Shown here: one piece after another, positions 1-64,000 of the stretch
Layout: every line of letters starts with the position of its first letter
How positions within the stretch are numbered: position 1 is the first letter of the stretch
Assembly (NCBI GenBank): GCA_017999435.1
Contig: JAGNLV010000004.1
Coordinates: 186,001 to 250,000 of the forward strand
Direction of reading: 5' to 3'
Origin: Candidatus Zixiibacteriota bacterium
GTDB lineage: Bacteria; Zixibacteria; MSB-5A5; GN15; FEB-12
DNA: 64,000 nt
Notes under the pieces: generated by a model
What the model saw: the letters and a program-made list of their open reading frames with translations, nothing else
Database searches by the model: none
Told to the model about the DNA's origin: nothing
Program-made: the position numbers and the translations under genes

Positions 1-360
1 TTCCTCCATTTTCTCCGACTTGACCATGTTGACGCCGATGTCGACCAGGTCGCGGATCATCGACTCGACGTCGCGGCCGACATAGCCGACCTCGGTGTAC
101 TTGGAGGCTTCGACTTTGAGAAACGGCGCGCCGGCGAGATCGGCCAGGCGGCGGGCGATCTCGGTCTTGCCGACCCCGGTGGGCCCGATCATGATGATGT
201 TGTTGGGCAGAATCTCGGCCCGGAGCGGCGCCGGGACCTGCTGCCGCCGCCAGCGGTTGCGCAGGGCGATGGCCACCGATTTCTTGGCCTGGGTTTGCCC
301 GATGATGTACTTGTCGAGGTGGTCGACGATTTCCCGGGGCGTGGGGTAGGACTGGTTCAT
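1..360 (-). CDS. hslU: HslU, ATPase subunit of the HslUV protease (3' part outside window)
   Basis: AAA+ unfoldase that feeds unfolded proteins into the HslV peptidase chamber in the cytoplasm. Only the first 120 residues are inside the window. The N-terminus matches the family ([15 protein letters not shown]) and a Walker A motif, GPTGVGKT, lies at residues 59-66, followed by the HslU-typical stretch [12 protein letters not shown]. The ATG at 358-360 overlaps the hslV stop in an ATGA arrangement, which fixes the start and implies translational coupling. The order topA-xerC-hslV-hslU is a well-known bacterial arrangement. The identification is firm; the remainder lies beyond position 1. Confidence 0.96.
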
Positions 361-893
361 CCGAGCGTTTCCACAGTGATGTGTGCGTTGGTGAAGATGC
401 AGATGCCGGCTGCGATCTCGAGCGCTTTGACCGCGATCTTGTCGGCGCTCAGTTTGGGGTTGGCCCAGACGAGCGCGCGGGCGGCGGCCAGGGCAAACGA
501 ACCGCCGGAACCGATCGCCACGATCTGGTCGTCGGGTTCGATCACGTCGCCGTTGCCGCTGACGAGAAAAATGTGGCGGCCGTCGGTGACGGCGATGACG
601 GCCTCGAGTCTCTGAAGCGCCTTGTCGGTCCGCCATTCTTTGGCCAGTTCGACCGCGGCGCGGGCGAGGTTGCCGGCGTACTCGTCGGTCTTCTTCTCCA
701 GCAGTTCATAAAGGGCGAGGGCGTCGGCGGCCGTGCCGGCGAAGCCGCAGAGGATGGTGCCCTCGCGCATGGTGCGGATTTTCGAGGAGCGGGCCTTGAC
801 AATCGTGTCCTCGAACGTGATCTGACCGTCGCCCGCCATGGCCGCGCGGCCGTTGTGAATGATTCCGATAATCGTCGTCGAACGGGTGCGCAT
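357..893 (-). CDS. hslV: HslV, threonine peptidase subunit of HslUV
   Basis: N-terminal-nucleophile threonine peptidase that forms the proteolytic core under HslU. The 178-residue product has the family length and the conserved blocks [27 protein letters not shown] and AIGSGG. The nucleophile is expected to be Thr6 after removal of a five-residue propeptide (MRTRS before TTII). Many HslV proteins need only the initiator Met removed, whereas ClpQ-type proteins carry a short propeptide as here. It sits between xerC (10 bp away) and hslU (4-bp overlap), so the three form one transcription unit. Confidence 0.97.
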
Positions 894-903
894 AGTCTCC
901 CCT

Positions 904-1818
904 TCACTCTTTGCTTCCGGAGCGCGGGTGCGCCTTGCGGTAGACTTTCTTCATCGCTTCCGCGGTCACGTGGGTGTACTTCTGGGTGGTCGAGAGGGAC
1001 GCGTGGCCGAGGATTTCCTTTATCACCATCAGGTCGGCGCCGTTTTCCAGCAGGTGGGTGGCGAACGAGTGGCGCAGGGCGTGGGGGGTGAAATCCAGCC
1101 CGCACCTCCGCCCGAACCGTTTCACCAGGCGGTCGATCGACCGCACCGACAGCGGGCCGCCATACCGGTTCAACAGCAGGGCGTCGCAGGCGGTGCCCCG
1201 GTCGGCGAGAAATCGGGCGCGGTCATCGAGGTAGGCGCGCACATCCTTGAGCGTTGCGTCGCCGATGGGGACGACGCGGACCTTGTTCCCCTTGCCGGTG
1301 ACCGTGATGAGCCCCTGGCGGAGGTCGAGATCCCCCGGCCGAATGCCGGCCAGCTCCTCGCGGCGAATGCCGGTGGCGTACAGGAGGGCGATCATGAGAA
1401 AGTCGCGCCGGTAGAAATAGGTGCGCTCCGGCTGTTGGGCCGGCGGTTCCTCGAACAGCCGCCCGGCCTCCTTCTGCGGAAGGAACCGGGGCATCCTGGC
1501 CGGGTACTTCATCCGCGGGAGTTTGAACAGCCAGACCTCGGCTCTTCCCCGGGCAGCCAGGAATTTCTGGAAACCGGAGAGGGCCGACAGAAAACGGGCG
1601 AGCGAGCGGTTCGACACGCCGGCTTCGGCCCGCCGCCGCAGGTAGACGCGCAGCAGGAGCGGGTCGTTCGGCCGGCCTCCCGGCAGGGCGGCGTGCTGCT
1701 CGGCCAGAAAAGCCAGCCACGGTTCAAGGTCGCGGCGGTAGGCCTCGACAGTCCGAGGGGAACAGCGGCGCTCCTCGGCGAGAGCGCCCAAATATGCGGT
1801 CAGATCCTGCTGGAGCAT
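904..1818 (-). CDS. xerC: XerC/XerD-type tyrosine recombinase
   Basis: Site-specific recombinase that resolves chromosome dimers at dif. The 304-residue protein has an N-terminal SAM-like DNA-binding domain (about 1-95) and a C-terminal catalytic domain. All six catalytic positions are visible: R152 (TGIRREEL), K176 (TGKGNK), H246 and R249 (HALRH), H272 (LGHASLSTTQ) and the nucleophile Y281. Location directly before hslVU, behind topA, favours XerC over XerD or a phage integrase. Its ATG lies only a few bases past a likely transcription start, so the message may be nearly leaderless. Confidence 0.93.
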   Translation of the reverse strand: MLQQDLTAYLGALAEERRCSPRTVEAYRRDLEPWLAFLAEQHAALPGGRPNDPLLLRVYLRRRAEAGVSNRSLARFLSALSGFQKFLAARGRAEVWLFKLPRMKYPARMPRFLPQKEAGRLFEEPPAQQPERTYFYRRDFLMIALLYATGIRREELAGIRPGDLDLRQGLITVTGKGNKVRVVPIGDATLKDVRAYLDDRARFLADRGTACDALLLNRYGGPLSVRSIDRLVKRFGRRCGLDFTPHALRHSFATHLLENGADLMVIKEILGHASLSTTQKYTHVTAEAMKKVYRKAHPRSGSKE

Positions 1819-1829
1819 ACGCGGGAGTA

Positions 1830-1858
1830 TAAATACGGGGCGGTCGGAGGGAGGTCAA
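1830..1858 (-). promoter_or_regulatory. Putative sigma70 promoter for xerC-hslVU
   Basis: On the minus strand TTGACC (1853-1858) and TATTTA (1830-1835) are separated by exactly 17 bp. The predicted start is about 5 nt before the xerC ATG at 1818, leaving no room for a Shine-Dalgarno. This implies a leaderless message or a second start further upstream. Confidence 0.45.
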
Positions 1859-1937
1859 TACAATTGATGGCAACCGGGCGGCCGGATTCGAGCGCGGGCC
1901 CGGCCCGGGGCGACCGAAGCCGATCGGGGATTCCGAA

Positions 1938-4235
1938 TTAGTGTGCCGGGGTGTGGGCCTCGACCGAGTCCGGGGCGATCACCGCCTTGCACCGGGGGCA
2001 CTGGAGGTATTCGCCCTTCGCCTTGGATTCCTTGGCCACAAGGAAGGGGTATGCGCAGTGCGGGCAGGGGTGCGGCACCGGCTTGTCCCAGGTGGCGAAC
2101 TTGCACGACGGGTAGGCGGAACAGCCGTAGAAGATTTTGCCGCCGCGGGTGCGTTTTTCAACAAGCTGTCCTTTGCAGCCGTCCTGCGGGCAGGCGATAC
2201 CGAGCGTGATCGCCTTGGTATTCTTGCAGTTCGGGTAGGCCGAGCAGGCGAGGAAGCGGCCGAACCGGCCGGTCTTGATGACCATCGGCGCTCCGCACTT
2301 CTCGCACACTTCATCGGTCTTGCGGGCAGCCTCTTCTTCCGGAAGCGGGCGGGTGGACTTGCACTCGGGGTAGGCGGAGCAGGCGAGGAACCGGCCGTTG
2401 CGCCCCCACTTGATGACCATCGGCGAACCGCACTTCTCGCACTTGATGTCGGTTTCCTCGGTCATCGCCTCCTTGATTTCCTTCTGCCGTCCCTTGAGAA
2501 CCTCGATGGATTTCTTGAAAGGCTCGTAGAACTCATTGAGAACCTTCACCCAGTCATCGGTGCCGTCTTCGATGAGGTCGAGCTCTTTCTCCATCTCGGC
2601 GGTGAATTTGACGTTGAAGAGTTTGGGAAGGTTTTCCACGAGGATCTTGTTCACCGTCAGGCCGAGTTCGGTCGGCGCAAGCTTGCGTTGTTCGAGCTTG
2701 ACATATTTCCGGTCGCGGAGGGTGGAAATGATGGAGGCGTAGGTGGAGGGGCGGCCGATGCCGTCGGCCTCAAGCCGCTTCACCAGGGCGGCCTCGGAGT
2801 AGCGGGCCGGCGGCTTCGTGAACGACTGGTTCGGCCGGAGCTCGAGGAGCCGGAGGGGATCCTTTTCGGCCAGCCGGGGCAGAGCCGCGGCGGCGCCGTT
2901 GCCGTTGCCGTTGTCATCCGCCTCAACTTCCTCATGGTAGATCTTCAGGTAGCCGTCGAACGTGAGCCGCTGCGCGGCGGCCCGGAAGAGGAAGCGGCCG
3001 GCGGCGATGTCGATGGTCTCGACGTCGTAGCGGGCCGGGTTCATCTGCGAGGCGACGAAGCGGTTCCAGATCAGGCTGTAGAGCTTGAACTGGCGGGCGT
3101 TGAGGAAGCGCTTGACCTTGTCGGGCGGGAGCGCGAGATAGGTGGGCCGGATCGCCTCGTGGGCGTCCTGGGCGTTCTGCTTTTTCGAGTACACCTGCGG
3201 TTTGGGCGGCAGGTAGGCCTTGCCGTAGTCGCGGGCGATCAGTTCGCGGGCGGCCTTGAGGGCCTCGTTGGCGATGCGCGTCGAGTCGGTGCGCATGTAG
3301 GTGATCAGACCGGTCGGCCCCTCCTGCCCGATATCGACCCCCTCGTAGAGCTCCTGGGCCAGGCGCATCGTGACTTTGGGCGAAAACCCGAACGCCTTGG
3401 CCGCCTCCTGCTGAAGGGTCGAGGTGATGAAGGGCGCGGAGGGGCGGCGGATGCGCTCGGTGTTCTTGATCTCGGCGACGACCCAGGATTCTTTCTCCAG
3501 CTCCGCCATGTAGCCGCGCACCTCGTTCTCGGAGCCGATCGACATCTTGTTGCCGTTGTCGTTGGAATCGCCGGGTTTGACCACGCTCCGCTCGCCGATC
3601 TTGTAGAGGCGGGCCTCGAGACGCTCCTTCCCGGCGGTCTCGAGTTCGGCTGTGAGCTGCCAGTATTCCTGGGAGACGAAAGCGTTGATCTCGGCTTCGC
3701 GCTCGCACACAAGGCGGAGGGCGACCGACTGCACGCGCCCGGCCGAGAGGTTGCGGGCGACCGTCTTCCAGAGGAACGGGGAGACGGTGTATCCGACGAT
3801 GCGGTCGAGGACGCGGCGGGCCTGCTGGGCGTTGACGAGATTCATGTCGATCTCGCGCGGATTGGCGATCGCCTCGAGGACTGCGCCCTTGGTGATTTCG
3901 TTGAAAGTGACGCGGCGAAACTTGGCCTTATGGCTGTTGCCGATCGAGTTGGCGACATGCCAGGCAATCGCCTCGCCCTCGCGGTCGGGGTCGGGAGCGA
4001 GATAGACGGTCTCGGCCTTCTTGGCGGCCTTCTTGAGCTCGGTGATGACCTTCTGCTTCCCCTCGATCACCGTGTAGTCCGGCTGGAAGTTGTTCTTGAC
4101 GTCGACGCCCAGCTTGGACTTGGGGAGGTCCATAACGTGGCCGATCGTGGCCATGATGTCGAAATCCTTGCCGAGGAAGCGTGCGAGGGTTTTCGACTTG
4201 GCCGGAGACTCGACTATGACCAGGTTTTTCGCCAT
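1938..4235 (-). CDS. topA: DNA topoisomerase I
   Basis: Type IA topoisomerase that relaxes negative supercoils by cutting one strand. The 765-residue protein starts with the TOPRIM block (NLVIVESPAKSKTLARFLG) including the acidic DPDREGEAIAWH motif. The catalytic tyrosine is in GLITYMRTDSTR. The C-terminus carries consecutive zinc-ribbon modules with CxxC pairs (CEKCGSPM, CEKCGAPM, CPQDGCKG, CPHCAYPF/CPRCKAV), four in all. A Gly/Asn-rich linker near the middle (DDNGNGNGAAAA) is probably a flexible loop. Family membership is unambiguous. TrmFO, often placed between topA and xerC, is absent here. Confidence 0.97.
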   Translation of the reverse strand: MAKNLVIVESPAKSKTLARFLGKDFDIMATIGHVMDLPKSKLGVDVKNNFQPDYTVIEGKQKVITELKKAAKKAETVYLAPDPDREGEAIAWHVANSIGNSHKAKFRRVTFNEITKGAVLEAIANPREIDMNLVNAQQARRVLDRIVGYTVSPFLWKTVARNLSAGRVQSVALRLVCEREAEINAFVSQEYWQLTAELETAGKERLEARLYKIGERSVVKPGDSNDNGNKMSIGSENEVRGYMAELEKESWVVAEIKNTERIRRPSAPFITSTLQQEAAKAFGFSPKVTMRLAQELYEGVDIGQEGPTGLITYMRTDSTRIANEALKAARELIARDYGKAYLPPKPQVYSKKQNAQDAHEAIRPTYLALPPDKVKRFLNARQFKLYSLIWNRFVASQMNPARYDVETIDIAAGRFLFRAAAQRLTFDGYLKIYHEEVEADDNGNGNGAAAALPRLAEKDPLRLLELRPNQSFTKPPARYSEAALVKRLEADGIGRPSTYASIISTLRDRKYVKLEQRKLAPTELGLTVNKILVENLPKLFNVKFTAEMEKELDLIEDGTDDWVKVLNEFYEPFKKSIEVLKGRQKEIKEAMTEETDIKCEKCGSPMVIKWGRNGRFLACSAYPECKSTRPLPEEEAARKTDEVCEKCGAPMVIKTGRFGRFLACSAYPNCKNTKAITLGIACPQDGCKGQLVEKRTRGGKIFYGCSAYPSCKFATWDKPVPHPCPHCAYPFLVAKESKAKGEYLQCPRCKAVIAPDSVEAHTPAH

Positions 4236-4281
4236 ACCTTCAATGTTGTCGGAACGGGATGCCGGAAATTAACGGGTGAAC

Positions 4282-4545
4282 TCAGCGGGGGCGTTCGAAT
4301 TTGACCTTCCCCTCGATTAAGTCATTCAGCGCCACCATGGTAATCTTCCGGGAGTCGATGTCGATCTCCGGGTTGTCTTCCATCTGCTCCAACAGGGTGA
4401 GGCGCTTGGTGTTGAGCTTGCGCGCATACTTGGAGGCGACAATGACCGCTTCATAACGATTGAGGCCGGTTTTTTCGATCTGCTCGATCGGGACTTTCTT
4501 CACGCCTGTCTCCTTTACCGGTTCCGCACCGGTCGTATTAACCAA
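4282..4545 (-). CDS. rpoZ: RNA polymerase omega subunit
   Basis: Small subunit that helps fold and assemble beta-prime into RNA polymerase. The 87-residue protein carries the omega signature (NRYEAVIVASKYARKLN) and an acidic helix followed by KITMVALNDLIEGKV, the equivalent of the conserved KPTTIAMEEI region. It follows gmk with an 8-bp overlap. The gmk-rpoZ pair is conserved across many phyla, which supports the call despite the short length. topA follows 46 bp downstream and may be cotranscribed. Confidence 0.9.
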   Translation of the reverse strand: MVNTTGAEPVKETGVKKVPIEQIEKTGLNRYEAVIVASKYARKLNTKRLTLLEQMEDNPEIDIDSRKITMVALNDLIEGKVKFERPR

Positions 4546-5182
4546 TGATGTTTTCTATTTGTTCCGGCGCCAGGCGGTCGGTACGGCAGTGGTGGGCGAT
4601 GATGGCCGACTCGACCTCGCGCACGGCGGTCGCAAGGGTATCGTTGATCACGGCGTACTCGAAACGCCGCCACAGGCGCATCTCCCGGGTGGCGTTTTCG
4701 AACCGCACCTGAAGCTGTTCCTGCGTCTCGGTTCCGCGCGTGCTCAGGCGGCTGCGCAGCGCCGCGATCGACGGGGGGAGGATGAAGATCGTGATCGCGT
4801 CGGCAAACACCGCCTTGATCTTCTCCGCGCCCTGGACATCGATATCGAGGAGCACGACGCCGCCCTCGGCCCGCACGTCCTCCAGCGGTTTCTTCGGCGT
4901 CCCGTATTCATACAAATGAACACGGCAGTGTTCCGCGAAAAAATCCTGCTTGGCCAGACGGCGAAATTCGTCGGCCGAGACGAAGAAATACTCGCGGCCG
5001 TGGACTTCATCCGGCCGGCGGCTGCGCGTGGTGTAGGAGACCGAGAACCGCCAGGCGGGGTTTCGCTCCAGGAGCTGGCGGCAAATCGAGGACTTGCCGC
5101 CGCCCGAGGGGGATGAAATGATGACGACTTTTCCTTTTCCGGTCGGGGTCATGAGGATGCCATCGCCCTGGTTATTCCACAT
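4538..5182 (-). CDS. gmk: Guanylate kinase
   Basis: Phosphorylates GMP to GDP with ATP. The P-loop ISSPSGGGKSSICRQLL is near the N-terminus, followed by the GMP-binding YTTRSRRPDEVHGREYFFV and LLDIDVQGA, all diagnostic of Gmk. The long start at 5182 overlaps yicC by 11 bp; an internal ATG at 5152 (MTPTGKGK) would give a more typical N-terminus. Neither has a convincing Shine-Dalgarno, so the start is unresolved and coupling to yicC translation is likely. The yicC-gmk-rpoZ order is a classic cluster. Confidence 0.96.
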   Translation of the reverse strand: MWNNQGDGILMTPTGKGKVVIISSPSGGGKSSICRQLLERNPAWRFSVSYTTRSRRPDEVHGREYFFVSADEFRRLAKQDFFAEHCRVHLYEYGTPKKPLEDVRAEGGVVLLDIDVQGAEKIKAVFADAITIFILPPSIAALRSRLSTRGTETQEQLQVRFENATREMRLWRRFEYAVINDTLATAVREVESAIIAHHCRTDRLAPEQIENIIG

Positions 5183-6053
5183 TTTGCACGAGTTCGCGCA
5201 GTTTCTCGATTTCTTCTTTCATGGAGATCACCAGGCGGGTAATCGAGGCCTCGGTACACTTGGAGGCAATGGTGTTGGCTTCGCGATTCATCTCCTGGAG
5301 GATGAAGTTGAGCCGTTTGCCGACCGGATCATCGCGCCGCAGGTCGGCGTCATACTGGTCGATGTGGCTGAACATACGGGTGCACTCCTCGGTGATGTCG
5401 GAGCGCTCGGCCTGGAGGGCCACTTCCTGTTCCAGGCGGTTGGGGTCAAGCTGAATAGTTTCAGCGAGTTCCGAGATTCTGACGAGGAGGCGGTCGCGGT
5501 AGCGGTCGACACTCTGGGCAGCCTCCTTCTCGACCGCCCGGGTGATCTCCTTGATCTGGTCGAGACGCTGCTTCATATCGCGCGCCATAGCTTCTCCCTC
5601 GCGGCGCCGCATGCGCACGAGAGCGGTCATGGCCTCAGCCAGCGGGGCCTCGAGCTGCTCCCAGATTTCCTCGTCCTCGAAAGCGGTTTCGTCGCTTTTG
5701 ACAACCTCGGGGAACACGAGCAGGTCGCCGATCGTAACCTCACCCCCGATATGGAGTTGGTCGCGCAGGGCGGCCAGTTGGCGAGCATAGGCCGCGGCGG
5801 CCTTCACATTAATAGAGAATCGATCGGTATTCTCCTCCCCTTCGGAGAATCCGACATAGATGTAGACTTTGCCGCGATTCACATGGCGGCCGACCAACTC
5901 GCGCACTTTTGGCTCCATCGCCGAAAACTGCCTCGGCAATCGGGCGGATACCTCCAGGAAACGGTTGTTCACGCTGGAAACCTCCACGGTGAACGTACCC
6001 AGTGCAGACTTGAATTCGGCCTTGCCGAAACCGGTCATTGAATCCATTGTCAT
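5172..6053 (-). CDS. yicC: YicC-family endoribonuclease
   Basis: Member of the YicC/YloC family; the E. coli protein is an endoribonuclease implicated in sRNA turnover. The 293-residue product begins MDSMTGFGKAEF, the family's hallmark, and ends with the conserved C-terminal DUF1732 region (LNFILQEMNREANTIASKC, then VISMKEEIEKLREQ-like). The middle is predicted helical and highly charged. An ATG two codons upstream of MDSMTG is used as the start. It heads the yicC-gmk-rpoZ unit behind a good promoter at 6078-6105. Confidence 0.93.
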   Translation of the reverse strand: MTMDSMTGFGKAEFKSALGTFTVEVSSVNNRFLEVSARLPRQFSAMEPKVRELVGRHVNRGKVYIYVGFSEGEENTDRFSINVKAAAAYARQLAALRDQLHIGGEVTIGDLLVFPEVVKSDETAFEDEEIWEQLEAPLAEAMTALVRMRRREGEAMARDMKQRLDQIKEITRAVEKEAAQSVDRYRDRLLVRISELAETIQLDPNRLEQEVALQAERSDITEECTRMFSHIDQYDADLRRDDPVGKRLNFILQEMNREANTIASKCTEASITRLVISMKEEIEKLRELVQNVE

Positions 6054-6077
6054 AATTCCTGCCGAAAGACAGGGTCC

Positions 6078-6105
6078 AAAATAGGGGGTGGGAATCTTTT
6101 GTCAA
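6078..6105 (-). promoter_or_regulatory. Sigma70-type promoter for yicC-gmk-rpoZ
   Basis: Minus strand: TTGACA (6100-6105), 16-bp spacer, TATTTT (6078-6083) followed by GG. Predicted start is near 6071, giving a leader of about 18 nt. One of several promoters here with a 16-bp spacer and a T-rich -10. Confidence 0.65.
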
Positions 6106-6218
6106 CCGCAAAACCGGGAGCGGCGTGTCACTTTTCTCGTCCGGCTGCTGCTAAGAGCTTGTCCACGAAGGAGCAAGGCGGCCAACGGCGCAGGGTTGGC
6201 GGCGCCGCGAACGATCGT

Positions 6219-8081
6219 TCAGGGCTGCACCGGGAAGGCGATCACGAAGCCGACGCCGGCGGTGCGGGGCTCCTCGCGCAGCGTGCCCCCGATGCTGCGG
6301 ATGAGCAGCCGGGCCGCGCTGAAACCGAACGCGAAGTCGTTGTGGCTTCGATCGAGGGGGGAGTCGACGGTGATTGTCAGGCGGCAGGCCGAGGGTCCGC
6401 TAAGTTCGGCGGCGATCCGCACGGTGGCGGTCGCCCGGTCGGCACCGGTGGCGACAGCCTGGAGCAGGTTCTCCAGCGCCAGCGTCACGGCGCGCCGGGA
6501 CGTTGAGACCTTGGGCATCAGGTCAGTGTGGACGCGCAGCGGCTGGCCGCCCCGGCCGCGGTTGACGTGGTTAACGACGCGGTGGAGGACGATGTTGAGG
6601 TCGGTCAGTTCGGGCGCCTGAACCCGGCTGGAGATGTCCAGCGCCGACCGGAGATCCTGCGTCAGGCGGCCGAGATCCTGAAGCGACTCGGTGAGCCGGT
6701 GGAGCTGGTCTTTGCCCTCCGCATCCAGAGCCGCGCTCCTCTGACCCAGCCGGGCGCTCAGCGCCACGGCTTCGGCGGTGTCGGCTCCGAGACGGCTCAG
6801 GAGGGTCCGCCCGAACGCGAGCACGTCGGCGGCGTCGGCGGCCAGAGCGCCGGGGACAATAGCGACAAAGGCGGTGCGGTCGTTGGGATTCTCGGCCAGC
6901 GGGAGAACGGCCAGCAGGCCGGGGCGCCCGGCGGGGAGTTCGACGCGCGCCAGCTCCAGCGCGCCGGTGCTCGGGCGCGCCGCGCCGCGCAGGAAATCAT
7001 CGAGGCGCTGCCGCTCCTCGGCGGCGCCGCCGGAGAGAATCTCGGCCAGTTCCACCAGATCGACGGAGACATCCTCCACCTGGAAAAGCCGGGCGAGCAC
7101 CGGATTGTAGACGGCGGTCTTGCCGCGCGAGTCCGCCATCATGGCGCCGATCCCGAGTCCGTCGAGCAGCCCGATCGCAAACTGGATGTTGTCGGCCGTG
7201 CGGTCATCGGCAGAGGGGGGCGGCGGGGCCAGCAGCCGCTGGGTGAGCTCGAGGGCGAAGCGGGTGCGGTCGGCCTGTACGCGGGCATCGTTGTCGGCGA
7301 TGTCGGAAGGAAAGATCACCCGGATGAGAGCCGCCTGACCCTCGTCGAGAGCCAGGCGGGCGATCACCTCGTTCGGAGCGGGTGCGCCAAGTTCAACGGC
7401 GCGCTGGATCGACCGCTGGTCGGTGAAATCGTAGGTCTCCCCCGTGTCGGCGACCTGGCGGTGGAGAGGGCCGGTCGGGTCGATCGAGGGAAGCGAGGTG
7501 ACGCCGTCGCCCGCGTCCAGCGCGCTGCTGCGCGGCTCGAGCCGGTCGGGCGAGACCAAGTAGGCGCACACCTGCACGGCCCCGGAGAACGACTGGAGTT
7601 CGCCGAGATAGCCGCGCCAGTCGGCGGTGAGATCGCGGCCGTCGAGATAGGCCACCAGCCGTCGGTAGGCGGCCGCGTGCGGGTCGCGCACGAGGTCGAC
7701 GGCAACGGCGTTATCGGCCAGAAAGATGAACTGGAAATTGACGGGGTTGCCGGCGTTGAAATTGAGCGTGACGATCGCCCCGGCCCGGATGGCGGCGGCG
7801 CCGGGAACCACGAGCGTCAACCCAATGTGGTCGAACGTGATTTCGTAGTGGTTGCGACGGGAGAGAATCTCGTTGACCACGGCCCGCGAGGCTTCGTCGA
7901 CAAAGTCGATGAGGGCTTTTCCGAACAGCTCTTCACCCGGGCAGCCGAAGAGCTGCTGAGCCTGCTCATCGACAAAGACAAAGCGCCCCTTGAGATCGAC
8001 CTTGCACACGCCGCAGCGGGCGATCGCGCGGGCGTTCATCTCCACCGCGGCGCCCGGTTTCTGCTGTCGAACCGTCGGCAT
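6219..8081 (-). CDS. PAS-containing sensor-kinase-like protein, catalytically degenerate
   Basis: About 620 residues with the layout of a cytoplasmic sensor kinase: an N-terminal PAS domain (MNARAIARCGVCKVDLKGRFVFVDEQAQQLFG), a middle region with a second PAS-like segment (GLLDGLGIGAMMADSRGKTAVYNPVLARLF), a helical pair in the DHp position and a C-terminal GHKL-like fold ending FGFSAARLLIRSIGGTLREEP. The DHp position (DQLHRLTESLQDLGRLTQDLR) lacks the H-E/D-x-x-N/T motif. The N box reads ALENLLQAV without the metal-binding Asn pair. A catalytic role is therefore doubtful. The start at 8081 has an AGAGG Shine-Dalgarno; in-frame alternatives lie at 8099 and 8132. No response regulator adjoins. 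It may act as a scaffold or receptor for another kinase. Confidence 0.7.
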   Translation of the reverse strand: MPTVRQQKPGAAVEMNARAIARCGVCKVDLKGRFVFVDEQAQQLFGCPGEELFGKALIDFVDEASRAVVNEILSRRNHYEITFDHIGLTLVVPGAAAIRAGAIVTLNFNAGNPVNFQFIFLADNAVAVDLVRDPHAAAYRRLVAYLDGRDLTADWRGYLGELQSFSGAVQVCAYLVSPDRLEPRSSALDAGDGVTSLPSIDPTGPLHRQVADTGETYDFTDQRSIQRAVELGAPAPNEVIARLALDEGQAALIRVIFPSDIADNDARVQADRTRFALELTQRLLAPPPPSADDRTADNIQFAIGLLDGLGIGAMMADSRGKTAVYNPVLARLFQVEDVSVDLVELAEILSGGAAEERQRLDDFLRGAARPSTGALELARVELPAGRPGLLAVLPLAENPNDRTAFVAIVPGALAADAADVLAFGRTLLSRLGADTAEAVALSARLGQRSAALDAEGKDQLHRLTESLQDLGRLTQDLRSALDISSRVQAPELTDLNIVLHRVVNHVNRGRGGQPLRVHTDLMPKVSTSRRAVTLALENLLQAVATGADRATATVRIAAELSGPSACRLTITVDSPLDRSHNDFAFGFSAARLLIRSIGGTLREEPRTAGVGFVIAFPVQP

Positions 8082-8220
8082 GCAAACCTCTTCCAACATC
8101 GCCCGCCGCTTGCCGGCGGCAGCCGAAGGCATCTCCCCCCGGCGGACCGCCCGCCGTCGTCCCGTACTTCGGTTATATCGGACACATGCAGGGGATTATT
8201 CACCGGCGGGGGACAACTTT

Positions 8221-8274
8221 GCGGGGCAGAATTGCCCCGCAGATCGGCGAGGGTTCTGCCCCGTCAGAGGGGCA
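8221..8274. repeat. Tandem hairpins with mutually exclusive pairing
   Basis: Two GC-rich dyads sit between the AsmA gene and the kinase-like gene. Dyad 1 pairs 8221-8228 with 8233-8240 (loop GAAT). Dyad 2 pairs 8257-8262 with 8269-8274. GGGGCAGAA at 8223-8231 is also complementary to TTCTGCCCC at 8254-8262, so alternative folding is possible. Neither strand has a T-tract after the stem, so they are not standard intrinsic terminators. Confidence 0.5.
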
Positions 8275-8328
8275 TCGGTTGCGGACGGCCGCGACGCGAC
8301 GGTCCGGCGGGCGCGGGCCGGCCGCGGC

Positions 8329-11160
8329 CTACGGTTTCTTGATCAGGCCCTTGAGCTTGTCGGCGGCGCCCTCGACCGCGCTCTTGCCCGCCTGTTCGGT
8401 GATCGATTTCAAGTTAATATCAACCTTCGGGTCGTCCAGAGAACCGCCGATGGTGACCGGCAGCTTCACCTGTTTCACAGCGGAACTGCCGCCCAGGAAA
8501 CTCGAGACCTCGCCGAGCACGCCTTGGGAGAGGAATTTCTGCGTGAGTTCGGGACTGAGCAGCAGCGTCCCGGTGTAGTTGACCTCGCCGGCGAACGAAT
8601 AGAATCCGTTCAGTTCGAGATCGCCCATGTCGCCGAGGGCGGCGGAGAGCTTATCGAAGCGGACGCGGCCGCTGTCGACGGCGATGTCGGTCCGGGCATT
8701 GCGGAGGTTGAAGGTGCGGCCAAGCTGTTCGCCGACGAGACTCCCGACGGTCTGCAGCGCGGTGAGAACGGCGCCCGAGGTTTCCAGCCGCCCCTCGCGC
8801 ATGCGCGCCGCGCTGTTCATGTTCAGCGAGTACATGATGGCGTCGGCATCCCACCCGGAGGCCTGAAAGCTGCCGTCGAGGTTGAACTTGCCGTACACGA
8901 AATCGCCGAACCTGGTGAAGCGGCGGGCGAAATCATTAGCCTCGATGTCGGTGGCGTTGAACCGGCCGTCGTAGGCCGGGGCGAGCCAGTTGTTGAGGTC
9001 GATGGAGGTCTCCCCCGTCACCGTGCCGGTGTAGACGCGGCCGACGACATTGGTGACGCGGACCACCCGATCTTTGATCGTGACGTCGCCGGTGAGATCG
9101 GAGAACGGCACGTTCCAGTAGATGACGGTATCGAAGCGCGCGACCCCCCGGCCGTCGATGTCGGGGAGAATGAAGGGGACGAGGGTATCGCCGGCGGCCG
9201 GACCGCCGTCGGCGGCGTCGCCGGAGGGGAGGGTGTCGGGAAAGAGGCTGTCGACATTGAAGCGGTGCGAGGTCATGGCGAACTGGAGGAAGGGTTTGGC
9301 CGCCCGCGTTCGATCCACCGACTTCAGCGGCAGCAGATACGGGAAGGGATCGATCAGCGATCCGGTGAGACTCAGGTCGGAAGTGGTGAACCTGATGTTG
9401 AGTTCGTCGATCCTGATCGTATCGGGAATGATCGTCATCCTCGTGTCGAAGTGTTCGATCGGTTCGGCCAGGGCGGTATCGCGGTAGGCCCCCTCGCCCA
9501 CGGCCAGCGTCCCCCGCACGCGCAGGCCGGAGGGTTCGAGGATGTCACCGGCCAACTGGAGGCTGGTCTGGAGCTTGCCCGCAATCTCGGGTTTTCCCTG
9601 TTTCGGCAGGAAGGGGTTAAGCATGGCGAGATTCACCTGCGCCTCGAGCGTGCCGTCGACCGCCGGCCCGGTTTTCACCGGGTGAAGGGAATCGGCCATG
9701 AGGTAAGGGAGAAGATCGTTGACCCGCCCTTTGAACGAGAGATTGCCCGAGGGCATGCGCGCATCGAGGGCGTTGACGCGGACCACGCTTTTGTCAAAGT
9801 ACACGTCGAGCGAAAACGATTCAACCGGCTCGGGGAGCATGGCGGCGGCGTAGCGACCGTTGGCCACCCGGACATTTCCCGATACCTCCAGCTCCTCCAC
9901 CTGACGGACCGGCCCGGACGCCTTGACCGAAAACGACGCGTCGCCGACCAGCTCGGGGCGATTCGCAGCCGGGAGAAACGGCCGGAGCAGGCCGAGGTTG
10001 ATTTCCCCGGTCAGTTCGGCGTTCACGACGGGGGCGGCGAAGTTTTCGACGTAGACATACCCCTTGAGCGGCTTTCCGGCGAACGATGCGTCGCTGATGT
10101 TGAGGCGGGCGTTGTCGCGCTTGAAGTCGACGGTGGCGGACGGGACACGCAGTTGGCCGGGCACCTGCCGGTATTCGAGGAGCATGTCGCTGATGCGGGC
10201 GGAACCGGAGTAATCGAGCGTGTCCGGGGCCCCTACGTCGTAGCGGACATCCGCCTCGAGCGCGAAGTCCCCTTCGATGGTGTAATCCTGGAGCATGGCC
10301 AACTGCGGGGCCGGCAAAAGCGAGAACAGATCGCGCACGGCGATTTGGTCGGAGGCGATGTGCCCGCGCGCGACAGGGGCCGCTCCCCCGTGGCTGAGTT
10401 CGCCGGAGAGCGCGAAATTCAGTTGATTGATGCGGACGCGGGAATCGTCGAGGAGAAGTTTCTTCGCCCCGAGATCATACTCCGCCCGGTAGCGCAAACC
10501 GAGCGCGAACGGCGGGACGGTGCCTTCGAGGACGGCGACCAGTTGCGGAATTTCCAGGTTCCCCTCGGAGCGGAAGACGTTGGCCCGGGGGTTGGCCAGT
10601 GCTGTGGACAGGGTGAAGTCGTTCAGGGCGACGCTCACGCCCGTGCTGTCGTCGATGTAGGTGAGCCGCCCGCGGTTGACGGCGAGCCGGTCAAAACTGA
10701 CGGCGACGGCGGCCGCGCGGGTTTCCTCCGGCAGCGCCTGCACCGCCCGTGCCGTGTCGGTGACCGGGAAGGCGTAGTTGGCGGCGCCGCTGCCGGTCTT
10801 GTGCAGCACGATCACCGGCCGGTCGATGACCAGTCTGGCCAGGCGGTACTCGCCGGAGAGAAGCGGGAGCAGTTTGAGTTTCACGTCGATCTGCTCGGCC
10901 GTCAACATCGTATCGGCGGTCGGCCAGTCGGGCGGGTTGGCGACCGCCACCCCCCGGAGAACGACGCCGAGGCCGCCCCAGAACGATACATCGACCGCGG
11001 CCACGGAGATGGGCCGGCCGAGCGCCTGCGAACCGCGCTCGACAATGAGGGCTTTGGCTTTCTCTTTGGGGAAGAACACCATCACGCCGACGATGGCGAC
11101 GATGAGGAGCGCGGCGATGGCGCCGACGATCCACGCGACTATCTTCAACAGCTTCTTCAT
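8329..11160 (-). CDS. AsmA-family inner-membrane/periplasmic protein
   Basis: A 943-residue protein anchored by one N-terminal membrane helix (residues about 4-29, MKKLLKIVAWIVGAIAALLIV) with the remainder periplasmic. The N-terminal block (FPKEKAKALIVERGSQALGRPISVAAVDVSFWGGLGVVLRGVAVAN) is typical of AsmA. Repeated short beta-strand segments alternate with SLTGSLID/LSFKGRVND-like motifs, and the C-terminus matches the AsmA-like C-terminal region. AsmA and TamB proteins are known or proposed lipid-transport bridges between membranes. The start at 11160 places the Met directly before the hydrophobic helix, with AAGG upstream; a longer open frame to 11232 is not supported. Confidence 0.86.
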   Translation of the reverse strand: MKKLLKIVAWIVGAIAALLIVAIVGVMVFFPKEKAKALIVERGSQALGRPISVAAVDVSFWGGLGVVLRGVAVANPPDWPTADTMLTAEQIDVKLKLLPLLSGEYRLARLVIDRPVIVLHKTGSGAANYAFPVTDTARAVQALPEETRAAAVAVSFDRLAVNRGRLTYIDDSTGVSVALNDFTLSTALANPRANVFRSEGNLEIPQLVAVLEGTVPPFALGLRYRAEYDLGAKKLLLDDSRVRINQLNFALSGELSHGGAAPVARGHIASDQIAVRDLFSLLPAPQLAMLQDYTIEGDFALEADVRYDVGAPDTLDYSGSARISDMLLEYRQVPGQLRVPSATVDFKRDNARLNISDASFAGKPLKGYVYVENFAAPVVNAELTGEINLGLLRPFLPAANRPELVGDASFSVKASGPVRQVEELEVSGNVRVANGRYAAAMLPEPVESFSLDVYFDKSVVRVNALDARMPSGNLSFKGRVNDLLPYLMADSLHPVKTGPAVDGTLEAQVNLAMLNPFLPKQGKPEIAGKLQTSLQLAGDILEPSGLRVRGTLAVGEGAYRDTALAEPIEHFDTRMTIIPDTIRIDELNIRFTTSDLSLTGSLIDPFPYLLPLKSVDRTRAAKPFLQFAMTSHRFNVDSLFPDTLPSGDAADGGPAAGDTLVPFILPDIDGRGVARFDTVIYWNVPFSDLTGDVTIKDRVVRVTNVVGRVYTGTVTGETSIDLNNWLAPAYDGRFNATDIEANDFARRFTRFGDFVYGKFNLDGSFQASGWDADAIMYSLNMNSAARMREGRLETSGAVLTALQTVGSLVGEQLGRTFNLRNARTDIAVDSGRVRFDKLSAALGDMGDLELNGFYSFAGEVNYTGTLLLSPELTQKFLSQGVLGEVSSFLGGSSAVKQVKLPVTIGGSLDDPKVDINLKSITEQAGKSAVEGAADKLKGLIKKP

Positions 11161-11312
11161 GGTTCGACCTTCTTTTGTTGGCCCTTGCCAGGGCACGGAA
11201 TAATCTCGCCATCCGACCGCGAAAAGCAACAAAAAGCGCGCGCCGAGGCGACCGCGCCGTTCTTTATAGCACGCGGCGGGGGAAGAATGTTCGCGGGGGG
11301 CAATTGGCGGGG

Positions 11313-11336
11313 GGCGCCGGGCAAGCGCCCGGCGCC
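11313..11336 (-). repeat. Perfect 10-bp GC hairpin after the UPF0173 gene
   Basis: 11313-11322 and 11327-11336 form a perfect 10-bp GC stem with a 4-nt loop, 14 bp past the stop codon of the minus-strand hydrolase gene. There is no T-run after it, so it may stabilise the mRNA 3' end or pause polymerase rather than terminate on its own. Confidence 0.45.
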
Positions 11337-11349
11337 GTGGCGAAATCGG

Positions 11350-12027
11350 TCAGAGCGTGTAGCGGCCGCCGGGCGAAAGCAGCTCGACCCGGGCGCCGCG
11401 GACCTTGCCCGCGAATTCCGCGGGATCGGCGGCGATCAGATCCCACGTGCCGTAGTGAATCGGGATGACGACTTTGGGCTGAAGGAACTCGACCGCTTTG
11501 ACCGCATCGGCAATCCCCATCGTGAAGTTGTCGCCGATCGGCAGGAAAGCGAGGTCGATCCGGTTCATCTCGCCGATCAGTCTCATGTCGAGGAACAGGC
11601 CGGTGTCGCCCGGGTGATAGATCGTCTTCCCCCCGATGGTGACGAGGAAACCGACCGGCGGCCCGGTGTACCGGGAGGCGTCCGGACCGTACCCGCCGCC
11701 GTGATGGGCAATCGTCAGTTTCACGCGGCCGAAGGGGAACTCGTGGGAGCCGCCGATGTGCATCGGGTGCACCTTCAGCCCTTCTTTCGCGCAGAGGTTG
11801 GCCAGCTCGAAGCTGGCGATGACGGTGGCGCCGGTCCGCTTCCCGATCGCGACCGCGTCGCCGACATGGTCGCCGTGGCCGTGAGTGAGCAGGATCCACC
11901 CGATGTCGATCGTCTCCGGCTTGGCGGCCCCTTTGGGGTTGTCTTTCAGGAACGGGTCGATGATGAGTTTATGCGGACCTTCCGTGATCGTCACACAGGA
12001 ATGGCCGAGCCATTGGATATGCGGCAT
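11350..12027 (-). CDS. UPF0173 family metal-dependent hydrolase
   Basis: A 225-residue metallo-beta-lactamase-fold hydrolase of the UPF0173 (YtkL-like) family; the physiological substrate is unknown. The metal-binding motif THGHGDHVGDA and further ligands in HHGGGYGPD, HPGDTG and the C-terminal PIHYGTWDLIA are all present. The start at 12027 is chosen because AAGGAGGA sits 5 nt upstream and the protein then begins MPHIQWLGHSC, as family members do. There is no obvious functional link to the neighbouring mnmA. Confidence 0.9.
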   Translation of the reverse strand: MPHIQWLGHSCVTITEGPHKLIIDPFLKDNPKGAAKPETIDIGWILLTHGHGDHVGDAVAIGKRTGATVIASFELANLCAKEGLKVHPMHIGGSHEFPFGRVKLTIAHHGGGYGPDASRYTGPPVGFLVTIGGKTIYHPGDTGLFLDMRLIGEMNRIDLAFLPIGDNFTMGIADAVKAVEFLQPKVVIPIHYGTWDLIAADPAEFAGKVRGARVELLSPGGRYTL

Positions 12028-12124
12028 GAGACTCCTCCTTGGCACCGATTACGGGTACGAACAGCGTTCTCTGCGTAAGTAAGGGCGCGGGCGGCGGGAA
12101 GTCAAGGGGGGCGGGGCGCCGGCG

Positions 12125-13321
12125 TCACGGGCCGGCGATGATGCCGCCGCCGAGCACGATGTCGCCGTCGTAAAGGACCACCGACTGCCCGGGGGTGATG
12201 GCGCGCTGCCGGTCGGTGAATTTCACGTGCACACGGCCGTCAGCCAGACACGTTATCCGGGCGTGGCCGGGCGTATGAAGGTAGCGGATTTTGACGAGGG
12301 CGTCGAAAGACACCCCGGTCGCTGTCGCAGCGCCGGCCGCGGGCGACTCGGCGGCGGCCGGGGCAGGACCGCCAGGGTTCTCACCCGCAGCATACGTTGA
12401 GGTTTGGTCCCGGGCCGGCGGAGGATGGGCCACCCAGTTGACGCGCTCGGCGACGAGTTCATCGCGGAAGAGCGAGCTGTTGGACCCGACCGTCACGCGG
12501 CCGGAGATGGCGTCGATGCGCTGCACGTAGACGGGTTCGGGGAGGGGATGCTCCAGGCCTATCCCCCGCCGCTGGCCGACCGTGAAATCGACCGTACCGG
12601 CGTGGCGGCCCAGCACCCGGCCGTCCTCGTGGACGATCTCCCCCGGCCGGCGCTTGAGCCCATGTTTCTGTTCCCACTCGCGGAGGAAGCGGCGGTAGTC
12701 ATTGTCGGCGACGAAGCAGATTTCGCGCGATTCGGGTTTCGCAGCGGTGCGGAGACCGACGCGTGCGGCGAATGCGCGTACGTCCTTCTTGTACCGGCGG
12801 CCGAGCGGCATGAGGGTCATGGCGAGCGCATCCTGGGACACGCCCCAGAGCACGTAGGACTGGTCACGGGTGGCGTCGACCCCCTTGCGGATGCGCCAGC
12901 GGCCGTTCTCGCCCTGTTCGATGACGGCGTAGTGGCCGGTGGCGATGTAATCGCAGCCGATCTCGCGGGCTTTGTGGAGGAAACCGCTCCACTTGATGTC
13001 GGTGTTGCAGAGGACGCACGGATTCGGGGTTCGGCCGGCGCGGTACTCGGAGACGAAGTTTTCGATGACGGCGGCGCGGAACGGCGCGGACATGTTGAGG
13101 ACGTAAAACGGGGCGCCGATGCGGTCGCACACGAGGCGGCAATCGGTGACGGCGTCGAGCGAGCAGCAGCGGCCGTCGCGGTGCCGGTCGCCGCCCACGT
13201 CGACGTAGTCCCACAGTTTCATGTGGGCGCCGACAACTTCGTACCCCTCTTCTTTGAGGAGAAGGGCGGCGACGGAGGAGTCGACGCCGCCGGACATGGC
13301 GACCAGAACGCGGGGGGGCAT
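12125..13321 (-). CDS. mnmA: tRNA-specific 2-thiouridylase MnmA
   Basis: Adenylates and thiolates U34 of Lys, Glu and Gln tRNAs. The 398-residue protein has the PP-loop SGGVDSS (10-16), the catalytic cysteine pair C102 (NPCVLCN) and C202 (EICFVAD), and the conserved FTVGQRRGIG. An Ala/Pro/Gly-rich low-complexity insertion (about 300-338) interrupts the C-terminal beta-barrel and accounts for the extra length over the usual 360-370 residues. The frame continues normally on both sides, so it is an insertion rather than an error. It lies 42 bp after the cysteine desulfurase gene, its likely sulfur donor. Confidence 0.95.
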   Translation of the reverse strand: MPPRVLVAMSGGVDSSVAALLLKEEGYEVVGAHMKLWDYVDVGGDRHRDGRCCSLDAVTDCRLVCDRIGAPFYVLNMSAPFRAAVIENFVSEYRAGRTPNPCVLCNTDIKWSGFLHKAREIGCDYIATGHYAVIEQGENGRWRIRKGVDATRDQSYVLWGVSQDALAMTLMPLGRRYKKDVRAFAARVGLRTAAKPESREICFVADNDYRRFLREWEQKHGLKRRPGEIVHEDGRVLGRHAGTVDFTVGQRRGIGLEHPLPEPVYVQRIDAISGRVTVGSNSSLFRDELVAERVNWVAHPPPARDQTSTYAAGENPGGPAPAAAESPAAGAATATGVSFDALVKIRYLHTPGHARITCLADGRVHVKFTDRQRAITPGQSVVLYDGDIVLGGGIIAGP

Positions 13322-13363
13322 GGCAATCGTCTTCCTGCGGGCCGGGGACCCGGCGGTCCGGGC

Positions 13364-14539
13364 CTACGATTTCATCCGTTCCTGGTACAGCGGCGAAAGC
13401 GACCGCAGACGCTCGATGATCGGCGGCAGCTTGGCCAGCACGTAGTCGAGCTGCTCCCGGTTGGTGGAGCGGCCGAGGGAGAAGCGAATCGCTCCCTGCG
13501 CGACCACGCGGTCCTTTCCCATGGCGACCAGCACGTGGGACGGTTCGGTGGCGCCGGAGGTGCAGGCCGAACCGGAGGAGCAGGCGACGCCCTCCAGGTC
13601 GAGGGCCAGCAGGATCGACTCCCCTTCGACGCCGGTGAAAGAGATGTTGCAGACCTGGGGAATGCGTCCCATGCGGGTGCCATTGAGGTAGGTGTGCGGG
13701 ATCGTGGTAAGCACCCGGTCGATGAAGAAGTCGGCCAGGTCGCTCAGGCGGATCCAGTCCTCTTCCATGCGGCGGCGGGCGATCTCGAGCGCTTTGGCCA
13801 GCCCAACGGCGCCGGCGACATTTTCGGTCCCGGGGCGGCGCTTCTTCTCGTGCGAGCCGCCGTACATGAGCGGCGTGAGTTTGATGCCGTCGCGGATGAA
13901 CAGCGCGCCCGTCCCCTTGGGGCCGTATATCTTGTGACCCGTCAGCGACAGGAGTTCGAGCCCGAGATCGCGCACGTTGATTTCAATCTTCCCGCACGAC
14001 TGCACGGCGTCGGTGTGAAACCACGCCCCCTTTTCGTGGGCGGCCTGCACGAGCGGTTTGAGGTCCTGGATGGTCCCGGTCTCGTTGTTGGCGTGCATGA
14101 TCGACACAACCGCCGTCTGATCGGTCACGAGGCGGGCCAGCCGCCGGGGCGAGACGAACCCCTCACTGTCGACCGGGGCGGCGTCGGCCGTGAACCCGTG
14201 ACGGTGGACCAGATACTCGCAGGCCTCCATGACGGCGTGGTGCTCGGTCGCGCCGTACACCGCGTGCCGGCGGCGGTCGCGCCGCTGGAAGGCTGCGCCG
14301 AGTACGGCCATGTTGTCGGACTCAGTGCCGCCCGAGGTAAAGTACAACTCGCCGGGGTCGCAACTGATGAAGGCGGCGACCTCCTCACGGGCCCGCTCGA
14401 GCGCCGCTTTGGCTTCGCGGCCGAAGTAGTGCAGGCTGCTCGCGTTGCCGAACGTGTGCGACAGGTACGGCAGCATGGCGTCAACCACTTCCGGGTCCAC
14501 CGGCGTGGTCGCGTTGTGATCGAGGTAAATTTGATCCAT
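13364..14539 (-). CDS. Cysteine desulfurase (IscS/NifS family)
   Basis: PLP enzyme that removes sulfur from cysteine as an enzyme-bound persulfide. The 391-residue protein has the PLP lysine K203 (SLTGHKIYGPKG), the cofactor-binding SGGTESDN and TEHHAV blocks, and the mobile-loop catalytic Cys326 in SSGSACTSG, a class I (IscS/NifS) signature. Placement directly upstream of mnmA suggests the main job is tRNA thiolation. There is no IscU, IscA or Fdx neighbour, so whether it also serves Fe-S assembly cannot be told here. Confidence 0.93.
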   Translation of the reverse strand: MDQIYLDHNATTPVDPEVVDAMLPYLSHTFGNASSLHYFGREAKAALERAREEVAAFISCDPGELYFTSGGTESDNMAVLGAAFQRRDRRRHAVYGATEHHAVMEACEYLVHRHGFTADAAPVDSEGFVSPRRLARLVTDQTAVVSIMHANNETGTIQDLKPLVQAAHEKGAWFHTDAVQSCGKIEINVRDLGLELLSLTGHKIYGPKGTGALFIRDGIKLTPLMYGGSHEKKRRPGTENVAGAVGLAKALEIARRRMEEDWIRLSDLADFFIDRVLTTIPHTYLNGTRMGRIPQVCNISFTGVEGESILLALDLEGVACSSGSACTSGATEPSHVLVAMGKDRVVAQGAIRFSLGRSTNREQLDYVLAKLPPIIERLRSLSPLYQERMKS

Positions 14540-14610
14540 AGTCTCTATTGTGCACCCTTTCTCTTCAGCGAACCACCGACGGCCGGGACGGACCGCGCCG
14601 GTTGCTAGGG

Positions 14611-14637
14611 AAAAACCGGCTCACGCCGTGACCGGTT
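14611..14637 (-). terminator. Intrinsic terminator after the Omp85/TamB operon
   Basis: Minus strand: an AACCGG...CCGGTT stem with inner TCAC/GTGA pairing and a one-base bulge, followed by a run of T then CCC. It lies about 25 bp past the Omp85-family stop and separates that operon from the cysteine desulfurase gene. Confidence 0.65.
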
Positions 14638-14659
14638 CCCGCCGCAACCGGGAGGGCGG

Positions 14660-16594
14660 TCAGAACGCAAACAATATAGTGAAATGCCAGCGATCATCAA
14701 AGGGGATATCATCGGTCTCGATCCGACGGGCGTAGTCCAACCGGATCGGCCCGGCGGGCGAGATGATCTGGACGCCGGTGCCGTAGGAATAGGCCAGCCG
14801 GCTGAAGCTGAATTCGCTGACCCGGGTGAACCCGTTGCCGATGTCGATGAAGACCGTCTGCCAGAGGGGCATGTTCTCCAGCAACTTGTTCAGCAGGGGC
14901 ACGACGGCGAAGACCTGGAGGGTTTTCCAGCGGAATTCCTGGTTGCACACGACGGTAAAATTGGCGCCCGGCAGGCTGTCGGCCAGAGTCGGGGCGAGCG
15001 TGTTTTCGGCGAATCCGCGGATCGTGTTGGCGCCCCCCAGGAAGAAGCGGTCTTTGCTGGGGACCAGTTCGGAATCGCCGAAGGCGTGCGCGTAGCCGGA
15101 GCGGAACCGGGTCGCCGAGATCCAGCCCGGCCAGACCGGGCGGTAGAACGACCACGAGCCCTCGAGGCGGTAGAAGTGCTCGTCGCCGCCCAGAAAGCCG
15201 CCGTAGTATTCGGTGCGGAGGTCGCGCACCGAGCCCTGGCGGGGCACGAAGACATCGAGGCGGCTGTCCCGGCGCAGATTCAGATAGAGGCGGCGACGGA
15301 TGGACAGCCCCTCGACCTCGGCGCGCACGGCCTCTTCGAGTTCAGCCGGGACGCCGCTGATGTCGACCGACTGGTATTCGATGCCGGCGGTGACATCGGT
15401 GAGGCGGCCGACCCGGCGGGTGGTCGAGAGCGATGCGTTCCACTCCTCGACGTCGAAATCCTGCGCCTCGTGGCGGATGCGCGGCTGGTATTCGAGGGTC
15501 ACCGCCAGCGGCATGCGGAATCCCAGCAGCCAGGGTTCGGTGTAGCGGAGGCGGTAGAGGTGGTCGGTGAGGCGGGCGTCGGCCCCGAGCGAGAACTCGA
15601 CGCGGTTGTAGAATTCGAGGCGGCGCGAGCCGAAGAGGTTGCGCTTGCCGGCGCCGGAGGTCACGCTCCAGGTCAGGTCGGCGGCCTCGGACTGCCCGGC
15701 CCCGGTCGTGAACGACAGGTAGTACGGTTTGCGCTCGCGCACCTGAAGGACAAAATCGGGGCGGTAGCGGTCGGACTGCTGCGCCTCCTGCTGCAGTTGC
15801 AGGGTCGAGAAGTAGCCGGATTCGAACAGCCGCCGCTCGGAATCGATGAGGTCCTGGCGCCGGTAGACGTCGCCCGGCTTGAACTTGAGTTCGCGGACGG
15901 CTGTATACTCCGGGTACCGTTTGACGCCGCGCACGGAGACGCCGCCGAATCGCACGAGGGAGTCGGCGGTGATCGCATAAGTGATCGCCGTCGCGCCATC
16001 CGGTCCGCCGGTATCGACCTCCGGGGTGACGGCGGCGTAGGGATACCCGTTGTTGGCGAGGACCGCCTTCATCTCGAAGCCGGTCTCGACCAGGTCGAAG
16101 TAGTTGACCGGAGCGCCTTGCTTGAGGCCGCGGACGGCCCGCTGGAAGCGGGATTCCAAGCGCGGCGGGTACTCCCCCTGAATGCGGACGTCGCCGTAGA
16201 CGCTGCGGCGGCCCTCGTCGATGACCGTGCGCACGCGGACGCCGGCGCCGGTCTCCATCGGCTCGAACGATTCGCTGACGCGCACGCCGAGGAACCCCGA
16301 ACGGAGGTAGAGGTATTTGATTTCGAGGGTGTCGCGGTCGAGCGTTTCGCGCTGGAGACGGCTGCGGCGGTCGCCCTTGAGGGCCGCCCAGAAGGTGCGG
16401 GGCCGGGCGTACATCTGCTCGCGGATGCGGCCATCGGAGTAGTGCGCGTTGCCGTCGATCACGATGTCGCGGATGGGCGGGTTGTCCTTGATGAGGCGGA
16501 GCATGTCGCGGTCGACAGCGGCAGCCGGACCAAAGGCGCCGACGGCGGCCAGCGCGAGCACCACGGGCAAAACCCGGCGGGCGATTCTCACCAT
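14660..16594 (-). CDS. Omp85-family outer-membrane protein (BamA/TamA-like)
   Basis: A 644-residue outer-membrane assembly protein. It has a signal peptide (about 1-26, ending AAA), POTRA-like repeats over about 40-330 (for example DIVIDGNAHYSDGRIREQ and RFGGVSVRGVKRYPEYTAVRELKFKPGDVYRRQDLIDSE in part) and a C-terminal 16-strand-type barrel. The barrel carries the family FFLGGANTIRGF motif and an aromatic last residue (TILFAF). The gene directly follows a TamB homologue with a 7-bp overlap, so a TamA-like partner role is more likely than general BamA. TamA/TamB pairs act in envelope lipid or protein transport. Confidence 0.88.
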   Translation of the reverse strand: MVRIARRVLPVVLALAAVGAFGPAAAVDRDMLRLIKDNPPIRDIVIDGNAHYSDGRIREQMYARPRTFWAALKGDRRSRLQRETLDRDTLEIKYLYLRSGFLGVRVSESFEPMETGAGVRVRTVIDEGRRSVYGDVRIQGEYPPRLESRFQRAVRGLKQGAPVNYFDLVETGFEMKAVLANNGYPYAAVTPEVDTGGPDGATAITYAITADSLVRFGGVSVRGVKRYPEYTAVRELKFKPGDVYRRQDLIDSERRLFESGYFSTLQLQQEAQQSDRYRPDFVLQVRERKPYYLSFTTGAGQSEAADLTWSVTSGAGKRNLFGSRRLEFYNRVEFSLGADARLTDHLYRLRYTEPWLLGFRMPLAVTLEYQPRIRHEAQDFDVEEWNASLSTTRRVGRLTDVTAGIEYQSVDISGVPAELEEAVRAEVEGLSIRRRLYLNLRRDSRLDVFVPRQGSVRDLRTEYYGGFLGGDEHFYRLEGSWSFYRPVWPGWISATRFRSGYAHAFGDSELVPSKDRFFLGGANTIRGFAENTLAPTLADSLPGANFTVVCNQEFRWKTLQVFAVVPLLNKLLENMPLWQTVFIDIGNGFTRVSEFSFSRLAYSYGTGVQIISPAGPIRLDYARRIETDDIPFDDRWHFTILFAF

Positions 16595-19500
16595 TCCCAG
16601 TGCAGCCTCAGGTTAAGGTGGTAGAGCTCGTCCTCGTCCCGGCGGCCCTCCAGCAGCACCCCCTTGAACCAGCGATACTCAAAGCCGTACTCCTGGCGGG
16701 TCTGGCCGGAGATGGTCGACCGGCCGTACACGTACAGACCTTCTCCCACGTATTTGCCGAGCGTCACCCGGGCGTTCCACGGGCCGAGCTGGTCGCTGTA
16801 GACCGGGTCGATTTCGAAGGTCTCGACGCCGATCCGGTTGAGCTGTCGGCCGCCGATCTGGGAGAACTGGGCATAGCCGAGGCCGAGGACGCGCTCCTCG
16901 AGCCGGCCGCCGACCGCCAGACCGTCGCCCCCGTAGTAGTTGGTGACGATGAGCGGGAGGAGATCGGACTGGGCGATGTCCTCGCCGCCGCAGGGGTTGA
17001 TTTCCGGGGTTTCGAGCGTGCCGCCGACGTGGACGCAGAGATCGATGGCCTCGGTCACCGGCCCCTCGTCGCCGGTGGTGGCGCGCACGGCGGTCATGCG
17101 GGTGGAGCCGGTGATGTCAAGCTGCGGTTTCAGCGTGTCGCTGCCCTGGAAGGTCACCTTGCTGCCCGGATCGAGCCGGAAAGTTTTATCGAAGAGGAAA
17201 CCGCGCCCGCGGAGGACCTCCATTTCGCCGAGGAAGCGGTAGACGCCCCGCTCGCGGACGAGGTTGATCTCGCCGGCGAACTCGGCGTCGATATCTTCAT
17301 TCTTGATCCAGAAGTTCGAGAGGATTTCGACGTTGACGTTGAGGTCCCAGGTGTTCTGGGAGGTGAGCGCCCGGAGAATGGGCGAGCCCTCTCCCTCCTC
17401 GGCGAACGGCACGCGGTACTGGGCGGAGATGAGCTGGATGTCGCCGGAAACCGTCGGCGGAGTGGGGCCCTCGACGAACAGCCGCCCCTCGACCTTCCCC
17501 CGAATGTCCTCAAGCTCATAGGTGAAGGGAAATTCGTTGTCCAGGCGCACCTCGACGTCGTAGGCGAGGCTGTCGAGCGCCAGCAACTGGAGGGAGCCGT
17601 CGATGTAGGCATAGTGGCGGCGGCCGACGCCGGAGGGATCGTTGCGGTCGGTCGCATAGGCCTCGATGCGGTGGATGAGGATGCTGTCGTCGTGCATGGA
17701 CACGCCTGCCGAGTCGGCGAAGATCCAGTTCTCGAGGTCGAAATACTTCAGGCGGGCGTTCTTGATGTACGCTTCCCCCTGGACGTGGGGATCGCGCGGA
17801 TGCCCGGAGAGCTCGAAGTCGGCGAAGAAGTCCCCCTGCAGGTCCTCGACCGAGGGCAGGAGGAGGCTGACGAGGTCGAAGTCGCGGTCGCGGGCGTCGA
17901 TGCGGATGGCCATGGGCCGCCGGGGAAAGCGCTCGAGCGAATCGGCGGTGAAAGCGAGGTCGGCATAGAGCACGCCCCGGGCCCGGTACGCCCCGGAATC
18001 CGAATAGATGCAGGCGGAATCGACGTCCAGGCGGGCGTCGGCGTAACTCAGGGCGGCCACCGCGTCGCCCAGTTCGAGCCCCGCGTAGGTCAGCGAATCC
18101 ACGGCGCCCTCAAGCCGGATGACCGGGGACCGGAAATCGCCCGCCACCGCGGCCGTCGTCGACAGGTACCCGTCCATCGGAATGGTCGAGTCCGCGAGGC
18201 TGAGCCAGGGCGCGATGGGGAGGCGCTCGAGGGTGAGGCGGAGGTCCATCGACTCGTCGTAGTTGATGCGGCCGGCCAGCGACAGGCGGGCGTCGGCGTT
18301 GCCGATCTCGGCCCGCCGGAACATGAAACCGGCGGTGTCGACCTCGATGAGCATTTCCTCGGGGTTGGAGAAGCTGCGGTCGAGCAGATTGACGTGGAGC
18401 GCGCCGATGCGGAGCTGCTGGGGCTGGGCGAGGTAGTCGAGGGCCGCCGCCCCCGCCACCGTCACGTAGGGATTGCGCACGAGCGCGGTGTCGATGTACA
18501 CGAGGTTGGAATCAATGCGCAGCCAGGCGTAGCCGGTGTCGTACGGCAGGCCCCAGGTGGAGCCGCGGTCGAACCAGACCTCGACCGTGCCCCGGCGGCC
18601 GGCCAGGAACCGGTCGAGATCCACCTCGGCGTACAGGGTGTCGGCGAACAGACCGTAGATCCAGCACGAATCGGAGGCGAACCACCCCCGGAGATCGGGG
18701 TCGACGGTGCGGCCGGTCAGAGTGGCCTCGGCGTAACCGCGCCCGCCCGGCTCCTCGATGAACAGCCGGGTGTTCCGATAGCGGTCGAGGTTGTTGAGAT
18801 CGATCTGGACCGACAGGTTGATGTCGTCATCGTAGTCAATGACGCCGCCGGCCCAGATAACGTTCTCAAAGTAGTCGACGCGGAAGGGATCGACGAAGAC
18901 CAGCGAATCGGCGGTGATGACCATCGTGCCGTAGGCCTGCTGGATCGGGAAATCGCCGAAGCGGGATTCGTACAGGCCGACGACGGTGGTCAGGCGGAGG
19001 CTGCGGCTGGAGAACGACTCCCCCTCCAGGGCGATGCGTCCGGTCAGGTCGGATTCGAAGGTTCCCGGGACGAGGCGGTCGAGGTTGAAGTTGCGGATGT
19101 CGGCCTCCAGCCGGTAGGTGTTGGGCCGGGCGGCGAAGTCGATATCCCCGCTGCCGTCGAGCGAGCAGCCGCCGAGGAGGCTGCCGTAGAGGCTGTCGAG
19201 AGTGAGAAGGTTGTCGCGGTAGTGAAAGTCGATCACGAGGTTCTGCATGTCGAAGATGCTCAGGCTGCCGGCGAGGTTCAGCGAACCCTCGGCCGCCCTG
19301 CCGACAAATGAGACCTCGCCGGCGAGATCGACCGTGCCGGGCAGCGAGACGTTCAGGTAGCGGGCGAGGTCGGCGACATCCACGTCATCGCCGCTCAGAC
19401 GCACCTCCCCGGCCGGCTCGTCTTCGAAACGCACGTTCCCCTCGAGACTCAGCCGCGTCGAGCCGGAGAGCACGGAGACGCCGGTGAAGAGCAGGCGGCG

Positions 19501-20145
19501 GTCGGCGTAGGTGACTTTCCCCTGGCCCGCGTCGAGCTTCACACCGGGCAGGTCGGAAGAAAAAGCGAGGCGGGCGAGATCCGCCGTGTACAGCCCCTGG
19601 TCGCCCTCTACGGCGGCGGCGAAGGCGACATCCCGGACGGTCGTGGTGTCGCCGCCGCGGACCACAGTGAGGCGGCCGTGGTCGACCGTGACCTGCGAAA
19701 CCAGGAACGACGGCAGATCGGAGGGGCCTTTGGCCGCTCCCGCCGGGCGGGTCAGCGGGGGCAGGAGCCAGCCGGCGACGCTGTCCTGCACGAGCGTGAC
19801 GTCGAGGGAGTCGATGTACAGGAAATTCAGGATGTAGCGCCGGTTCCAGAGGTTGCGGAAGGAGTAGGCGGTGCGGAGTTCCGGGAAGCGGGCCAGCCGG
19901 TAGCGGTGCGTGCTGTCGACATAGTAGATCTCCACGTCGTGCAGCGAGAGGCGGCTGAACATGTCGCCGCCGATTTTTCCGATCCGGATGTCGAGGTTGT
20001 TCTGCTGGGCGAACATGCGGCGGAGGCGGTCGTTGGCCAGCCGCTCGATGCCGCCGAGGTAAACCAGGTAGACAGCGCCGCCGACGAGGACGGCCATGGC
20101 GACAGCCAGGAGCACGAGGATGATTTTTCTGAGCCGCCGCATCAT
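16588..20145 (-). CDS. TamB-like translocation/assembly module protein (DUF490)
   Basis: A 1185-residue protein with one N-terminal membrane helix (about 7-31) and a long periplasmic beta-rich body, consistent with the hydrophobic-groove taco fold of TamB. The C-terminal DUF490/TamB domain is clear: RGRGFLFDKTFRLDPGSKVTFQG, then a GGTLETPEI segment, ending in a barrel-like strand region (LYVYGRSTISGQTRQEYGFEYR in part). It overlaps the downstream Omp85 gene and the upstream decarboxylase-like gene (ATGA), so all three are translationally coupled. A role in moving phospholipid or outer-membrane protein between membranes is inferred from the family. Confidence 0.87.
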   Translation of the reverse strand: MMRRLRKIILVLLAVAMAVLVGGAVYLVYLGGIERLANDRLRRMFAQQNNLDIRIGKIGGDMFSRLSLHDVEIYYVDSTHRYRLARFPELRTAYSFRNLWNRRYILNFLYIDSLDVTLVQDSVAGWLLPPLTRPAGAAKGPSDLPSFLVSQVTVDHGRLTVVRGGDTTTVRDVAFAAAVEGDQGLYTADLARLAFSSDLPGVKLDAGQGKVTYADRRLLFTGVSVLSGSTRLSLEGNVRFEDEPAGEVRLSGDDVDVADLARYLNVSLPGTVDLAGEVSFVGRAAEGSLNLAGSLSIFDMQNLVIDFHYRDNLLTLDSLYGSLLGGCSLDGSGDIDFAARPNTYRLEADIRNFNLDRLVPGTFESDLTGRIALEGESFSSRSLRLTTVVGLYESRFGDFPIQQAYGTMVITADSLVFVDPFRVDYFENVIWAGGVIDYDDDINLSVQIDLNNLDRYRNTRLFIEEPGGRGYAEATLTGRTVDPDLRGWFASDSCWIYGLFADTLYAEVDLDRFLAGRRGTVEVWFDRGSTWGLPYDTGYAWLRIDSNLVYIDTALVRNPYVTVAGAAALDYLAQPQQLRIGALHVNLLDRSFSNPEEMLIEVDTAGFMFRRAEIGNADARLSLAGRINYDESMDLRLTLERLPIAPWLSLADSTIPMDGYLSTTAAVAGDFRSPVIRLEGAVDSLTYAGLELGDAVAALSYADARLDVDSACIYSDSGAYRARGVLYADLAFTADSLERFPRRPMAIRIDARDRDFDLVSLLLPSVEDLQGDFFADFELSGHPRDPHVQGEAYIKNARLKYFDLENWIFADSAGVSMHDDSILIHRIEAYATDRNDPSGVGRRHYAYIDGSLQLLALDSLAYDVEVRLDNEFPFTYELEDIRGKVEGRLFVEGPTPPTVSGDIQLISAQYRVPFAEEGEGSPILRALTSQNTWDLNVNVEILSNFWIKNEDIDAEFAGEINLVRERGVYRFLGEMEVLRGRGFLFDKTFRLDPGSKVTFQGSDTLKPQLDITGSTRMTAVRATTGDEGPVTEAIDLCVHVGGTLETPEINPCGGEDIAQSDLLPLIVTNYYGGDGLAVGGRLEERVLGLGYAQFSQIGGRQLNRIGVETFEIDPVYSDQLGPWNARVTLGKYVGEGLYVYGRSTISGQTRQEYGFEYRWFKGVLLEGRRDEDELYHLNLRLHWEW

Positions 20146-20807
20146 AGTTCAATCCGCAGGCGCCGACAGATGCTGCGCGCCGTCTGGTAGCCCTCGCCGG
20201 CCGCCGGGCCGATATCCTCCACCACAGCCCGAACGAGGCCGGGTGCCGTACCCACATTGAGCGCTCCCCGCACGTGGCTGTGCAGCTGGGCCGGCCGATT
20301 CTCGATCGCCAGGCAGGCGATAATCGCCAGTTCCCGCTCGATGATCGTCAGCCCGGGGCGGGAGAGCACTTTCCCGTAGCCCTCCAACACCATCCACCGG
20401 AATATTTCCGGCGCCATCGCTTCCACCCGCTCCCGAAGCCGGTTATAGTTCTCGGCATAGACGAGGCGGCAGAGCGCCGTGCCCCGGTCAAACCAGGCCT
20501 CGGCGGCAAAGTCCGCCTCCACAGACGCGGGGGGCCTCTCCTCTTTATACTGCCGGTGGAGATGCTCGGCGGCGATCAGCATGCGGGGAAACCCAAGAAA
20601 CAAATACGACTGGAGGACGATCTCGTACAGGGACGCGCGATCCAGCCCGCGTCCGGCGGCGAGGTGAAACGCCGAACTCATCGCCGGTTCATCGGCCAGC
20701 GCAATGGCCGCGGCCCAGAGCGCCAGTAGCCGCTCGCGGGTGTGCCCGTCCGGGACAAAGCAGGCCAGCCGCCGACGGAATTCATCGGTATCAGCGGTCA
20801 CATTCAC
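20142..20807 (-). CDS. Carboxymuconolactone-decarboxylase/AhpD-like protein
   Basis: About 221 residues of all-helical sequence. The CMD-like core lies in the C-terminal half (GLTIIERELAIIACLAIENRPAQLHSHVRGALNVG), containing the R-E-x-x-I/C and H-x-H-x-x-G-A-L-N-x-G pattern of the family. The CxxC redox pair of AhpD is absent, so an antioxidant role is not supported and no reaction can be assigned. The start is uncertain: a GTG at 20807 lies just after a predicted promoter, while the frame stays open to another GTG at 20855. Its stop overlaps the TamB start (ATGA), placing it first in the TamB/Omp85 operon. Confidence 0.65.
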   Translation of the reverse strand: MNVTADTDEFRRRLACFVPDGHTRERLLALWAAAIALADEPAMSSAFHLAAGRGLDRASLYEIVLQSYLFLGFPRMLIAAEHLHRQYKEERPPASVEADFAAEAWFDRGTALCRLVYAENYNRLRERVEAMAPEIFRWMVLEGYGKVLSRPGLTIIERELAIIACLAIENRPAQLHSHVRGALNVGTAPGLVRAVVEDIGPAAGEGYQTARSICRRLRIEL

Positions 20808-20815
20808 AGAATCCA

Positions 20816-20844
20816 AGTAAATGATGGGGCGCGCTGAAAGGCAA
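20816..20844 (-). promoter_or_regulatory. Possible promoter for the CMD-TamB-Omp85 operon
   Basis: Minus strand TTGCCT (20839-20844), 17-bp spacer, TTTACT (20816-20821) followed by TGG. If used, transcription begins near 20809, almost at the GTG at 20807. That would exclude the 20855 start and make the message leaderless. Confidence 0.4.
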
Positions 20845-20945
20845 CGATTTAACACGGGTCGCGGGGCGGTTCTCGATGCGCTCGGGCGCCGGCCGATCCC
20901 ACAGGCTCGGCCGGCGCACAGGGAAAGGCGGCGTATCCGGAGAGA

Positions 20946-21713
20946 CTACGGGATGTCCCGATCCGGCGGACCATCGTACTTGAACGGCGGCGGGCCGAGA
21001 CGGCGCATCGGCTTCTCGCGCGTCATCTCCTCGTACACATGAGCCACCAGGCCGGGGACGCGGGAGATGATGAAGAACCCTTTCCCCAGCCGCCAGTCGA
21101 AGCCCATGTCGGAGATGACGGCGGCGATGGCGCCGTCGACGTTGATCGGCAGTTCTTTGCCGAGTTTTTCGGCCAGCGCTTTCTCGATCGCTCTGCAGAG
21201 GTCGATGTGGCGTCCGCGGTAGCCGTGGCGATCGGCGAGGGCGAAGAGTTTGCCCGTGCGGGGGTCGATATTATGGAGGCGATGGCCGAACCCGGGCATG
21301 CGCATTTTGTTCACTTTCAGCCAGTTGGCGAGCTCGCCGGCGAGTGTCTCGACATCGCCGCTCTTGGCCGCCCACTCCTGCAGGAGCTTGGCGGACTGCT
21401 CAATAGCGCCGCCGTGCGTGTCCCCGATCACCAGAACCCCCCCGGCCACGGCCGCGTTGAGGGAGTTGCCGCCGGAAAGGACGGTCCGGGCGCCGAGGAC
21501 TGAGGGCGGTGAGGCGCCATGGTCGATCGATGACACCAGGACGGCGTTCATCAGCTCCGCCTCCGCCGGGGAGGGCAACTGGCCCTTCAGAATGAGGAAG
21601 ACGGCCTCGGCGTAGGAGAGCTTCTCCATGATATCGGTGATGGCGTAACCGCGGACGCGGATGCGGCCGGGAGCGATATCAGTGATGGCGGTAGACCAGG
21701 TTTCCTCAGGCAT
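20946..21713 (-). CDS. Short citrate-synthase-like enzyme (citryl-CoA lyase type)
   Basis: A 255-residue protein matching only the catalytic core of citrate synthase, the size seen in stand-alone citryl-CoA lyases. The expected catalytic residues are visible: H65 (SSIDHG), H144 (PGFGHRLHNIDPR) and D193 (NVDGAIAAV). Citryl-CoA lyase splits citryl-CoA into acetyl-CoA and oxaloacetate in one form of the reductive TCA cycle. Homologues of this size also occur without ATP-citrate lyase and may condense other acyl-CoAs. The 2-oxoacid:ferredoxin oxidoreductase operon lies 1.1 kb away on the other strand. No citryl-CoA synthetase is in view, so the direction and substrate stay open. Confidence 0.75.
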   Translation of the reverse strand: MPEETWSTAITDIAPGRIRVRGYAITDIMEKLSYAEAVFLILKGQLPSPAEAELMNAVLVSSIDHGASPPSVLGARTVLSGGNSLNAAVAGGVLVIGDTHGGAIEQSAKLLQEWAAKSGDVETLAGELANWLKVNKMRMPGFGHRLHNIDPRTGKLFALADRHGYRGRHIDLCRAIEKALAEKLGKELPINVDGAIAAVISDMGFDWRLGKGFFIISRVPGLVAHVYEEMTREKPMRRLGPPPFKYDGPPDRDIP

Positions 21714-21775
21714 CGTTCACACCTTTGTTTATATTAAGTGTCGAGAATGCGAAGAGCTGGCGCCGACAGCGCCCA

Positions 21776-22597
21776 TCATGGGACGGCCGGCGGAGCCTCG
21801 CGCGGCAGTCTCCCGAGTTCCTCAGGATGAGCGCCGAGAGGAACAAAATTCAGCCAGAGCTGCTGCAGACTGTCGGCCGAAACCGAGAACATGCGCTGGA
21901 CGGTCGAATCGAACGGCAGCGGTGAAGAATACATCATGCCGAAAGCCCGAATGCCCTCGTGGACCACGAGAAAGTCAACAAAGGAGGCGCCGAGAGCGCG
22001 CCGGATCTGTTCGGACTCGGTATCAGGGTAATCGTCAGACGCAGTGTCCGCGGCTAACTCAGCCAGGGACACAAACTTCCCCGAATCGATCAACTCCTGC
22101 GTCCGCTGGTGGTAGTTGACACCGGCAAACTCCAAAAGCGCCCTCACCCCGTGCTTCAGAAAACGGAACTTCGGCTCTCCGGGATACCACCGCTTGAGCA
22201 TTAGCTGAGCCATGATCGGGCCGTAATTGCTCGGCAGCCAAAAGTGAATTACACTGGTGTCGGCGTACGGATAATACGTCCCCGTGATCTTATGCCCATG
22301 CCCGACCCCGGTGTAGAAGTAGACCTCGATGGTATCGGTGGGGACGGGGACCTGGAAAAACTGAGCGTCGCGGCGCATCAGGGCGGGAAACACGTGCGCC
22401 ATTTCCTCGACATGGGCCGCCATCGGATGCCCCTCCGGGTAATGGACGCGGAGGGTGCCGTTGGTGTAGGTCTTCCAGCCGGCGTAGGGATCGTCGGCGG
22501 CGGACGGTGAGGTCTCCTTTTTGTCGGACTGGCAGGCGGCCAGGACGAGCCCGAGAGCGACCGCCAGAAAAATGCACGGAAATGGGGCGCGAAGCAT
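21776..22597 (-). CDS. Lipoprotein with peptidase-like fold, function unknown
   Basis: A 273-residue lipoprotein with a clear type II signal: a hydrophobic stretch ending LAAC, with the lipidated Cys near residue 21. The Met at 22597 directly precedes that signal; the frame is open to 22642 but adds an unlikely N-terminus. The body (IEVYFYTGVGHGHKITGTYYP, FLKHGVRALLEFAG, VVHEGIRAFG in short) looks like a gluzincin-type peptidase scaffold (peptidase-MA-like), but no intact HExxH is present. It may be a non-catalytic relative. Transcribed from a strong promoter divergent to the kor operon. Confidence 0.6.
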   Translation of the reverse strand: MLRAPFPCIFLAVALGLVLAACQSDKKETSPSAADDPYAGWKTYTNGTLRVHYPEGHPMAAHVEEMAHVFPALMRRDAQFFQVPVPTDTIEVYFYTGVGHGHKITGTYYPYADTSVIHFWLPSNYGPIMAQLMLKRWYPGEPKFRFLKHGVRALLEFAGVNYHQRTQELIDSGKFVSLAELAADTASDDYPDTESEQIRRALGASFVDFLVVHEGIRAFGMMYSSPLPFDSTVQRMFSVSADSLQQLWLNFVPLGAHPEELGRLPREAPPAVP

Positions 22598-22662
22598 CGC
22601 TTTTGAGTGCCTTCCGGTTGATGCCGCTGGTCGGCGGTGCACCTAACTGTTTACGGCCTCGC

Positions 22663-22691
22663 AATATATTGAGAGCGGCGGCAACTGTCAA
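22663..22691 (-). promoter_or_regulatory. Sigma70 promoter for the lipoprotein gene
   Basis: Minus strand TTGACA (22686-22691), 17-bp spacer, TATATT (22663-22668): close to consensus. Predicted leader is about 60 nt before the ATG at 22597. It is back-to-back with the putative kor-operon promoter, so the two units may share regulatory sites. Confidence 0.7.
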
Positions 22692-22725
22692 ACCGATAAT
22701 CAAGTTATTATTTTCACAAATCGGC

Positions 22726-22756
22726 TTGACTTGCCCGGCGCCATTGGCGATATTTT
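22726..22756 (+). promoter_or_regulatory. Putative promoter of the P-loop ATPase-kor-nuo operon
   Basis: TTGACT (22726-22731) with GATATT at 17 bp (22749-22754) or TATTTT at 19 bp (22751-22756). The leader to the first gene would be about 100 nt. Moderate support only. Confidence 0.45.
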
Positions 22757-22861
22757 TCGCAAGAGAGCAACAGGTGGCTTTGTAAGGTCGATTTTGTGGG
22801 GATTGGGCCCACCCGCCCCACCGTCGGCCGGCCCAGGCAATTGCCTCGAAGGGATGCACCG

Positions 22862-23599
22862 GTGTTGATGGCCAGACCGACCCCCACATACCCCTCCCCC
22901 TCGTTCGCCAAACGGGTCCTCACCATAGTCGGCGGTTACGGCAGCGGGAAATCGGAGGTGGCGGTCAACCTCGCCCGGCAGTTGGCGCTGACCGGGGGAA
23001 AACCGGTGGCGATCGCCGACCTCGACATTGTCAATCCGTATTTCCGGTCGCGGGAAGCGACCCGGCAGTTGTCCGAACTTGGCATCCAATCGATCCACCC
23101 GACGGGCGGCCTGGCCCACGCCGACCTGCCGATCATCCTGCCGGAGGTGCGCGGGGCGATGGAGCAGTTTGGCGGGACGCTGATTCTTGATGTCGGCGGC
23201 GACGACGTGGGGGCGCGGGTGCTCGGGTCGCTTGCGGACGCGGTCCCGGCTGATGACTACGAGCTGTTGCTGGTGCTGAACGCCCACCGGCCCTTTACGG
23301 CGACCGTGGCGGGCTGCCGGGCGCTGATGGCCAAGATCGAGGCCACCTCGCGGCTGGCGTTCACCGGGATCATTTCCAACACGCACATGCTCGAGCACAC
23401 GACGGTCGAGACGATCCGCGAGGGTCTCCGGCTGGCCCGGGCGCTGGCGGCCGACACCGGTCTGCCGATTGCGTTCGTGGCGGCGCTCGAGGACCAGGTC
23501 AGGCAAATAAATCCTGAAGAGATAGATGTGCCGGTGCTCATGCTGGACCGTCTGCTGCTCAAGCCGTGGGAACGGCCGAGCCGCAGGCCGGGCGGCTGA
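22862..23599 (+). CDS. MinD/CobB-like P-loop ATPase heading the kor operon
   Basis: About 245 residues with a variant P-loop near the N-terminus (TIVGGYGSGKSEVAVNLA), a Walker B-like LILDVGGDDVGARVLG, and an overall layout like the SIMIBI-class ATPases (MinD, ParA, cobyrinic acid synthetase). The GTG at 22862 has AAGGG about 8 nt upstream; an ATG at 22868 is the alternative. The frame is open upstream to 22796 but lacks a ribosome-binding site there. The position first in an operon for iron-sulfur oxidoreductase subunits suggests cofactor loading or assembly of that complex, which is inference only. Confidence 0.7.
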   Translation: MLMARPTPTYPSPSFAKRVLTIVGGYGSGKSEVAVNLARQLALTGGKPVAIADLDIVNPYFRSREATRQLSELGIQSIHPTGGLAHADLPIILPEVRGAMEQFGGTLILDVGGDDVGARVLGSLADAVPADDYELLLVLNAHRPFTATVAGCRALMAKIEATSRLAFTGIISNTHMLEHTTVETIREGLRLARALAADTGLPIAFVAALEDQVRQINPEEIDVPVLMLDRLLLKPWERPSRRPGG

Positions 23600-23620
23600 C
23601 ACCGGGCGAGGACCGGTCTC

Positions 23621-23854
23621 ATGCCAGGCGTACGCATAGATAAGAATCACTGCAAGGGATGCGAGTTGTGCACGAAAGCGTGCCCGCAGAAGATCCTCTC
23701 GATGTCGGACGACATCACGGTGCGGGGATACTTCTACGCGCGGCTGCACGATCCGTCCCGCTGCATCGGGTGCCGGCTGTGCGCTCTCACCTGCCCCGAT
23801 GCGGCCATCGAAGTACATGCCCACGGAACGACGTTCGTCCTCGTGGACTACTGA
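23621..23854 (+). CDS. korD: 2-oxoacid:ferredoxin oxidoreductase delta subunit (2x4Fe-4S ferredoxin)
   Basis: A 77-residue ferredoxin-like subunit with two CxxCxxCxxxCP motifs (CKGCELCTKACP and CIGCRLCALTCP). In four-subunit oxoacid:ferredoxin oxidoreductases this subunit carries electrons from the TPP/4Fe-4S site to free ferredoxin. It lies directly before the alpha subunit gene in the usual D-A-B-C order. Assigned to Kor rather than Por or Vor on operon type and alpha/beta sequence, which is not decisive. Confidence 0.9.
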   Translation: MPGVRIDKNHCKGCELCTKACPQKILSMSDDITVRGYFYARLHDPSRCIGCRLCALTCPDAAIEVHAHGTTFVLVDY

Positions 23855-23874
23855 GGATCGGAGCGGACACCATC

Positions 23875-25038
23875 ATGGCGAAGATACTGATGAAGGGAAA
23901 CGAAGCGCTCGCCGAGGCGGCGATCCGGGCGGGCGCCGAAGGTTACTTCTGCTACCCGATCACGCCGCAGTCGGAGGTCGCCGAGTACATGGCCAAGCGA
24001 ATGCCGGAAGTCGGCCGGGTCTTTCTCCAGGGGGAGAGCGAGGTGGCGGTCGGCAACATGCTTTTCGGCGCGGCCTCGACCGGCAAGCGGGTCTTCACGA
24101 CCTCGTCGAGCCCGGGCATTTCGCTCATGCAGGAAGCGATCTCGTACATGGCGGGGGCCCACCTGCCGGCGGTGATCGTGAACATCATGCGCGGCGGCCC
24201 CGGCCTGGGCGGAATTCTCCCCGCCCAATCGGACTATTTCCAGGCGGTCAAGGGGGGCGGCCACGGCGACTACCGCGTGCTCGTGCTGGCCCCCTCGAGC
24301 GTCCAGGAAGCCGTCGACCTCATGATGCTCGCCTTCCACCTCGCCGACAAGTACCGCAACCCGGTGATGTTGATCGGCGACGGCATGATCGGCCAGATGA
24401 TGGAGCCGGTCGAATTTCCGGAGGAATACCGGGAGGATCCCCTGCCGCCGAACGACGAATGGGCGGCCACCGGCGCCCGCGGCCGCCGGCCGCGGATCAT
24501 CAAATCGCTCTTCCTCGACCCGGAGAAGCTCGAGAAAAACTCCTGGGACCTGGCCGAAAAGTACGCGCGCATGCGCCGCGAAGAAGTCCGGTGCGAGTGC
24601 TACAAGGTGACCGGGAAGAACCGCATTCTGATCGTGTCCTACGGGACGATGGCGCGCATCTGCCAGACCGTAATCGACGAACTCGAGGCGGAGGGCGTGT
24701 CGGTCGGGCTGCTCCGCCCCATCACCCTCTTCCCCTTCCCCGCCGACCAGATCCGCGCCGAGATCGAGAAGAAGAATATCGAGGCCGTGCTGACGGTCGA
24801 GATGTCGACTGCGCAGATGCTCGAGGACGTCGAGCTGGCGATGCAGGGGAAGAAACCGGTCGCGTTCTACGGCCGGACGGGCGGGATCGTCCCGACGCCG
24901 GAAGAGGTGCGGGACAAGATTCTCGCGATGCTTGGGCGGACGGGCGCCCCGGCGGCGAAAGCCGCGGGCCGGGCCGCCAGGAAAACCGCCGCCAGGAAGA
25001 CGGACGCCCAGAAGAAGGCGGCCGGGAAGAAGAGGTGA
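23875..25038 (+). CDS. korA: 2-oxoacid:ferredoxin oxidoreductase alpha subunit
   Basis: 387 residues. Carries the family motif GYFCYPITPQSEVAEYM near the N-terminus and the transketolase C-terminal domain (ILIVSYGTMARICQTVIDELEAEG in part). With KorB it oxidatively decarboxylates a 2-oxoacid, most likely 2-oxoglutarate or a branched-chain oxoacid, to the acyl-CoA and reduces ferredoxin. The last 33 or so residues form an Ala/Lys/Arg-rich tail (KAAGRAARKTAARKTDAQKK), unusual for the family and resembling histone-H1-like tails. The ATG at 23875 is chosen for the canonical MAKILMKGNEALAEAAIRAG start; the frame remains open upstream through korD. Confidence 0.9.
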   Translation: MAKILMKGNEALAEAAIRAGAEGYFCYPITPQSEVAEYMAKRMPEVGRVFLQGESEVAVGNMLFGAASTGKRVFTTSSSPGISLMQEAISYMAGAHLPAVIVNIMRGGPGLGGILPAQSDYFQAVKGGGHGDYRVLVLAPSSVQEAVDLMMLAFHLADKYRNPVMLIGDGMIGQMMEPVEFPEEYREDPLPPNDEWAATGARGRRPRIIKSLFLDPEKLEKNSWDLAEKYARMRREEVRCECYKVTGKNRILIVSYGTMARICQTVIDELEAEGVSVGLLRPITLFPFPADQIRAEIEKKNIEAVLTVEMSTAQMLEDVELAMQGKKPVAFYGRTGGIVPTPEEVRDKILAMLGRTGAPAAKAAGRAARKTAARKTDAQKKAAGKKR

Positions 25039-25045
25039 GGACGGC

Positions 25046-25813
25046 ATGGGACACGCGACGACAACCATCTTTCGGCGGCCGACAGCCCTCCAGGAAACAG
25101 TCACCCACTACTGTCCCGGCTGCACCCACGGCATCATCCACCGCCTGGTGGCGGAATCGATCGATGAGCTGGGGGTGCGGGAGCGGACGGTGGGGGTGGC
25201 GCCAGTAGGGTGCTCGGTGCTGGCCTACAACTATTTCAACTGTGACTTTCTCGAGGCCGCGCACGGCCGCGCGCCGGCGCTGGCCACCGGGTTCAAGCGG
25301 CTGCGCCCCGACCTGATCGTGTTCACCTACCAGGGGGACGGCGACCTCGCCTCGATCGGAATGGCGGAGATCGTTCATGCCGCCAACCGGGGGGAGAAAA
25401 TCACCACGATTTTCGTCAACAACGCCATTTACGGCATGACCGGGGGACAGATGGCGCCGACCACGCTGCCGGGGCAGAAGTCGACGACCTCGCCCAACGG
25501 CCGCGACGTTGCGCTCACCGGCTGGCCGATCCGGGTGTCGGAACTCCTGGCGACGCTGGCGACGCCTCTGTATCTCGAACGGGTGGCGGTGCACACGCCG
25601 CGGCACATCCTCACCGCCAAGAAGGCGATCCGGCGGGCTTTCGAATACCAGGTGAAGGGCGAGTGCTTCTCGCTGGTCGAGGTCCTCTCGACCTGCCCGA
25701 CCAACTGGGGCAAAACGCCGGAGGAAGCGGAGCGGTGGCTGCAGGACAACATGGTGCCGTACTATCCGCTCCGGCGCTTCCGCACGCCCGAGACCACGGC
25801 GGAGGTGCGGTGA
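25046..25813 (+). CDS. korB: 2-oxoacid:ferredoxin oxidoreductase beta subunit (TPP-binding)
   Basis: 255 residues. Binds thiamine diphosphate (GDGDLASIGMAEIVHAANRG with the NNAIYGMTGGQ segment) and a 4Fe-4S cluster through cysteines including the N-terminal HYCPGCTHG. The start at 25046 has an AGGTGAGG ribosome-binding site, 7 bp after korA stops. The upstream in-frame extension overlaps the korA tail and is rejected. It shares a TGATG junction with korC. Substrate (2-oxoglutarate, 2-oxoisovalerate or pyruvate) is not decidable by eye. Confidence 0.92.
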   Translation: MGHATTTIFRRPTALQETVTHYCPGCTHGIIHRLVAESIDELGVRERTVGVAPVGCSVLAYNYFNCDFLEAAHGRAPALATGFKRLRPDLIVFTYQGDGDLASIGMAEIVHAANRGEKITTIFVNNAIYGMTGGQMAPTTLPGQKSTTSPNGRDVALTGWPIRVSELLATLATPLYLERVAVHTPRHILTAKKAIRRAFEYQVKGECFSLVEVLSTCPTNWGKTPEEAERWLQDNMVPYYPLRRFRTPETTAEVR

Positions 25814-26376
25814 TGGCGCAGTACGAAGTGATGTTCGCCGGGTTCGGCGGCCAGGGGATCATGACGGCCGGGCAACTGCTGGCCTACGCGGGGATCAAGG
25901 AGGGGAAACACGTGGCCTGGATCCCCTCCTACGGACCGGAGATGCGGGGCGGGACCGCCTACTGCACGGTGGTGGTGTCGGATGCGCGGATCGGGTCTCC
26001 GATCGTGACGACGCCCTGGTCGGTGTGCGCTTTCAACCGGCCCTCGTTCGACAAATTCGAGCCGCGGGTACGGCCGGGGGGCCTCGTGCTCGTCAACAGC
26101 TCGCTCATCGACGTGACCAGCAGCCGCACAGACATCCGCCAGCTGCTGGTTCCCGCCAACGAGATGGCGATCGCGGCCGGCTCCCCCAAATCGGCCAACA
26201 TCGCGGTGCTCGGCGCCCTCATCGGCGCGACCGGAATCGTGTCGTTCGACACGGTGCGCGCGACCGTGCGCGAGAAGATGGCGTTCAAGGCGAGCGTGCT
26301 CGAGGCCAACCTGAGGCTTCTCGAGGAGGGCCGCCGGCTGGCCGCGGCCCGGGTCGGCCAGGAGGACACCGTATGA
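25813..26376 (+). CDS. korC: 2-oxoacid:ferredoxin oxidoreductase gamma subunit
   Basis: 187 residues with the N-terminal family motif FAGFGGQGIMTAGQLLAYAG and the SYGPEMRGGTAYCTVVVSD block, both typical of the gamma subunit. The ATG overlaps the korB stop by one base (TGATG) and its stop overlaps the next ATG, so translation is coupled through the cluster. Completes the D-A-B-C set of a four-subunit enzyme. Confidence 0.93.
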   Translation: MAQYEVMFAGFGGQGIMTAGQLLAYAGIKEGKHVAWIPSYGPEMRGGTAYCTVVVSDARIGSPIVTTPWSVCAFNRPSFDKFEPRVRPGGLVLVNSSLIDVTSSRTDIRQLLVPANEMAIAAGSPKSANIAVLGALIGATGIVSFDTVRATVREKMAFKASVLEANLRLLEEGRRLAAARVGQEDTV

Positions 26377-26855
26377 AGCACGATTTCTCAAGACTGCCGG
26401 ACATCATCGGGAGGTATCCGGCCGAACCGGGGTCGCTCATCGCCGTGCTCCAGGATATCCAGAAGGAGTACAATTTCCTGCCGTGCGAGGCGCTGACGGC
26501 GGCGGCGCAGGCGCTCCACGTGCCGCTGTCGAAAGTCTTTTCGGTATCGACCTTCTACAACGCCTTCTGCCTCACGCCGCGCGGCGACAAGATCATCCGG
26601 GTCTGCATGGGGACCACCTGCCATATCCGGGGCGCCAAGCAGCTTCTGGAGCAGTTGGAGACGCGGCTGGGCATCAAGGCCGGCCAGACCACGCGGGACA
26701 TGAAGTTCACAATCGAGGTGGTCAACTGCGTGGGCGCGTGCGCCATGGCGCCGGTGGTCATCATCAACGACGAGTACCACGGAGACTGCAAGGTGAGCGA
26801 CGCCCGCCGGTTCACGATCGGAGCGAAGAAGGACAGGAAGGAGGCGGCCGAGTGA
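26373..26855 (+). CDS. NuoE/HndA-like 2Fe-2S subunit
   Basis: 160 residues with the thioredoxin-like 2Fe-2S fold of NuoE/HndA. An N-terminal helical part (GRYPAEPGSLIAVLQDIQKEYNFLP in part) is followed by the cluster ligands C-x4-C (CMGTTC) and C-x3-C (CVGAC). In complex I and in NAD(P)-linked bifurcating enzymes it relays electrons near FMN. The gene overlaps korC (ATGA) and the next gene (GTGA), so it belongs to the kor operon and not to the nuo operon at the window's end. Confidence 0.9.
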   Translation: MKHDFSRLPDIIGRYPAEPGSLIAVLQDIQKEYNFLPCEALTAAAQALHVPLSKVFSVSTFYNAFCLTPRGDKIIRVCMGTTCHIRGAKQLLEQLETRLGIKAGQTTRDMKFTIEVVNCVGACAMAPVVIINDEYHGDCKVSDARRFTIGAKKDRKEAAE

Positions 26856-28708
26856 AAATCACCTCCCCCGCGCAACTGAGCAGGCTGCAGACCGACCTGG
26901 CGGCGCAGGATAAGAAACTTGGCAAGAAGGTCATGATCTGCTGCGGGCCGGGCTGTCTGGCTAATGGAGCCACCAAGCTCGTGCAGGCGTTCCGCTCGGA
27001 ATTGGAGAAGAAACGGATCAGGGACTTCCGGGTCGAGGCGCTCAAGGAGACCGGCTGCCACGGATTCTGTGAGAAGGGGCCGCTCGTCGTGATCGAGCCG
27101 CAAGGGACGTTCTACACGCGGGTGACGCCCGCCGACGTGCCGGAGATTATCGAGCAGTCGATCCGCGGCAACCAAACGGTCGAGCGGCTGCTCTACCGGG
27201 ACCAGGCCACCGGCGAGCCCAAGACGACCTACCACGAGATCGATTTTTACCGCAAGCAGACGCGCATCGCGCTGCGAAATCTCGGGAAGATCGACCAGTA
27301 CTCGATCGACGAGTACATCCGGGTGGGCGGGTACCAGGCGCTGGCGAAGGTGCTGACGACGATGACGCCCGACCAGGTGATCACCGAGGTGAAGGCCTCG
27401 GGGCTGCGCGGCCGGGGCGGCGCCGGTTTCCACACCGGCCGCAAGTGGGAGTCGTGCGCCACGGCGGACGACTGGCCGCACTACGTCGTGTGCAACGGCG
27501 ACGAGGGCGACCCCGGGGCGTTCATGGACCGCTCGATCATGGAGGGGGATCCGCACAGCGTGCTCGAGGGGATGATTATCTGCGCCTTCGCGGTGAAATC
27601 GAAAGACGGCTACATTTACGTGCGGGAGGAGTACCCGCTGGCCGTGCAGAACCTGCAGCGGGCGATCACCCAGGCACGCGCGTACGGGCTCCTCGGCGAG
27701 GGCATCCTCGGCACGGAGTTCTCGTTCGACATTAAAATCAGCCGCGGGGCGGGGGCTTTCGTCTGCGGCGAATCATCGGCCCTGATGAAATCGGTGGCCG
27801 GCGAGGTCGGTGAGCCGCGGGCCAAGTACGTCCGGTCGGTGCTCAAGGGGCTGTACGACAAACCGACAGTGCTCAACAACGTCGAGTCCTACGCCAACAT
27901 CCCGGTGATCATCGCCAAGGGCGGCGCCTGGCTGGCCGCGATCGGCACGCCAAAGAGCACCGGGACGAAAGCGTTCTCGCTGGTCGGCAAGGTGCGCAAC
28001 ACCGGCCTGATCGAAGTGCCGATGGGGACGACGCTGCGCGAGATCATCTACGGTATCGGCGGCGGGATTCTCCACGACCGGCCGTTCAAGGCGGTGCAGA
28101 CGGGCGGCCCCTCGGGCGGCTGCCTCCCGGCCGACAAGCTCGACCTGCCGGTCGATTTCGACACGTTGACCGACGCCTACTCGATGATGGGATCGGGGGG
28201 GATGATCGTCATGGACGAGCGGACCTGCGTGGTGGACGTGGCCAAGTACTTCCTCCACTTCCTCGTCGAGGAATCATGCGGCAAGTGCACGCCCTGCCGT
28301 GAGGGGCTCTTCCAACTGCACGAGCTGGCCAACCGGATCAGCGACGGCCGCGGGACCGAGGCCGACCTCGCCCTGATGGAGAAACTCTCGGAAAACATCA
28401 TCATCGGCTCGCTCTGCGGGCTCGGCAAGTCGGGTCCCAATCCCTTCGTGAGCACGATCCGGTACTTCCGCGAGGAGTACCTCGCGCACATCCGGGACCA
28501 CAAGTGCCCGGCGGGCGTCTGCACGGCCCTCATCCGCTATGACATTGTGGCGGAGAAGTGCGACGGCTGCATGGCGTGCATCCATGCCTGCGCGGTGAAC
28601 GCGATCACCGGGCGGAAGGGGAAGGTGCACGTGATCAACCAGGATATCTGTACCAAGTGCGGCGCCTGTATGGCGGTGTGCCGGCGGGATGCCGTGGAGG
28701 TGGCATAG
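26852..28708 (+). CDS. NuoF/HndC-like flavin and NAD(P)-binding subunit with extra Fe-S domains
   Basis: 618 residues in three parts. Residues 1-115 form a thioredoxin-like 2Fe-2S domain (C30, C35, C69, C73). The middle holds the NuoF core with the FMN/NAD loop GLRGRGGAGFHTGRKWE and the N3-type cluster CGKCTPC plus a later Cys. The C-terminus has two 4Fe-4S ferredoxin motifs (CDGCMACIHAC and CTKCGACMAVC). This is the architecture of HndC/HymB and NfnB-like bifurcating subunits rather than respiratory NuoF. Starts at GTG 26852 inside the preceding stop; the upstream open frame is out of register with family N-termini. Confidence 0.92.
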   Translation: MKITSPAQLSRLQTDLAAQDKKLGKKVMICCGPGCLANGATKLVQAFRSELEKKRIRDFRVEALKETGCHGFCEKGPLVVIEPQGTFYTRVTPADVPEIIEQSIRGNQTVERLLYRDQATGEPKTTYHEIDFYRKQTRIALRNLGKIDQYSIDEYIRVGGYQALAKVLTTMTPDQVITEVKASGLRGRGGAGFHTGRKWESCATADDWPHYVVCNGDEGDPGAFMDRSIMEGDPHSVLEGMIICAFAVKSKDGYIYVREEYPLAVQNLQRAITQARAYGLLGEGILGTEFSFDIKISRGAGAFVCGESSALMKSVAGEVGEPRAKYVRSVLKGLYDKPTVLNNVESYANIPVIIAKGGAWLAAIGTPKSTGTKAFSLVGKVRNTGLIEVPMGTTLREIIYGIGGGILHDRPFKAVQTGGPSGGCLPADKLDLPVDFDTLTDAYSMMGSGGMIVMDERTCVVDVAKYFLHFLVEESCGKCTPCREGLFQLHELANRISDGRGTEADLALMEKLSENIIIGSLCGLGKSGPNPFVSTIRYFREEYLAHIRDHKCPAGVCTALIRYDIVAEKCDGCMACIHACAVNAITGRKGKVHVINQDICTKCGACMAVCRRDAVEVA

Positions 28709-28711
28709 CTC

Positions 28712-29497
28712 ATGGCAACGGTTACGATACAAGTCAACGGACGGGCAGTGCGGGCGGAGAAGGGCGAGATGCTGCTGGCGGTGCTGCGCCGGGAGAAGAT
28801 CGACATCCCGGCGACCTGCAACCACGAGGCGGTGGAGGCGTTCGGCGCCTGCCGGCTCTGCACCGTGGAGATCACCAGGGACGAGTGGAAGGGCTGGAAG
28901 AACTACGTGACCTCCTGCCTCTATCCGGTCGAGGCCGGGCTGATCGTGCGCACCCACTCCGACACGGTGATCGAACTGCGCCGGACGCTGCTCGATCTCC
29001 AGCTCGCGCGGCACCCCCGCACGCCGCTCATCCAGCAGATGGCGGCCGAGTACGGGGTTCTGAAGACGAGCTACGAGGAGGCGCCGGACGGGGACGACTG
29101 CATTTTGTGCGCGCTGTGCACGCGGGTGTGCGACGCGATGGGTTTCCGGGCCATATCGACGGTGGGGCGCGGGCACGGCAAGCGCGTGGCGCCGCCGCTT
29201 GACCAGCCGCCGCCGGATTGCGTCGGCTGCCTGGCCTGCGCCCAGATCTGCCCGACCGGGTTTATCACGTACAAGGAATTCGGCGCCGGGCGGGAAATCT
29301 GGGGCAAGCAGTTCCAGATGGTCACGTGCACGCGCTGCGGCGCGCCGACCATCACCCGCGAATTCGCCGACAACCTCGCCGCGCGGCGGGAGATCCCCCG
29401 GGAGTACTTCGACGTGTGCGACGCCTGCCACCGCGCGGAGCTGGCCGGCACCATGGGGCGGATCGCCCAGTGGAACCGGGAGGAGGCGGCGCGATGA
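28712..29497 (+). CDS. NuoG/HndD N-terminal-like Fe-S subunit lacking a catalytic domain
   Basis: 261 residues. A plant-type 2Fe-2S domain (C36, C47, C50, C69) is followed by two 4Fe-4S motifs (CILCALCTRVC and CVGCLACAQIC), the same order as the N-terminus of NuoG and of Fe-Fe hydrogenase HndD. The polypeptide stops there, with a short tail containing CTRCGAP and CDACH that may bind zinc or another cluster. No H-cluster or molybdopterin domain follows. It therefore looks like a wiring subunit between the flavin subunit and the ferredoxin-reducing Kor complex. Confidence 0.88.
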   Translation: MATVTIQVNGRAVRAEKGEMLLAVLRREKIDIPATCNHEAVEAFGACRLCTVEITRDEWKGWKNYVTSCLYPVEAGLIVRTHSDTVIELRRTLLDLQLARHPRTPLIQQMAAEYGVLKTSYEEAPDGDDCILCALCTRVCDAMGFRAISTVGRGHGKRVAPPLDQPPPDCVGCLACAQICPTGFITYKEFGAGREIWGKQFQMVTCTRCGAPTITREFADNLAARREIPREYFDVCDACHRAELAGTMGRIAQWNREEAAR

Positions 29498-29928
29498 ATT
29501 CCCGGTTGGTGGTGCGGCCGAATCTCTGCATCGGCTGCCGAACCTGCGAGCTGGCCTGCTCGTTCACCCATTCGGCGGACGGCAAGCCGGGGCGGTCGCG
29601 GATATTCATGCTCGACGGCGGGCACGAGAAGCTCTGGGTGACGGTCACGTGCCTCCAGTGCGACGACCCCGCGTGCGTCAAGTCCTGCCTCGTGGGCGCG
29701 CTCCGGCGCAACGAACAGACCGGGGCGATCGAGCTGAATCAGGAGACGTGCGTCAAGTGCATGGCCTGCGTGGCGGCCTGCCCGTTCGGGTGCGCGATCC
29801 TCGATCACACCCACGACCGGGTGGTCAAGTGCGACCTGTGCGGCGGGGACCCGGCCTGCGCCCGGTTCTGCCCGACCAAAGCGCTGGATTACCGGCCGAT
29901 CGCGCAAGCCGCCAAAAAAGCCGGCTGA
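29494..29928 (+). CDS. Four-cluster ferredoxin-type electron-transfer subunit (CooF/HydN-like)
   Basis: 144 residues with four cysteine motifs: CIGCRTCELAC, CLQCDDPACVKSC, CVKCMACVAACP and CDLCGGDPACARFCP. These are typical of CooF/HydN/DmsB-like proteins that carry four 4Fe-4S clusters. It lacks a signal peptide, so it acts in the cytoplasm. The ATG overlaps the preceding stop (ATGA), and a strong terminator follows. As last gene of the kor-nuoEFG-like operon it may be the electron entry or exit point of the complex. Confidence 0.87.
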   Translation: MNSRLVVRPNLCIGCRTCELACSFTHSADGKPGRSRIFMLDGGHEKLWVTVTCLQCDDPACVKSCLVGALRRNEQTGAIELNQETCVKCMACVAACPFGCAILDHTHDRVVKCDLCGGDPACARFCPTKALDYRPIAQAAKKAG

Positions 29929-29950
29929 ACCCGGCCCTAAGGAAAAGCCG

Positions 29951-29988
29951 GAGGCGTCGGCCGGAAACGGCCGACGCCTCTCGTTTTG
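29951..29988 (+). terminator. Strong intrinsic terminator closing the kor operon
   Basis: A perfect 13-bp GC stem (29951-29963 with 29968-29980), GAAA tetraloop, then TCGTTTT. It lies 22 bp past the last stop and faces the convergent fibre gene. Confidence 0.85.
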
Positions 29989-30012
29989 GGGCAATATCGG
30001 AGTGAACCCGTT

Positions 30013-31863
30013 CTATCGGTTCGCCTCGACCTTGTTCCTGAGCGACTCCACTTCCTGCCGGAGGGCGGAGAGCTCGGCGAGGATTGATGCGACGTCCGCA
30101 GCCCCGGGGTTTTCGGCCGGCGCCGGAACGTCCCCGAGCTCGGTCAATACGGGAGCAGCCGGCTGCGCGCCGCTCCCCTCGCCGCCCGCAACAGCCTCAT
30201 CGAAGCTGTAGCTGGTGGCGATGAAGAAGCAGTGCATTTGGGCGCCCAGAACAGAAGCTTCCCCGTCCAACCTCCTTGCGTTCACGTAGAAGGTATACAC
30301 ACCGGCGGTATCGGTTCGGAATAGCCGCATGGGGTTGAGAGTCGAGTAGTAGTTCCCGGCCACGGCCGCGCCGGGGAGCGCCCAGTTGGCATACCACCAG
30401 TCGTCGGCCGTTGTCGAATCATCCGACAGAGCGACGCTGACATCAGTGGAACCTGAGCCCGGATGATCCAGCTTCACTCTGGCCGTCGCGACAGCCAGGA
30501 CCCAGCCGGGCGCGGGCACGCGAATGGTCCGGGACAGACATGATTTCCACGAGCCGGTGCAGGCCGTCGATTCGTAAAGGGCGTTTTTGGCCGACGCCAA
30601 GCCGAACTCATCGACAATGCTGCTGGAGAAGATGGCGCCCGCGGTGAGGGTGTCCCGCACCTTGACGTTCCCCATGACGTGCAGTTTGGCGGTCGGGTTG
30701 GCGGTTCCGATCCCCACCTCTCCCCCGTCCTCGATCATGAGGCGGTAATCCCCGACGCCCGTTTCACAGAAATCGAGGCCGCCGCCGTAGTAGGCGACGT
30801 GATACTTGGTCGTCCCGGCGCTCTGATAAGCGAGGGTGCCGTTGAGGGTCAACTTGTGGGTGGGCGTCTCGGTCCCGACGCCGAGGTTGCCGGAGACGTA
30901 GGTGGTCGGGCCCAGGAAATAACCGCCGAAACCGCTCGCGCTCGCCCCGTAGACGCCCCGGCCGCTCGTCGACGTCCCCATCACCCCGAATCCGTCGTTC
31001 TCCGCCCGTCCGTACACGCCGGCCGTCCCGAGGCCCCCGGTCGTGCGACCGTAAATCGCGACCGCGGTCGAGCGCACATCCAGGGGATACTCCGGCAGCG
31101 TGTTCAGAATCCCCACCTTGCCGTCGCTCGTCCAGGTCATGATTTCGGTGCCGACGTCCTGGCTCCGCAGCCCGAGGGCGCCGTCGGGAATGTTGTTGTT
31201 CGTGGCGTCGTCCATGCGAAGGTGCCAGCGGTTCTGCGGCGTTTCGATGCGCAGGCCCGTCTCCCCCCAGTTAGAGGCATGCGAGGTCTCAAGTTTCAGG
31301 AAGGCCGTTCCCCCGCTCAGGCTGCTCTCGATATGCACCTTGTCTTCCGGACTGGCCGTGCCGATGCCGAGCCAGTCGCTGGCGGTCACCAGTCGCACGT
31401 TTGCTCCGTCGTCCGCCCAGCCGGAGTTCCCGACGCCTACTGCGAAAGCGGCGGTGTCGGCGTATTTCGCCCGGCCCGAGGTGTCGGCGTAGTTGGCTCG
31501 GATCGTATAGGCCGAGCTGTTCACCGGCAAACGGACAGCCGATTCCGCTCCCCCGTCCACGGCAATCGACAACCAGCGGGGCGAACCGTCGAAGTGCGAG
31601 CGGGTTAGCGGGGAGGTCTCTCCGAGTTGCACCTCGAAGACGCCGTACGAAATGACTACGTCGTCGTGCGTCTCCACCCATACGGGGGAGCCGCCGGAGC
31701 TCGCGACATAGAGCCGGAAGGTGAGTGCGACGGTGGTGTCCAGGGGCTGGCCGAGGTCATCGGTCAGGCGGCCCTGGAAGGTCATAGTCGAAGGGACGGC
31801 GGCCGCGACGGCCGAGGCCAGCAGCAGCACGGTTGGCAGGAACAGGGCGGTTAGGGGGCGCAT
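30013..31863 (-). CDS. Secreted fibre-like surface protein
   Basis: 616 residues. A signal peptide ends near residue 22 (AVAAA), and a mature N-terminus STMTFQGRLTDDLGQPLD is followed by a beta-sandwich-like region. Spaced GIGTxxPxxKLHV/LTL motifs (around SDWLGIGTASPEDKVHI, NLGVGTETPTHKLTL and VGIGTANPTAKLHV) are typical of tail-fibre-like and trimeric beta-helical surface proteins. The C-terminus is a coiled coil (SILAELSALRQEVESLRNKVE in part), often the trimerisation element. Probably exported and surface-exposed; a binding target cannot be inferred. No phage genes are nearby, so a prophage origin is not supported. Confidence 0.7.
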   Translation of the reverse strand: MRPLTALFLPTVLLLASAVAAAVPSTMTFQGRLTDDLGQPLDTTVALTFRLYVASSGGSPVWVETHDDVVISYGVFEVQLGETSPLTRSHFDGSPRWLSIAVDGGAESAVRLPVNSSAYTIRANYADTSGRAKYADTAAFAVGVGNSGWADDGANVRLVTASDWLGIGTASPEDKVHIESSLSGGTAFLKLETSHASNWGETGLRIETPQNRWHLRMDDATNNNIPDGALGLRSQDVGTEIMTWTSDGKVGILNTLPEYPLDVRSTAVAIYGRTTGGLGTAGVYGRAENDGFGVMGTSTSGRGVYGASASGFGGYFLGPTTYVSGNLGVGTETPTHKLTLNGTLAYQSAGTTKYHVAYYGGGLDFCETGVGDYRLMIEDGGEVGIGTANPTAKLHVMGNVKVRDTLTAGAIFSSSIVDEFGLASAKNALYESTACTGSWKSCLSRTIRVPAPGWVLAVATARVKLDHPGSGSTDVSVALSDDSTTADDWWYANWALPGAAVAGNYYSTLNPMRLFRTDTAGVYTFYVNARRLDGEASVLGAQMHCFFIATSYSFDEAVAGGEGSGAQPAAPVLTELGDVPAPAENPGAADVASILAELSALRQEVESLRNKVEANR

Positions 31864-32289
31864 AATGTCACTCCGAATGGTGGGATAGTATGGTTGTTAC
31901 GTTCGGACTGAACCGGGCCGGAGAAGTGCCTTCGGCGCCGGGAAGTTGTTCCTTCAAAGGTGAGCCGGCGCCTCAGCCGGATGCGCCGGCGGCCTGCGTC
32001 TACTATGGACAAGCTAACCCATTTTGGACGAAAGTCAAGCAGGACTTGGCGTTCCCGCGCACTTTGGCGCCCGCGGGCGCGACCGGGGCGCGGAGAACGA
32101 CAAAACCCCTTGACACCCCTCGGAAATTTCGGCTCATTAACCAGTTAGCGGTTTTCGACCCTTCCGCTCCCCCGCGGGAGTCGCGCTCGACCCCCCGGGG
32201 ACGCTACGGCCGTCCCGCACACCGGGGTCAGGAAACCATATCAGGACAGGTTCGTACGTACCTATAATCGTATCGGAGGCGAGATCAGC
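31864..32289. other. 426-bp divergent intergenic region
   Basis: Holds the promoter of the fibre gene (minus strand, 32011-32038) and the leader of the anti-anti-sigma gene. On the plus strand a TTGACA at 32110-32115 has no good -10 at 16-18 bp. A perfect TATAAT at 32263-32268 has no good -35. No coding frame here has both a ribosome-binding site and plausible composition. Confidence 0.6.
32011..32038 (-). promoter_or_regulatory. Sigma70-type promoter for the fibre gene
   Basis: Minus strand TTGACT (32033-32038), 16-bp spacer, TAGCTT (32011-32016) followed by G. The leader to the start codon at 31863 is about 140 nt, long enough for regulation, though I see no riboswitch. Confidence 0.55.
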
Positions 32290-32628
32290 ATGAAGATGAC
32301 CGACCGGGAGCAGGATGGCGTGGTCGTGCTGGAGCCAAAGGGCAAAATCATGGGCGGGCCCGATGCCAGCCTGCTGCACGACAAACTGCACGACATCATC
32401 GAACGGGGAAGACGACAGGTCGTCATCGACCTGGGCAAAGTGGACTGGATGAATTCGACGGGGTTGGGGATCCTGATATCCAGCTACACGACCCTGCGCA
32501 ATCACCAGGGGGAACTGAAACTGGCCAATGTGACGGACAAGATACAGTCGCTCCTCACCATCACGAAACTGGTGACGGTGTTTGATGCGTACGACTCGGT
32601 CGACGACGCGGTGCGGTCGTTCCGATAG
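32290..32628 (+). CDS. STAS-domain anti-anti-sigma factor (RsbV/SpoIIAA-like)
   Basis: 112 residues forming one STAS domain. The phosphorylation site is visible as Ser56 in VDWMNSTGLGIL, the position modified by RsbW-type kinases. In its unphosphorylated state this class binds the anti-sigma kinase and frees its target. GGAGG lies 10 nt before the ATG. It is followed by an intrinsic terminator and then by the kinase and phosphatase genes, making a partner-switching module. The sigma factor or other output is not in the window. Confidence 0.9.
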   Translation: MKMTDREQDGVVVLEPKGKIMGGPDASLLHDKLHDIIERGRRQVVIDLGKVDWMNSTGLGILISSYTTLRNHQGELKLANVTDKIQSLLTITKLVTVFDAYDSVDDAVRSFR

Positions 32629-32670
32629 CCGGAGACGCAGCGGACAGCCCAGGCGCGGAAATCATCATGA

Positions 32671-32703
32671 CAGGCAGACCTGCCCGGCTCTGCCTGTTTT
32701 TTT
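32671..32703 (+). terminator. Intrinsic terminator between the STAS and RsbW-like genes
   Basis: Stem CAGGCAGA (32671-32678) with TCTGCCTG (32689-32696), 10-nt loop, then seven T (32697-32703). It ends only 15 bp before the next start codon, suggesting partial readthrough rather than an operon end. Confidence 0.8.
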
Positions 32704-32718
32704 GGAGACAGCACAAGT

Positions 32719-33141
32719 ATGAAACGACCCGTCATCAAGGGAAACACCATCGTCGTCCCCTCCAGCCACGACTACCTGCCGACTGTCGACGAGTTCGTGG
32801 AGGGAATCCTGCGCGGCTGGGGAACGGACGAATCGGTGATCGCCGATATCGCCATCTCGGTCTCGGAGCTGGTCAACAACGCCATTGTGCACGGGGGCCG
32901 CGTCAACCCCGAGCAGCAGATCTCGATCGAGGTGACGCGGTCCGACAGCGCGGCGCAGATACGGGTGTCGGACCAGGGGCAGGGGTTTGACCCCGACCAG
33001 GTCAGCGATCCCCTGGCGGAGGAAAACCTCCTCAAAGAGGTCGGGCGGGGTATTTTCATCGTCCGGTCGCTGATGGATAGCGTGGATATCGACGTGAGCG
33101 CGGGCGGCACGTCGGTGACAATCACCAAGACGATCAGGTGA
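32719..33141 (+). CDS. RsbW-like anti-sigma serine kinase
   Basis: 140 residues with the GHKL ATPase fold of SpoIIAB/RsbW. The N box is SVSELVNNAIVHGG, the G1 box VSDQGQGFDP, and GRGIFIVRSLMDSV is the G2 region. Phosphorylates the STAS partner on Ser56 and holds a target protein in the absence of free STAS partner. It is shorter and simpler than RsbW of Bacillus but similar to many such kinases in diderm phyla. The terminator upstream implies lower expression than the STAS gene. Confidence 0.9.
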   Translation: MKRPVIKGNTIVVPSSHDYLPTVDEFVEGILRGWGTDESVIADIAISVSELVNNAIVHGGRVNPEQQISIEVTRSDSAAQIRVSDQGQGFDPDQVSDPLAEENLLKEVGRGIFIVRSLMDSVDIDVSAGGTSVTITKTIR

Positions 33142-33170
33142 CGCGACGCGGTCTGGCGCGAGTCTGACCT

Positions 33171-35459
33171 ATGAACTTCGAGTTGGTACAGATAGTCCTG
33201 TTCTTGCTGACGGGGGGCTTTCTCGTCTTCCTGGCGGTGACCATCGTCCGGGACAACTTCGCCAATCGGCTCAACCGGGTCACGGCCACGATGCTGTTTT
33301 TCGCCGGCCTGGGGCCGCTCTTTTTAGCCCTCGGCGCGATCGTGCGGCTTTCCCCCGACACCGCCCTGGGCTTCGAGGAATCGACCCTCTACCACCTCCA
33401 GCACCTCTGGGAGTTCTTCTTCCCCCTGCTTTTGCTCTTCGCCTGGATTTTCCCGGAGGACCGTCTGCGGGAGTTCAAGCACAACCGTCTGCGGTACCTG
33501 ATTTTCGCTCCGCCGGCGCTCCATCTCGCGCTCGTTTTGCTGTACAACCAGTTCACGGGGGTCCTGCGTTTCCTCCAGATCGAGCCAGGGGATTCGGGGT
33601 TTGTGAGCATCATCCTCAATCCGCTGGCCAAAGTGCTGTCTTTCTTGCTCCTTTCGATCAACACGATCCGCGCCTATGACCAGCAGATCTTCGGGGCGCT
33701 CAACGCCCTCTACGTCGTGGTGGCCGTCTACTTCCTGGAATCGGGCCGCCGGATGGTCACCAATCCCCGTCTGCTGACGCAGACGCGGGTGTTGTTCCGC
33801 GGGATGCGGATCGGCCTCGCGCCGTACGTGATTGCCTTTGCGGGCGGCCTGCTTTTGCCCCGCTTGTTTTCGGATGATGTCCAGGCGGTGCTGGTGGTCG
33901 CGGGGGCGCTGGTGGGCGCGGTCTTTTTGGCCTACGCCACCATCCGCTTCCAGTTCCTCGATGTGCAGTTGCGGTTCCGCCAGTCGTTCGTGTACACGAT
34001 CACCTCCGGCCTGCTCGTCGGGCTGTACATTCTGCTGGTGGTGGAGTCGCGCTCGTTCTTCACGCCGCTGTTCGGCGCCCAGGCGCAGGTGGTGAGCTAC
34101 GCCTTCATCATCGTCATCCTGCTGCTGTTCCAGCCGATCAACAACGCGATCGACAACCTCATCCGCACGCTCTTCATCCGCACGCGCACCGATCACCGGA
34201 ACATCATCGAGCGCTTCTCGCGCCAAGTGATTTCGCTGTTCGACCCGGTCAAGCTCCGGGGGATCATTGAGGACACGCTCAAGACGGCGCTCCTGGTCGA
34301 GCGCGTCTACTTCGTGCTGTTCGACGATGAGGTCGGGGAGTACGCGCTGACCCGAAGCCAGGACCAGCCGCGGAGGATCGTGCTCAGCCGCGACGACCTT
34401 CTCCTGCGCGGGATCAACCTCCTGGACTCCCCCGCCTTTCTCCAGACGCTCGGCGACTACCTGGTGAACTCGCCGCTGGCTGAACTCCTGACCGAGCGGC
34501 AGGTGAAGCTCGTCCTGCCGATGAAGGACGCCAAGCACATGCTCGGGTTCCTGGCCCTGACCGACAAGGTCGCCGGGTACCGGTACTCCTCCGAGGACCT
34601 GAACCTGCTGGGGGTGTTGTCGAACCAGATGGTCACGGCGCTGACCAACGCCCGGCTCTATGTCGATTCGCTCGAGCGGCTTCGCCTGGAGGAGGAAGTG
34701 AGCCTGGCGCGGCAGATCCAGCTCGACCTGCTGCCCGCGGCGCCCCCCAAGCTCGAGCTGTGCGAGATCGCCGTCCATTCGACGCCCTCGCGGACGGTCG
34801 GGGGCGACTTCTACGACTTCATCCCCATTGACGACGCGCGGATAGGGATGGTGATCGCCGACGCTTCGGGCAAGGGGATGCCGGCGGCGCTGATGATCGC
34901 GCAGATCCAGGCGATCATTCGCAGCGAGGTCAACAACGGCAACCCGATCGGGGCTATCATGACGCACCTGAACGACCAGGTGGTGGCCGCCACCTCCTCG
35001 GAGAAATACGTGACGCTCTTCTACGGCGAGCTGAACCGGCGGACGGGGCGGCTCGAGTACTGCAACGCCGGCCACAACTACCCGGTGCTGGTGCGGAGCG
35101 ACGGCGCGGTCGAACTGCTCGTCCAGGGAGGCCCGATCATCGGCGCTTTCCCCGAGATGCGGTACGAATCGGCCGACGTGCAGTTCCGTCCCGGCGACGT
35201 CCTCTTCCTGTTCACCGACGGGCTGTCGGAGGCGATGGACGGCGACGGCCGGGAGTACGGCGAGGAGCGCGTACGGCGCTTTGTCCGCGAACACCGCCAC
35301 CGGGAGGCGGGTGAAATCCTCGAGGCCATCCTCGAGGACGTGCGGGCTTTCGACGCGACCTTCCCGCCGCGCGACGACACCACGATCATCACGATGAAAT
35401 CGAATCACCTCCGGGCGGCCGAAGCCTCCAGGGAATCGCATGGACAAGAAGTATCATGA
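33171..35459 (+). CDS. Membrane PP2C-type serine phosphatase with GAF domain (RsbU-like)
   Basis: 762 residues. About eight hydrophobic segments (residues 5-330) are followed by a GAF-like domain (about 340-490), a short coiled coil (LEEEVSLARQIQLDLLP in part) and a SpoIIE/RsbU phosphatase. The phosphatase shows the metal-ligand motifs TVGGDFYD, ADASGKGMPAAL, FTDGLSEAMD and RDDTTII. It would dephosphorylate the STAS partner in response to a membrane or small-molecule signal. The N-terminal part resembles 7TM sensor regions. Overlaps the following Nudix gene by 20 bp. Confidence 0.9.
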   Translation: MNFELVQIVLFLLTGGFLVFLAVTIVRDNFANRLNRVTATMLFFAGLGPLFLALGAIVRLSPDTALGFEESTLYHLQHLWEFFFPLLLLFAWIFPEDRLREFKHNRLRYLIFAPPALHLALVLLYNQFTGVLRFLQIEPGDSGFVSIILNPLAKVLSFLLLSINTIRAYDQQIFGALNALYVVVAVYFLESGRRMVTNPRLLTQTRVLFRGMRIGLAPYVIAFAGGLLLPRLFSDDVQAVLVVAGALVGAVFLAYATIRFQFLDVQLRFRQSFVYTITSGLLVGLYILLVVESRSFFTPLFGAQAQVVSYAFIIVILLLFQPINNAIDNLIRTLFIRTRTDHRNIIERFSRQVISLFDPVKLRGIIEDTLKTALLVERVYFVLFDDEVGEYALTRSQDQPRRIVLSRDDLLLRGINLLDSPAFLQTLGDYLVNSPLAELLTERQVKLVLPMKDAKHMLGFLALTDKVAGYRYSSEDLNLLGVLSNQMVTALTNARLYVDSLERLRLEEEVSLARQIQLDLLPAAPPKLELCEIAVHSTPSRTVGGDFYDFIPIDDARIGMVIADASGKGMPAALMIAQIQAIIRSEVNNGNPIGAIMTHLNDQVVAATSSEKYVTLFYGELNRRTGRLEYCNAGHNYPVLVRSDGAVELLVQGGPIIGAFPEMRYESADVQFRPGDVLFLFTDGLSEAMDGDGREYGEERVRRFVREHRHREAGEILEAILEDVRAFDATFPPRDDTTIITMKSNHLRAAEASRESHGQEVS

Positions 35460-36009
35460 CTTCGACGACGCGCGGCTGAGGGATCTCAAGGCCCGCCACT
35501 GCGGGTACCGGTTCTGCCCGCGCTGCGCCCGCCCCCTGGCGGCGGCCACGATCGACGGCGTCAGCCGCCTGGCCTGCCCCGACTCTGCGTGCGGATTCGT
35601 GTTCTACCAGAATCCCATCCCGGCTGCCGGGGGCATCGTCGTCGAGGACGACCGCGTGCTCCTGGTCCGGCGGGCGCATCCGCCCATGGTGGACTGGTGG
35701 TGCTTCCCCGCCGGGTTCATGGAATGGGGCGAACATCCCGCCCAGACCGCCGTCCGGGAAGTGGCCGAAGAGACGGGACTGATCGTCCGCCTCACCGGCT
35801 TTTTCGAGGTCTACTCGGGGACCGACGACCCGCGGGTGAACGCCGTGCTCCTGCTCTACCTGGCCGAGCGGATCGGCGGCGCGCTGCGTCCGGCGGACGA
35901 CGCCGCGGAGGCGCGCTTCTTTTCGTTCGACGATCTCCCGGACCGGATAGCGTTCGAATCCCACCGGCAGGCTCTGGCCGACTACGACCGCCGTGTGCGC
36001 AGGAGGTGA
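35440..36009 (+). CDS. Nudix hydrolase with N-terminal zinc ribbon
   Basis: 189 residues. A zinc ribbon (CPRC...CPDSAC, about 22-47) precedes a Nudix domain whose Nudix box reads GFMEWGEHPAQTAVREVAEETGL, fitting GX5EX7REUXEEXGU. NudC-like NADH pyrophosphatases have a similar ribbon, but their SQPWPFPxS motif is not seen. ADP-ribose or other nucleoside diphosphate substrates are also possible. It overlaps the phosphatase gene by 20 bp. Confidence 0.87.
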   Translation: MDKKYHDFDDARLRDLKARHCGYRFCPRCARPLAAATIDGVSRLACPDSACGFVFYQNPIPAAGGIVVEDDRVLLVRRAHPPMVDWWCFPAGFMEWGEHPAQTAVREVAEETGLIVRLTGFFEVYSGTDDPRVNAVLLLYLAERIGGALRPADDAAEARFFSFDDLPDRIAFESHRQALADYDRRVRRR

Positions 36010-36012
36010 GTC

Positions 36013-37461
36013 GTGCATTCGGCTTTCGGCTCACGCCTGTTTCGCCTCTTTCTGCTGTTCGCGCTGGTCCCCGCGGTTGTGCTCGTCACGGTCGGCTACT
36101 ACCTGGCGGTCGAGCCGGGCCTGGAGCGCGGGCCGGCCGACGATGCCGTCGTCGCGCGCCTCCACGAGCAGTACGGGGCCCTCCTGGACAGCACGATTAC
36201 GGCGATTCTCGGGCAACCCAACGCCCGGGAGATTCTCGAATCCCAGGGCTTTTTCATGCTCTTTGCGGGCGGCAAGGTGCAGTCGGTGTGGACGCGGCGA
36301 GAGGTCGTGCACGAGGTGGCCGCCCCGGTGGCCAGGGCGGTGGCGAGCGGACGCGACCACGGGACGGCGCCGGTCGGGGAGCGGTTGTACCGGTACGCCT
36401 CAATTCGTCGGGGCGACACGCTGCTCGTCGGCGGGCTCGCCCATTCTCCGGAGTTCGCGGCCCTGCTGGAGAGTTACCGCGGGGTGCGGGCGGACGAGTC
36501 GGCGGCGCCCGGCCTGCACACGCGTTACGCGGTGTTTCTCGCGCTGCTGTTCGGTCTGGTCGCCGCCGCGACCGTGGGGCTCGCCTACGTCTTTTCCTCG
36601 CGCCTGGCGCGCCATCTCGCCCGGCCGGTGGCGGAACTCGACCGGGCGGCCCGGCAGATCGCCGCGGGGCAGTTCGGCATCACGGTGGCCGAGCAGGGTG
36701 TCGGCGAGATCCGCGCCCTGATCGGCCAGTTCAACGCGATGTCGCAGCAATTGGCCTCCGCCACGGCCCGGCTCGTTCAGGCCGAGCGGGTGGCCGCCTG
36801 GCAGCATGTCGCGCGGCGCTTCGCCCACGAACTGATAAACCCGCTCCAGCCGATCACGGTCTCCGTCTACCAGATCCGCAAAGCGCTCAGCGGCACGCCC
36901 TCGTTCGAACTGGTGCAGCGACCGCTGGACGCGGTGGCCGAGGAGTTGCAGCACCTGACCGTACTGGCCGACCGCTTCTCGCGACTGGCCAAGCTCCCGG
37001 CCCCCAGGCTGGAGACCGTCGATCTGAGGGCGCACCTGACGTCGGTCGCCGACCTCTACCGCGGGAAGCTGGCCGGGTTCGCGTTCACGCTGGAGCTTCC
37101 GGAGGAGCCGGTCGCGGCGGCGATCGACCCGACCTATTTCCGCGAGGCTATCCACAATCTGCTCCAGAATGCGATCGAGGCCACGCCGCCGGGCGGGCGG
37201 ATCAGTCTGCGCCTGGAGGCGGGGCCCGATGGCGCGGTTATCGCGGTCGAGGACGCCGGTCGGGGGATGTCAGCGGAGGTGGCGCGTGAGGCGCGGCTGC
37301 CCTATTTCACCACGCGCCCGCACGGCACCGGGCTGGGACTGGCGATCGTGGAGAAGACGGTGAGCGAACACGGCGGGCGGCTCGAGGTCCGGTCGGTCGA
37401 GAACCGGGGCACGACCGTCACGATCGTACTGCCGCACGCCGGGGAGCCGCATGATGCGTGA
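36013..37461 (+). CDS. NtrY/NtrB-like membrane histidine kinase
   Basis: 482 residues: a membrane helix (about 10-33), a short extracytoplasmic domain, a second helix (about 173-196), HAMP (197-250) and a kinase core. H272 in RRFAHELINPLQPI is the phospho-acceptor. N box NLLQNAIEATPPGG, G1 VEDAGRGM and G2 GTGLGLAIVEKTV are all intact, so this kinase should be active. Starts at GTG 36013, three bases after the Nudix stop. The stop overlaps the NtrC-like gene (ATGATG), marking the two as a cognate pair. Confidence 0.9.
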   Translation: MHSAFGSRLFRLFLLFALVPAVVLVTVGYYLAVEPGLERGPADDAVVARLHEQYGALLDSTITAILGQPNAREILESQGFFMLFAGGKVQSVWTRREVVHEVAAPVARAVASGRDHGTAPVGERLYRYASIRRGDTLLVGGLAHSPEFAALLESYRGVRADESAAPGLHTRYAVFLALLFGLVAAATVGLAYVFSSRLARHLARPVAELDRAARQIAAGQFGITVAEQGVGEIRALIGQFNAMSQQLASATARLVQAERVAAWQHVARRFAHELINPLQPITVSVYQIRKALSGTPSFELVQRPLDAVAEELQHLTVLADRFSRLAKLPAPRLETVDLRAHLTSVADLYRGKLAGFAFTLELPEEPVAAAIDPTYFREAIHNLLQNAIEATPPGGRISLRLEAGPDGAVIAVEDAGRGMSAEVAREARLPYFTTRPHGTGLGLAIVEKTVSEHGGRLEVRSVENRGTTVTIVLPHAGEPHDA

Positions 37462-38782
37462 GCGCATCCTCGTGGTCGATGATGAGCCGCACATCACGGC
37501 CGCTTTTGCCTCGCTGCTGCAGGGCGAGGGGTACCGGGCCGACACCGCGTCCTCGGCTGAAGAGGCGCAGCGGCGGGTGGACAGCGCCCGCTACGACCTC
37601 GTACTGCTTGACCTCAACCTGCCCGGCCGTTCGGGCGTCGAGTGGTTGGCCGATCTCAACCGGCTCGGGCGGCGGCTGCCGGCGCTCGTGATTTCAGGTC
37701 AGTCGGACATCGCGACGGCGCTGGAGGCGGTGCGGCTTGGGGCGCTCGACTACCTGGAGAAACCGGTCGCCCCGGAGAAGCTGCTCACGGCGGTGCGGGC
37801 CGCCCTGCTGCTGTCCGCGGCCGACCGGCAGCGGGCGCTCATGATAGACGAGCTGGACCGGCAATCGCCGATCATCGGCGAGTCGGCGGCGATTCGGAAA
37901 GTGCTGCGGACGATCGACCAGGCGGCGGCGACCGACGTGACCGTCCTCTTCACCGGCGAGAACGGCACGGGCAAGGAGCTCGCGGCCACCCGCCTCTACC
38001 TCGCGTCGCCCCGCCGCGACAAACCGTTCATCAAGGTAAACTGCCCGGGCATTCCGCCGACGCTCTTTGAGTCGGAGCTGTTCGGGCATGCGCGGGGTGC
38101 GTTCACGGGAGCGGTGAGGGATTTCCCCGGCAAGTTCGCGTTGGCCGACGGGGGAACGATCTTCCTGGATGAAATAGGCGACCTCCCGCTGGAGTGCCAG
38201 GCCAAGCTCCTCCGCGTGCTCGAGAGCGGCGAGGTGGAACGGCTCGGTGCCGAGGAGCGGCGCACGGTCGACGTGCGCGTGGCCGGCGCGACCAACCGGG
38301 ACCTCCCCGCCCTGGTGGCCGACGGGAAATTCCGGGCCGACCTTTACTACCGCGTCTCGGTCTTCGTCATCCCGCTCCCGCCGCTGCGGGAGCGGCGCGA
38401 GGATATCCCGCTGCTCGCCGGAGAGTTTCTGCGCACCCTCGATCCGTCGGGACAGACCCGCCTGTCCCCCGAGAGCGCGGCGCTGTTGGCCACGCTCGAT
38501 TACCCGGGCAACGTGCGGCAACTGCGGAATCTGATCGAGCGGCTCACGATCGTGTGCGCCGGGCGCCGGGTGGAACCGGCCGACATTGCCGAGCTGTCGC
38601 CGCTGACCGGCCTGCCGGGAAGCGCGTCCGTGTCGCTGGCTGAGCGGGTGGCGGCCTACGAGCGGGAACTCATTCGGCAGGCCCTGCGGGAGGCGGGCGG
38701 GAACATCGCCGCGGCGGCGCGGGAGCTGAAGGTCGACCGGGCCAACCTGTCTCGCCGTATCAAGGATCTCGGGTTGAAGTGA
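37451..38782 (+). CDS. NtrC-family sigma54-dependent response regulator
   Basis: 443 residues: receiver domain with phospho-acceptor D54 (VLLDLNLPG), AAA+ domain with Walker A GENGTGKE (169-176) and the sigma54-contacting GAFTGA loop (216-221), and a Fis-type C-terminal helix-turn-helix (GGNIAAAARELKVDRANLSRRI in part). It drives transcription from -24/-12 promoters once phosphorylated. A good -24/-12 element and a dyad about 105 bp upstream of it lie just past this gene, pointing to the adjacent outer-membrane protein gene as a target. Confidence 0.94.
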   Translation: MMRERILVVDDEPHITAAFASLLQGEGYRADTASSAEEAQRRVDSARYDLVLLDLNLPGRSGVEWLADLNRLGRRLPALVISGQSDIATALEAVRLGALDYLEKPVAPEKLLTAVRAALLLSAADRQRALMIDELDRQSPIIGESAAIRKVLRTIDQAAATDVTVLFTGENGTGKELAATRLYLASPRRDKPFIKVNCPGIPPTLFESELFGHARGAFTGAVRDFPGKFALADGGTIFLDEIGDLPLECQAKLLRVLESGEVERLGAEERRTVDVRVAGATNRDLPALVADGKFRADLYYRVSVFVIPLPPLRERREDIPLLAGEFLRTLDPSGQTRLSPESAALLATLDYPGNVRQLRNLIERLTIVCAGRRVEPADIAELSPLTGLPGSASVSLAERVAAYERELIRQALREAGGNIAAAARELKVDRANLSRRIKDLGLK

Positions 38783-38786
38783 CGCG

Positions 38787-38809
38787 CACAGGAAGTGGGC
38801 GCCCCTGTG
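38787..38809 (+). promoter_or_regulatory. Candidate NtrC-type enhancer dyad
   Basis: CACAGG (38787-38792) and CCTGTG (38804-38809), a perfect inverted repeat with an 11-nt spacer, starting five bases after the activator stop codon. Its centre is about 105 bp upstream of the predicted sigma54 transcription start, a usual enhancer distance. Confidence 0.5.
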
Positions 38810-38876
38810 TCGGACGGCCACGGCCGCCAATCCCGGAAAATTGGCAAGTGCCTGACGATCAACAAGCTTGCCTGGG

Positions 38877-38891
38877 CGGCACGGAATTTGT
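38877..38891 (+). promoter_or_regulatory. Candidate sigma54 (-24/-12) promoter
   Basis: CGGCACGGAATTTGT matches the TGGCACG-N4-TTGC consensus except for the first and last bases, with exact GG-to-GT spacing. Predicted start is near 38903, giving an 18-nt leader containing the GGAGG of the following gene. Next to an NtrC-family gene this is well above chance. Confidence 0.6.
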
Positions 38892-38920
38892 TTTATGGCA
38901 GGGGAAAAACGGAGGATCGC

Positions 38921-40684
38921 ATGCAGAAATTCGTGCTCTTCGGGACAATCACCGGCGCCGCAGCCGCGTGCGCCCTGTGGGCGCCGCCGGCCACAGCCCA
39001 ACCCGGGCCGGAACCGTCGTACACCACCTACCAGCGCGCGACTGCTCCGGAGCCGCTTTTCCGCGTCGCTTTCACGCTGGATGAAATCTCGGTGGCGGCG
39101 GCGGCCGACAGCCTGCCGGCCGAGGCATCGGTCCCCCGGGCGGCCGTGCGCGTCTATCCCGACTCGGTCATTCTCATTGACCGAGTGGCGTGGTTTGACC
39201 GGGCCGGTCTGCACCTCCGCGATCGCCTCTGCCCGTACGACGCCATTGCGGAAACGCGGATCATCGACAGTCCAACGCGGGTGACGATCGATTTTCTCAC
39301 GGTCACCGGCGATGCGGAGCGTCTCGGGCGGCTGCGCCGCGGGAACCTCATGACGTTCAGCGAGCCGATCACGGTCGGCAACCAGCAGTTTGTCCGGGGG
39401 CTCGTGCTGTCGATCACGGGGGACATCGAGGTTCTCGGCGAGGTGAACAAGGATGTGATCTCGCTGTTCGGCGACGTGTACGTCGGTCCGGGGGCCACGG
39501 CCCGCGGCGATATCGCCGGCATCAGCGGCGCGATCACGGTGGCCGACAAGGGATCGGTCTACGGGGAGCTTTACTCGGGGGGCGAGTATTTCGAACGCCG
39601 GCGCCCCCGCTTCTACCGGGAGGAGAATTTCGACTTTCTCGGCGCCTTCGTGTACAACCGGGTCGACGGCGCCACGCCGTATCTCGGTCTGAAGTTTCAC
39701 GACACCGACTCGCTGCTGCCCTCGGCCTGGTTCCGGGCGGGGTATGCGTTGGAGTCCGAACGCTGGCGCACCGAACTCGGCATCGAGCAGCCCCTCTGGC
39801 GCAGGGTGCCGCTCGCGGCGGGCGCGGCCTACTATCGCCGCCTCGCCTCCGAGGATGACCGGCTGCTCGGGGACGAGGAGAATACCGCGTTCGCGCTGTT
39901 GGCAACGGAGGATTACAGGGACTACTGGGAAGCCGAGGGGGCCACGGCGTGGCTTTCGGTCAAGCCGGCGCCGCAGTGGCGGTTCGAGACGCGCTACCGC
40001 TACGAGGAGACAACCTGGCGGCGCTCCTACCGCCACCTCTGGTCGCTCTTCGGCGGCAGCAAGCTGTTCCGCGAGAATTTCAGCCAGGTGTCCGAGGCCG
40101 AGCGTCTCGCCGGCGCGGCCCTCATCGACACGACCGCGCTCGGCTGCCTGGCGTTCGTGCTCGACTGGGACACGCACAACCGGGAAGAGCCGTTCGCTTT
40201 CTCGGGCTGGCATGCCACGGCCGAACTGGAATGGTCGGACCGCGATTTCAGTTCCGATTTCGACTACCGCCGGTACACGCTCACGCTCCGCCGCTACCAG
40301 AAAGTGCACAGCCACGGGATGTTGCTGCTGCGGGCTATGCACGGCAATTCCGACGGTTTCCTGCCGATGCACAAACGGTTCTATCTCGGCGGGCTCGGAA
40401 CGCTCCACGGCTATGACTTCAAGGAGTACGCCGGGACGCGATTCTGGATGGGGAACGCGGAGTACCGTTTCGAATTCCCCCGCTCCGATATCGGCGCGTC
40501 GGTGTTCTGGGACATCGGCCAGATCGCCGACGGGACGAAGCTCGATTCAGCGGTCGACATCAAGCAGTCAATCGGGGCGGCTCTCACCGTGGGGGCCGAT
40601 TTCCGGGTCAGCCTGGCGCGGCGGCTCGACCGCAGCTTCGACAACGACCCGGTAGTGAACGTGCGGCTGGACTTTGTATTTTAG
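38921..40684 (+). CDS. Bactofilin-like segment fused to an Omp85-type outer-membrane barrel
   Basis: 587 residues. A signal peptide (to about 26, ATAQ) is followed by a beta-rich region of about 90 residues, then short repeats resembling bactofilin/polymer-forming beta-helix turns (GDIEVLGEVNKDVISLFGDVYVGPGATARGDIAG in part), and a C-terminal barrel with the Omp85 motif FYLGGLGTLHGYDF and an aromatic last residue. POTRA domains are not evident. The start at 38921 has GGAGG 6 nt upstream; the frame is open 42 codons further up without support. Likely an outer-membrane protein controlled by the adjacent NtrY/NtrC-like pair. Confidence 0.7.
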   Translation: MQKFVLFGTITGAAAACALWAPPATAQPGPEPSYTTYQRATAPEPLFRVAFTLDEISVAAAADSLPAEASVPRAAVRVYPDSVILIDRVAWFDRAGLHLRDRLCPYDAIAETRIIDSPTRVTIDFLTVTGDAERLGRLRRGNLMTFSEPITVGNQQFVRGLVLSITGDIEVLGEVNKDVISLFGDVYVGPGATARGDIAGISGAITVADKGSVYGELYSGGEYFERRRPRFYREENFDFLGAFVYNRVDGATPYLGLKFHDTDSLLPSAWFRAGYALESERWRTELGIEQPLWRRVPLAAGAAYYRRLASEDDRLLGDEENTAFALLATEDYRDYWEAEGATAWLSVKPAPQWRFETRYRYEETTWRRSYRHLWSLFGGSKLFRENFSQVSEAERLAGAALIDTTALGCLAFVLDWDTHNREEPFAFSGWHATAELEWSDRDFSSDFDYRRYTLTLRRYQKVHSHGMLLLRAMHGNSDGFLPMHKRFYLGGLGTLHGYDFKEYAGTRFWMGNAEYRFEFPRSDIGASVFWDIGQIADGTKLDSAVDIKQSIGAALTVGADFRVSLARRLDRSFDNDPVVNVRLDFVF

Positions 40685-41338
40685 ATGCGGTTTTTCCGGC
40701 CACAGGCACGGAGGCGGTCGCCGGCGGCCCTCCTGGCGCTGATCCTGGCGGCCGCCGCCCCGGCCCGCGGGGCCGATCCCCCCGGCGGCGTCGAGTACGA
40801 CATCGTCCGCGCCGATGACTCGCTCGCTGTCTGGCTGAATCTGACTCCCTTCTTCGGCCACCCCGAATACCGGTCGCTGCAGGATGGCATCGACTACGCC
40901 TGCGAGATTGCGATCGAACTCCAACGGCCCCGCAAACTCTTCGGGGCCGTCCCGGTGACTAAGAACTCCTGCACGATCCGGCTCTCCTACCGGCTCCTGA
41001 CAGAAGCTTTCAGGGTGCAGACCTCCGGGCCCGGCCAGTCGGCGAAGGAGCGGCTTTTGCTGTCGCGGGAGGAGGCGGAGGGCTTTCTGGCGGACTCGGT
41101 GGTGGTCAGGGTAGCGGCGCTGGCCGGGCTGCCCGCCGACCGAGATTATCGTATCACATTAGATATATCCCGTATTGCTTTGACCGGCATCAACTTGGCT
41201 GTCGATGACGACACCGGGAGCGTCTCGCCGGTGAAAACCCTGTTCCGCGAGTTCCTGAGGCTGACGAATTACGGCCGCGAGGAGTGGAGCACTACCTCGC
41301 GGTCCTTTTCGCTCAGCGAAGTCCTCCCGCGCCGCTGA
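40685..41338 (+). CDS. Exported protein resembling DUF4390, function unknown
   Basis: 217 residues with an N-terminal signal peptide (Arg-rich start, hydrophobic core, ARG-A cleavage near 29). The mature part (ADDSLAVWLNLTPFFGHPEYRSLQDGIDYACEIAIELQRP in part) has the look of DUF4390-type periplasmic proteins: a two-sheet beta fold with a conserved L-x-x-G-I-x segment. The ATG follows the stop of the outer-membrane protein gene with no gap (TAGATG), so it should share the sigma54 promoter. A role with that barrel protein in the envelope is inferred from context only. Confidence 0.55.
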   Translation: MRFFRPQARRRSPAALLALILAAAAPARGADPPGGVEYDIVRADDSLAVWLNLTPFFGHPEYRSLQDGIDYACEIAIELQRPRKLFGAVPVTKNSCTIRLSYRLLTEAFRVQTSGPGQSAKERLLLSREEAEGFLADSVVVRVAALAGLPADRDYRITLDISRIALTGINLAVDDDTGSVSPVKTLFREFLRLTNYGREEWSTTSRSFSLSEVLPRR

Positions 41339-41389
41339 GCGCCGTCTGCGCGTTCCGGGCGTCCGCCCACGGGTTAATCCCTTGACGGA

Positions 41390-41409
41390 TTTTCCGATAT
41401 AGTGGAAAA
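41390..41409 (+). promoter_or_regulatory. TTTTCC-N8-GGAAAA dyad upstream of the GAF/PAS kinase
   Basis: A 6-8-6 inverted repeat centred about 38 bp before the kinase start, overlapping the TATAGT at 41399-41404. It may be an operator over the promoter. No good -35 was found at 17 bp, so the promoter itself is not defined. Confidence 0.3.
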
Positions 41410-41436
41410 AGGTTATACCCTGGAGAACGTACGCGC

Positions 41437-43251
41437 ATGAACCAGGCCCAGATAGAGAAGACAGCCAAGATTCGCATGACCGGGGTCGGAGGCCAGGTCG
41501 GAGCGGGCGCTGAGCACGTGGAACCGCTCGATGTCCTGGCGGACCTGGAGGCCACGCTGGACGAGGTGGCCGAGGCCAATCCGCGCCTGACGTCCGAAGA
41601 AACGCACACGTCCAAGAGCGTGGAGGACCTCAAGGCGCTCCTGGAGGTCTCCCTGGCCATCAACTCGTCGCTGGTGACCGACGACGTGCTGCAGATCGTC
41701 ATGCGCAAAGCGATCGAGCTGATGCAGGCGGAGCGGGGGCTGGTGATGCTGCTGGACGACGCCAACCAGCTCCAGGTCCGGTCCGCCTACAATCTCTGCC
41801 GCGACGAGATGATGGACGAGGATTTCAAAGTCTCCAACTCGGTCACCTCCCGCGTGGCCGAGACGGGCAAGTCGATCTACACGTCCGATGCGCTCTCCGA
41901 CGAGCGCTATGCCAACCAGCGCTCGGTTGTCGAACTGCACCTGCGCTCCATCATGTGCGTGCCGCTGAAAGTCAAGGAGCAGGTGGTCGGAGTAATCTAC
42001 CTGGACAATTCGAGCGAGAGCCGGATGTTCCTCAAGTCGGACCTCTACCTGTTCGAGCTCTATGCGCAACTGGTGTCCAACGCCCTGCACAACGCCAACA
42101 TCTACGACCGGCTTTTGAACCTGCAGCGCTACAACGAGTCGGTGATCGCCAAGGCGCCCATGGGCACGGTGGTGCTGGACTCCGACGGCCACATCACGAC
42201 GATCAACACCGCGGCACTCGAGATTTTCGATTTCAACGGCGACAAGATCGTCCTGGTCGGAGCGGGCGACAAACCGACCCGCTTTCTCGATCTGCTCCAG
42301 GAGACCGAGGTCACCCGCTGGGCGCACATGATCAACACGGCTCTGGCTACCCAGGAGGACTTTTCCGACTCCCGCTACTTCCACAACACCGGCTACCTGG
42401 AGAAGGCGCTCTCGATCAAGATCTCGCCCATCTCCCAGCTCCCCCACGGGAAGGACGGCGTCATCATGGCGGTCGAGGACATCACCGAGAAGGTGATCAT
42501 GGAGAAGTACGTGATCCTCTCGGAGAAGCTGGTGGCCAAGGGGGAAATGGCGGCCTCGATCGCCCACGAGCTGAACAACTACCTGGCCATCGCCTCCAAT
42601 AACGCCGAGCTCATGGCGCTCAATATCGACCGCGAGAAATTCGACAAGGTGAAGTTCAACGCCAAGGCGATCACCGAGAACGTCTTTAAAATCAAACGCT
42701 TCGTCGACAGCCTCATGGACTTCTCCAAGCCGGAATCCGAGTTCATCAGCTACGACATCAAGCACCTCATCGAAGACCTGCTCTTCTCCCTGCGCGTGCA
42801 GCCGCGCTTCAAGCGCACCCACTTCACGATCGACCTCGATCCGCGCATCCCGAATATCGAGATGGATGTCGGCCAGATCCAACAGGTGCTCATGAACCTC
42901 CTGAACAACGCGGCCGACGCCATCGAGGAGCGGGTGGTGCAGGAAAACGCGGGTCTGGACTTCAAGCGCGAGATCACGATCCGCGCGGTCTACGAGCCCG
43001 AACGGGAACGCATCATCACCACCGTGAGCGACAACGGCACCGGCATGTCGGACGAGACGCGCAGCAAGATCTTCACCCTGCACTTCACGACCAAGAAGGG
43101 GGGCCACGGCCTGGGGTTGTCCAACTGCAAGAAGATCATCCAGGCGCACCACGGCGACCTGCTGGTTGACTCGACGCCCGGCGAAGGCACCGAATTCAGA
43201 GTGATTCTCCCCCGCTTTCAGCCGGAGAAGCCGAAGAGCGACAAAAAATGA
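41437..43251 (+). CDS. GAF-PAS sensor histidine kinase
   Basis: 604 residues, soluble. GAF domain at about 70-225, PAS domain at about 230-355, then DHp with H377 (AASIAHELNNYLAIA) and an intact GHKL ATPase (N box NLLNNAADAIEE, G1 VSDNGTGM, G2 GHGLGLSNCKKII). The unusual spacing ELNNY instead of ELNNPL places it among atypical HisKA kinases. Its stop overlaps the start of the Ser/Thr kinase gene (ATGA). No receiver-domain gene adjoins, so its phosphotransfer partner is elsewhere or the output passes to the coupled kinase. Confidence 0.9.
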   Translation: MNQAQIEKTAKIRMTGVGGQVGAGAEHVEPLDVLADLEATLDEVAEANPRLTSEETHTSKSVEDLKALLEVSLAINSSLVTDDVLQIVMRKAIELMQAERGLVMLLDDANQLQVRSAYNLCRDEMMDEDFKVSNSVTSRVAETGKSIYTSDALSDERYANQRSVVELHLRSIMCVPLKVKEQVVGVIYLDNSSESRMFLKSDLYLFELYAQLVSNALHNANIYDRLLNLQRYNESVIAKAPMGTVVLDSDGHITTINTAALEIFDFNGDKIVLVGAGDKPTRFLDLLQETEVTRWAHMINTALATQEDFSDSRYFHNTGYLEKALSIKISPISQLPHGKDGVIMAVEDITEKVIMEKYVILSEKLVAKGEMAASIAHELNNYLAIASNNAELMALNIDREKFDKVKFNAKAITENVFKIKRFVDSLMDFSKPESEFISYDIKHLIEDLLFSLRVQPRFKRTHFTIDLDPRIPNIEMDVGQIQQVLMNLLNNAADAIEERVVQENAGLDFKREITIRAVYEPERERIITTVSDNGTGMSDETRSKIFTLHFTTKKGGHGLGLSNCKKIIQAHHGDLLVDSTPGEGTEFRVILPRFQPEKPKSDKK

Positions 43252-46232
43252 CTTCGCCCGCCCTTCCGCCGGGGTATTGCCGGACGGCGCCTCTGGGCCG
43301 GGGAGGGACAGCGGAGGTAGTGCGCGCGTTCAGCGCCGCGCTGGGGCGCGAGGTGGCGCTCAAGATCCCCTTGGCCGATGCGGATCCGTCAGGCGCGGCG
43401 CCGTTTGCGGCGCTCGTGCGGCGGGAGCGTCTTTTGATCGGCGGGCGGCGGTTCCCCGGACTGGTGCGGCTGATCGAAGCCGGCGAGGCGCCCCCGTACG
43501 TGGCCATGGAAATCTGCCCCGGACCGACGCTCGACAGGCTGGGCAAAATCGACTCCCTCTCCCTCGCCCTGAATCTCCTGGCGGCGCTCACCGCCGACCT
43601 CGAATACCTCCGGGCCGCGGGAATTGTGCATGGCGATCTCAAACCGCAGAACGTTTTCCTCCCCGCCGCTTGGGAGGGGCTTGACGGCCGGCAACTGTTC
43701 TGGGTCAAGCTCTCCGACTTCTCGCTCGGGCGCGCCGACGGGGAGTCCGACAGCGACCGCGCCGGACTGGGGACAGTCGGCTACCTGGCGCCGGAGACGA
43801 TCGTCGGCGGCGCCGCCGAGCACCAGAGCGACCTGTTCGCCCTCGGGGTCACCGCCTACCAGATGCTGACCGGGCTCCACCCGTTCATGAACGGCGAGAC
43901 GGAGCCGGCCGCGATCAACAGCCGCTGCCGCGAGGAGGAGCCGCCTCAGGTCGACACCCTCCGCCCCGATGTCCCAGCCGCTCTGTCCCGCCTGATTGCC
44001 CGGCTGCTTCACAAGGATCGCGCTCAACGGCCGGTCTCGGCCTGGGAGGTATGCCTCGAGTTGGAGCGGGTGGGGGCCGAGTATCCGTTTCGCCGGGCGC
44101 TCCAGCCCGGCCACTTTCTGCGCGCGGGCGCGTCATGGGAAGATGCGCGGGACGGCCTGCCGGTGGAGTGGGGGGATCACACGGACTACCTGGCCGCTCT
44201 CTCCTGGGGGTCGCCCGCGCAACTTCGGATGATTCTGACCGAGAATTTCCGGAGGGGAAACCTGGTCTATTCCGACGGTCGGTTTCGATTTCAGCACCGC
44301 CCCTACTGGCCCTGCCGGCTGCGCCGGGCGGCGTTGGCGGAATTTTCCGCCGCCCCGAGAGCGGCGCAGCGGCGCCTGGTGCGGGATGCGGTCCTCGACG
44401 GGCAGAGATCCCCGGAGGGAACGCACGCGGCCGCAACCATGCTCCTGCGGCCGTTGCTGCGGCCGTCGACCGTGCGGCGGCTGTCGGCGGCGCCGGCGGC
44501 GCAGGCCGAACAGGAGGAGCGGCACGCGGCAGCGGCACGGCTTTCTGTGCAGGCGGGAGATCTGGAACGGGCGGAACGGTGCTGCTACCAGGCCGCCATC
44601 CTCATGCAGAAGGAGCACCGGGCGGCGGCCGCGCTCCGGCTGATCCAGACGGTTCTCGATTACGCCGCGCTGGTGCGGCGCGAGTGGGAGACGGTGTCGC
44701 TGATGAAGCTGCGGGGCGATCTGCTGAAGACCTCGGGCGACACCGAGGCGGCGCACCGCACCTACCTTCAGGCGGCCGGCCTCTATGACGGCCGCCCGCC
44801 CGACCCGCTGCTGGGGCGGATCTACAATTCGATCGGCGATCTGTACAAGATGAAGCAGAAGTTCGCCGAGGGGATCGAGGCGCTGGAGCGGGCGCGGCAG
44901 ATATATGAGGCGATCGGCGACGAGCTGGAGTTGTCGCACACGGTCAACAATATCGGCAACATGCATTTCGTGACCGGCCGCAGCGGCGAGGCCCTGCGCC
45001 ACTACCGCCGGGCGCTGCGCATTCAGCGCCACCTCGGGTCCTCCTCGGAGGTCGCCTCCACGTTGAACAACATGGGAGCGGCCGCCGGTGTCGGGGGGCG
45101 CCTGCGCCGCGCAGCGACCCTCTTCCGGCTGTCCCTGCGGCTCCAACGGGAACTGGGAGACCTCGGTGAAATCGCCCGCACCCTCAACAATCTCGGCTAT
45201 CTCCTGTTCCTTCTCGGCGAGAAGGGGCAGTCGATCCAACTGCTCGCCGAGTCGCTCGAACTCAACCGCCGCATCGGCAACCGGAAAGAGATCCTGTTCA
45301 ATCTGGACAACCTGACCAATGTCACGATCGGGGCCGGGCGACTGCGCGAGTCGGCGGAATATCTGCGGGAGGGGATGGCGATTGCGGCCGAGGTTCAGGA
45401 TATCCCCCACCAGGTCATTTTCAGCCGCAACGCCTCGGTCGTCATGCGGCGCATGGGGCGTATCCGCGAAGCGCTCGAGTACCAGCGCGCGGCCGAGGCC
45501 GGGGCGGATCGGACCGACGACCGGGAGGAGAGAATCCGTCTGCAGATCAACGCGGCGAGTCTGCGCGCGGCGGTCGGGGATGACGACCAGGCCCTGGCGC
45601 TCGCCGGGTCCGCGGCGCGCGAGGCCGAGCGGATCGCGTGCAAGGCAGAGCTTCTGAACGCCCTCCTGCTCGTCACGCGGCTGGCCGATGAGCCGGCGCG
45701 CGAGGATGAGGCGATCGCCCTCGTGCGCGATCTCGACCTCACCCGCGAGCGCCTGCTGGTCCGGCTCAACCGGGCCGAGCGCCGCCTGCACAGCGGCCGG
45801 GCGGCCGATGCGGCGCCGGTGGTGGAGGAGTTTCTCCTGGAGGCCGACCTCGGGGAGGACCTGGAGCAGCCGCGCCTGCTGCTGGTGCGCGCCGAATACG
45901 GGATGGCGGTCGGCCGGGTAATGGACGCCGGGGCGGACGCGCAGCGCGCCGCGGCGCTGGCCGGCCAGTGCGGTCTGGCCCCGGAAAAAATGTCGGCCCT
46001 GGCTCTGCTGGCCCAGCGACATCTGGCGGAGGGGGAGTATGAGACGGCGTTCGCGGTCAGCCGCCAGGCACTCGCGATCGGCAAGGCGATCGCCGAGAGC
46101 ATCCCCGACCCCGCCGACCGGCGCCTCTACCAGAGCGCGCGGCCGATCCAGGCGATAGCAGCAACCGTGAAGCAGATACAGGAACGGATCGGGCAAAAAA
46201 GAGCGGGCAGGGACTTGACCCCTGCCCGCTAG
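43248..46232 (+). CDS. Ser/Thr protein kinase with long TPR-repeat region
   Basis: 994 residues. The kinase domain (about 10-275) has lysine K39 (VALKI), HGDLKPQN with catalytic D130 in place of the usual HRD, and DFSLG with D157 in place of DFG. Both are variant but keep the catalytic Asp residues. The rest is mostly alpha-helical with TPR-like repeats from about 500 onward (GRIYNSIGDLYKMKQKFAEGIEALERAR and similar in part). No AAA ATPase or DNA-binding domain is seen, unlike PknK. Coupled to the GAF-PAS kinase by a 4-bp overlap. Its last 30 bases lie over the terminator of the convergent peptide gene. Confidence 0.87.
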   Translation: MTSPALPPGYCRTAPLGRGGTAEVVRAFSAALGREVALKIPLADADPSGAAPFAALVRRERLLIGGRRFPGLVRLIEAGEAPPYVAMEICPGPTLDRLGKIDSLSLALNLLAALTADLEYLRAAGIVHGDLKPQNVFLPAAWEGLDGRQLFWVKLSDFSLGRADGESDSDRAGLGTVGYLAPETIVGGAAEHQSDLFALGVTAYQMLTGLHPFMNGETEPAAINSRCREEEPPQVDTLRPDVPAALSRLIARLLHKDRAQRPVSAWEVCLELERVGAEYPFRRALQPGHFLRAGASWEDARDGLPVEWGDHTDYLAALSWGSPAQLRMILTENFRRGNLVYSDGRFRFQHRPYWPCRLRRAALAEFSAAPRAAQRRLVRDAVLDGQRSPEGTHAAATMLLRPLLRPSTVRRLSAAPAAQAEQEERHAAAARLSVQAGDLERAERCCYQAAILMQKEHRAAAALRLIQTVLDYAALVRREWETVSLMKLRGDLLKTSGDTEAAHRTYLQAAGLYDGRPPDPLLGRIYNSIGDLYKMKQKFAEGIEALERARQIYEAIGDELELSHTVNNIGNMHFVTGRSGEALRHYRRALRIQRHLGSSSEVASTLNNMGAAAGVGGRLRRAATLFRLSLRLQRELGDLGEIARTLNNLGYLLFLLGEKGQSIQLLAESLELNRRIGNRKEILFNLDNLTNVTIGAGRLRESAEYLREGMAIAAEVQDIPHQVIFSRNASVVMRRMGRIREALEYQRAAEAGADRTDDREERIRLQINAASLRAAVGDDDQALALAGSAAREAERIACKAELLNALLLVTRLADEPAREDEAIALVRDLDLTRERLLVRLNRAERRLHSGRAADAAPVVEEFLLEADLGEDLEQPRLLLVRAEYGMAVGRVMDAGADAQRAAALAGQCGLAPEKMSALALLAQRHLAEGEYETAFAVSRQALAIGKAIAESIPDPADRRLYQSARPIQAIAATVKQIQERIGQKRAGRDLTPAR
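46195..46230 (-). terminator. Intrinsic terminator of the small peptide gene
   Basis: Minus strand: GCGGGCAGGG pairs with CCCTGCCCGC (46203-46212 with 46220-46229, plus an A-T pair), 7-nt loop, followed by TCTTTTTTG. It lies about 25 bp past the peptide stop and within the 3' end of the convergent kinase gene, where it has no T-tract on the plus strand. This confirms a minus-strand transcript. Confidence 0.88.
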
Positions 46233-46254
46233 TTCATACGACCAGCGGGTCGAC

Positions 46255-46362
46255 TCAGCCGCCGCCACCGGGACCAAGCAGGTTGATCCCCTGGCCGCCC
46301 ACGCTGAAGCCGCCCGGAGCAATACGAGCTTCGAGTTGCATGATCTCGAGCTGGTACCTCAC
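46255..46362 (-). CDS. 35-residue glycine-rich peptide, candidate exported/RiPP-like precursor
   Basis: A short gene read from GTG at 46360-46362 to TGA at 46255-46257. Residues 1-18 are charged and amphipathic, with residues 9-18 reading QLEARIAPGG; residues 19-35 are uncharged and Gly-rich, ending INLLGPGGGG. An ideal Shine-Dalgarno (AAGGAGGTGA, 46367-46376) sits 7 nt from the start by its GGAGG core. A promoter lies 100 bp upstream and a terminator follows, so this is a complete transcription unit. The upstream minus-strand gene encodes a PqqD-like/M50 protease/HlyD protein. A leader ending at GG18 and a 17-residue core is my inference; I do not recognise the family with certainty. Confidence 0.75.
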   Translation of the reverse strand: MRYQLEIMQLEARIAPGGFSVGGQGINLLGPGGGG

Positions 46363-46366
46363 AGAC

Positions 46367-46376
46367 TCACCTCCTT
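46367..46376 (-). promoter_or_regulatory. Perfect Shine-Dalgarno of the peptide gene
   Basis: Minus strand AAGGAGGTGA, complementary to the 16S 3' end over all ten bases. It selects the GTG at 46362 over the in-frame ATG at residue 8 (46339-46341) and indicates high translation. Confidence 0.85.
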
Positions 46377-46464
46377 ACGCGATCTGTGGAGATGTCCTTG
46401 CGGAAAGTGCGAGGGACTTCTCCCGTTGTTTAGGTGTTGCAAATGCGCAACCCTGCCCTTAGCG

Positions 46465-46494
46465 CAAAGATATAAACCGCCCGTGCGATGTCAA
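46465..46494 (-). promoter_or_regulatory. Strong promoter of the peptide gene
   Basis: Minus strand TTGACA (46489-46494), 16-bp spacer, TATCTTTG (46465-46472), which also fits the TAnnTTTG -7 element of Bacteroidetes. Leader of about 95 nt to the GTG. It lies between the transporter-like gene stop (46589) and the peptide, so the peptide need not rely on readthrough. Confidence 0.75.
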
Positions 46495-46588
46495 GGGAAA
46501 TATCGCGTATCCGACACGCTCGCACAAGTGACGCCGGAAACTAAATCTGCTGTCGACAATAAGATCGGAGGATAAACCTGAAGTAACA

Positions 46589-48895
46589 CTACCACCACGA
46601 CCAGAATTCAACGCGCAGGAAAGAGGCGATCTTGCGCCCCAGCTTGGCCGCCACCGAGATCCGTCCGATCTCGATCTTCGCATACCCGGTCATCCCGGCC
46701 GCCAGCGCATTGTCCTCGTTCGATACGACCGCGGAAACCAGAAACCGGGCGCTGCCGCCGAGCGACTGGGCCGCCGAGGGAATGTGGCGGACCTCCCCGA
46801 GGAACATGCGCTGCGGGTACGACCGCACTTTCAGCAGCACCGGCCGGCGCGTCTCCACCAGGTCGATGTCGAAGTCCGAGACGGGGACGAGCACCTCGAT
46901 CGTGCCGCTGTTGAGAACCGAGAGAATGCGGCCGTCGTCCGGGGCGATACGCACGGTGCCGGCGACCGGCGATGTGATCGACTGCGCGTCCTTCTGGGTC
47001 TGGAGGAACTCGACGCGGGCGCGCTGCTTGTCGATCTGGGCCATCACGACGGCCTCCTGTTCGGGCTTGGGTCCGGCTTTGAGCAGGTCGAGGCGGGCCT
47101 GGCGGTTGGCCAGTTCGGCGCGGGCGAGCTCGAGGGCGGACTCGGCCGCCTCATACTGCTCGGTGCTGATCCCGTCGCGCTCCCGGAGTTCTCTCAGGCG
47201 CTGAAATTGGCGCTCCTGCTGGGCGAGCGTCGCCTGCGCGGCGTTCACCTCGGCGATGGCCTCGGCGACCGCCTCCGGTTTGGGCGGAGACTTCAGCAGC
47301 ACCAGCTCGCGCCTGAGGCGGTCCAGTTCCGCCAGCGCGGCCACCAGTTCGGTGCTGAGCTGGTTCGACAAAAGCATCGCCAGCGTGTCCCCCTCCTCCA
47401 CCCGGTCGCCATCGGAGACCAGCGGCGTGAGGTCAAGCGACGCCATGTCCTGCGAAACCATCTGCATGTACCCCGAGCGCGACTCGGGGTCCTCGCCGCG
47501 GCGGATGAGCGTCCGCTCGAGCATGCCGAACTCGTTCAGCCGGAGATTAAACTCGGCGATAGGGGCGACCGTGACCTCGCCCGAGACCCGGTGCGGGAAG
47601 GGCACGGCGAACAATCCGATCGCCATACTGGCACCCGCCAGCAGATAGGCGGACACGCGAACCGGATTGCGCAGCGAGGTACTCATATACTTCAGGTGTT
47701 GCACGAACCCGCGGCCGGCGGCCGCGAGGCCGTCTTTCAGCAGCGCGGTCAGCACCACGACCAGCGCAAGTAACCCCCACCCGCCGAAGTTGGCAAGTAA
47801 GAACTTGCTCGCCCAGACGAGGATCACGCCGATGAGCAGCCCCGAGTAGAGCACCGCGAGCACGGCATAGGCGAGGTAGATTCGTTTCTCGCGCCGGGGA
47901 ACCGGGACACTTTCGACCGGCCAGCCAAGCAGCACCCGTCGGCTCCACGCGCCGAGGTAGCCGAACGCGCGCGCGCGAAGGTTCGGGATGTCGAGCCAGT
48001 CCGACAGCAAGTAGTACCCGTCGAGCTTGATCAAGGGGTTGAAGTTGAACAGCACGCTGATGCCGCTGACGAGTATGATGATGAGGGCGATGCGGCTGGG
48101 AAAGGTGCCGGGGACGGTCACGCGCCAGACGATGACGGCGAGCGCAAAGAGGAGAAACTGGACGAAGGGACCGACCCAGGTGACGGTCAGGCGGTGGGAC
48201 TTCCGGGGAAACAGCCAGGCATCGGACACGTCGGCGTAGAAACACGGCTGGAAAAACAGCAGCAGGAACCCCATCTCGCGCACCTCGCCGCCGTAGTAAT
48301 GACAGGCCAGGGCGTGGGCAAACTCATGGACGACGAGCGTCATGAAGACGGTAAGCATGATGAGAGCGATCGACCCGAGCTGGAGGAGGCGGTCCGGGCG
48401 GTAGGCGAAGTCGCCCGCGTGGGCGACGAAGAGCGCCAGTCCCACGGCGATGATCGCCAGGCCGGACGCCAGCACCAGCGGATGGTGGACGGGCCGGTAC
48501 CACGGCAGAAGGCGCTCCAGGAGCCGCCGGGGGTCAAGGCCCTTGAGCTTGATGAAGAGCAGACGGGAGGCCAGGCTGCGCCGGCCGGGGGCGCGGAGCG
48601 AGACGCGGGCCGCCTGCTCGGTCCGCCCCTCATCGAGGAACTGCAGGGCGGCCAGCGATTCGATGAAGGCGCTCACTGCGCCGGCGTCGAGGTCGAGCCC
48701 GAATTTCCCGCGGAAGCGCCGGGCGATTTCCTCCGGCGCCGTCTCCCCATCGAGCTGTCCGGCCAGCCAGTACTCCGGCTCGCGCAGGCGAAAGTAGTTT
48801 CCGCTGCGGGGATCCTTGACCGTGTACACCGTCCGGCCGTCGACCACCGACGGCGCCGCAATCAGATCGGAGCGGAGCCGGGCGTAGGGTGCCAT
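46589..48895 (-). CDS. PqqD-like / M50 zinc protease / HlyD adaptor fusion
   Basis: 768 residues. Residues 1-95 resemble PqqD-type winged-helix domains (DPRSGNYFRLREPEYWLAGQLDG), which bind peptide leaders in RiPP systems. A multi-helix M50 protease region follows with HEFAH (H190, E191, H194) and the third ligand in NFNPLIKLDGYYLLSD (D292). The C-terminal half (about 425-768) is a HlyD-like adaptor with a lipoyl half-motif (LVSDGDRVEEGD), a coiled coil (about 500-625) and beta-barrel segments. M50 proteins of the YydH type mature or export peptides. Here no ABC transporter or radical SAM gene adjoins, but the small peptide gene lies just downstream. Confidence 0.88.
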   Translation of the reverse strand: MAPYARLRSDLIAAPSVVDGRTVYTVKDPRSGNYFRLREPEYWLAGQLDGETAPEEIARRFRGKFGLDLDAGAVSAFIESLAALQFLDEGRTEQAARVSLRAPGRRSLASRLLFIKLKGLDPRRLLERLLPWYRPVHHPLVLASGLAIIAVGLALFVAHAGDFAYRPDRLLQLGSIALIMLTVFMTLVVHEFAHALACHYYGGEVREMGFLLLFFQPCFYADVSDAWLFPRKSHRLTVTWVGPFVQFLLFALAVIVWRVTVPGTFPSRIALIIILVSGISVLFNFNPLIKLDGYYLLSDWLDIPNLRARAFGYLGAWSRRVLLGWPVESVPVPRREKRIYLAYAVLAVLYSGLLIGVILVWASKFLLANFGGWGLLALVVVLTALLKDGLAAAGRGFVQHLKYMSTSLRNPVRVSAYLLAGASMAIGLFAVPFPHRVSGEVTVAPIAEFNLRLNEFGMLERTLIRRGEDPESRSGYMQMVSQDMASLDLTPLVSDGDRVEEGDTLAMLLSNQLSTELVAALAELDRLRRELVLLKSPPKPEAVAEAIAEVNAAQATLAQQERQFQRLRELRERDGISTEQYEAAESALELARAELANRQARLDLLKAGPKPEQEAVVMAQIDKQRARVEFLQTQKDAQSITSPVAGTVRIAPDDGRILSVLNSGTIEVLVPVSDFDIDLVETRRPVLLKVRSYPQRMFLGEVRHIPSAAQSLGGSARFLVSAVVSNEDNALAAGMTGYAKIEIGRISVAAKLGRKIASFLRVEFWSWW

Positions 48896-48944
48896 GGGGG
48901 CAATCTACAGGGGCGGCCGGGCGGGTGCAAGTTTGTACCGGGGG

Positions 48945-50699
48945 CTACCGGCGGAGGGTTTCGAGCAGACGCGCGTTGTAGAAATCGACCAGGTCTTCCC
49001 GCCGCAGCACGCCCACCACCCTCTCCCCCGGTCCGCCATCGACCACCGGGATCAGCCGGAGGCCGCGGGCGCTAAAGAGCTGGAAGGCCCGTTCGAGCGT
49101 ATCGTCGGTCCCCAGGGTCACGACCTCCTCGTGGACGATGTCCCTGGCGATGACCAGGCGATCCAGCGTGCGCTGGCTCAGCACGGCGCGGATATCCTGA
49201 AATGAAATCACTCCGCGGAGCACCTCCCGACGGTCCATGACGAGGAAATAGGACTCCCGCGACTCCTCGATCTTCACCAGGATGTCGTGGAGGCTGGCCG
49301 AGATATCCACCGTCTCGAATTCGCGGGACATGACCTCGGCCACGCGGTGGGAGCGCAGGACGTTGACGTCGCGGCCGCCGCGAATGTCGATGCCGCTCCG
49401 GATGAGTTTCGCCGTGAAAATCGAATGCGGGTAGAGCCGGCGGGCGACGAGCGCCGCGAACACGACGACGACCATGAGCGGCAGGATGACCCGGAAGTCG
49501 GAGGTCATTTCGAAAATGATCAGGAGGGCGGTGATCGGGGCGTGGGTGGCCGCGGCAACCATCCCGGCCATCCCCACCAGGGCGTACGCGCCCGGAGGGG
49601 CGGTCGCGGCCGGAAAGAGGCGCTCGGCGACCGCGCCGAACGCTCCCCCGGCGCCGGCGCCGATGAACAGGGACGGGGCGAAGATCCCCCCGGAGTTGCC
49701 CGACCCGAGAGTGAGCGAGGTGGCCAGGATTTTGAGAAAGACCAGCGCCGCCATCAGCCAGAGCGCCATCTCACCCTGCAGCGTCAGCCTGATCGTCCCG
49801 TATCCGTCGGCCAGCACCTGCGGGAAAAAGACGGCGATTCCGCCAAGGAGCAGTCCCCCCAATGCGGGTTTGAGCCAATTGGCGATTGCCATTTTCTCGA
49901 AGAACTCCTCACAGGCGACCATCATCCGCGTGAAGACGAAACCAACCCCGCCGAGGAGCACGCCGAGCAGGGCGTAGAGGGGCATCTCCCAGCCCGAGAC
50001 GAGGGCGAAGGTGGGCACGGCGAAAGCGGGATTCGCGCCCAGGACCGAACGGGTCACCACCGAGGCGACGACGGAGGAGATGATCACCGGGGAGAAGGTG
50101 GCGAGCGCGAAATCCCCGAGGACGACCTCGAGGGTGAAAATCACGCCGGCAATGGGGGCGTTGAAAACCGAGGAAATGCCGGCGGCCGCCCCGCACCCCA
50201 CCAGGATTTTGATGCGGTCGCCCGACATGCGGAAGAGCTGACCGATCGTCGACCCCAAGGCCGAACCGATCTGGACGATCGGTCCCTCCCGTCCGGCCGA
50301 CCCCCCGGACCCGAGGCAGATGGCCGAGGCGATCGTTTTGACGGCTGCGACGCGGGGCCGAATGATACCTCCGAGCCGGGCGACGGCGTTCATCACTTCG
50401 GGCACACCGTGGCCCCGGGCCTCGGCCGCGAACCGGAGCACGATCGCCCCCACGATCAGGCCGCCGAGGGCCGGGACAATCGGCAACCACCACTTGAACG
50501 ACCCCGCCCCGAGGCTTTTGGTCAGCACCTGGTCGGTGAGACCGAAGAACAGGTGGTTGGCGAAGTCGATCAGGGCCCGAAAGGCCAGCGCCCCCAAAGC
50601 CGTAACCAGCCCGACAAATACCGAGAGCACAATCAGGATTTCGGTCGGCGACTCCAGGAACCGCTTGAGGATCCGGCTCGTGACGCGGAGCGGTTTCAT
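48945..50699 (-). CDS. CLC-family chloride channel/transporter with CBS pair
   Basis: 584 residues with the CLC signatures GSGGSAGREGP (including the gating glutamate of GREGP), GNSGGIFAPSLFIGAG and the later tyrosine-containing region. About a dozen hydrophobic segments are followed by two C-terminal CBS domains (about 460-580), which sense nucleotides in relatives. The first filter motif reads GSGGSAG rather than GSGIP, a variant common in bacterial CLCs. ATG 50699 is chosen because it opens directly on MKPLRVTSRILKRFLES; a GTG at 50735 is possible. No fluoride-specific motif was seen. Confidence 0.9.
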   Translation of the reverse strand: MKPLRVTSRILKRFLESPTEILIVLSVFVGLVTALGALAFRALIDFANHLFFGLTDQVLTKSLGAGSFKWWLPIVPALGGLIVGAIVLRFAAEARGHGVPEVMNAVARLGGIIRPRVAAVKTIASAICLGSGGSAGREGPIVQIGSALGSTIGQLFRMSGDRIKILVGCGAAAGISSVFNAPIAGVIFTLEVVLGDFALATFSPVIISSVVASVVTRSVLGANPAFAVPTFALVSGWEMPLYALLGVLLGGVGFVFTRMMVACEEFFEKMAIANWLKPALGGLLLGGIAVFFPQVLADGYGTIRLTLQGEMALWLMAALVFLKILATSLTLGSGNSGGIFAPSLFIGAGAGGAFGAVAERLFPAATAPPGAYALVGMAGMVAAATHAPITALLIIFEMTSDFRVILPLMVVVVFAALVARRLYPHSIFTAKLIRSGIDIRGGRDVNVLRSHRVAEVMSREFETVDISASLHDILVKIEESRESYFLVMDRREVLRGVISFQDIRAVLSQRTLDRLVIARDIVHEEVVTLGTDDTLERAFQLFSARGLRLIPVVDGGPGERVVGVLRREDLVDFYNARLLETLRR

Positions 50700-50812
50700 A
50701 CGGGCGCAATAACGGGCCGGCCTATGCGGGGGCACAAGTTTTTAGCGCCCGACCCGCGCGAAAAAAGCCTTCTGCCCACGGGGACTTCCCCGCCGACCAA
50801 CCCGGAAAGCGC

Positions 50813-50858
50813 TTGACAACTCCCCCCAATTCAATACCTTCAACGTGAAAAAGTTCAC
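50813..50858 (+). promoter_or_regulatory. Promoter with start-site dyad for the FAD oxidoreductase
   Basis: TTGACA (50813-50818), 16-bp spacer, TACCTT (50835-50840). A perfect GTGAA-AAAG-TTCAC dyad (50845-50858) covers the predicted start near 50847, where a repressor could act. Confidence 0.6.
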
Positions 50859-50891
50859 TATGTTTGCAGACATTGCAGTGAGGACGACATC

Positions 50892-52046
50892 ATGCGCAGT
50901 CATGCCGACGCGGTCATCGTAGGGGGGGGCATCATCGGCCTCTCGGTTGCGTTCCACCTCGCCCGCGAGAAGTACGGCCGGATCATCGTGCTGGAAAAGG
51001 AGCAGTTGCTGGGCACCGGGGCCACGTCCAAGGCGGCGGGCGGCATCCGCGCGCAGTTTTCCACCAAAGTCAATATCGAGATGTCCATGCTCTCGGAGAA
51101 GCTGTTCCGCCAGTTCAAGGAGGATACCGGCTCGGACGCCCTGTTCGATCAGGTTGGGTACATGTTCCTGCTGCAGACGGAGGCGGAGGTCCGGGAGTTT
51201 ACGAAAAGCTATGAGTTGCAGCGCTCGCTCGGCCTTCCCGCCGTGCTGCTGAAAACGGATGAGATCCCGCAGTATGCCCCGCACATCAAGCTCGACGGGG
51301 TGCGGATGGCGACCTTCTGCAAGGATGACGGTCTGGGGGATCCGCACGAATTTCTCAGCGGCTACGAGCATGCCGCGCGCCGGCTCGGAGTGGAAATCGC
51401 CTTTGAGTCGCCGGTGACGGGTATTCAGGTCGAGTCGGGCCGGATCCGGTCGGTGCAGACGGCGGCAGGCCGCATCGACACCCCGCTGGTGGTCAACTGC
51501 GCCGGACCGCAGTCCCGCGAGGTGGCGGCGATGGCCGGGGCCGAGCTGCCGGTCGATCCAATTCGCCGCCAGATTGTCACGACCGGCGAACTCAGCTGGG
51601 TGGAACCGTATTTCCCGATGGTGGTCGACGTCTCGTCCGGCCTCTATTTCCATAAGGAGTCGAAAGGGATGCTCTTCGGGTGGGCCAAACCGGGCGTCAA
51701 GCCCTCATACGACATCTCGGTCGATCCCGAGTACACCGACGAGATCCTCGAGCGGACGATGATCCGCATCAAGGACGAGCTGTTGGACGAGATCGCGGTG
51801 GCCAACCAGTGGGGCGGCCTGTACGAGACGACCCCCGATCACCACGCGGTCATCGGCCGGGAGCCCCGGGTCGACGGCCTGTTCTACTGCGCCGGGTTCT
51901 CCGGCCACGGGTTCATGCACGCCCCGGCGGCGGGAGTGGTGACGGCGGAGATCCTCACCGGCAAGAGGCCGTCGATCGATATCGCCCCGCTGGCCATCGA
52001 GCGGTTCGCCGCCGGCGTGGCGGTGGAAGAGACCAACGTCATCTGA
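50892..52046 (+). CDS. DAO-family FAD-dependent amine/amino-acid oxidoreductase
   Basis: 384 residues. The N-terminal dinucleotide-binding motif VIVGGGIIGLSVAFHLA and an adenine-contacting LEKEQLLGTGATSKAAGGIRAQF define the DAO superfamily. The C-terminal GLFYCAGFSGHGFMHAPAAG block is characteristic of sarcosine-oxidase-beta/D-proline-dehydrogenase-like members. The reaction oxidises a secondary or primary amine; the substrate is not readable from sequence. TGAGGACG precedes the ATG. Downstream genes are exported proteins with no clear metabolic link. Confidence 0.88.
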   Translation: MRSHADAVIVGGGIIGLSVAFHLAREKYGRIIVLEKEQLLGTGATSKAAGGIRAQFSTKVNIEMSMLSEKLFRQFKEDTGSDALFDQVGYMFLLQTEAEVREFTKSYELQRSLGLPAVLLKTDEIPQYAPHIKLDGVRMATFCKDDGLGDPHEFLSGYEHAARRLGVEIAFESPVTGIQVESGRIRSVQTAAGRIDTPLVVNCAGPQSREVAAMAGAELPVDPIRRQIVTTGELSWVEPYFPMVVDVSSGLYFHKESKGMLFGWAKPGVKPSYDISVDPEYTDEILERTMIRIKDELLDEIAVANQWGGLYETTPDHHAVIGREPRVDGLFYCAGFSGHGFMHAPAAGVVTAEILTGKRPSIDIAPLAIERFAAGVAVEETNVI

Positions 52047-52078
52047 ACTTGCGTTCATGAGGCAATAGAACCGGAGAT

Positions 52079-52107
52079 TTGCCGAGCGGCCGTGCGGCCG
52101 TCGGCAA
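52079..52107 (+). repeat. Strong hairpin abutting a Shine-Dalgarno
   Basis: TTGCCG (52079-52084) pairs with CGGCAA (52102-52107), and CGGCC/GGCCG inside gives a nested stem with a 4-nt loop. The ribosome-binding site GGGAGGAG of the next gene starts immediately after. It may protect or expose that site, or stop polymerase weakly. Confidence 0.5.
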
Positions 52108-52117
52108 GGGAGGAGAC

Positions 52118-52855
52118 ATGCGGATACCGATCATTTGTGCCGCGCTGACGCTGTTGATCGCGGCCGGCGCGGCCGGTAGCGACCAGACCGCCGGCTCCAC
52201 CTGCCCGTCGAGTCGGGCGGCGGAGGCCGGGTACAATCCGTTTGAGGAGTTCCACGCGGTCATGGCGCCGGCCTGGCACCAGGCCTGGCCGGACAGCAAT
52301 TTCGCGGACCTGTTCGCCGCCGGTCCGAAATTCCAGGAGGCGTTCGGCAAGGTCGCGGAGATGAAGCCGGCGCTCAAGAGCGCCGCACGCGAGAAAGTGT
52401 TTGCGGAGCGGCGCGCCGCGCTCGGCGGGCTGGTGCAGAAATACGCCGCGGCCGCCGCCGCCGAAGACAAGGACAAGGTCTACGCCCTCATGCCGGAACT
52501 GCACGACGCATTCGAGCAGGCCGCCTCGGCCCTGCTGCCGGTCCACTATCCGGAGTTCGAAGGCATGGTGGTGACACTCAATCTCATCCTCGAAACGCAC
52601 CTGCCCAAGGGGAACACCGACGGCGTAAACGGCTCGACCGAAACACTGGTGGAGAAGCTCAAAGCCCTCACCCCGGAGACGCTGCCGGAGGATCTGAGAG
52701 AACACGAAGCGGCGATCGGGGCCGAATTCGGCGCGATGAGCGAACTGGCCGCCCGGATGCAGAAGTGCTGCGAAAACCGGGACATGGAGACTTACCGGGA
52801 GCACATCAAGACGCTCGACGGCAAAGTGAAGGAGTTCATCGCAAAATACATCTGA
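52118..52855 (+). CDS. Exported helical protein, function unknown
   Basis: 245 residues. A signal peptide (about 1-20) is followed by a mostly helical body beginning CPSSRAAEAGYNPFEEFHAVMAPAWHQAWP and ending in a lysine/glutamate-rich helix. It contains a Cys pair (CC) in QKCCENRDM but no haem-binding CxxCH. Ala/Glu-rich helices (VQKYAAAAAAEDKDKVYALMPELHDAFEQAASALLPVHYPEFE in part) resemble periplasmic helical bundles of the CpxP or cytochrome c-prime shape without their key residues. ATG 52118 has GGAGGAGAC directly upstream. No homologue recognised. Confidence 0.6.
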   Translation: MRIPIICAALTLLIAAGAAGSDQTAGSTCPSSRAAEAGYNPFEEFHAVMAPAWHQAWPDSNFADLFAAGPKFQEAFGKVAEMKPALKSAAREKVFAERRAALGGLVQKYAAAAAAEDKDKVYALMPELHDAFEQAASALLPVHYPEFEGMVVTLNLILETHLPKGNTDGVNGSTETLVEKLKALTPETLPEDLREHEAAIGAEFGAMSELAARMQKCCENRDMETYREHIKTLDGKVKEFIAKYI

Positions 52856-52980
52856 CGGCGCAGACCGACGGATGTCTGAGCGCGGCGGTCGCGTGTCGAG
52901 CAGCCGCCGATTCTCCTGGCGGGCGGTCCCGCCCCGGATGGCGCCGGCCGAGGAGGTGGCGCATGGAATCAGGAGGCGAC

Positions 52981-53754
52981 ATGAGGGTTCTCCTTTCCCC
53001 GGTCTGGGCGGTGACGGCGGCCGTACTGCTTGCATCGGCGGCGGCCGGCACCGACTTGTGGAAAGCCGCCGAGGTCACGTACACGACCTCGCAGGGGCTG
53101 GAAATGCACGGCTGGCTCCACCTGCCGGCGGCGGCGTCCCAACCCGGCCGGCCGCTGATCGCGCTGCTGCCGATGATGGGCACTGCTCACGGCGCATACG
53201 ACCTGTTCCTGGATTCGCTGGCGGCGCGGCTACGGCGAGACACGACGGCCGCGACGCCGACCGTGCTCGCGCTCGACCTGCGCGGCCACGGGGCCTCGAC
53301 CAGACTGCACGGCAAAGAAATTTCGTACAAAGAGATGGAGCCGGGGGACTGGGCGCCCGCCCCAGGCGAGGTGGCCGAGTTTATCCGCCGCGCGGCGCGG
53401 GACCACCCGGAGGCCATCGACTCCCTGAACATCACGCTGGTCGGCGCGTCGATCGGCGCCAATGCCGCCGCGATCGCCGCGCCGATGGTCCCAGGGGTCC
53501 GGGGAATCGCGCTGCTGTCGCCGGGCAGCGACTACCGGGGGCTCGCACCGGCGGAGGCACTGAAGGCATTTGAGGGCCGCGTGCTCATCTGCGCCGCCCG
53601 CGAGGATCGCTACGCCGCCGAGTCCGCCGGGCGACTGGCGAAAGTGCGGGAGGGACCGGTGCTGCGCATCTTCGAAGGCGGCGAACACGGAACAAACCTG
53701 ATCGACCGCACTCCCGAGGCGATGAGCGGGCTGCTCGACTGGCTGGAGGAGTGA
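52981..53754 (+). CDS. Exported alpha/beta-hydrolase
   Basis: 257 residues with a signal peptide (about 1-22) and an alpha/beta-hydrolase fold. The nucleophile elbow is GASIGANAA (Ser in G-A-S-I-G), DLRGHGAS is the cap/oxyanion region, and GGEHGTNLI supplies the likely catalytic His near the C-terminus. A dienelactone-hydrolase/esterase-like role in the periplasm is plausible; the substrate is unknown. ATG 52981 is chosen for AGGAGGCGAC directly upstream and the immediate signal peptide. The longer open frame begins inside the previous gene. Confidence 0.8.
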   Translation: MRVLLSPVWAVTAAVLLASAAAGTDLWKAAEVTYTTSQGLEMHGWLHLPAAASQPGRPLIALLPMMGTAHGAYDLFLDSLAARLRRDTTAATPTVLALDLRGHGASTRLHGKEISYKEMEPGDWAPAPGEVAEFIRRAARDHPEAIDSLNITLVGASIGANAAAIAAPMVPGVRGIALLSPGSDYRGLAPAEALKAFEGRVLICAAREDRYAAESAGRLAKVREGPVLRIFEGGEHGTNLIDRTPEAMSGLLDWLEE

Positions 53755-53788
53755 CGCACTTTCGGAAGTCGACGCGGGCGGCCGGGGT

Positions 53789-54574
53789 CTAGGCCTCCTC
53801 TCCCCCGTCGTTGAGGTCGATCATCTTGGTGCCGTCGGAATAATCGATCGACCGGGGAGAGGTCAGGCGCATCAGTTTCTGTGTGACGTCTTTGATCTTG
53901 AGGGCGGACTGCTCGATGGTCCGCAGTTTCGCCTTGAGTTCATCGTCGAGATCATCGCGCTTGAGCAGCAGCAGTTGGACGTTGCCGAGGATGGCGGTCA
54001 GCGGGTTGTTGACCTCGTGGTTGACCGTCACCGCCGTTTCGATGACGGCGCTCTTGCGTTCCTTGGTGAGTGCAGAGCGCAGATCGGCCTCTTCCCGGTT
54101 CTGCGAGCCGGCCACCCAGGTCAGCGCGAGAACGGCCGCGAGGGTTTCCAGCAGAGCCTCCTCGGACACGATTGTCCGCGGCCCCTCCTGCAGTCCTATG
54201 ACCGCGCCGTAGGTTCTCCCGGCGTAGCGGAGGGGGAGGGTGAAGGCGTGCACGGGCGGGTCGCCCTCGAACGACATGTACGCCGAGGCCAGTTGCTGGG
54301 TCTGGCGGAGGCGGTCGAACAACTCCCGCTCGAGGGCATCGAGCCGGCGGCGATAGTCTTCGCTGCGGGCGTGGCTGACATTGAGGGTGAGGACGTGGTC
54401 ACGGTTCCACACCACCAGGGCGGCGGCGGCCAGCCCGACCAGGTCGGCGCTCAGGCGCAGCCCCCGCCGGTAGACCTCCTGGGGCTCCTCGCCCCCGGCG
54501 GCGTCGACCGCCAGGCGGTGAATGAGGCCGAATTTATCGACGGGCGGGCGGTCCTGTGGCCGGTCACTGTTCAT
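53789..54574 (-). CDS. GAF plus histidine-kinase DHp domain without an ATPase
   Basis: 261 residues. A GAF-like domain (about 15-155) is followed by a canonical HisKA helix with H186 (TVNHEVNNPLTAILGNVQLLL in part) and a second helix, then a short tail ending EEA. The frame terminates with a normal stop and no GHKL ATPase domain is encoded downstream. It could be a phosphotransfer or dimerisation partner fed by another kinase. Convergent with the alpha/beta-hydrolase gene, divergent from purF. Confidence 0.72.
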   Translation of the reverse strand: MNSDRPQDRPPVDKFGLIHRLAVDAAGGEEPQEVYRRGLRLSADLVGLAAAALVVWNRDHVLTLNVSHARSEDYRRRLDALERELFDRLRQTQQLASAYMSFEGDPPVHAFTLPLRYAGRTYGAVIGLQEGPRTIVSEEALLETLAAVLALTWVAGSQNREEADLRSALTKERKSAVIETAVTVNHEVNNPLTAILGNVQLLLLKRDDLDDELKAKLRTIEQSALKIKDVTQKLMRLTSPRSIDYSDGTKMIDLNDGGEEA

Positions 54575-54712
54575 CGTGTCTCATTTGAGCAAACGCGGTG
54601 CCCCGCGGCGCCGGGCGCCCGCGCGCTGGAGTAACTCTGAGGTACCCTTGAAAATAAGGAGTTTTGGGCCTATGTGCCATGAGTTTTCGCAGCCGGCCGG
54701 CCGTGCGGGAGA

Positions 54713-54734
54713 ACCGATCCGCCGGCGGATCGGT
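54713..54734 (+). promoter_or_regulatory. 22-bp perfect palindrome upstream of purF
   Basis: ACCGATCCGCC followed directly by GGCGGATCGGT, centred about 55 bp before the purF -35. It may be an operator (for example for a PurR-like or other regulator, inference). As a hairpin it lacks a T-tract, so it is not an intrinsic terminator. Confidence 0.45.
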
Positions 54735-54778
54735 GCATTTGTGTTCACAGACATATGCAAAATGCGGCGCTCGAATCG

Positions 54779-54807
54779 TTGACATTTATCCGAGCCGGGC
54801 GTATACT
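54779..54807 (+). promoter_or_regulatory. Near-consensus promoter for purF
   Basis: TTGACA (54779-54784), 17-bp spacer, TATACT (54802-54807). Leader about 30 nt with AGGAG 8 nt before the ATG. Confidence 0.85.
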
Positions 54808-54843
54808 GGGTGTTTTCCAAGGCGCCCATGAGGAGCTAACGGC

Positions 54844-56265
54844 ATGGTAGAGGACGTGATACATGACCACTGCGGCGTCTGCGGGGTATTCGGTCACTCC
54901 CGCGCCGCCGAACTCACCTACCTGGGGCTCTACGCGCTCCAGCACCGGGGCCAGGAATCGGCCGGCATTGTCACCTCCGACAACGGCTCGATCCACTACC
55001 ACAAGGGGATGGGACTGGTGTCCGAGGTCTTCGCCAACCCCCAGGTCCTGGCCGGCCTGACGGGCGGCCGGGCGATCGGCCACACCCGTTACTCGACCAC
55101 CGGGGCCTCCTCGCTGATCAACATTCAGCCATTCCTGATCACCAACCGCAGCCGCCATCTGGCGATCGCCCACAACGGCAACCTGACCAACTCCACCGAG
55201 CTGCGCACAAAACTCGACGCCCGCGGCTCGATTTTTCAGACGACCTCGGACACTGAAATCATCCTCCACCTGGCGGCGCGGTCCCGCAAGAGGACGCGCC
55301 TGGAGCAGGTTTGCGACGCCCTGGCGCGGGTCAAGGGGGCCTATTCGCTGCTGTTTCTCACCGAAGACACGCTCATCGCCGCCCGCGACCCCTTTGGTTT
55401 CCGGCCGCTGGCGCTCGGCAAGTACCGCAAGACCTGGGTGGTGGCGTCGGAGACCTGCGCGTTCGATCTGATCGGCGCCCGGTATGTGCGGGACATCGAG
55501 CCCGGCGAGGTGCTCGAGATCTCGGCCGGCGGGCTGAAGTCGCTCAAGCCGTTCGCGGCGCAGCGGCACGCCATGTGCATTTTCGAGTACATTTACTTCT
55601 CGCGCCCGGACTCGAAAATCTTCGGCGAGAACGTCGACAAGATCCGCCGCCGGCTGGGGCGGCTGCTGGCCCGCGAACATCCGGTCGAGGCGGACATCGT
55701 CATCGCCATCCCCGATTCGGCCAACACCGCGGCTCTCGGCTACGCCGAGGAGTCGGGCATCCGCTTCGAGATCGGCCTCATCCGCAACCACTACGTGGGG
55801 CGGACTTTCATCGATCCCGGCCAGCAGATCCGCGACCTCGACGTCAAGGTGAAGTTCAACCCGGTGCGCGGCGTTCTGTATGGGCGGCGGGTGGTGGTGG
55901 TTGACGACTCCATCGTGCGGGGGACGACCTCGAAGAAGCTGGTCGCCATGATCCGCGGCGCCGGGGCCAAGGCGATTCACTTCCGGGTGTCGTCTCCGCC
56001 GATCATCTCCCCCTGCTTTTTCGGGATCGACATGCCGACGCGGGAAGAGTTGATCGGGGCGCGCATGTCGGTGACCGAAATCGAGAAGTACCTCAAGGTA
56101 GATTCGCTGCGCTACCTGTCGCTGGAGGGGATGCTGTCGCTGAAATCGCTCCCTGACACGACCTTTTGCGCCAGCTGCTTCTCGGGCAAGTACCCGATGG
56201 CGATCCCAAAAATCAACGGGAAGGACCGCTTCGACATCAAGAGTTCCGGGCGGTTCGGCATTTAG
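54844..56265 (+). CDS. purF: Amidophosphoribosyltransferase (B. subtilis-type, Fe-S)
   Basis: First committed step of purine synthesis: glutamine + PRPP to phosphoribosylamine. 473 residues. The nucleophile Cys10 follows a nine-residue propeptide (MVEDVIHDH), as in the B. subtilis enzyme. The PRPP site is VVVVDDSIVRGTTSKK. Cysteines for the regulatory 4Fe-4S cluster are visible as MCIFEYIYF, SPCFFGIDMP and FCASCFSG, so this is the oxygen-sensitive type. It stands alone behind its own strong promoter. Confidence 0.96.
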   Translation: MVEDVIHDHCGVCGVFGHSRAAELTYLGLYALQHRGQESAGIVTSDNGSIHYHKGMGLVSEVFANPQVLAGLTGGRAIGHTRYSTTGASSLINIQPFLITNRSRHLAIAHNGNLTNSTELRTKLDARGSIFQTTSDTEIILHLAARSRKRTRLEQVCDALARVKGAYSLLFLTEDTLIAARDPFGFRPLALGKYRKTWVVASETCAFDLIGARYVRDIEPGEVLEISAGGLKSLKPFAAQRHAMCIFEYIYFSRPDSKIFGENVDKIRRRLGRLLAREHPVEADIVIAIPDSANTAALGYAEESGIRFEIGLIRNHYVGRTFIDPGQQIRDLDVKVKFNPVRGVLYGRRVVVVDDSIVRGTTSKKLVAMIRGAGAKAIHFRVSSPPIISPCFFGIDMPTREELIGARMSVTEIEKYLKVDSLRYLSLEGMLSLKSLPDTTFCASCFSGKYPMAIPKINGKDRFDIKSSGRFGI

Positions 56266-56292
56266 CCGAAAGCTCGATCGGTCAAATGGAAC

Positions 56293-56325
56293 GGCAGGAG
56301 CTTCCGCTCCCGCCTTCGGCATTTT
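56293..56325 (+). terminator. Possible terminator after purF
   Basis: GGCAGGAGC (56293-56301) pairs with GCTCCCGCC (56306-56314) with one mismatch and a TTCC loop. A T-run (ATTTTT at 56321-56326) begins about seven bases after the stem, which is looser than ideal. The structure also faces the convergent nuoN end. Confidence 0.45.
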
Positions 56326-56348
56326 TGTCGCGGCCGTCCCGGCCAATG

Positions 56349-57797
56349 TCACAGGAACGCGAAGAGCGCTTTCTGCGAAAAAGCCAGCAACTGCTGCGGG
56401 AAGAAGCCCAGTCCGAGCGTGCCCGCGGCCGTGACGACCAGGACCACAACCAGCGCCGGCGTGTAGGTGACCGGCGCGAATTCCCGCGCGGCGGCGTCGA
56501 AGTACACTCCCTTCACCAGACGCAGGTAGTAGTAGACCGACAAGAAGGAATTCATCACGCCGATCACGGTCAGCCAGAGGAATCCGGATTTGACGGCGGC
56601 CGAGAAGATGTAGAATTTCCCGAAGAATCCGACAGTGGGGGGGAAACCGGAGAGCGCGAACATGAACAGGGCGAGAGTCGCCGCCAGATACGGATGTTTC
56701 CGACCCATCCCCGGGAGCTCGTCGATCTCGGCTTTGCCGCCGGAGCGTGTCTCCAGCATGGTGACGATGGCGAACGCGCCGAGGTTGAAAAAGGCGTAGG
56801 CGATCAGGTAGAACAGGGCCGAGGAGATGGCGTCCTCTCCCCCCGCGGTCAGGCCCACGAGGATATACCCCGCGTGGGCGATCGAGGAGTACGCCAGCAG
56901 GCGCTTGATGTTGGACTGGCGAAGCGCGAGGACGTTGCCGACCGTCATGGTCAGCACCGCGAGGACCCAGAAGGCGTCGGTGAGGGCCTCCATCGAGGCG
57001 AACCCGAAGACGAACACGCGCAGGAGCGCGGCGAAGCCGGCGGCTTTCGGCCCGACCGAGAAGAACGCGGTCACCGGGGTCGGCGCCCCCTGGTACACGT
57101 CGGGCACCCAGGAGTGGAAGGGCACGGCGGCGACTTTGAAGCCGAACCCGATCAGGATGAGAGCCGCCCCCGCGTACATGTAGGCATCCGAGCGGGACAG
57201 GATGAAGTTGAAGTCGGCGACGATGCGGCGGAGGTCGGTCGTCCCGGCCGCCCCGAACACGAAGGCAATGCCCATGAGCAGGAACGCGCTGGCGAACCCG
57301 CCCATGATGAAATACTTGAGACCCGCCTCGTTGGACTCGAGCGAGCGCTTGGCGAAGCCGGCCATCACATAGAGCGGCACCGACATCAACTCGAGGCCGA
57401 GGAAGAGCACGACCAGGTCGGTGGTATTGGCCATCACCATCATCCCCATGGTCGCCAGCAAAAGGAGGGCGTAGAATTCGGGCCGGTGGTACCCCTTGAC
57501 CGCCAGCCAGCGCTGCGCCATGAGCTGGGCGAGGATCGAGGTGCCGGCGGCGATGACTTTGAAGGCCGAGCCGAAGTTGTCGTTCGTCACCATGCCCCAG
57601 AAGCCCGATCCCTGCCGGCCCCAGGAAGCCGCCGCCAGGGCCAGCGCCACGGACAGGCCGACCAGGCTGAGGCCGGGGCTGAAGCGGCCGAGGCGGCCGA
57701 GATAGCCGGTCAGGAGAATGACCGACGCCGCAATGAGGAGCGCCGTTTCCGGTCCGATCAGGCCGAAGTCAATGCCGGCCGATGTGAGATCTATCAT
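56349..57797 (-). CDS. nuoN: NADH-quinone oxidoreductase subunit N
   Basis: 482-residue Mrp-antiporter-like membrane subunit of complex I. It shows the conserved ALLLLATMGMMVMANTTDLVVLFLGLELMSVPLYV region, a lysine in TM7 (GFGFKVAAVPFHSWVPDVYQGAPTPVTAFFS in part) and DEL-like C-terminal helices. It pumps protons or sodium. Last of the nuo genes in the window, separated from nuoM by a glutaredoxin-like gene, which is unusual. Confidence 0.95.
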   Translation of the reverse strand: MIDLTSAGIDFGLIGPETALLIAASVILLTGYLGRLGRFSPGLSLVGLSVALALAAASWGRQGSGFWGMVTNDNFGSAFKVIAAGTSILAQLMAQRWLAVKGYHRPEFYALLLLATMGMMVMANTTDLVVLFLGLELMSVPLYVMAGFAKRSLESNEAGLKYFIMGGFASAFLLMGIAFVFGAAGTTDLRRIVADFNFILSRSDAYMYAGAALILIGFGFKVAAVPFHSWVPDVYQGAPTPVTAFFSVGPKAAGFAALLRVFVFGFASMEALTDAFWVLAVLTMTVGNVLALRQSNIKRLLAYSSIAHAGYILVGLTAGGEDAISSALFYLIAYAFFNLGAFAIVTMLETRSGGKAEIDELPGMGRKHPYLAATLALFMFALSGFPPTVGFFGKFYIFSAAVKSGFLWLTVIGVMNSFLSVYYYLRLVKGVYFDAAAREFAPVTYTPALVVVLVVTAAGTLGLGFFPQQLLAFSQKALFAFL

Positions 57798-57842
57798 AGC
57801 ATTTCCGAGGGCGGCGCCCGGCCGCCCGCACCGTTAGAAGCC

Positions 57843-58055
57843 TCAGCCGCCGCCGAAGCCTTTGATGACCTGTCCGTTGTCGACGATGACCGGGACGATA
57901 GCCTCGCCGCCGGTCAGGGCAAGCACCTTGTCCCGGGCCCCGGGAGTGCGATGGATGTCGATTTCCGTGAAGCGGATCCCCTGCTCCGCGTAGTGCTTCC
58001 TGGCCGCCGCGCAGTACGGGCAGCCTTCCTTGGTGTACATGACCACGTTGTTCAT
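57843..58055 (-). CDS. Glutaredoxin-like protein embedded in the nuo operon
   Basis: 70 residues with the thioredoxin-fold redox motif CPYC (GCPYCAAARKHY) and the cis-proline segment AIVPVIV, ending GQVIKGFGGG. Size and motifs fit small glutaredoxin/NrdH-like proteins. Its ATG overlaps the nuoM stop (ATGA), so it is translated with complex I. A role in thiol redox of the complex or an unrelated passenger cannot be separated by eye. Confidence 0.85.
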   Translation of the reverse strand: MNNVVMYTKEGCPYCAAARKHYAEQGIRFTEIDIHRTPGARDKVLALTGGEAIVPVIVDNGQVIKGFGGG

Positions 58056-59650
58056 TCCGTACCTCTCTCCGGGGCCCCCAGTCCCACCGTAATCGTGTCG
58101 CCGCGCGGGGAGATATCGACGGCCGGGACCAGGTTTACCCGGAACTGGTCGTCGAGCTGCACCGTCTGCGCGCGCCCGACCCGCGTGAGAACCTGCTGGG
58201 CGGCGGGTTCGATGCGCTCGAAGAAGGGTTTCGGGTAAATGCCGATCCAGAATATGAAGATGACCAGCGGGATCAGGATGATCTTCTCCCGCCAGTCGAC
58301 ATCGGCCAGTTGCGCGTTGGCCGGGTTGGTGACTTTTCCGAAGATGACGCGCTGGTACATCCAGAGCATATAGGCGGCGGCGAAGATCACGCCCGAGGCC
58401 GCCAGGGTGCCGTAGACATAGCTGCGGTCGAACGCGCCGAGGAGTATGAGGAACTCGCCGACGAACCCGTTGGTGAACGGCAGGCCGATCGAGGAGAGGG
58501 CGACGATCATGAAGATGGCCGAGTAGGCCGGCATGACTTTGGCCAGCCCGCCGAATTCCTCAATGAGGCGCGTGTGGCGGCGGTCGTAGATCATCCCCAC
58601 CAGGAGGAACAGGGCGCCCGTGGAAACGCCGTGGTTGACCATCTGCATGATCGCGCCCTGGAGTCCCTGCAGGTTGAGGGCGAAGATCCCCAGCATGATG
58701 AAGCCCATGTGGGAGACCGAGGAGAACGCCACGAGCGATTTCACGTCCCGCTGCACCATCGCCACGAGCGCGCCGTAGATGATCGCGATGACCGACAGCA
58801 CGGCGATGTAGGGGAGGTAGGCCACGGTGGCGTCCGGAAACATCGGCAGGCAGATGCGCACGAAACCGTACGTCCCCATCTTCAGCAGCACGCCCGCGAG
58901 GATGACCGAGCCGGCCGTCGGCGCCTCCACGTGGGCATCGGGCAGCCAGGTGTGGAAGGGAAAGAGCGGGACCTTGATTGCGAAGGCCAGCGCGAAGGCC
59001 CCGAACAACAAGAGCTGCGCCCGGTAGCCGATCGGCATCTCCACGAGCTTGAGCATGTCAAACGAATACTCCCCGGAGTAGCCGTGGTAGGCGAAGAGCA
59101 GCCAGAGGATGCCGACGAGCATGAGGAGCGAGCCGAACATGGTGAAGAGGACGAACTTGATCGCGGCGTACACCCGCCGGGGGCCGCCCCACAGACCGAT
59201 GATGAAATACATCGGGACCAGCATGATCTCCCAGAACACGTAGAACAGGAAGAGATCCAGTGACACGAACACGCCGATCATCCCCACCTGCAGCAGGAGC
59301 ATCGAGAGATAGTACCCCTTCACCCCCTTGGTGATCGAGTTCCACGAGGCGAGGATGGCCAGAACGGTCAGGACGGTCGTCAGCGCGATCAGCAGCAGCG
59401 AGATGCCGTCGATCCCGAGGTGGTAGTGGATGCCCAGCCCGGTGATCCACGGGATGTCGACTTCGAACTGCATCCCCAGCGCCATCGGGTCGAACATTGA
59501 CCAGAGGAAGAACGACAGGAGCATGGTGATGACGGCCACGATGAGCGCGACCGCCTTGATCGTGTCGTGCCGTTCCTTCGGCGCCAGCAGGAGAGCGACA
59601 ATCCCGACGAGCGGGAAGAATGTGACGTAGGTCAGAATTTGATTTTCCAT
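58052..59650 (-). CDS. nuoM: NADH-quinone oxidoreductase subunit M
   Basis: 532-residue antiporter-like subunit with the family blocks ITGLGIHYHLGIDGISLLLIALTTVLT, FYVFWEIMLVPMYFIIGLWGG (containing the TM5 Glu), KVPLFPFHTWLPDAHVEAPTAGSVILAGVLLKMG and LVAFSSVSHMGFIMLG. ATG 59650 gives the normal N-terminus MENQILTYVTFFPL; the frame stays open for 58 more codons of Arg/Pro-rich sequence that is rejected. Overlaps nuoL by 19 bp. Confidence 0.95.
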   Translation of the reverse strand: MENQILTYVTFFPLVGIVALLLAPKERHDTIKAVALIVAVITMLLSFFLWSMFDPMALGMQFEVDIPWITGLGIHYHLGIDGISLLLIALTTVLTVLAILASWNSITKGVKGYYLSMLLLQVGMIGVFVSLDLFLFYVFWEIMLVPMYFIIGLWGGPRRVYAAIKFVLFTMFGSLLMLVGILWLLFAYHGYSGEYSFDMLKLVEMPIGYRAQLLLFGAFALAFAIKVPLFPFHTWLPDAHVEAPTAGSVILAGVLLKMGTYGFVRICLPMFPDATVAYLPYIAVLSVIAIIYGALVAMVQRDVKSLVAFSSVSHMGFIMLGIFALNLQGLQGAIMQMVNHGVSTGALFLLVGMIYDRRHTRLIEEFGGLAKVMPAYSAIFMIVALSSIGLPFTNGFVGEFLILLGAFDRSYVYGTLAASGVIFAAAYMLWMYQRVIFGKVTNPANAQLADVDWREKIILIPLVIFIFWIGIYPKPFFERIEPAAQQVLTRVGRAQTVQLDDQFRVNLVPAVDISPRGDTITVGLGAPERGTE

Positions 59651-61596
59651 CCCCAATCCATTGCAAAGTAGGCGACCAGGAGGACGACGCCGAGCACGAA
59701 GAGCGTGGCGTAGCTCCGGACGCGGCCGGTCTGGAGGCGGCGAACACCCTCGGACAGGCCCTGGTAGGCCGCAGCGCTGCCGTTGGCGAGTCCGTCGATC
59801 ACGATCACATCCACGAACTTCCACAGGAACATCGATAACCCGACCAGGGGCCGGACGATCACGGCCAAATAGATCTCATCGACGTAGTACTTGTTGACCA
59901 GGAGGCGGTGCAGACCGGAGAGGCGCTCCCGCCAGCGGGTGGCCAGCTCCGTCCGCTTGCGGTAGAACAGGTGCGCGCCATAGATGGCCAGGAGCACGAG
60001 GGCCACGGAGGCGCCCATGAGGGCAAGCTCCATCCCGGTCCCGTAGCCGCCGGCCGAGGCGTGCACCGTCTCCGGCGCCGCTTCCCCCCCGCCGCCGGCC
60101 ATCACCGGTTCCAGCCAGCGCTCGAACCAGTTGGTCGCGCCGAAGACGTGCGGGATGCCGACATATCCGCCGACCACCGACAGCACCGCAAGGATCACCA
60201 GCGGAACCGTCATCGACCGGGGGAACTCGTGGAGGTGGTCCTTCGTGTGCTGGTCCATCCGCTCTTTTCCGAAGAAGGTCAGGAAGACCAGGCGGAACAT
60301 GTAAAAGGCGGTGAGACCGGCAGTGGCGAAGCCGATCACCCAGAACAGCGGGTGGCCGTGGGCCGACGAGAACGATTTCCAGAGGATCTCGTCCTTGCTG
60401 AAGAATCCTGAGAAGCCGGGGATGCCGGCGATCGCCAGGGTGGCGACGAGCATGGTGGCGTAGGTCACCGGCAGATGTTTCCGCAGTCCGCCCATCTCGC
60501 GCATGTCCTGTTTGTCGCTCATCGCATGGATGACCGAACCGGCGCCGAGGAAGAGCAGGGCTTTGAAGAAGGCATGGGTCATCAGGTGGAAGATGCCGGC
60601 CGTGAACGAGGCTACGCCGCAGGCGAGGAACATGTAGCCGAGCTGGCTGACCGTCGAGTAGGCGAGGACGCGCTTGATGTCGTTCTGGGCCAGGCCGATG
60701 GTCGCGGCGACGAAGGCGGTCGCGGCGCCGATGACCGCCACCACGAGCAGGGCGTCGGAGGCGAGGCTGTACAGCACATTCGTCCGCGCGATCATGTAGA
60801 CGCCCGCGGTCACCATCGTGGCGGCGTGAATGAGCGCCGACACCGGCGTCGGGCCCTCCATGGCGTCGGGCAGCCAGACATAGAGCGGGATCTGCGCCGA
60901 TTTCCCGGTCGCGCCAAGGAAGAGCAGGAGGCAGACGGCGGTGATGAGGCCGCCTCCGGCGGTGAACACCGCGGGCGCCGCCTCACTCACGGTGGGGAAA
61001 TGGAGCGACCCGACCTGCCAGAAAATGAGGAACATCCCCAGGAGGAAACCGAAGTCGCCGATGCGGTTGACGAGGAATGCCTTCTTCCCCGCGTCCGCCG
61101 CCGACTGCCGTTCGTACCAGAAACCGATAAGCAGGTAGGAGCAGAGGCCGACCCCCTCCCAGCCGACGAACATGAGCAGGAAGTTGTCGGCGAGCACGAG
61201 CGTGAGCATCGCGAACATGAACAGGTTGAGGTAGGCGAAGAACCGTCCGAACCCCGGGTCGTGGGCCATGTAGCCGGTCGCGTAGACGTGGATGAGGAAT
61301 CCCACGCCGGTCACCACGAGGATCATCACGGCGGAGAGCGGGTCGAGCAGGAAGCCGATGTTGACGTTGAAATTGCCGGAGGGGATCCAGGTGAAGAGGG
61401 TTTGCTCGATCATCCGCATCGCCGGCGGCAGCGCCCGCAGCTCGAAGAAAGCCAACACCGAGAGGATGAAGGCTCCGCCCACCGACGCGCAGGCGACGGC
61501 GTTGACGGCGGGGCGGCGGAGTCGGCCCAGGAGCAGCCCGTTGACGACGAAGCCGATCAGCGGCAAAAGCGGTATGAGAAACAGGTAATCCGACAT
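59632..61596 (-). CDS. nuoL: NADH-quinone oxidoreductase subunit L
   Basis: 654-residue antiporter-like subunit with the long C-terminal amphipathic helix HL expected of NuoL. Family blocks include FAYLNLFMFAMLTLVLADNFLLMFVGWEGVGLCSYLLIGFWYE, TGKSAQIPLYVWLPDAMEGPTPVSALIHAATMVTAGVYMIAR and LVNRIGDFGFLLGMFLIF (short parts visible). Located 13 bp after nuoK in normal operon order. Confidence 0.96.
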   Translation of the reverse strand: MSDYLFLIPLLPLIGFVVNGLLLGRLRRPAVNAVACASVGGAFILSVLAFFELRALPPAMRMIEQTLFTWIPSGNFNVNIGFLLDPLSAVMILVVTGVGFLIHVYATGYMAHDPGFGRFFAYLNLFMFAMLTLVLADNFLLMFVGWEGVGLCSYLLIGFWYERQSAADAGKKAFLVNRIGDFGFLLGMFLIFWQVGSLHFPTVSEAAPAVFTAGGGLITAVCLLLFLGATGKSAQIPLYVWLPDAMEGPTPVSALIHAATMVTAGVYMIARTNVLYSLASDALLVVAVIGAATAFVAATIGLAQNDIKRVLAYSTVSQLGYMFLACGVASFTAGIFHLMTHAFFKALLFLGAGSVIHAMSDKQDMREMGGLRKHLPVTYATMLVATLAIAGIPGFSGFFSKDEILWKSFSSAHGHPLFWVIGFATAGLTAFYMFRLVFLTFFGKERMDQHTKDHLHEFPRSMTVPLVILAVLSVVGGYVGIPHVFGATNWFERWLEPVMAGGGGEAAPETVHASAGGYGTGMELALMGASVALVLLAIYGAHLFYRKRTELATRWRERLSGLHRLLVNKYYVDEIYLAVIVRPLVGLSMFLWKFVDVIVIDGLANGSAAAYQGLSEGVRRLQTGRVRSYATLFVLGVVLLVAYFAMDWGWKIKF

Positions 61597-61609
61597 AGCG
61601 TCCCCGGCC

Positions 61610-61912
61610 CTACCATTTCAACAGGTTGAACCGGTCGATGTTTATCGAGTCCCGGTTGCGGAACACGGTGAGCACCATGGCCAGTCCCACGGCCGCCTCG
61701 GCCGCGGCCACGGTCAGCACGAGGAACACGAACGCGTGGCCGTCCATGACATTGAGCGCGCGCGAGAAGGCGATCAGGGCGAGGTTGGCCGCGTTGAGCA
61801 TGAGCTCGATGCTCATGATCAGGATAATCATGTTGCGGGAGGCGAGCACGCCGATCGTGCCGATCCCGAAGAGCACGGCCGCGACAATCAGGTATGCGGA
61901 AACCGGAACCAT
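61610..61912 (-). CDS. nuoK: NADH-quinone oxidoreductase subunit K
   Basis: 100 residues, three membrane helices, with the conserved Glu in IELMLNAANLALIAF and AAAEAAVGLAMVLTVFR. Both glutamates lie in the membrane proton path in characterised complexes. It starts one base after the nuoJ stop (61914) and precedes nuoL. Confidence 0.95.
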   Translation of the reverse strand: MVPVSAYLIVAAVLFGIGTIGVLASRNMIILIMSIELMLNAANLALIAFSRALNVMDGHAFVFLVLTVAAAEAAVGLAMVLTVFRNRDSINIDRFNLLKW

Positions 61913-61913
61913 G

Positions 61914-62519
61914 CTAGGACTCCACCTTGTGCGTTTGCGGCGGGGCGTCCTCGGCGCGGCCGCGCGTCTCGGCGCCGGCCGGCGGCCCCTCCGCCCGGTC
62001 GCGCTTGGCGATCGCCACCGCTCCGACGACCGCCGCCAACAGCAGCGCCGCCGTCAATTCGAAGGGATACAGGTAGCGCGTGAACAGGAGGCCGGCCGTG
62101 TGCTCCACCGAACCGAAATCGTCGGCAACCGCCCCGCCGGCGAAGACGCCGACGACGGCGGTTTCGGCGAAGAATCCCGCCCGGATGACAAACACCAGTT
62201 CGACCACGAAGAGCAGCGAGACGAGGTACTTGGTCAGCCGGCTGAGCGGGGCCGACCCCTCGCCGAGATCCTCCCGCCCGCGGAGATTGAGGAGCATGAT
62301 GACGAAGAGGAACAAAACGAGGATAGCGCCGGCATAGACGATCACGAGGACGGCGCCCATGAAGGCCGTTCCGAGCTGGATGTACAGGACAGCCTGGGCG
62401 ATGAGCGAGACGATCAGGTAGAGCACCGAGGCCACCGGGTTGCGCTGGACGATCATCATGGTGGCGCCGAACACGGCCACCACCGCCGAGAGCACGAATA
62501 TGATTGCGTCGAGACTCAT
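61914..62519 (-). CDS. nuoJ: NADH-quinone oxidoreductase subunit J
   Basis: 201 residues, five membrane helices, with the typical QAVLYIQLGTAFMGAVLVIVYAGAILVLFLFVIMLL segment (the pi-bulge helix TM3). The C-terminal tail is longer than average and polar. Overlaps nuoI by 4 bp (ATGA). Confidence 0.93.
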   Translation of the reverse strand: MSLDAIIFVLSAVVAVFGATMMIVQRNPVASVLYLIVSLIAQAVLYIQLGTAFMGAVLVIVYAGAILVLFLFVIMLLNLRGREDLGEGSAPLSRLTKYLVSLLFVVELVFVIRAGFFAETAVVGVFAGGAVADDFGSVEHTAGLLFTRYLYPFELTAALLLAAVVGAVAIAKRDRAEGPPAGAETRGRAEDAPPQTHKVES

Positions 62520-63022
62520 CGCACCTTGTCCGCCACCCCGTACACCTTGCGCACCCGCCGGTAGAGTCTCTTGAAGGGGTTGTCTCTGCGCGGGTGCGCG
62601 ACGAGCATGTCGTCTTTCTTCCAGATAAATGAACTCTTGTCGCTGCTGGAGAATTCATAGTCCTGGCCGAGGAAGATCGCTTCCTCGGGGCAGGCTTCCT
62701 CGCAGTAGCCGCAGAAGATGCAGCGGAGGAGGTTGATTTCGTAAGTGCGGGCGCGCCGCTCCCCCTTCTCGTTCTCCTCCGGTTCCATGTAGATGGCGTC
62801 GGCCGGACAGGCGGCGGCGCACAGACCGCAGCAGACGCACCGCTCGGTGCCGTCGTCATACCGTTCGAGGTAGTGGCGGCCGCGGTAGCGCGGCGCCATC
62901 GGCCGCTTCTGCCGGGGATAATCGACCGTCACCGGCTTCTTGAACAGATGTTTCAGCGTGATCAGCAGGCCCTTCGGGGTCTTGATCACGGCGTTGGTCA
63001 AGGCAGTCAGTACGTCCTTCAT
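62516..63022 (-). CDS. nuoI: NADH-quinone oxidoreductase subunit I
   Basis: 168 residues, peripheral subunit with two 4Fe-4S motifs (CVCCGLCAAACP and CIFCGYCEEACP) that carry electrons toward quinone. The N-terminal helical part (GLLITLKHLFKKPVTVDYP) contacts the membrane arm. Lies 18 bp after nuoH. Confidence 0.95.
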   Translation of the reverse strand: MKDVLTALTNAVIKTPKGLLITLKHLFKKPVTVDYPRQKRPMAPRYRGRHYLERYDDGTERCVCCGLCAAACPADAIYMEPEENEKGERRARTYEINLLRCIFCGYCEEACPEEAIFLGQDYEFSSSDKSSFIWKKDDMLVAHPRRDNPFKRLYRRVRKVYGVADKVR

Positions 63023-63040
63023 GGCATGCGACCTCTCTCC

Positions 63041-64000
63041 TTAGAGCATCACAAACGCCGCCGTCACCAGCGAGTTGAGCAGCGCCAGCGGGAACAGCAC
63101 TTTCCACCCGAACGCCATGAGCTGGTCATAGCGGAACCGGGGGAAGGTCGCCCGCAGCCAAATATAGAGGAACATGAACGCCAGCACTTTCAAAAAGAAC
63201 CAGAGGAACGGCGGCAGAAACGGCCCCTGCCAGCCTCCGAAGAAGATCGTCGTCCCCACGCAGGAGACGGCGATCATGGCCCCGTACTCGCTGATGAAGA
63301 AGGTGGCAAAGCGCATCGACGAGTACTCTGTGTGGTATCCCGCCACGAGCTCGCTCTCGGCCTCGGGGAGGTCGAACGGGGCGCGGTTGGTCTCAGCCAC
63401 CGCGCAGGTCAGGTAGAGGAGAAACCCGAGCGGCTGCTTCCAGATGAACCAGTCGGCGATCGACGCCTGCTGCTCCACCAACTCGCGCATCGAGAGGGTG
63501 TTGGCGATCAGGATTACCCCGACAATGGTCAGGCCGTAGCTGATTTCGTAGGAGATCATCTGGGCCGAGGACCGGACGCCTCCGAGGAGCGAGTACTTGG
63601 AGCCCGAGGACCACCCGGCGAGCACGATACCGTACACGCCGAGGGAGGTCACCGCGAAGACCCACAGGATGCCTATGTTGAGATCGGAGATGACGCCCTG
63701 GATCGGGCGGCCGAACAGCTCGAAATCGGCGGTGAACGGAATGACGGCGAAAGTCAGCATCGCGGGGACGAACGAGGCGATCGGGGCCAGCGTGTAGGTC
63801 ACCCGCTCGGCGTTGGCCGGCACGACGTCCTCTTTGAAGATGAGTTTGACGGCGTCGGCCAGCGGCTGCAACAGGCCGTAGGGACCGGCGTAGGACGGGC
63901 CGATGCGGTGCTGGAGGTGTCCGAGCACCTTGCGCTCCATGTAAGTGGCGTAGGCGCATCCGGTCAGCACCGCGACCAGAACTGCGAGAACTTTCACCGC
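63041..64000 (-). CDS. nuoH: NADH-quinone oxidoreductase subunit H (5' end outside window)
   Basis: At least 319 residues of the quinone-site membrane subunit. The conserved ERKVLGHLQHRIGPSYAGPYGLLQPLADAVKLIFKED and CAVAETNRAPFDLPEAESELVAGYHTEYSSMRF segments (short parts) are diagnostic. The frame is still open at position 64000; the GTG at 63995-63997 is not taken as start because the first membrane helix seems incomplete. Confidence 0.95.
   Translation of the reverse strand, partial: AVKVLAVLVAVLTGCAYATYMERKVLGHLQHRIGPSYAGPYGLLQPLADAVKLIFKEDVVPANAERVTYTLAPIASFVPAMLTFAVIPFTADFELFGRPIQGVISDLNIGILWVFAVTSLGVYGIVLAGWSSGSKYSLLGGVRSSAQMISYEISYGLTIVGVILIANTLSMRELVEQQASIADWFIWKQPLGFLLYLTCAVAETNRAPFDLPEAESELVAGYHTEYSSMRFATFFISEYGAMIAVSCVGTTIFFGGWQGPFLPPFLWFFLKVLAFMFLYIWLRATFPRFRYDQLMAFGWKVLFPLALLNSLVTAAFVML

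Follow-up and report, generated by a model that had tools for sequence, protein, structure and literature searches.

The 35-codon frame at positions 46255-46362 on the minus strand of the window (the whole 64,000-nucleotide stretch analysed, from a 3.5 Mb assembly of the phylum Candidatus Zixiibacteriota) is a genuine, conserved protein-coding gene. We propose that it encodes a precursor peptide whose leader is bound by the RRE of an adjacent RRE-M50-HlyD fusion protein, cut by the M50 protease after Pro16 and separated from a core that would be exported through the HlyD part to act as a signal; we assign this reading as a whole a probability of about 0.68.

The preliminary description had placed a complete set of expression signals around this frame, and promoter, Shine-Dalgarno sequence, GTG frame and TGA are all present on the minus strand where it put them. 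A sigma-70-like promoter (TTGACA-N16-TATCTT, 46467-46494, with the -35 at 46494-46489 and TATCTT at 46472-46467) is the sole promoter-like match of our scan between 46150 and 46620, where 0.2 matches were expected. It is followed by a ten-base Shine-Dalgarno sequence (AAGGAGGTGA, 46367-46376) that is kept in most relatives, by the GTG start at 46362 and by a frame that translates to MRYQLEIMQLEARIAPGGFSVGGQGINLLGPGGGG and ends in TGA at 46257-46255. An intrinsic terminator (46195-46230, minus strand) also stands where it had been described, with a T-tract (CTTTTTT), although its stem comprises 13 pairs by scan rather than 10; the folding energy of the 53-nt terminator stretch is -27.5 kcal/mol (z -4.9 versus shuffles). 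Rfam and tRNA searches of the locus gave no match, so the transcript is not explained by any known RNA family. The terminator stem (46202-46232) also forms the last codons of a convergent gene for a kinase-TPR protein, which ends at 46232.

Relatives of the peptide are widespread in the phylum. The 35-residue query alone matched 82 of 132 genomes (E up to 1), and a 48-row profile gave convincing matches in 103 of the 132. These relatives are 20-35 residues long and mostly span 22-26 codons, which is below the length accepted by common gene finders. Most start after a AGGAGGTGA-type site and have their own hairpin and T-run behind the frame. Differences among relatives fall on third codon positions in 61% of comparisons, versus 27% for first and 20% for second positions, and a promoter score of at least 10/12 was reached in 41 of 71 upstream regions as compared to 5 of 71 shuffled ones. 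Conservation of frame, Shine-Dalgarno sequence and terminator, together with the third-position excess and the promoter enrichment, places the gene far beyond chance. The search for homologues with a conserved coding frame and the check for synonymous bias that the preliminary description had proposed thus both confirm its claim of an unannotated coding gene. Pfam and NCBIfam searches with 48 peptides returned weak matches at most (Amm_Lyn leader, E 0.06, two members), which we set aside.

The family leader reads M-x-x-Y-x-L-x-[VI]-E-x-LE-[AE]-[RK]-[IV]-A-P, or in a looser form Y-x-L-x-[VI]-E-x-LE-x-[RK]-[IV]-A-P. Within the leader, two Leu, one Glu and the Pro (Pro16 in the window's peptide) are identical in 73 distinct peptides, and both length and sequence vary after the Pro. 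Cores comprise 6-20 residues with a mode of 8, often follow x-G-(hydrophobic)-S-x-G-G-Q and usually have Gln, Gly, Asp or Glu as their last residue; the window's peptide has a core of 19 residues and is among the few members with a Gly/Pro-rich core extension. We accordingly divide the window's peptide into a predicted leader of residues 1-16 (MRYQLEIMQLEARIAP, 46315-46362, minus strand), which holds the invariant residues, and a predicted core of residues 17-35 (GGFSVGGQGINLLGPGGGG, 46258-46314, minus strand). The relatives bear out the earlier impression that the front half is conserved and that the glycine-rich end varies more, and a precursor, as then suspected, is very probable. The cut suggested at the time, after a GG at residue 18, is probably wrong: residue 17 varies among relatives (V, I, A, L, G, S or M), leaving no conserved double-glycine site, Pro16 is invariant, and the partner is an M50 rather than a C39 protease. 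We considered a double-glycine leader with a C39 peptidase and rejected it, as GG is not conserved, the partner is M50 and no C39 is present at the locus. The leader-core boundary thus probably lies after Pro16, not Gly18, with the cleavage site itself predicted from this pattern.

Directly upstream of the peptide gene lies a 768-aa fusion of an RRE (PqqD-like), an M50 site-2 protease and a HlyD adaptor (46589-48895, minus strand). Its N-terminus (residues 1-90, 48626-48895, minus strand) has an RRE fold as judged from structure prediction: the AlphaFold model contains three strands followed by three helices (bbb-aaa), and the nearest solved structures in Foldseek are the TbiB1-leader and lasso B1-leader RRE complexes and PqqD. 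The N-terminal region matched Pfam PqqD in 17 of 23 fusion members; comparison of this domain with the PDB by sequence gave chance matches, and it was the fold comparison that yielded the RRE assignment. The zinc motif HEFAH (HExxH, residues 190-194, 48314-48328, minus strand) has invariant H190, E191 and H194, and the C-terminal part is modelled as a HlyD/MacA-type adaptor fold. Against the daptide protease model NF041824 the M50 part scored 224.9 bits, below the equivalog cut-off of 300, and against the epipeptide protease model NF058609 it scored weakly (37.5 bits versus a cut-off of 225). We identified no HlyD partner (ABC transporter or outer-membrane protein) at the locus and no modification enzyme in the conserved neighborhood of the peptide. 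Upstream of the fusion gene, at a distance of 49 bp, is a gene for a CLC chloride channel with CBS domains (48945-50735, minus strand), an arrangement conserved in a subset of genomes.

Peptide and fusion occur together across the phylum. Both were found in 96 of the 132 genomes, the peptide alone in 7, the fusion alone in 5 and neither in 24 (Fisher p=1.7e-15, a statistic that ignores phylogeny); many of the genomes counted are incomplete, and those with one partner are mostly incomplete MAGs. Of the 96 genomes with both, 59 have the fusion immediately upstream of the peptide, on the same strand and 153-1044 bp apart, 9 have the two on a single contig but far from each other, and 28 have them on different contigs. 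Synteny within one phylum is partly common inheritance; retention of both genes even where they are unlinked argues for a functional pair.

We also searched for the leader as a DNA pattern in 84,980 species genomes and found 51 loci, nearly all of them in Zixibacteria or in otherwise-labelled genomes placed there by their neighboring genes. Three loci fell outside this set: one encodes a surface-type protein of Gemmataceae, and the others encode peptides and come from a second phylum, where they were located in two genomes, one of them labelled Armatimonadetes. The fusion was present in 4 of 148 sampled genomes of this second phylum, one copy scoring above the Pfam cut-offs for PqqD, M50 and HlyD. 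The peptide profile independently picked out three of these four genomes (p=7e-5 for these three), and in the fourth, inspection of the small contig that carries the fusion revealed a LGIEKLEERITP peptide; two doubtful profile matches (G257 and G260) are not accounted for by a fusion. One genome encodes four peptides that read EEMEERIAP or EELEERIAP and then continue into unlike cores ending FWR or LWR. Conservation in the second phylum ends at the Pro, an independent mark of the leader-core boundary. Three of these four peptides adjoin paralogous membrane proteins (GAF-GGDEF or GAF-SpoIIE outputs), and the fusion gene in this phylum is convergent with the gene for a TPR-HD protein. The FWR/LWR peptides lie at L132:8889-9259 and also at 1052-1114 and 3374-3421, and near the four is a radical SAM protein resembling RiPP C-methyltransferases, with a C-terminus that appears PqqD-like by eye. 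Elsewhere, peptides of 58 residues in which the core MSAQGAAHISAQGAAHNHD is repeated (L133:8988-9164 and L144:7350-7526) are flanked by a GAF protein on one side and a membrane protein on the other, the latter an HD-domain protein in L133.

Among characterized systems, daptides offer the closest comparison. The daptide protein MpaP is an RRE-site-2 protease that removes the MpaA leader, which bears the motif ELExMEAP, and leader numbering ends at EAP with P at -1 (PMC10036551). Daptide loci (NF041824) share the N-terminal RRE-M50 fusion and have short co-occurring ORFs, often several, and the leaders ELExMEAP and [VI]ExLExRIAP both end in AP. However, the Zixibacteria protease carries HlyD and, unlike the daptide protease, scores below the NF041824 cut-off; the peptides do not have the invariant C-terminal Thr of daptide precursors; the aminotransferase, dehydrogenase and methyltransferase genes found beside daptide precursors do not recur at the peptide locus; and the Zixibacteria are uncultured and their locus adjoins signaling genes. 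The best explanation is probably a system that works like daptide leader removal without daptide chemistry. An M50 protein also serves the epipeptide pathway (YydH/LiaK, NF058609), whereas the peptide locus is without the epipeptide radical SAM. More generally, two features of RRE-dependent RiPP systems, an RRE in a partner protein and a short precursor with conserved leader and more variable core, are present here. RRE-guided leader biology gains a family of peptides that is characteristic of an entire uncultured phylum and whose members mostly fall below the length that gene finders accept.

By analogy with the daptide RRE-site-2 protease we infer an order of binding, cutting and export. The RRE of the fusion would bind the 16-residue leader, gripping LExRIAP; the M50 intramembrane protease domain would cut after the invariant Pro16; the HlyD part would pass the freed core across the envelope; and the core, 19 residues here and about 8 in most relatives, would serve as a signaling peptide tied to the adjacent kinases. 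In Gram-positive bacteria the M50 protease Eep releases short pheromones of about 8 residues, and RRNPP receptors are of the TPR type. Unlike Eep pheromone precursors, the precursor here has no hydrophobic segment, its leader would be read by an RRE, and its receptor is a candidate.

That candidate reader is the convergent gene for a 994-aa Ser/Thr kinase-TPR protein (43248-46232, plus strand; Pkinase and TPR), which adjoins the peptide at almost every locus with full flanks, across families. A GAF-PAS histidine kinase gene (41437-43251, plus strand) belongs to the same conserved block. These neighbors, and the recurrence of signal-output neighbors in the second phylum, suggest that the core acts as a signal linked to the kinase-TPR and histidine kinase genes, and thus a peptide-signaling route in an uncultured phylum. 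Because the kinase-TPR protein probably resides in the cytoplasm, a core that is secreted would have to be re-imported or detected by a different sensor. Cores also differ between lineages: genus g11, which carries arrays of 4-7 peptides, has a different core class (S-[RK]-[YW]-G), and both lineages without a kinase-TPR neighbor (genus g11 and G010) have unusual cores. Unusual cores (YGWSID, RLSNGDQ) also occur beside kinase-TPR genes at some loci, and a tie between core class and loss of this neighbor is only suggestive. A defense role for the kinase-TPR protein is not supported, since the PADLOC matches of its kinase domain reflect generic kinase similarity. Ahead of the histidine kinase, 38795-41338 encodes an Omp85-superfamily protein, whose gene is conserved in most loci, and a DUF4390 protein. 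Not far from the peptide block, 32290-35459 encodes a STAS protein and an RsbW-like kinase (by size and sequence), then a SpoIIE phosphatase (Pfam), a set that resembles partner switching.

The same components could belong to a bacteriocin-like RiPP antimicrobial exported by the fusion: RiPP and bacteriocin loci typically carry an RRE, a protease and HlyD, the peptide arrays of one genus have changed cores, and the radical SAM like RiPP C-methyltransferases lies near four second-phylum peptides. We regard this as unlikely: most genomes of the phylum carry a single, slowly changing copy in vertical synteny, the locus has no immunity or modification gene, and the core, a small and mostly uncharged segment, contains no Cys or Thr. 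Vertical conservation, along with the PqqD-like domain of the fusion, would suit a precursor that, like PqqA in PQQ formation, gives rise to a modified, cofactor-like product through an enzyme encoded elsewhere. The conserved neighborhood is without a modification enzyme, however, and the core keeps Gly, Ser and Gln, not the residues that are usually crosslinked, making such a product very improbable.

A peptide that stays uncleaved and controls the fusion by binding its RRE, as a small subunit or regulator, would account for the roughly 1:1 presence of the two genes in most genomes and for the conservation of some core positions. Yet the core varies more than the leader does and differs in length among relatives, the peptides can form tandem arrays, and RRE site-2 proteases are known leader-removal enzymes (PMC10036551), and so we consider an uncleaved role quite unlikely. 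Cleavage and release of the core as a signal remains our preferred reading.

The leader has a counterpart in planctomycetes, where the N-terminal cell-surface signal LxLExLExRxxP has been described in Tuwongella immobilis (PF07595; PMC8567305). Signal and leader share the residue pattern Y-x-L-x-[VI]-E-x-LE-x-R-x-A-P, but the planctomycete version stands at the N-terminus of large surface proteins of up to 10,566 residues and the Zixibacteria version belongs to a mini-peptide as its leader; PF07595 itself gave no match to 48 peptides at E up to 10. We tentatively raise, as a possible but rather doubtful idea, that RRE-M50-HlyD proteins of several phyla read one trafficking code, LxLExLExRxAP, which would be the long-unexplained export signal at the head of large planctomycete surface proteins and, as the entire leader of a mini-gene in Zixibacteria, would yield a signal of about 8 residues for the kinase-TPR protein. 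Within the literature searched, the fusion is the first concrete candidate reader of the planctomycete signal, which was described in 2004 and still called "novel" in 2021. Genome-level support is mixed, making the planctomycete link a testable lead rather than a result. When the planctomycete motif was searched as a looser DNA pattern, its occurrence was not associated with the fusion (fusion in 16 of 62 genomes, p=0.49), possibly because this pattern is not confined to N-termini. The fusion occurs in 65 of 294 genomes of the planctomycete phylum (22%); among these 294 it was found in 12 of the 24 genomes with any PF07595 match (p=0.0016) and in all seven genomes with at least two PF07595 matches (p=2e-5).
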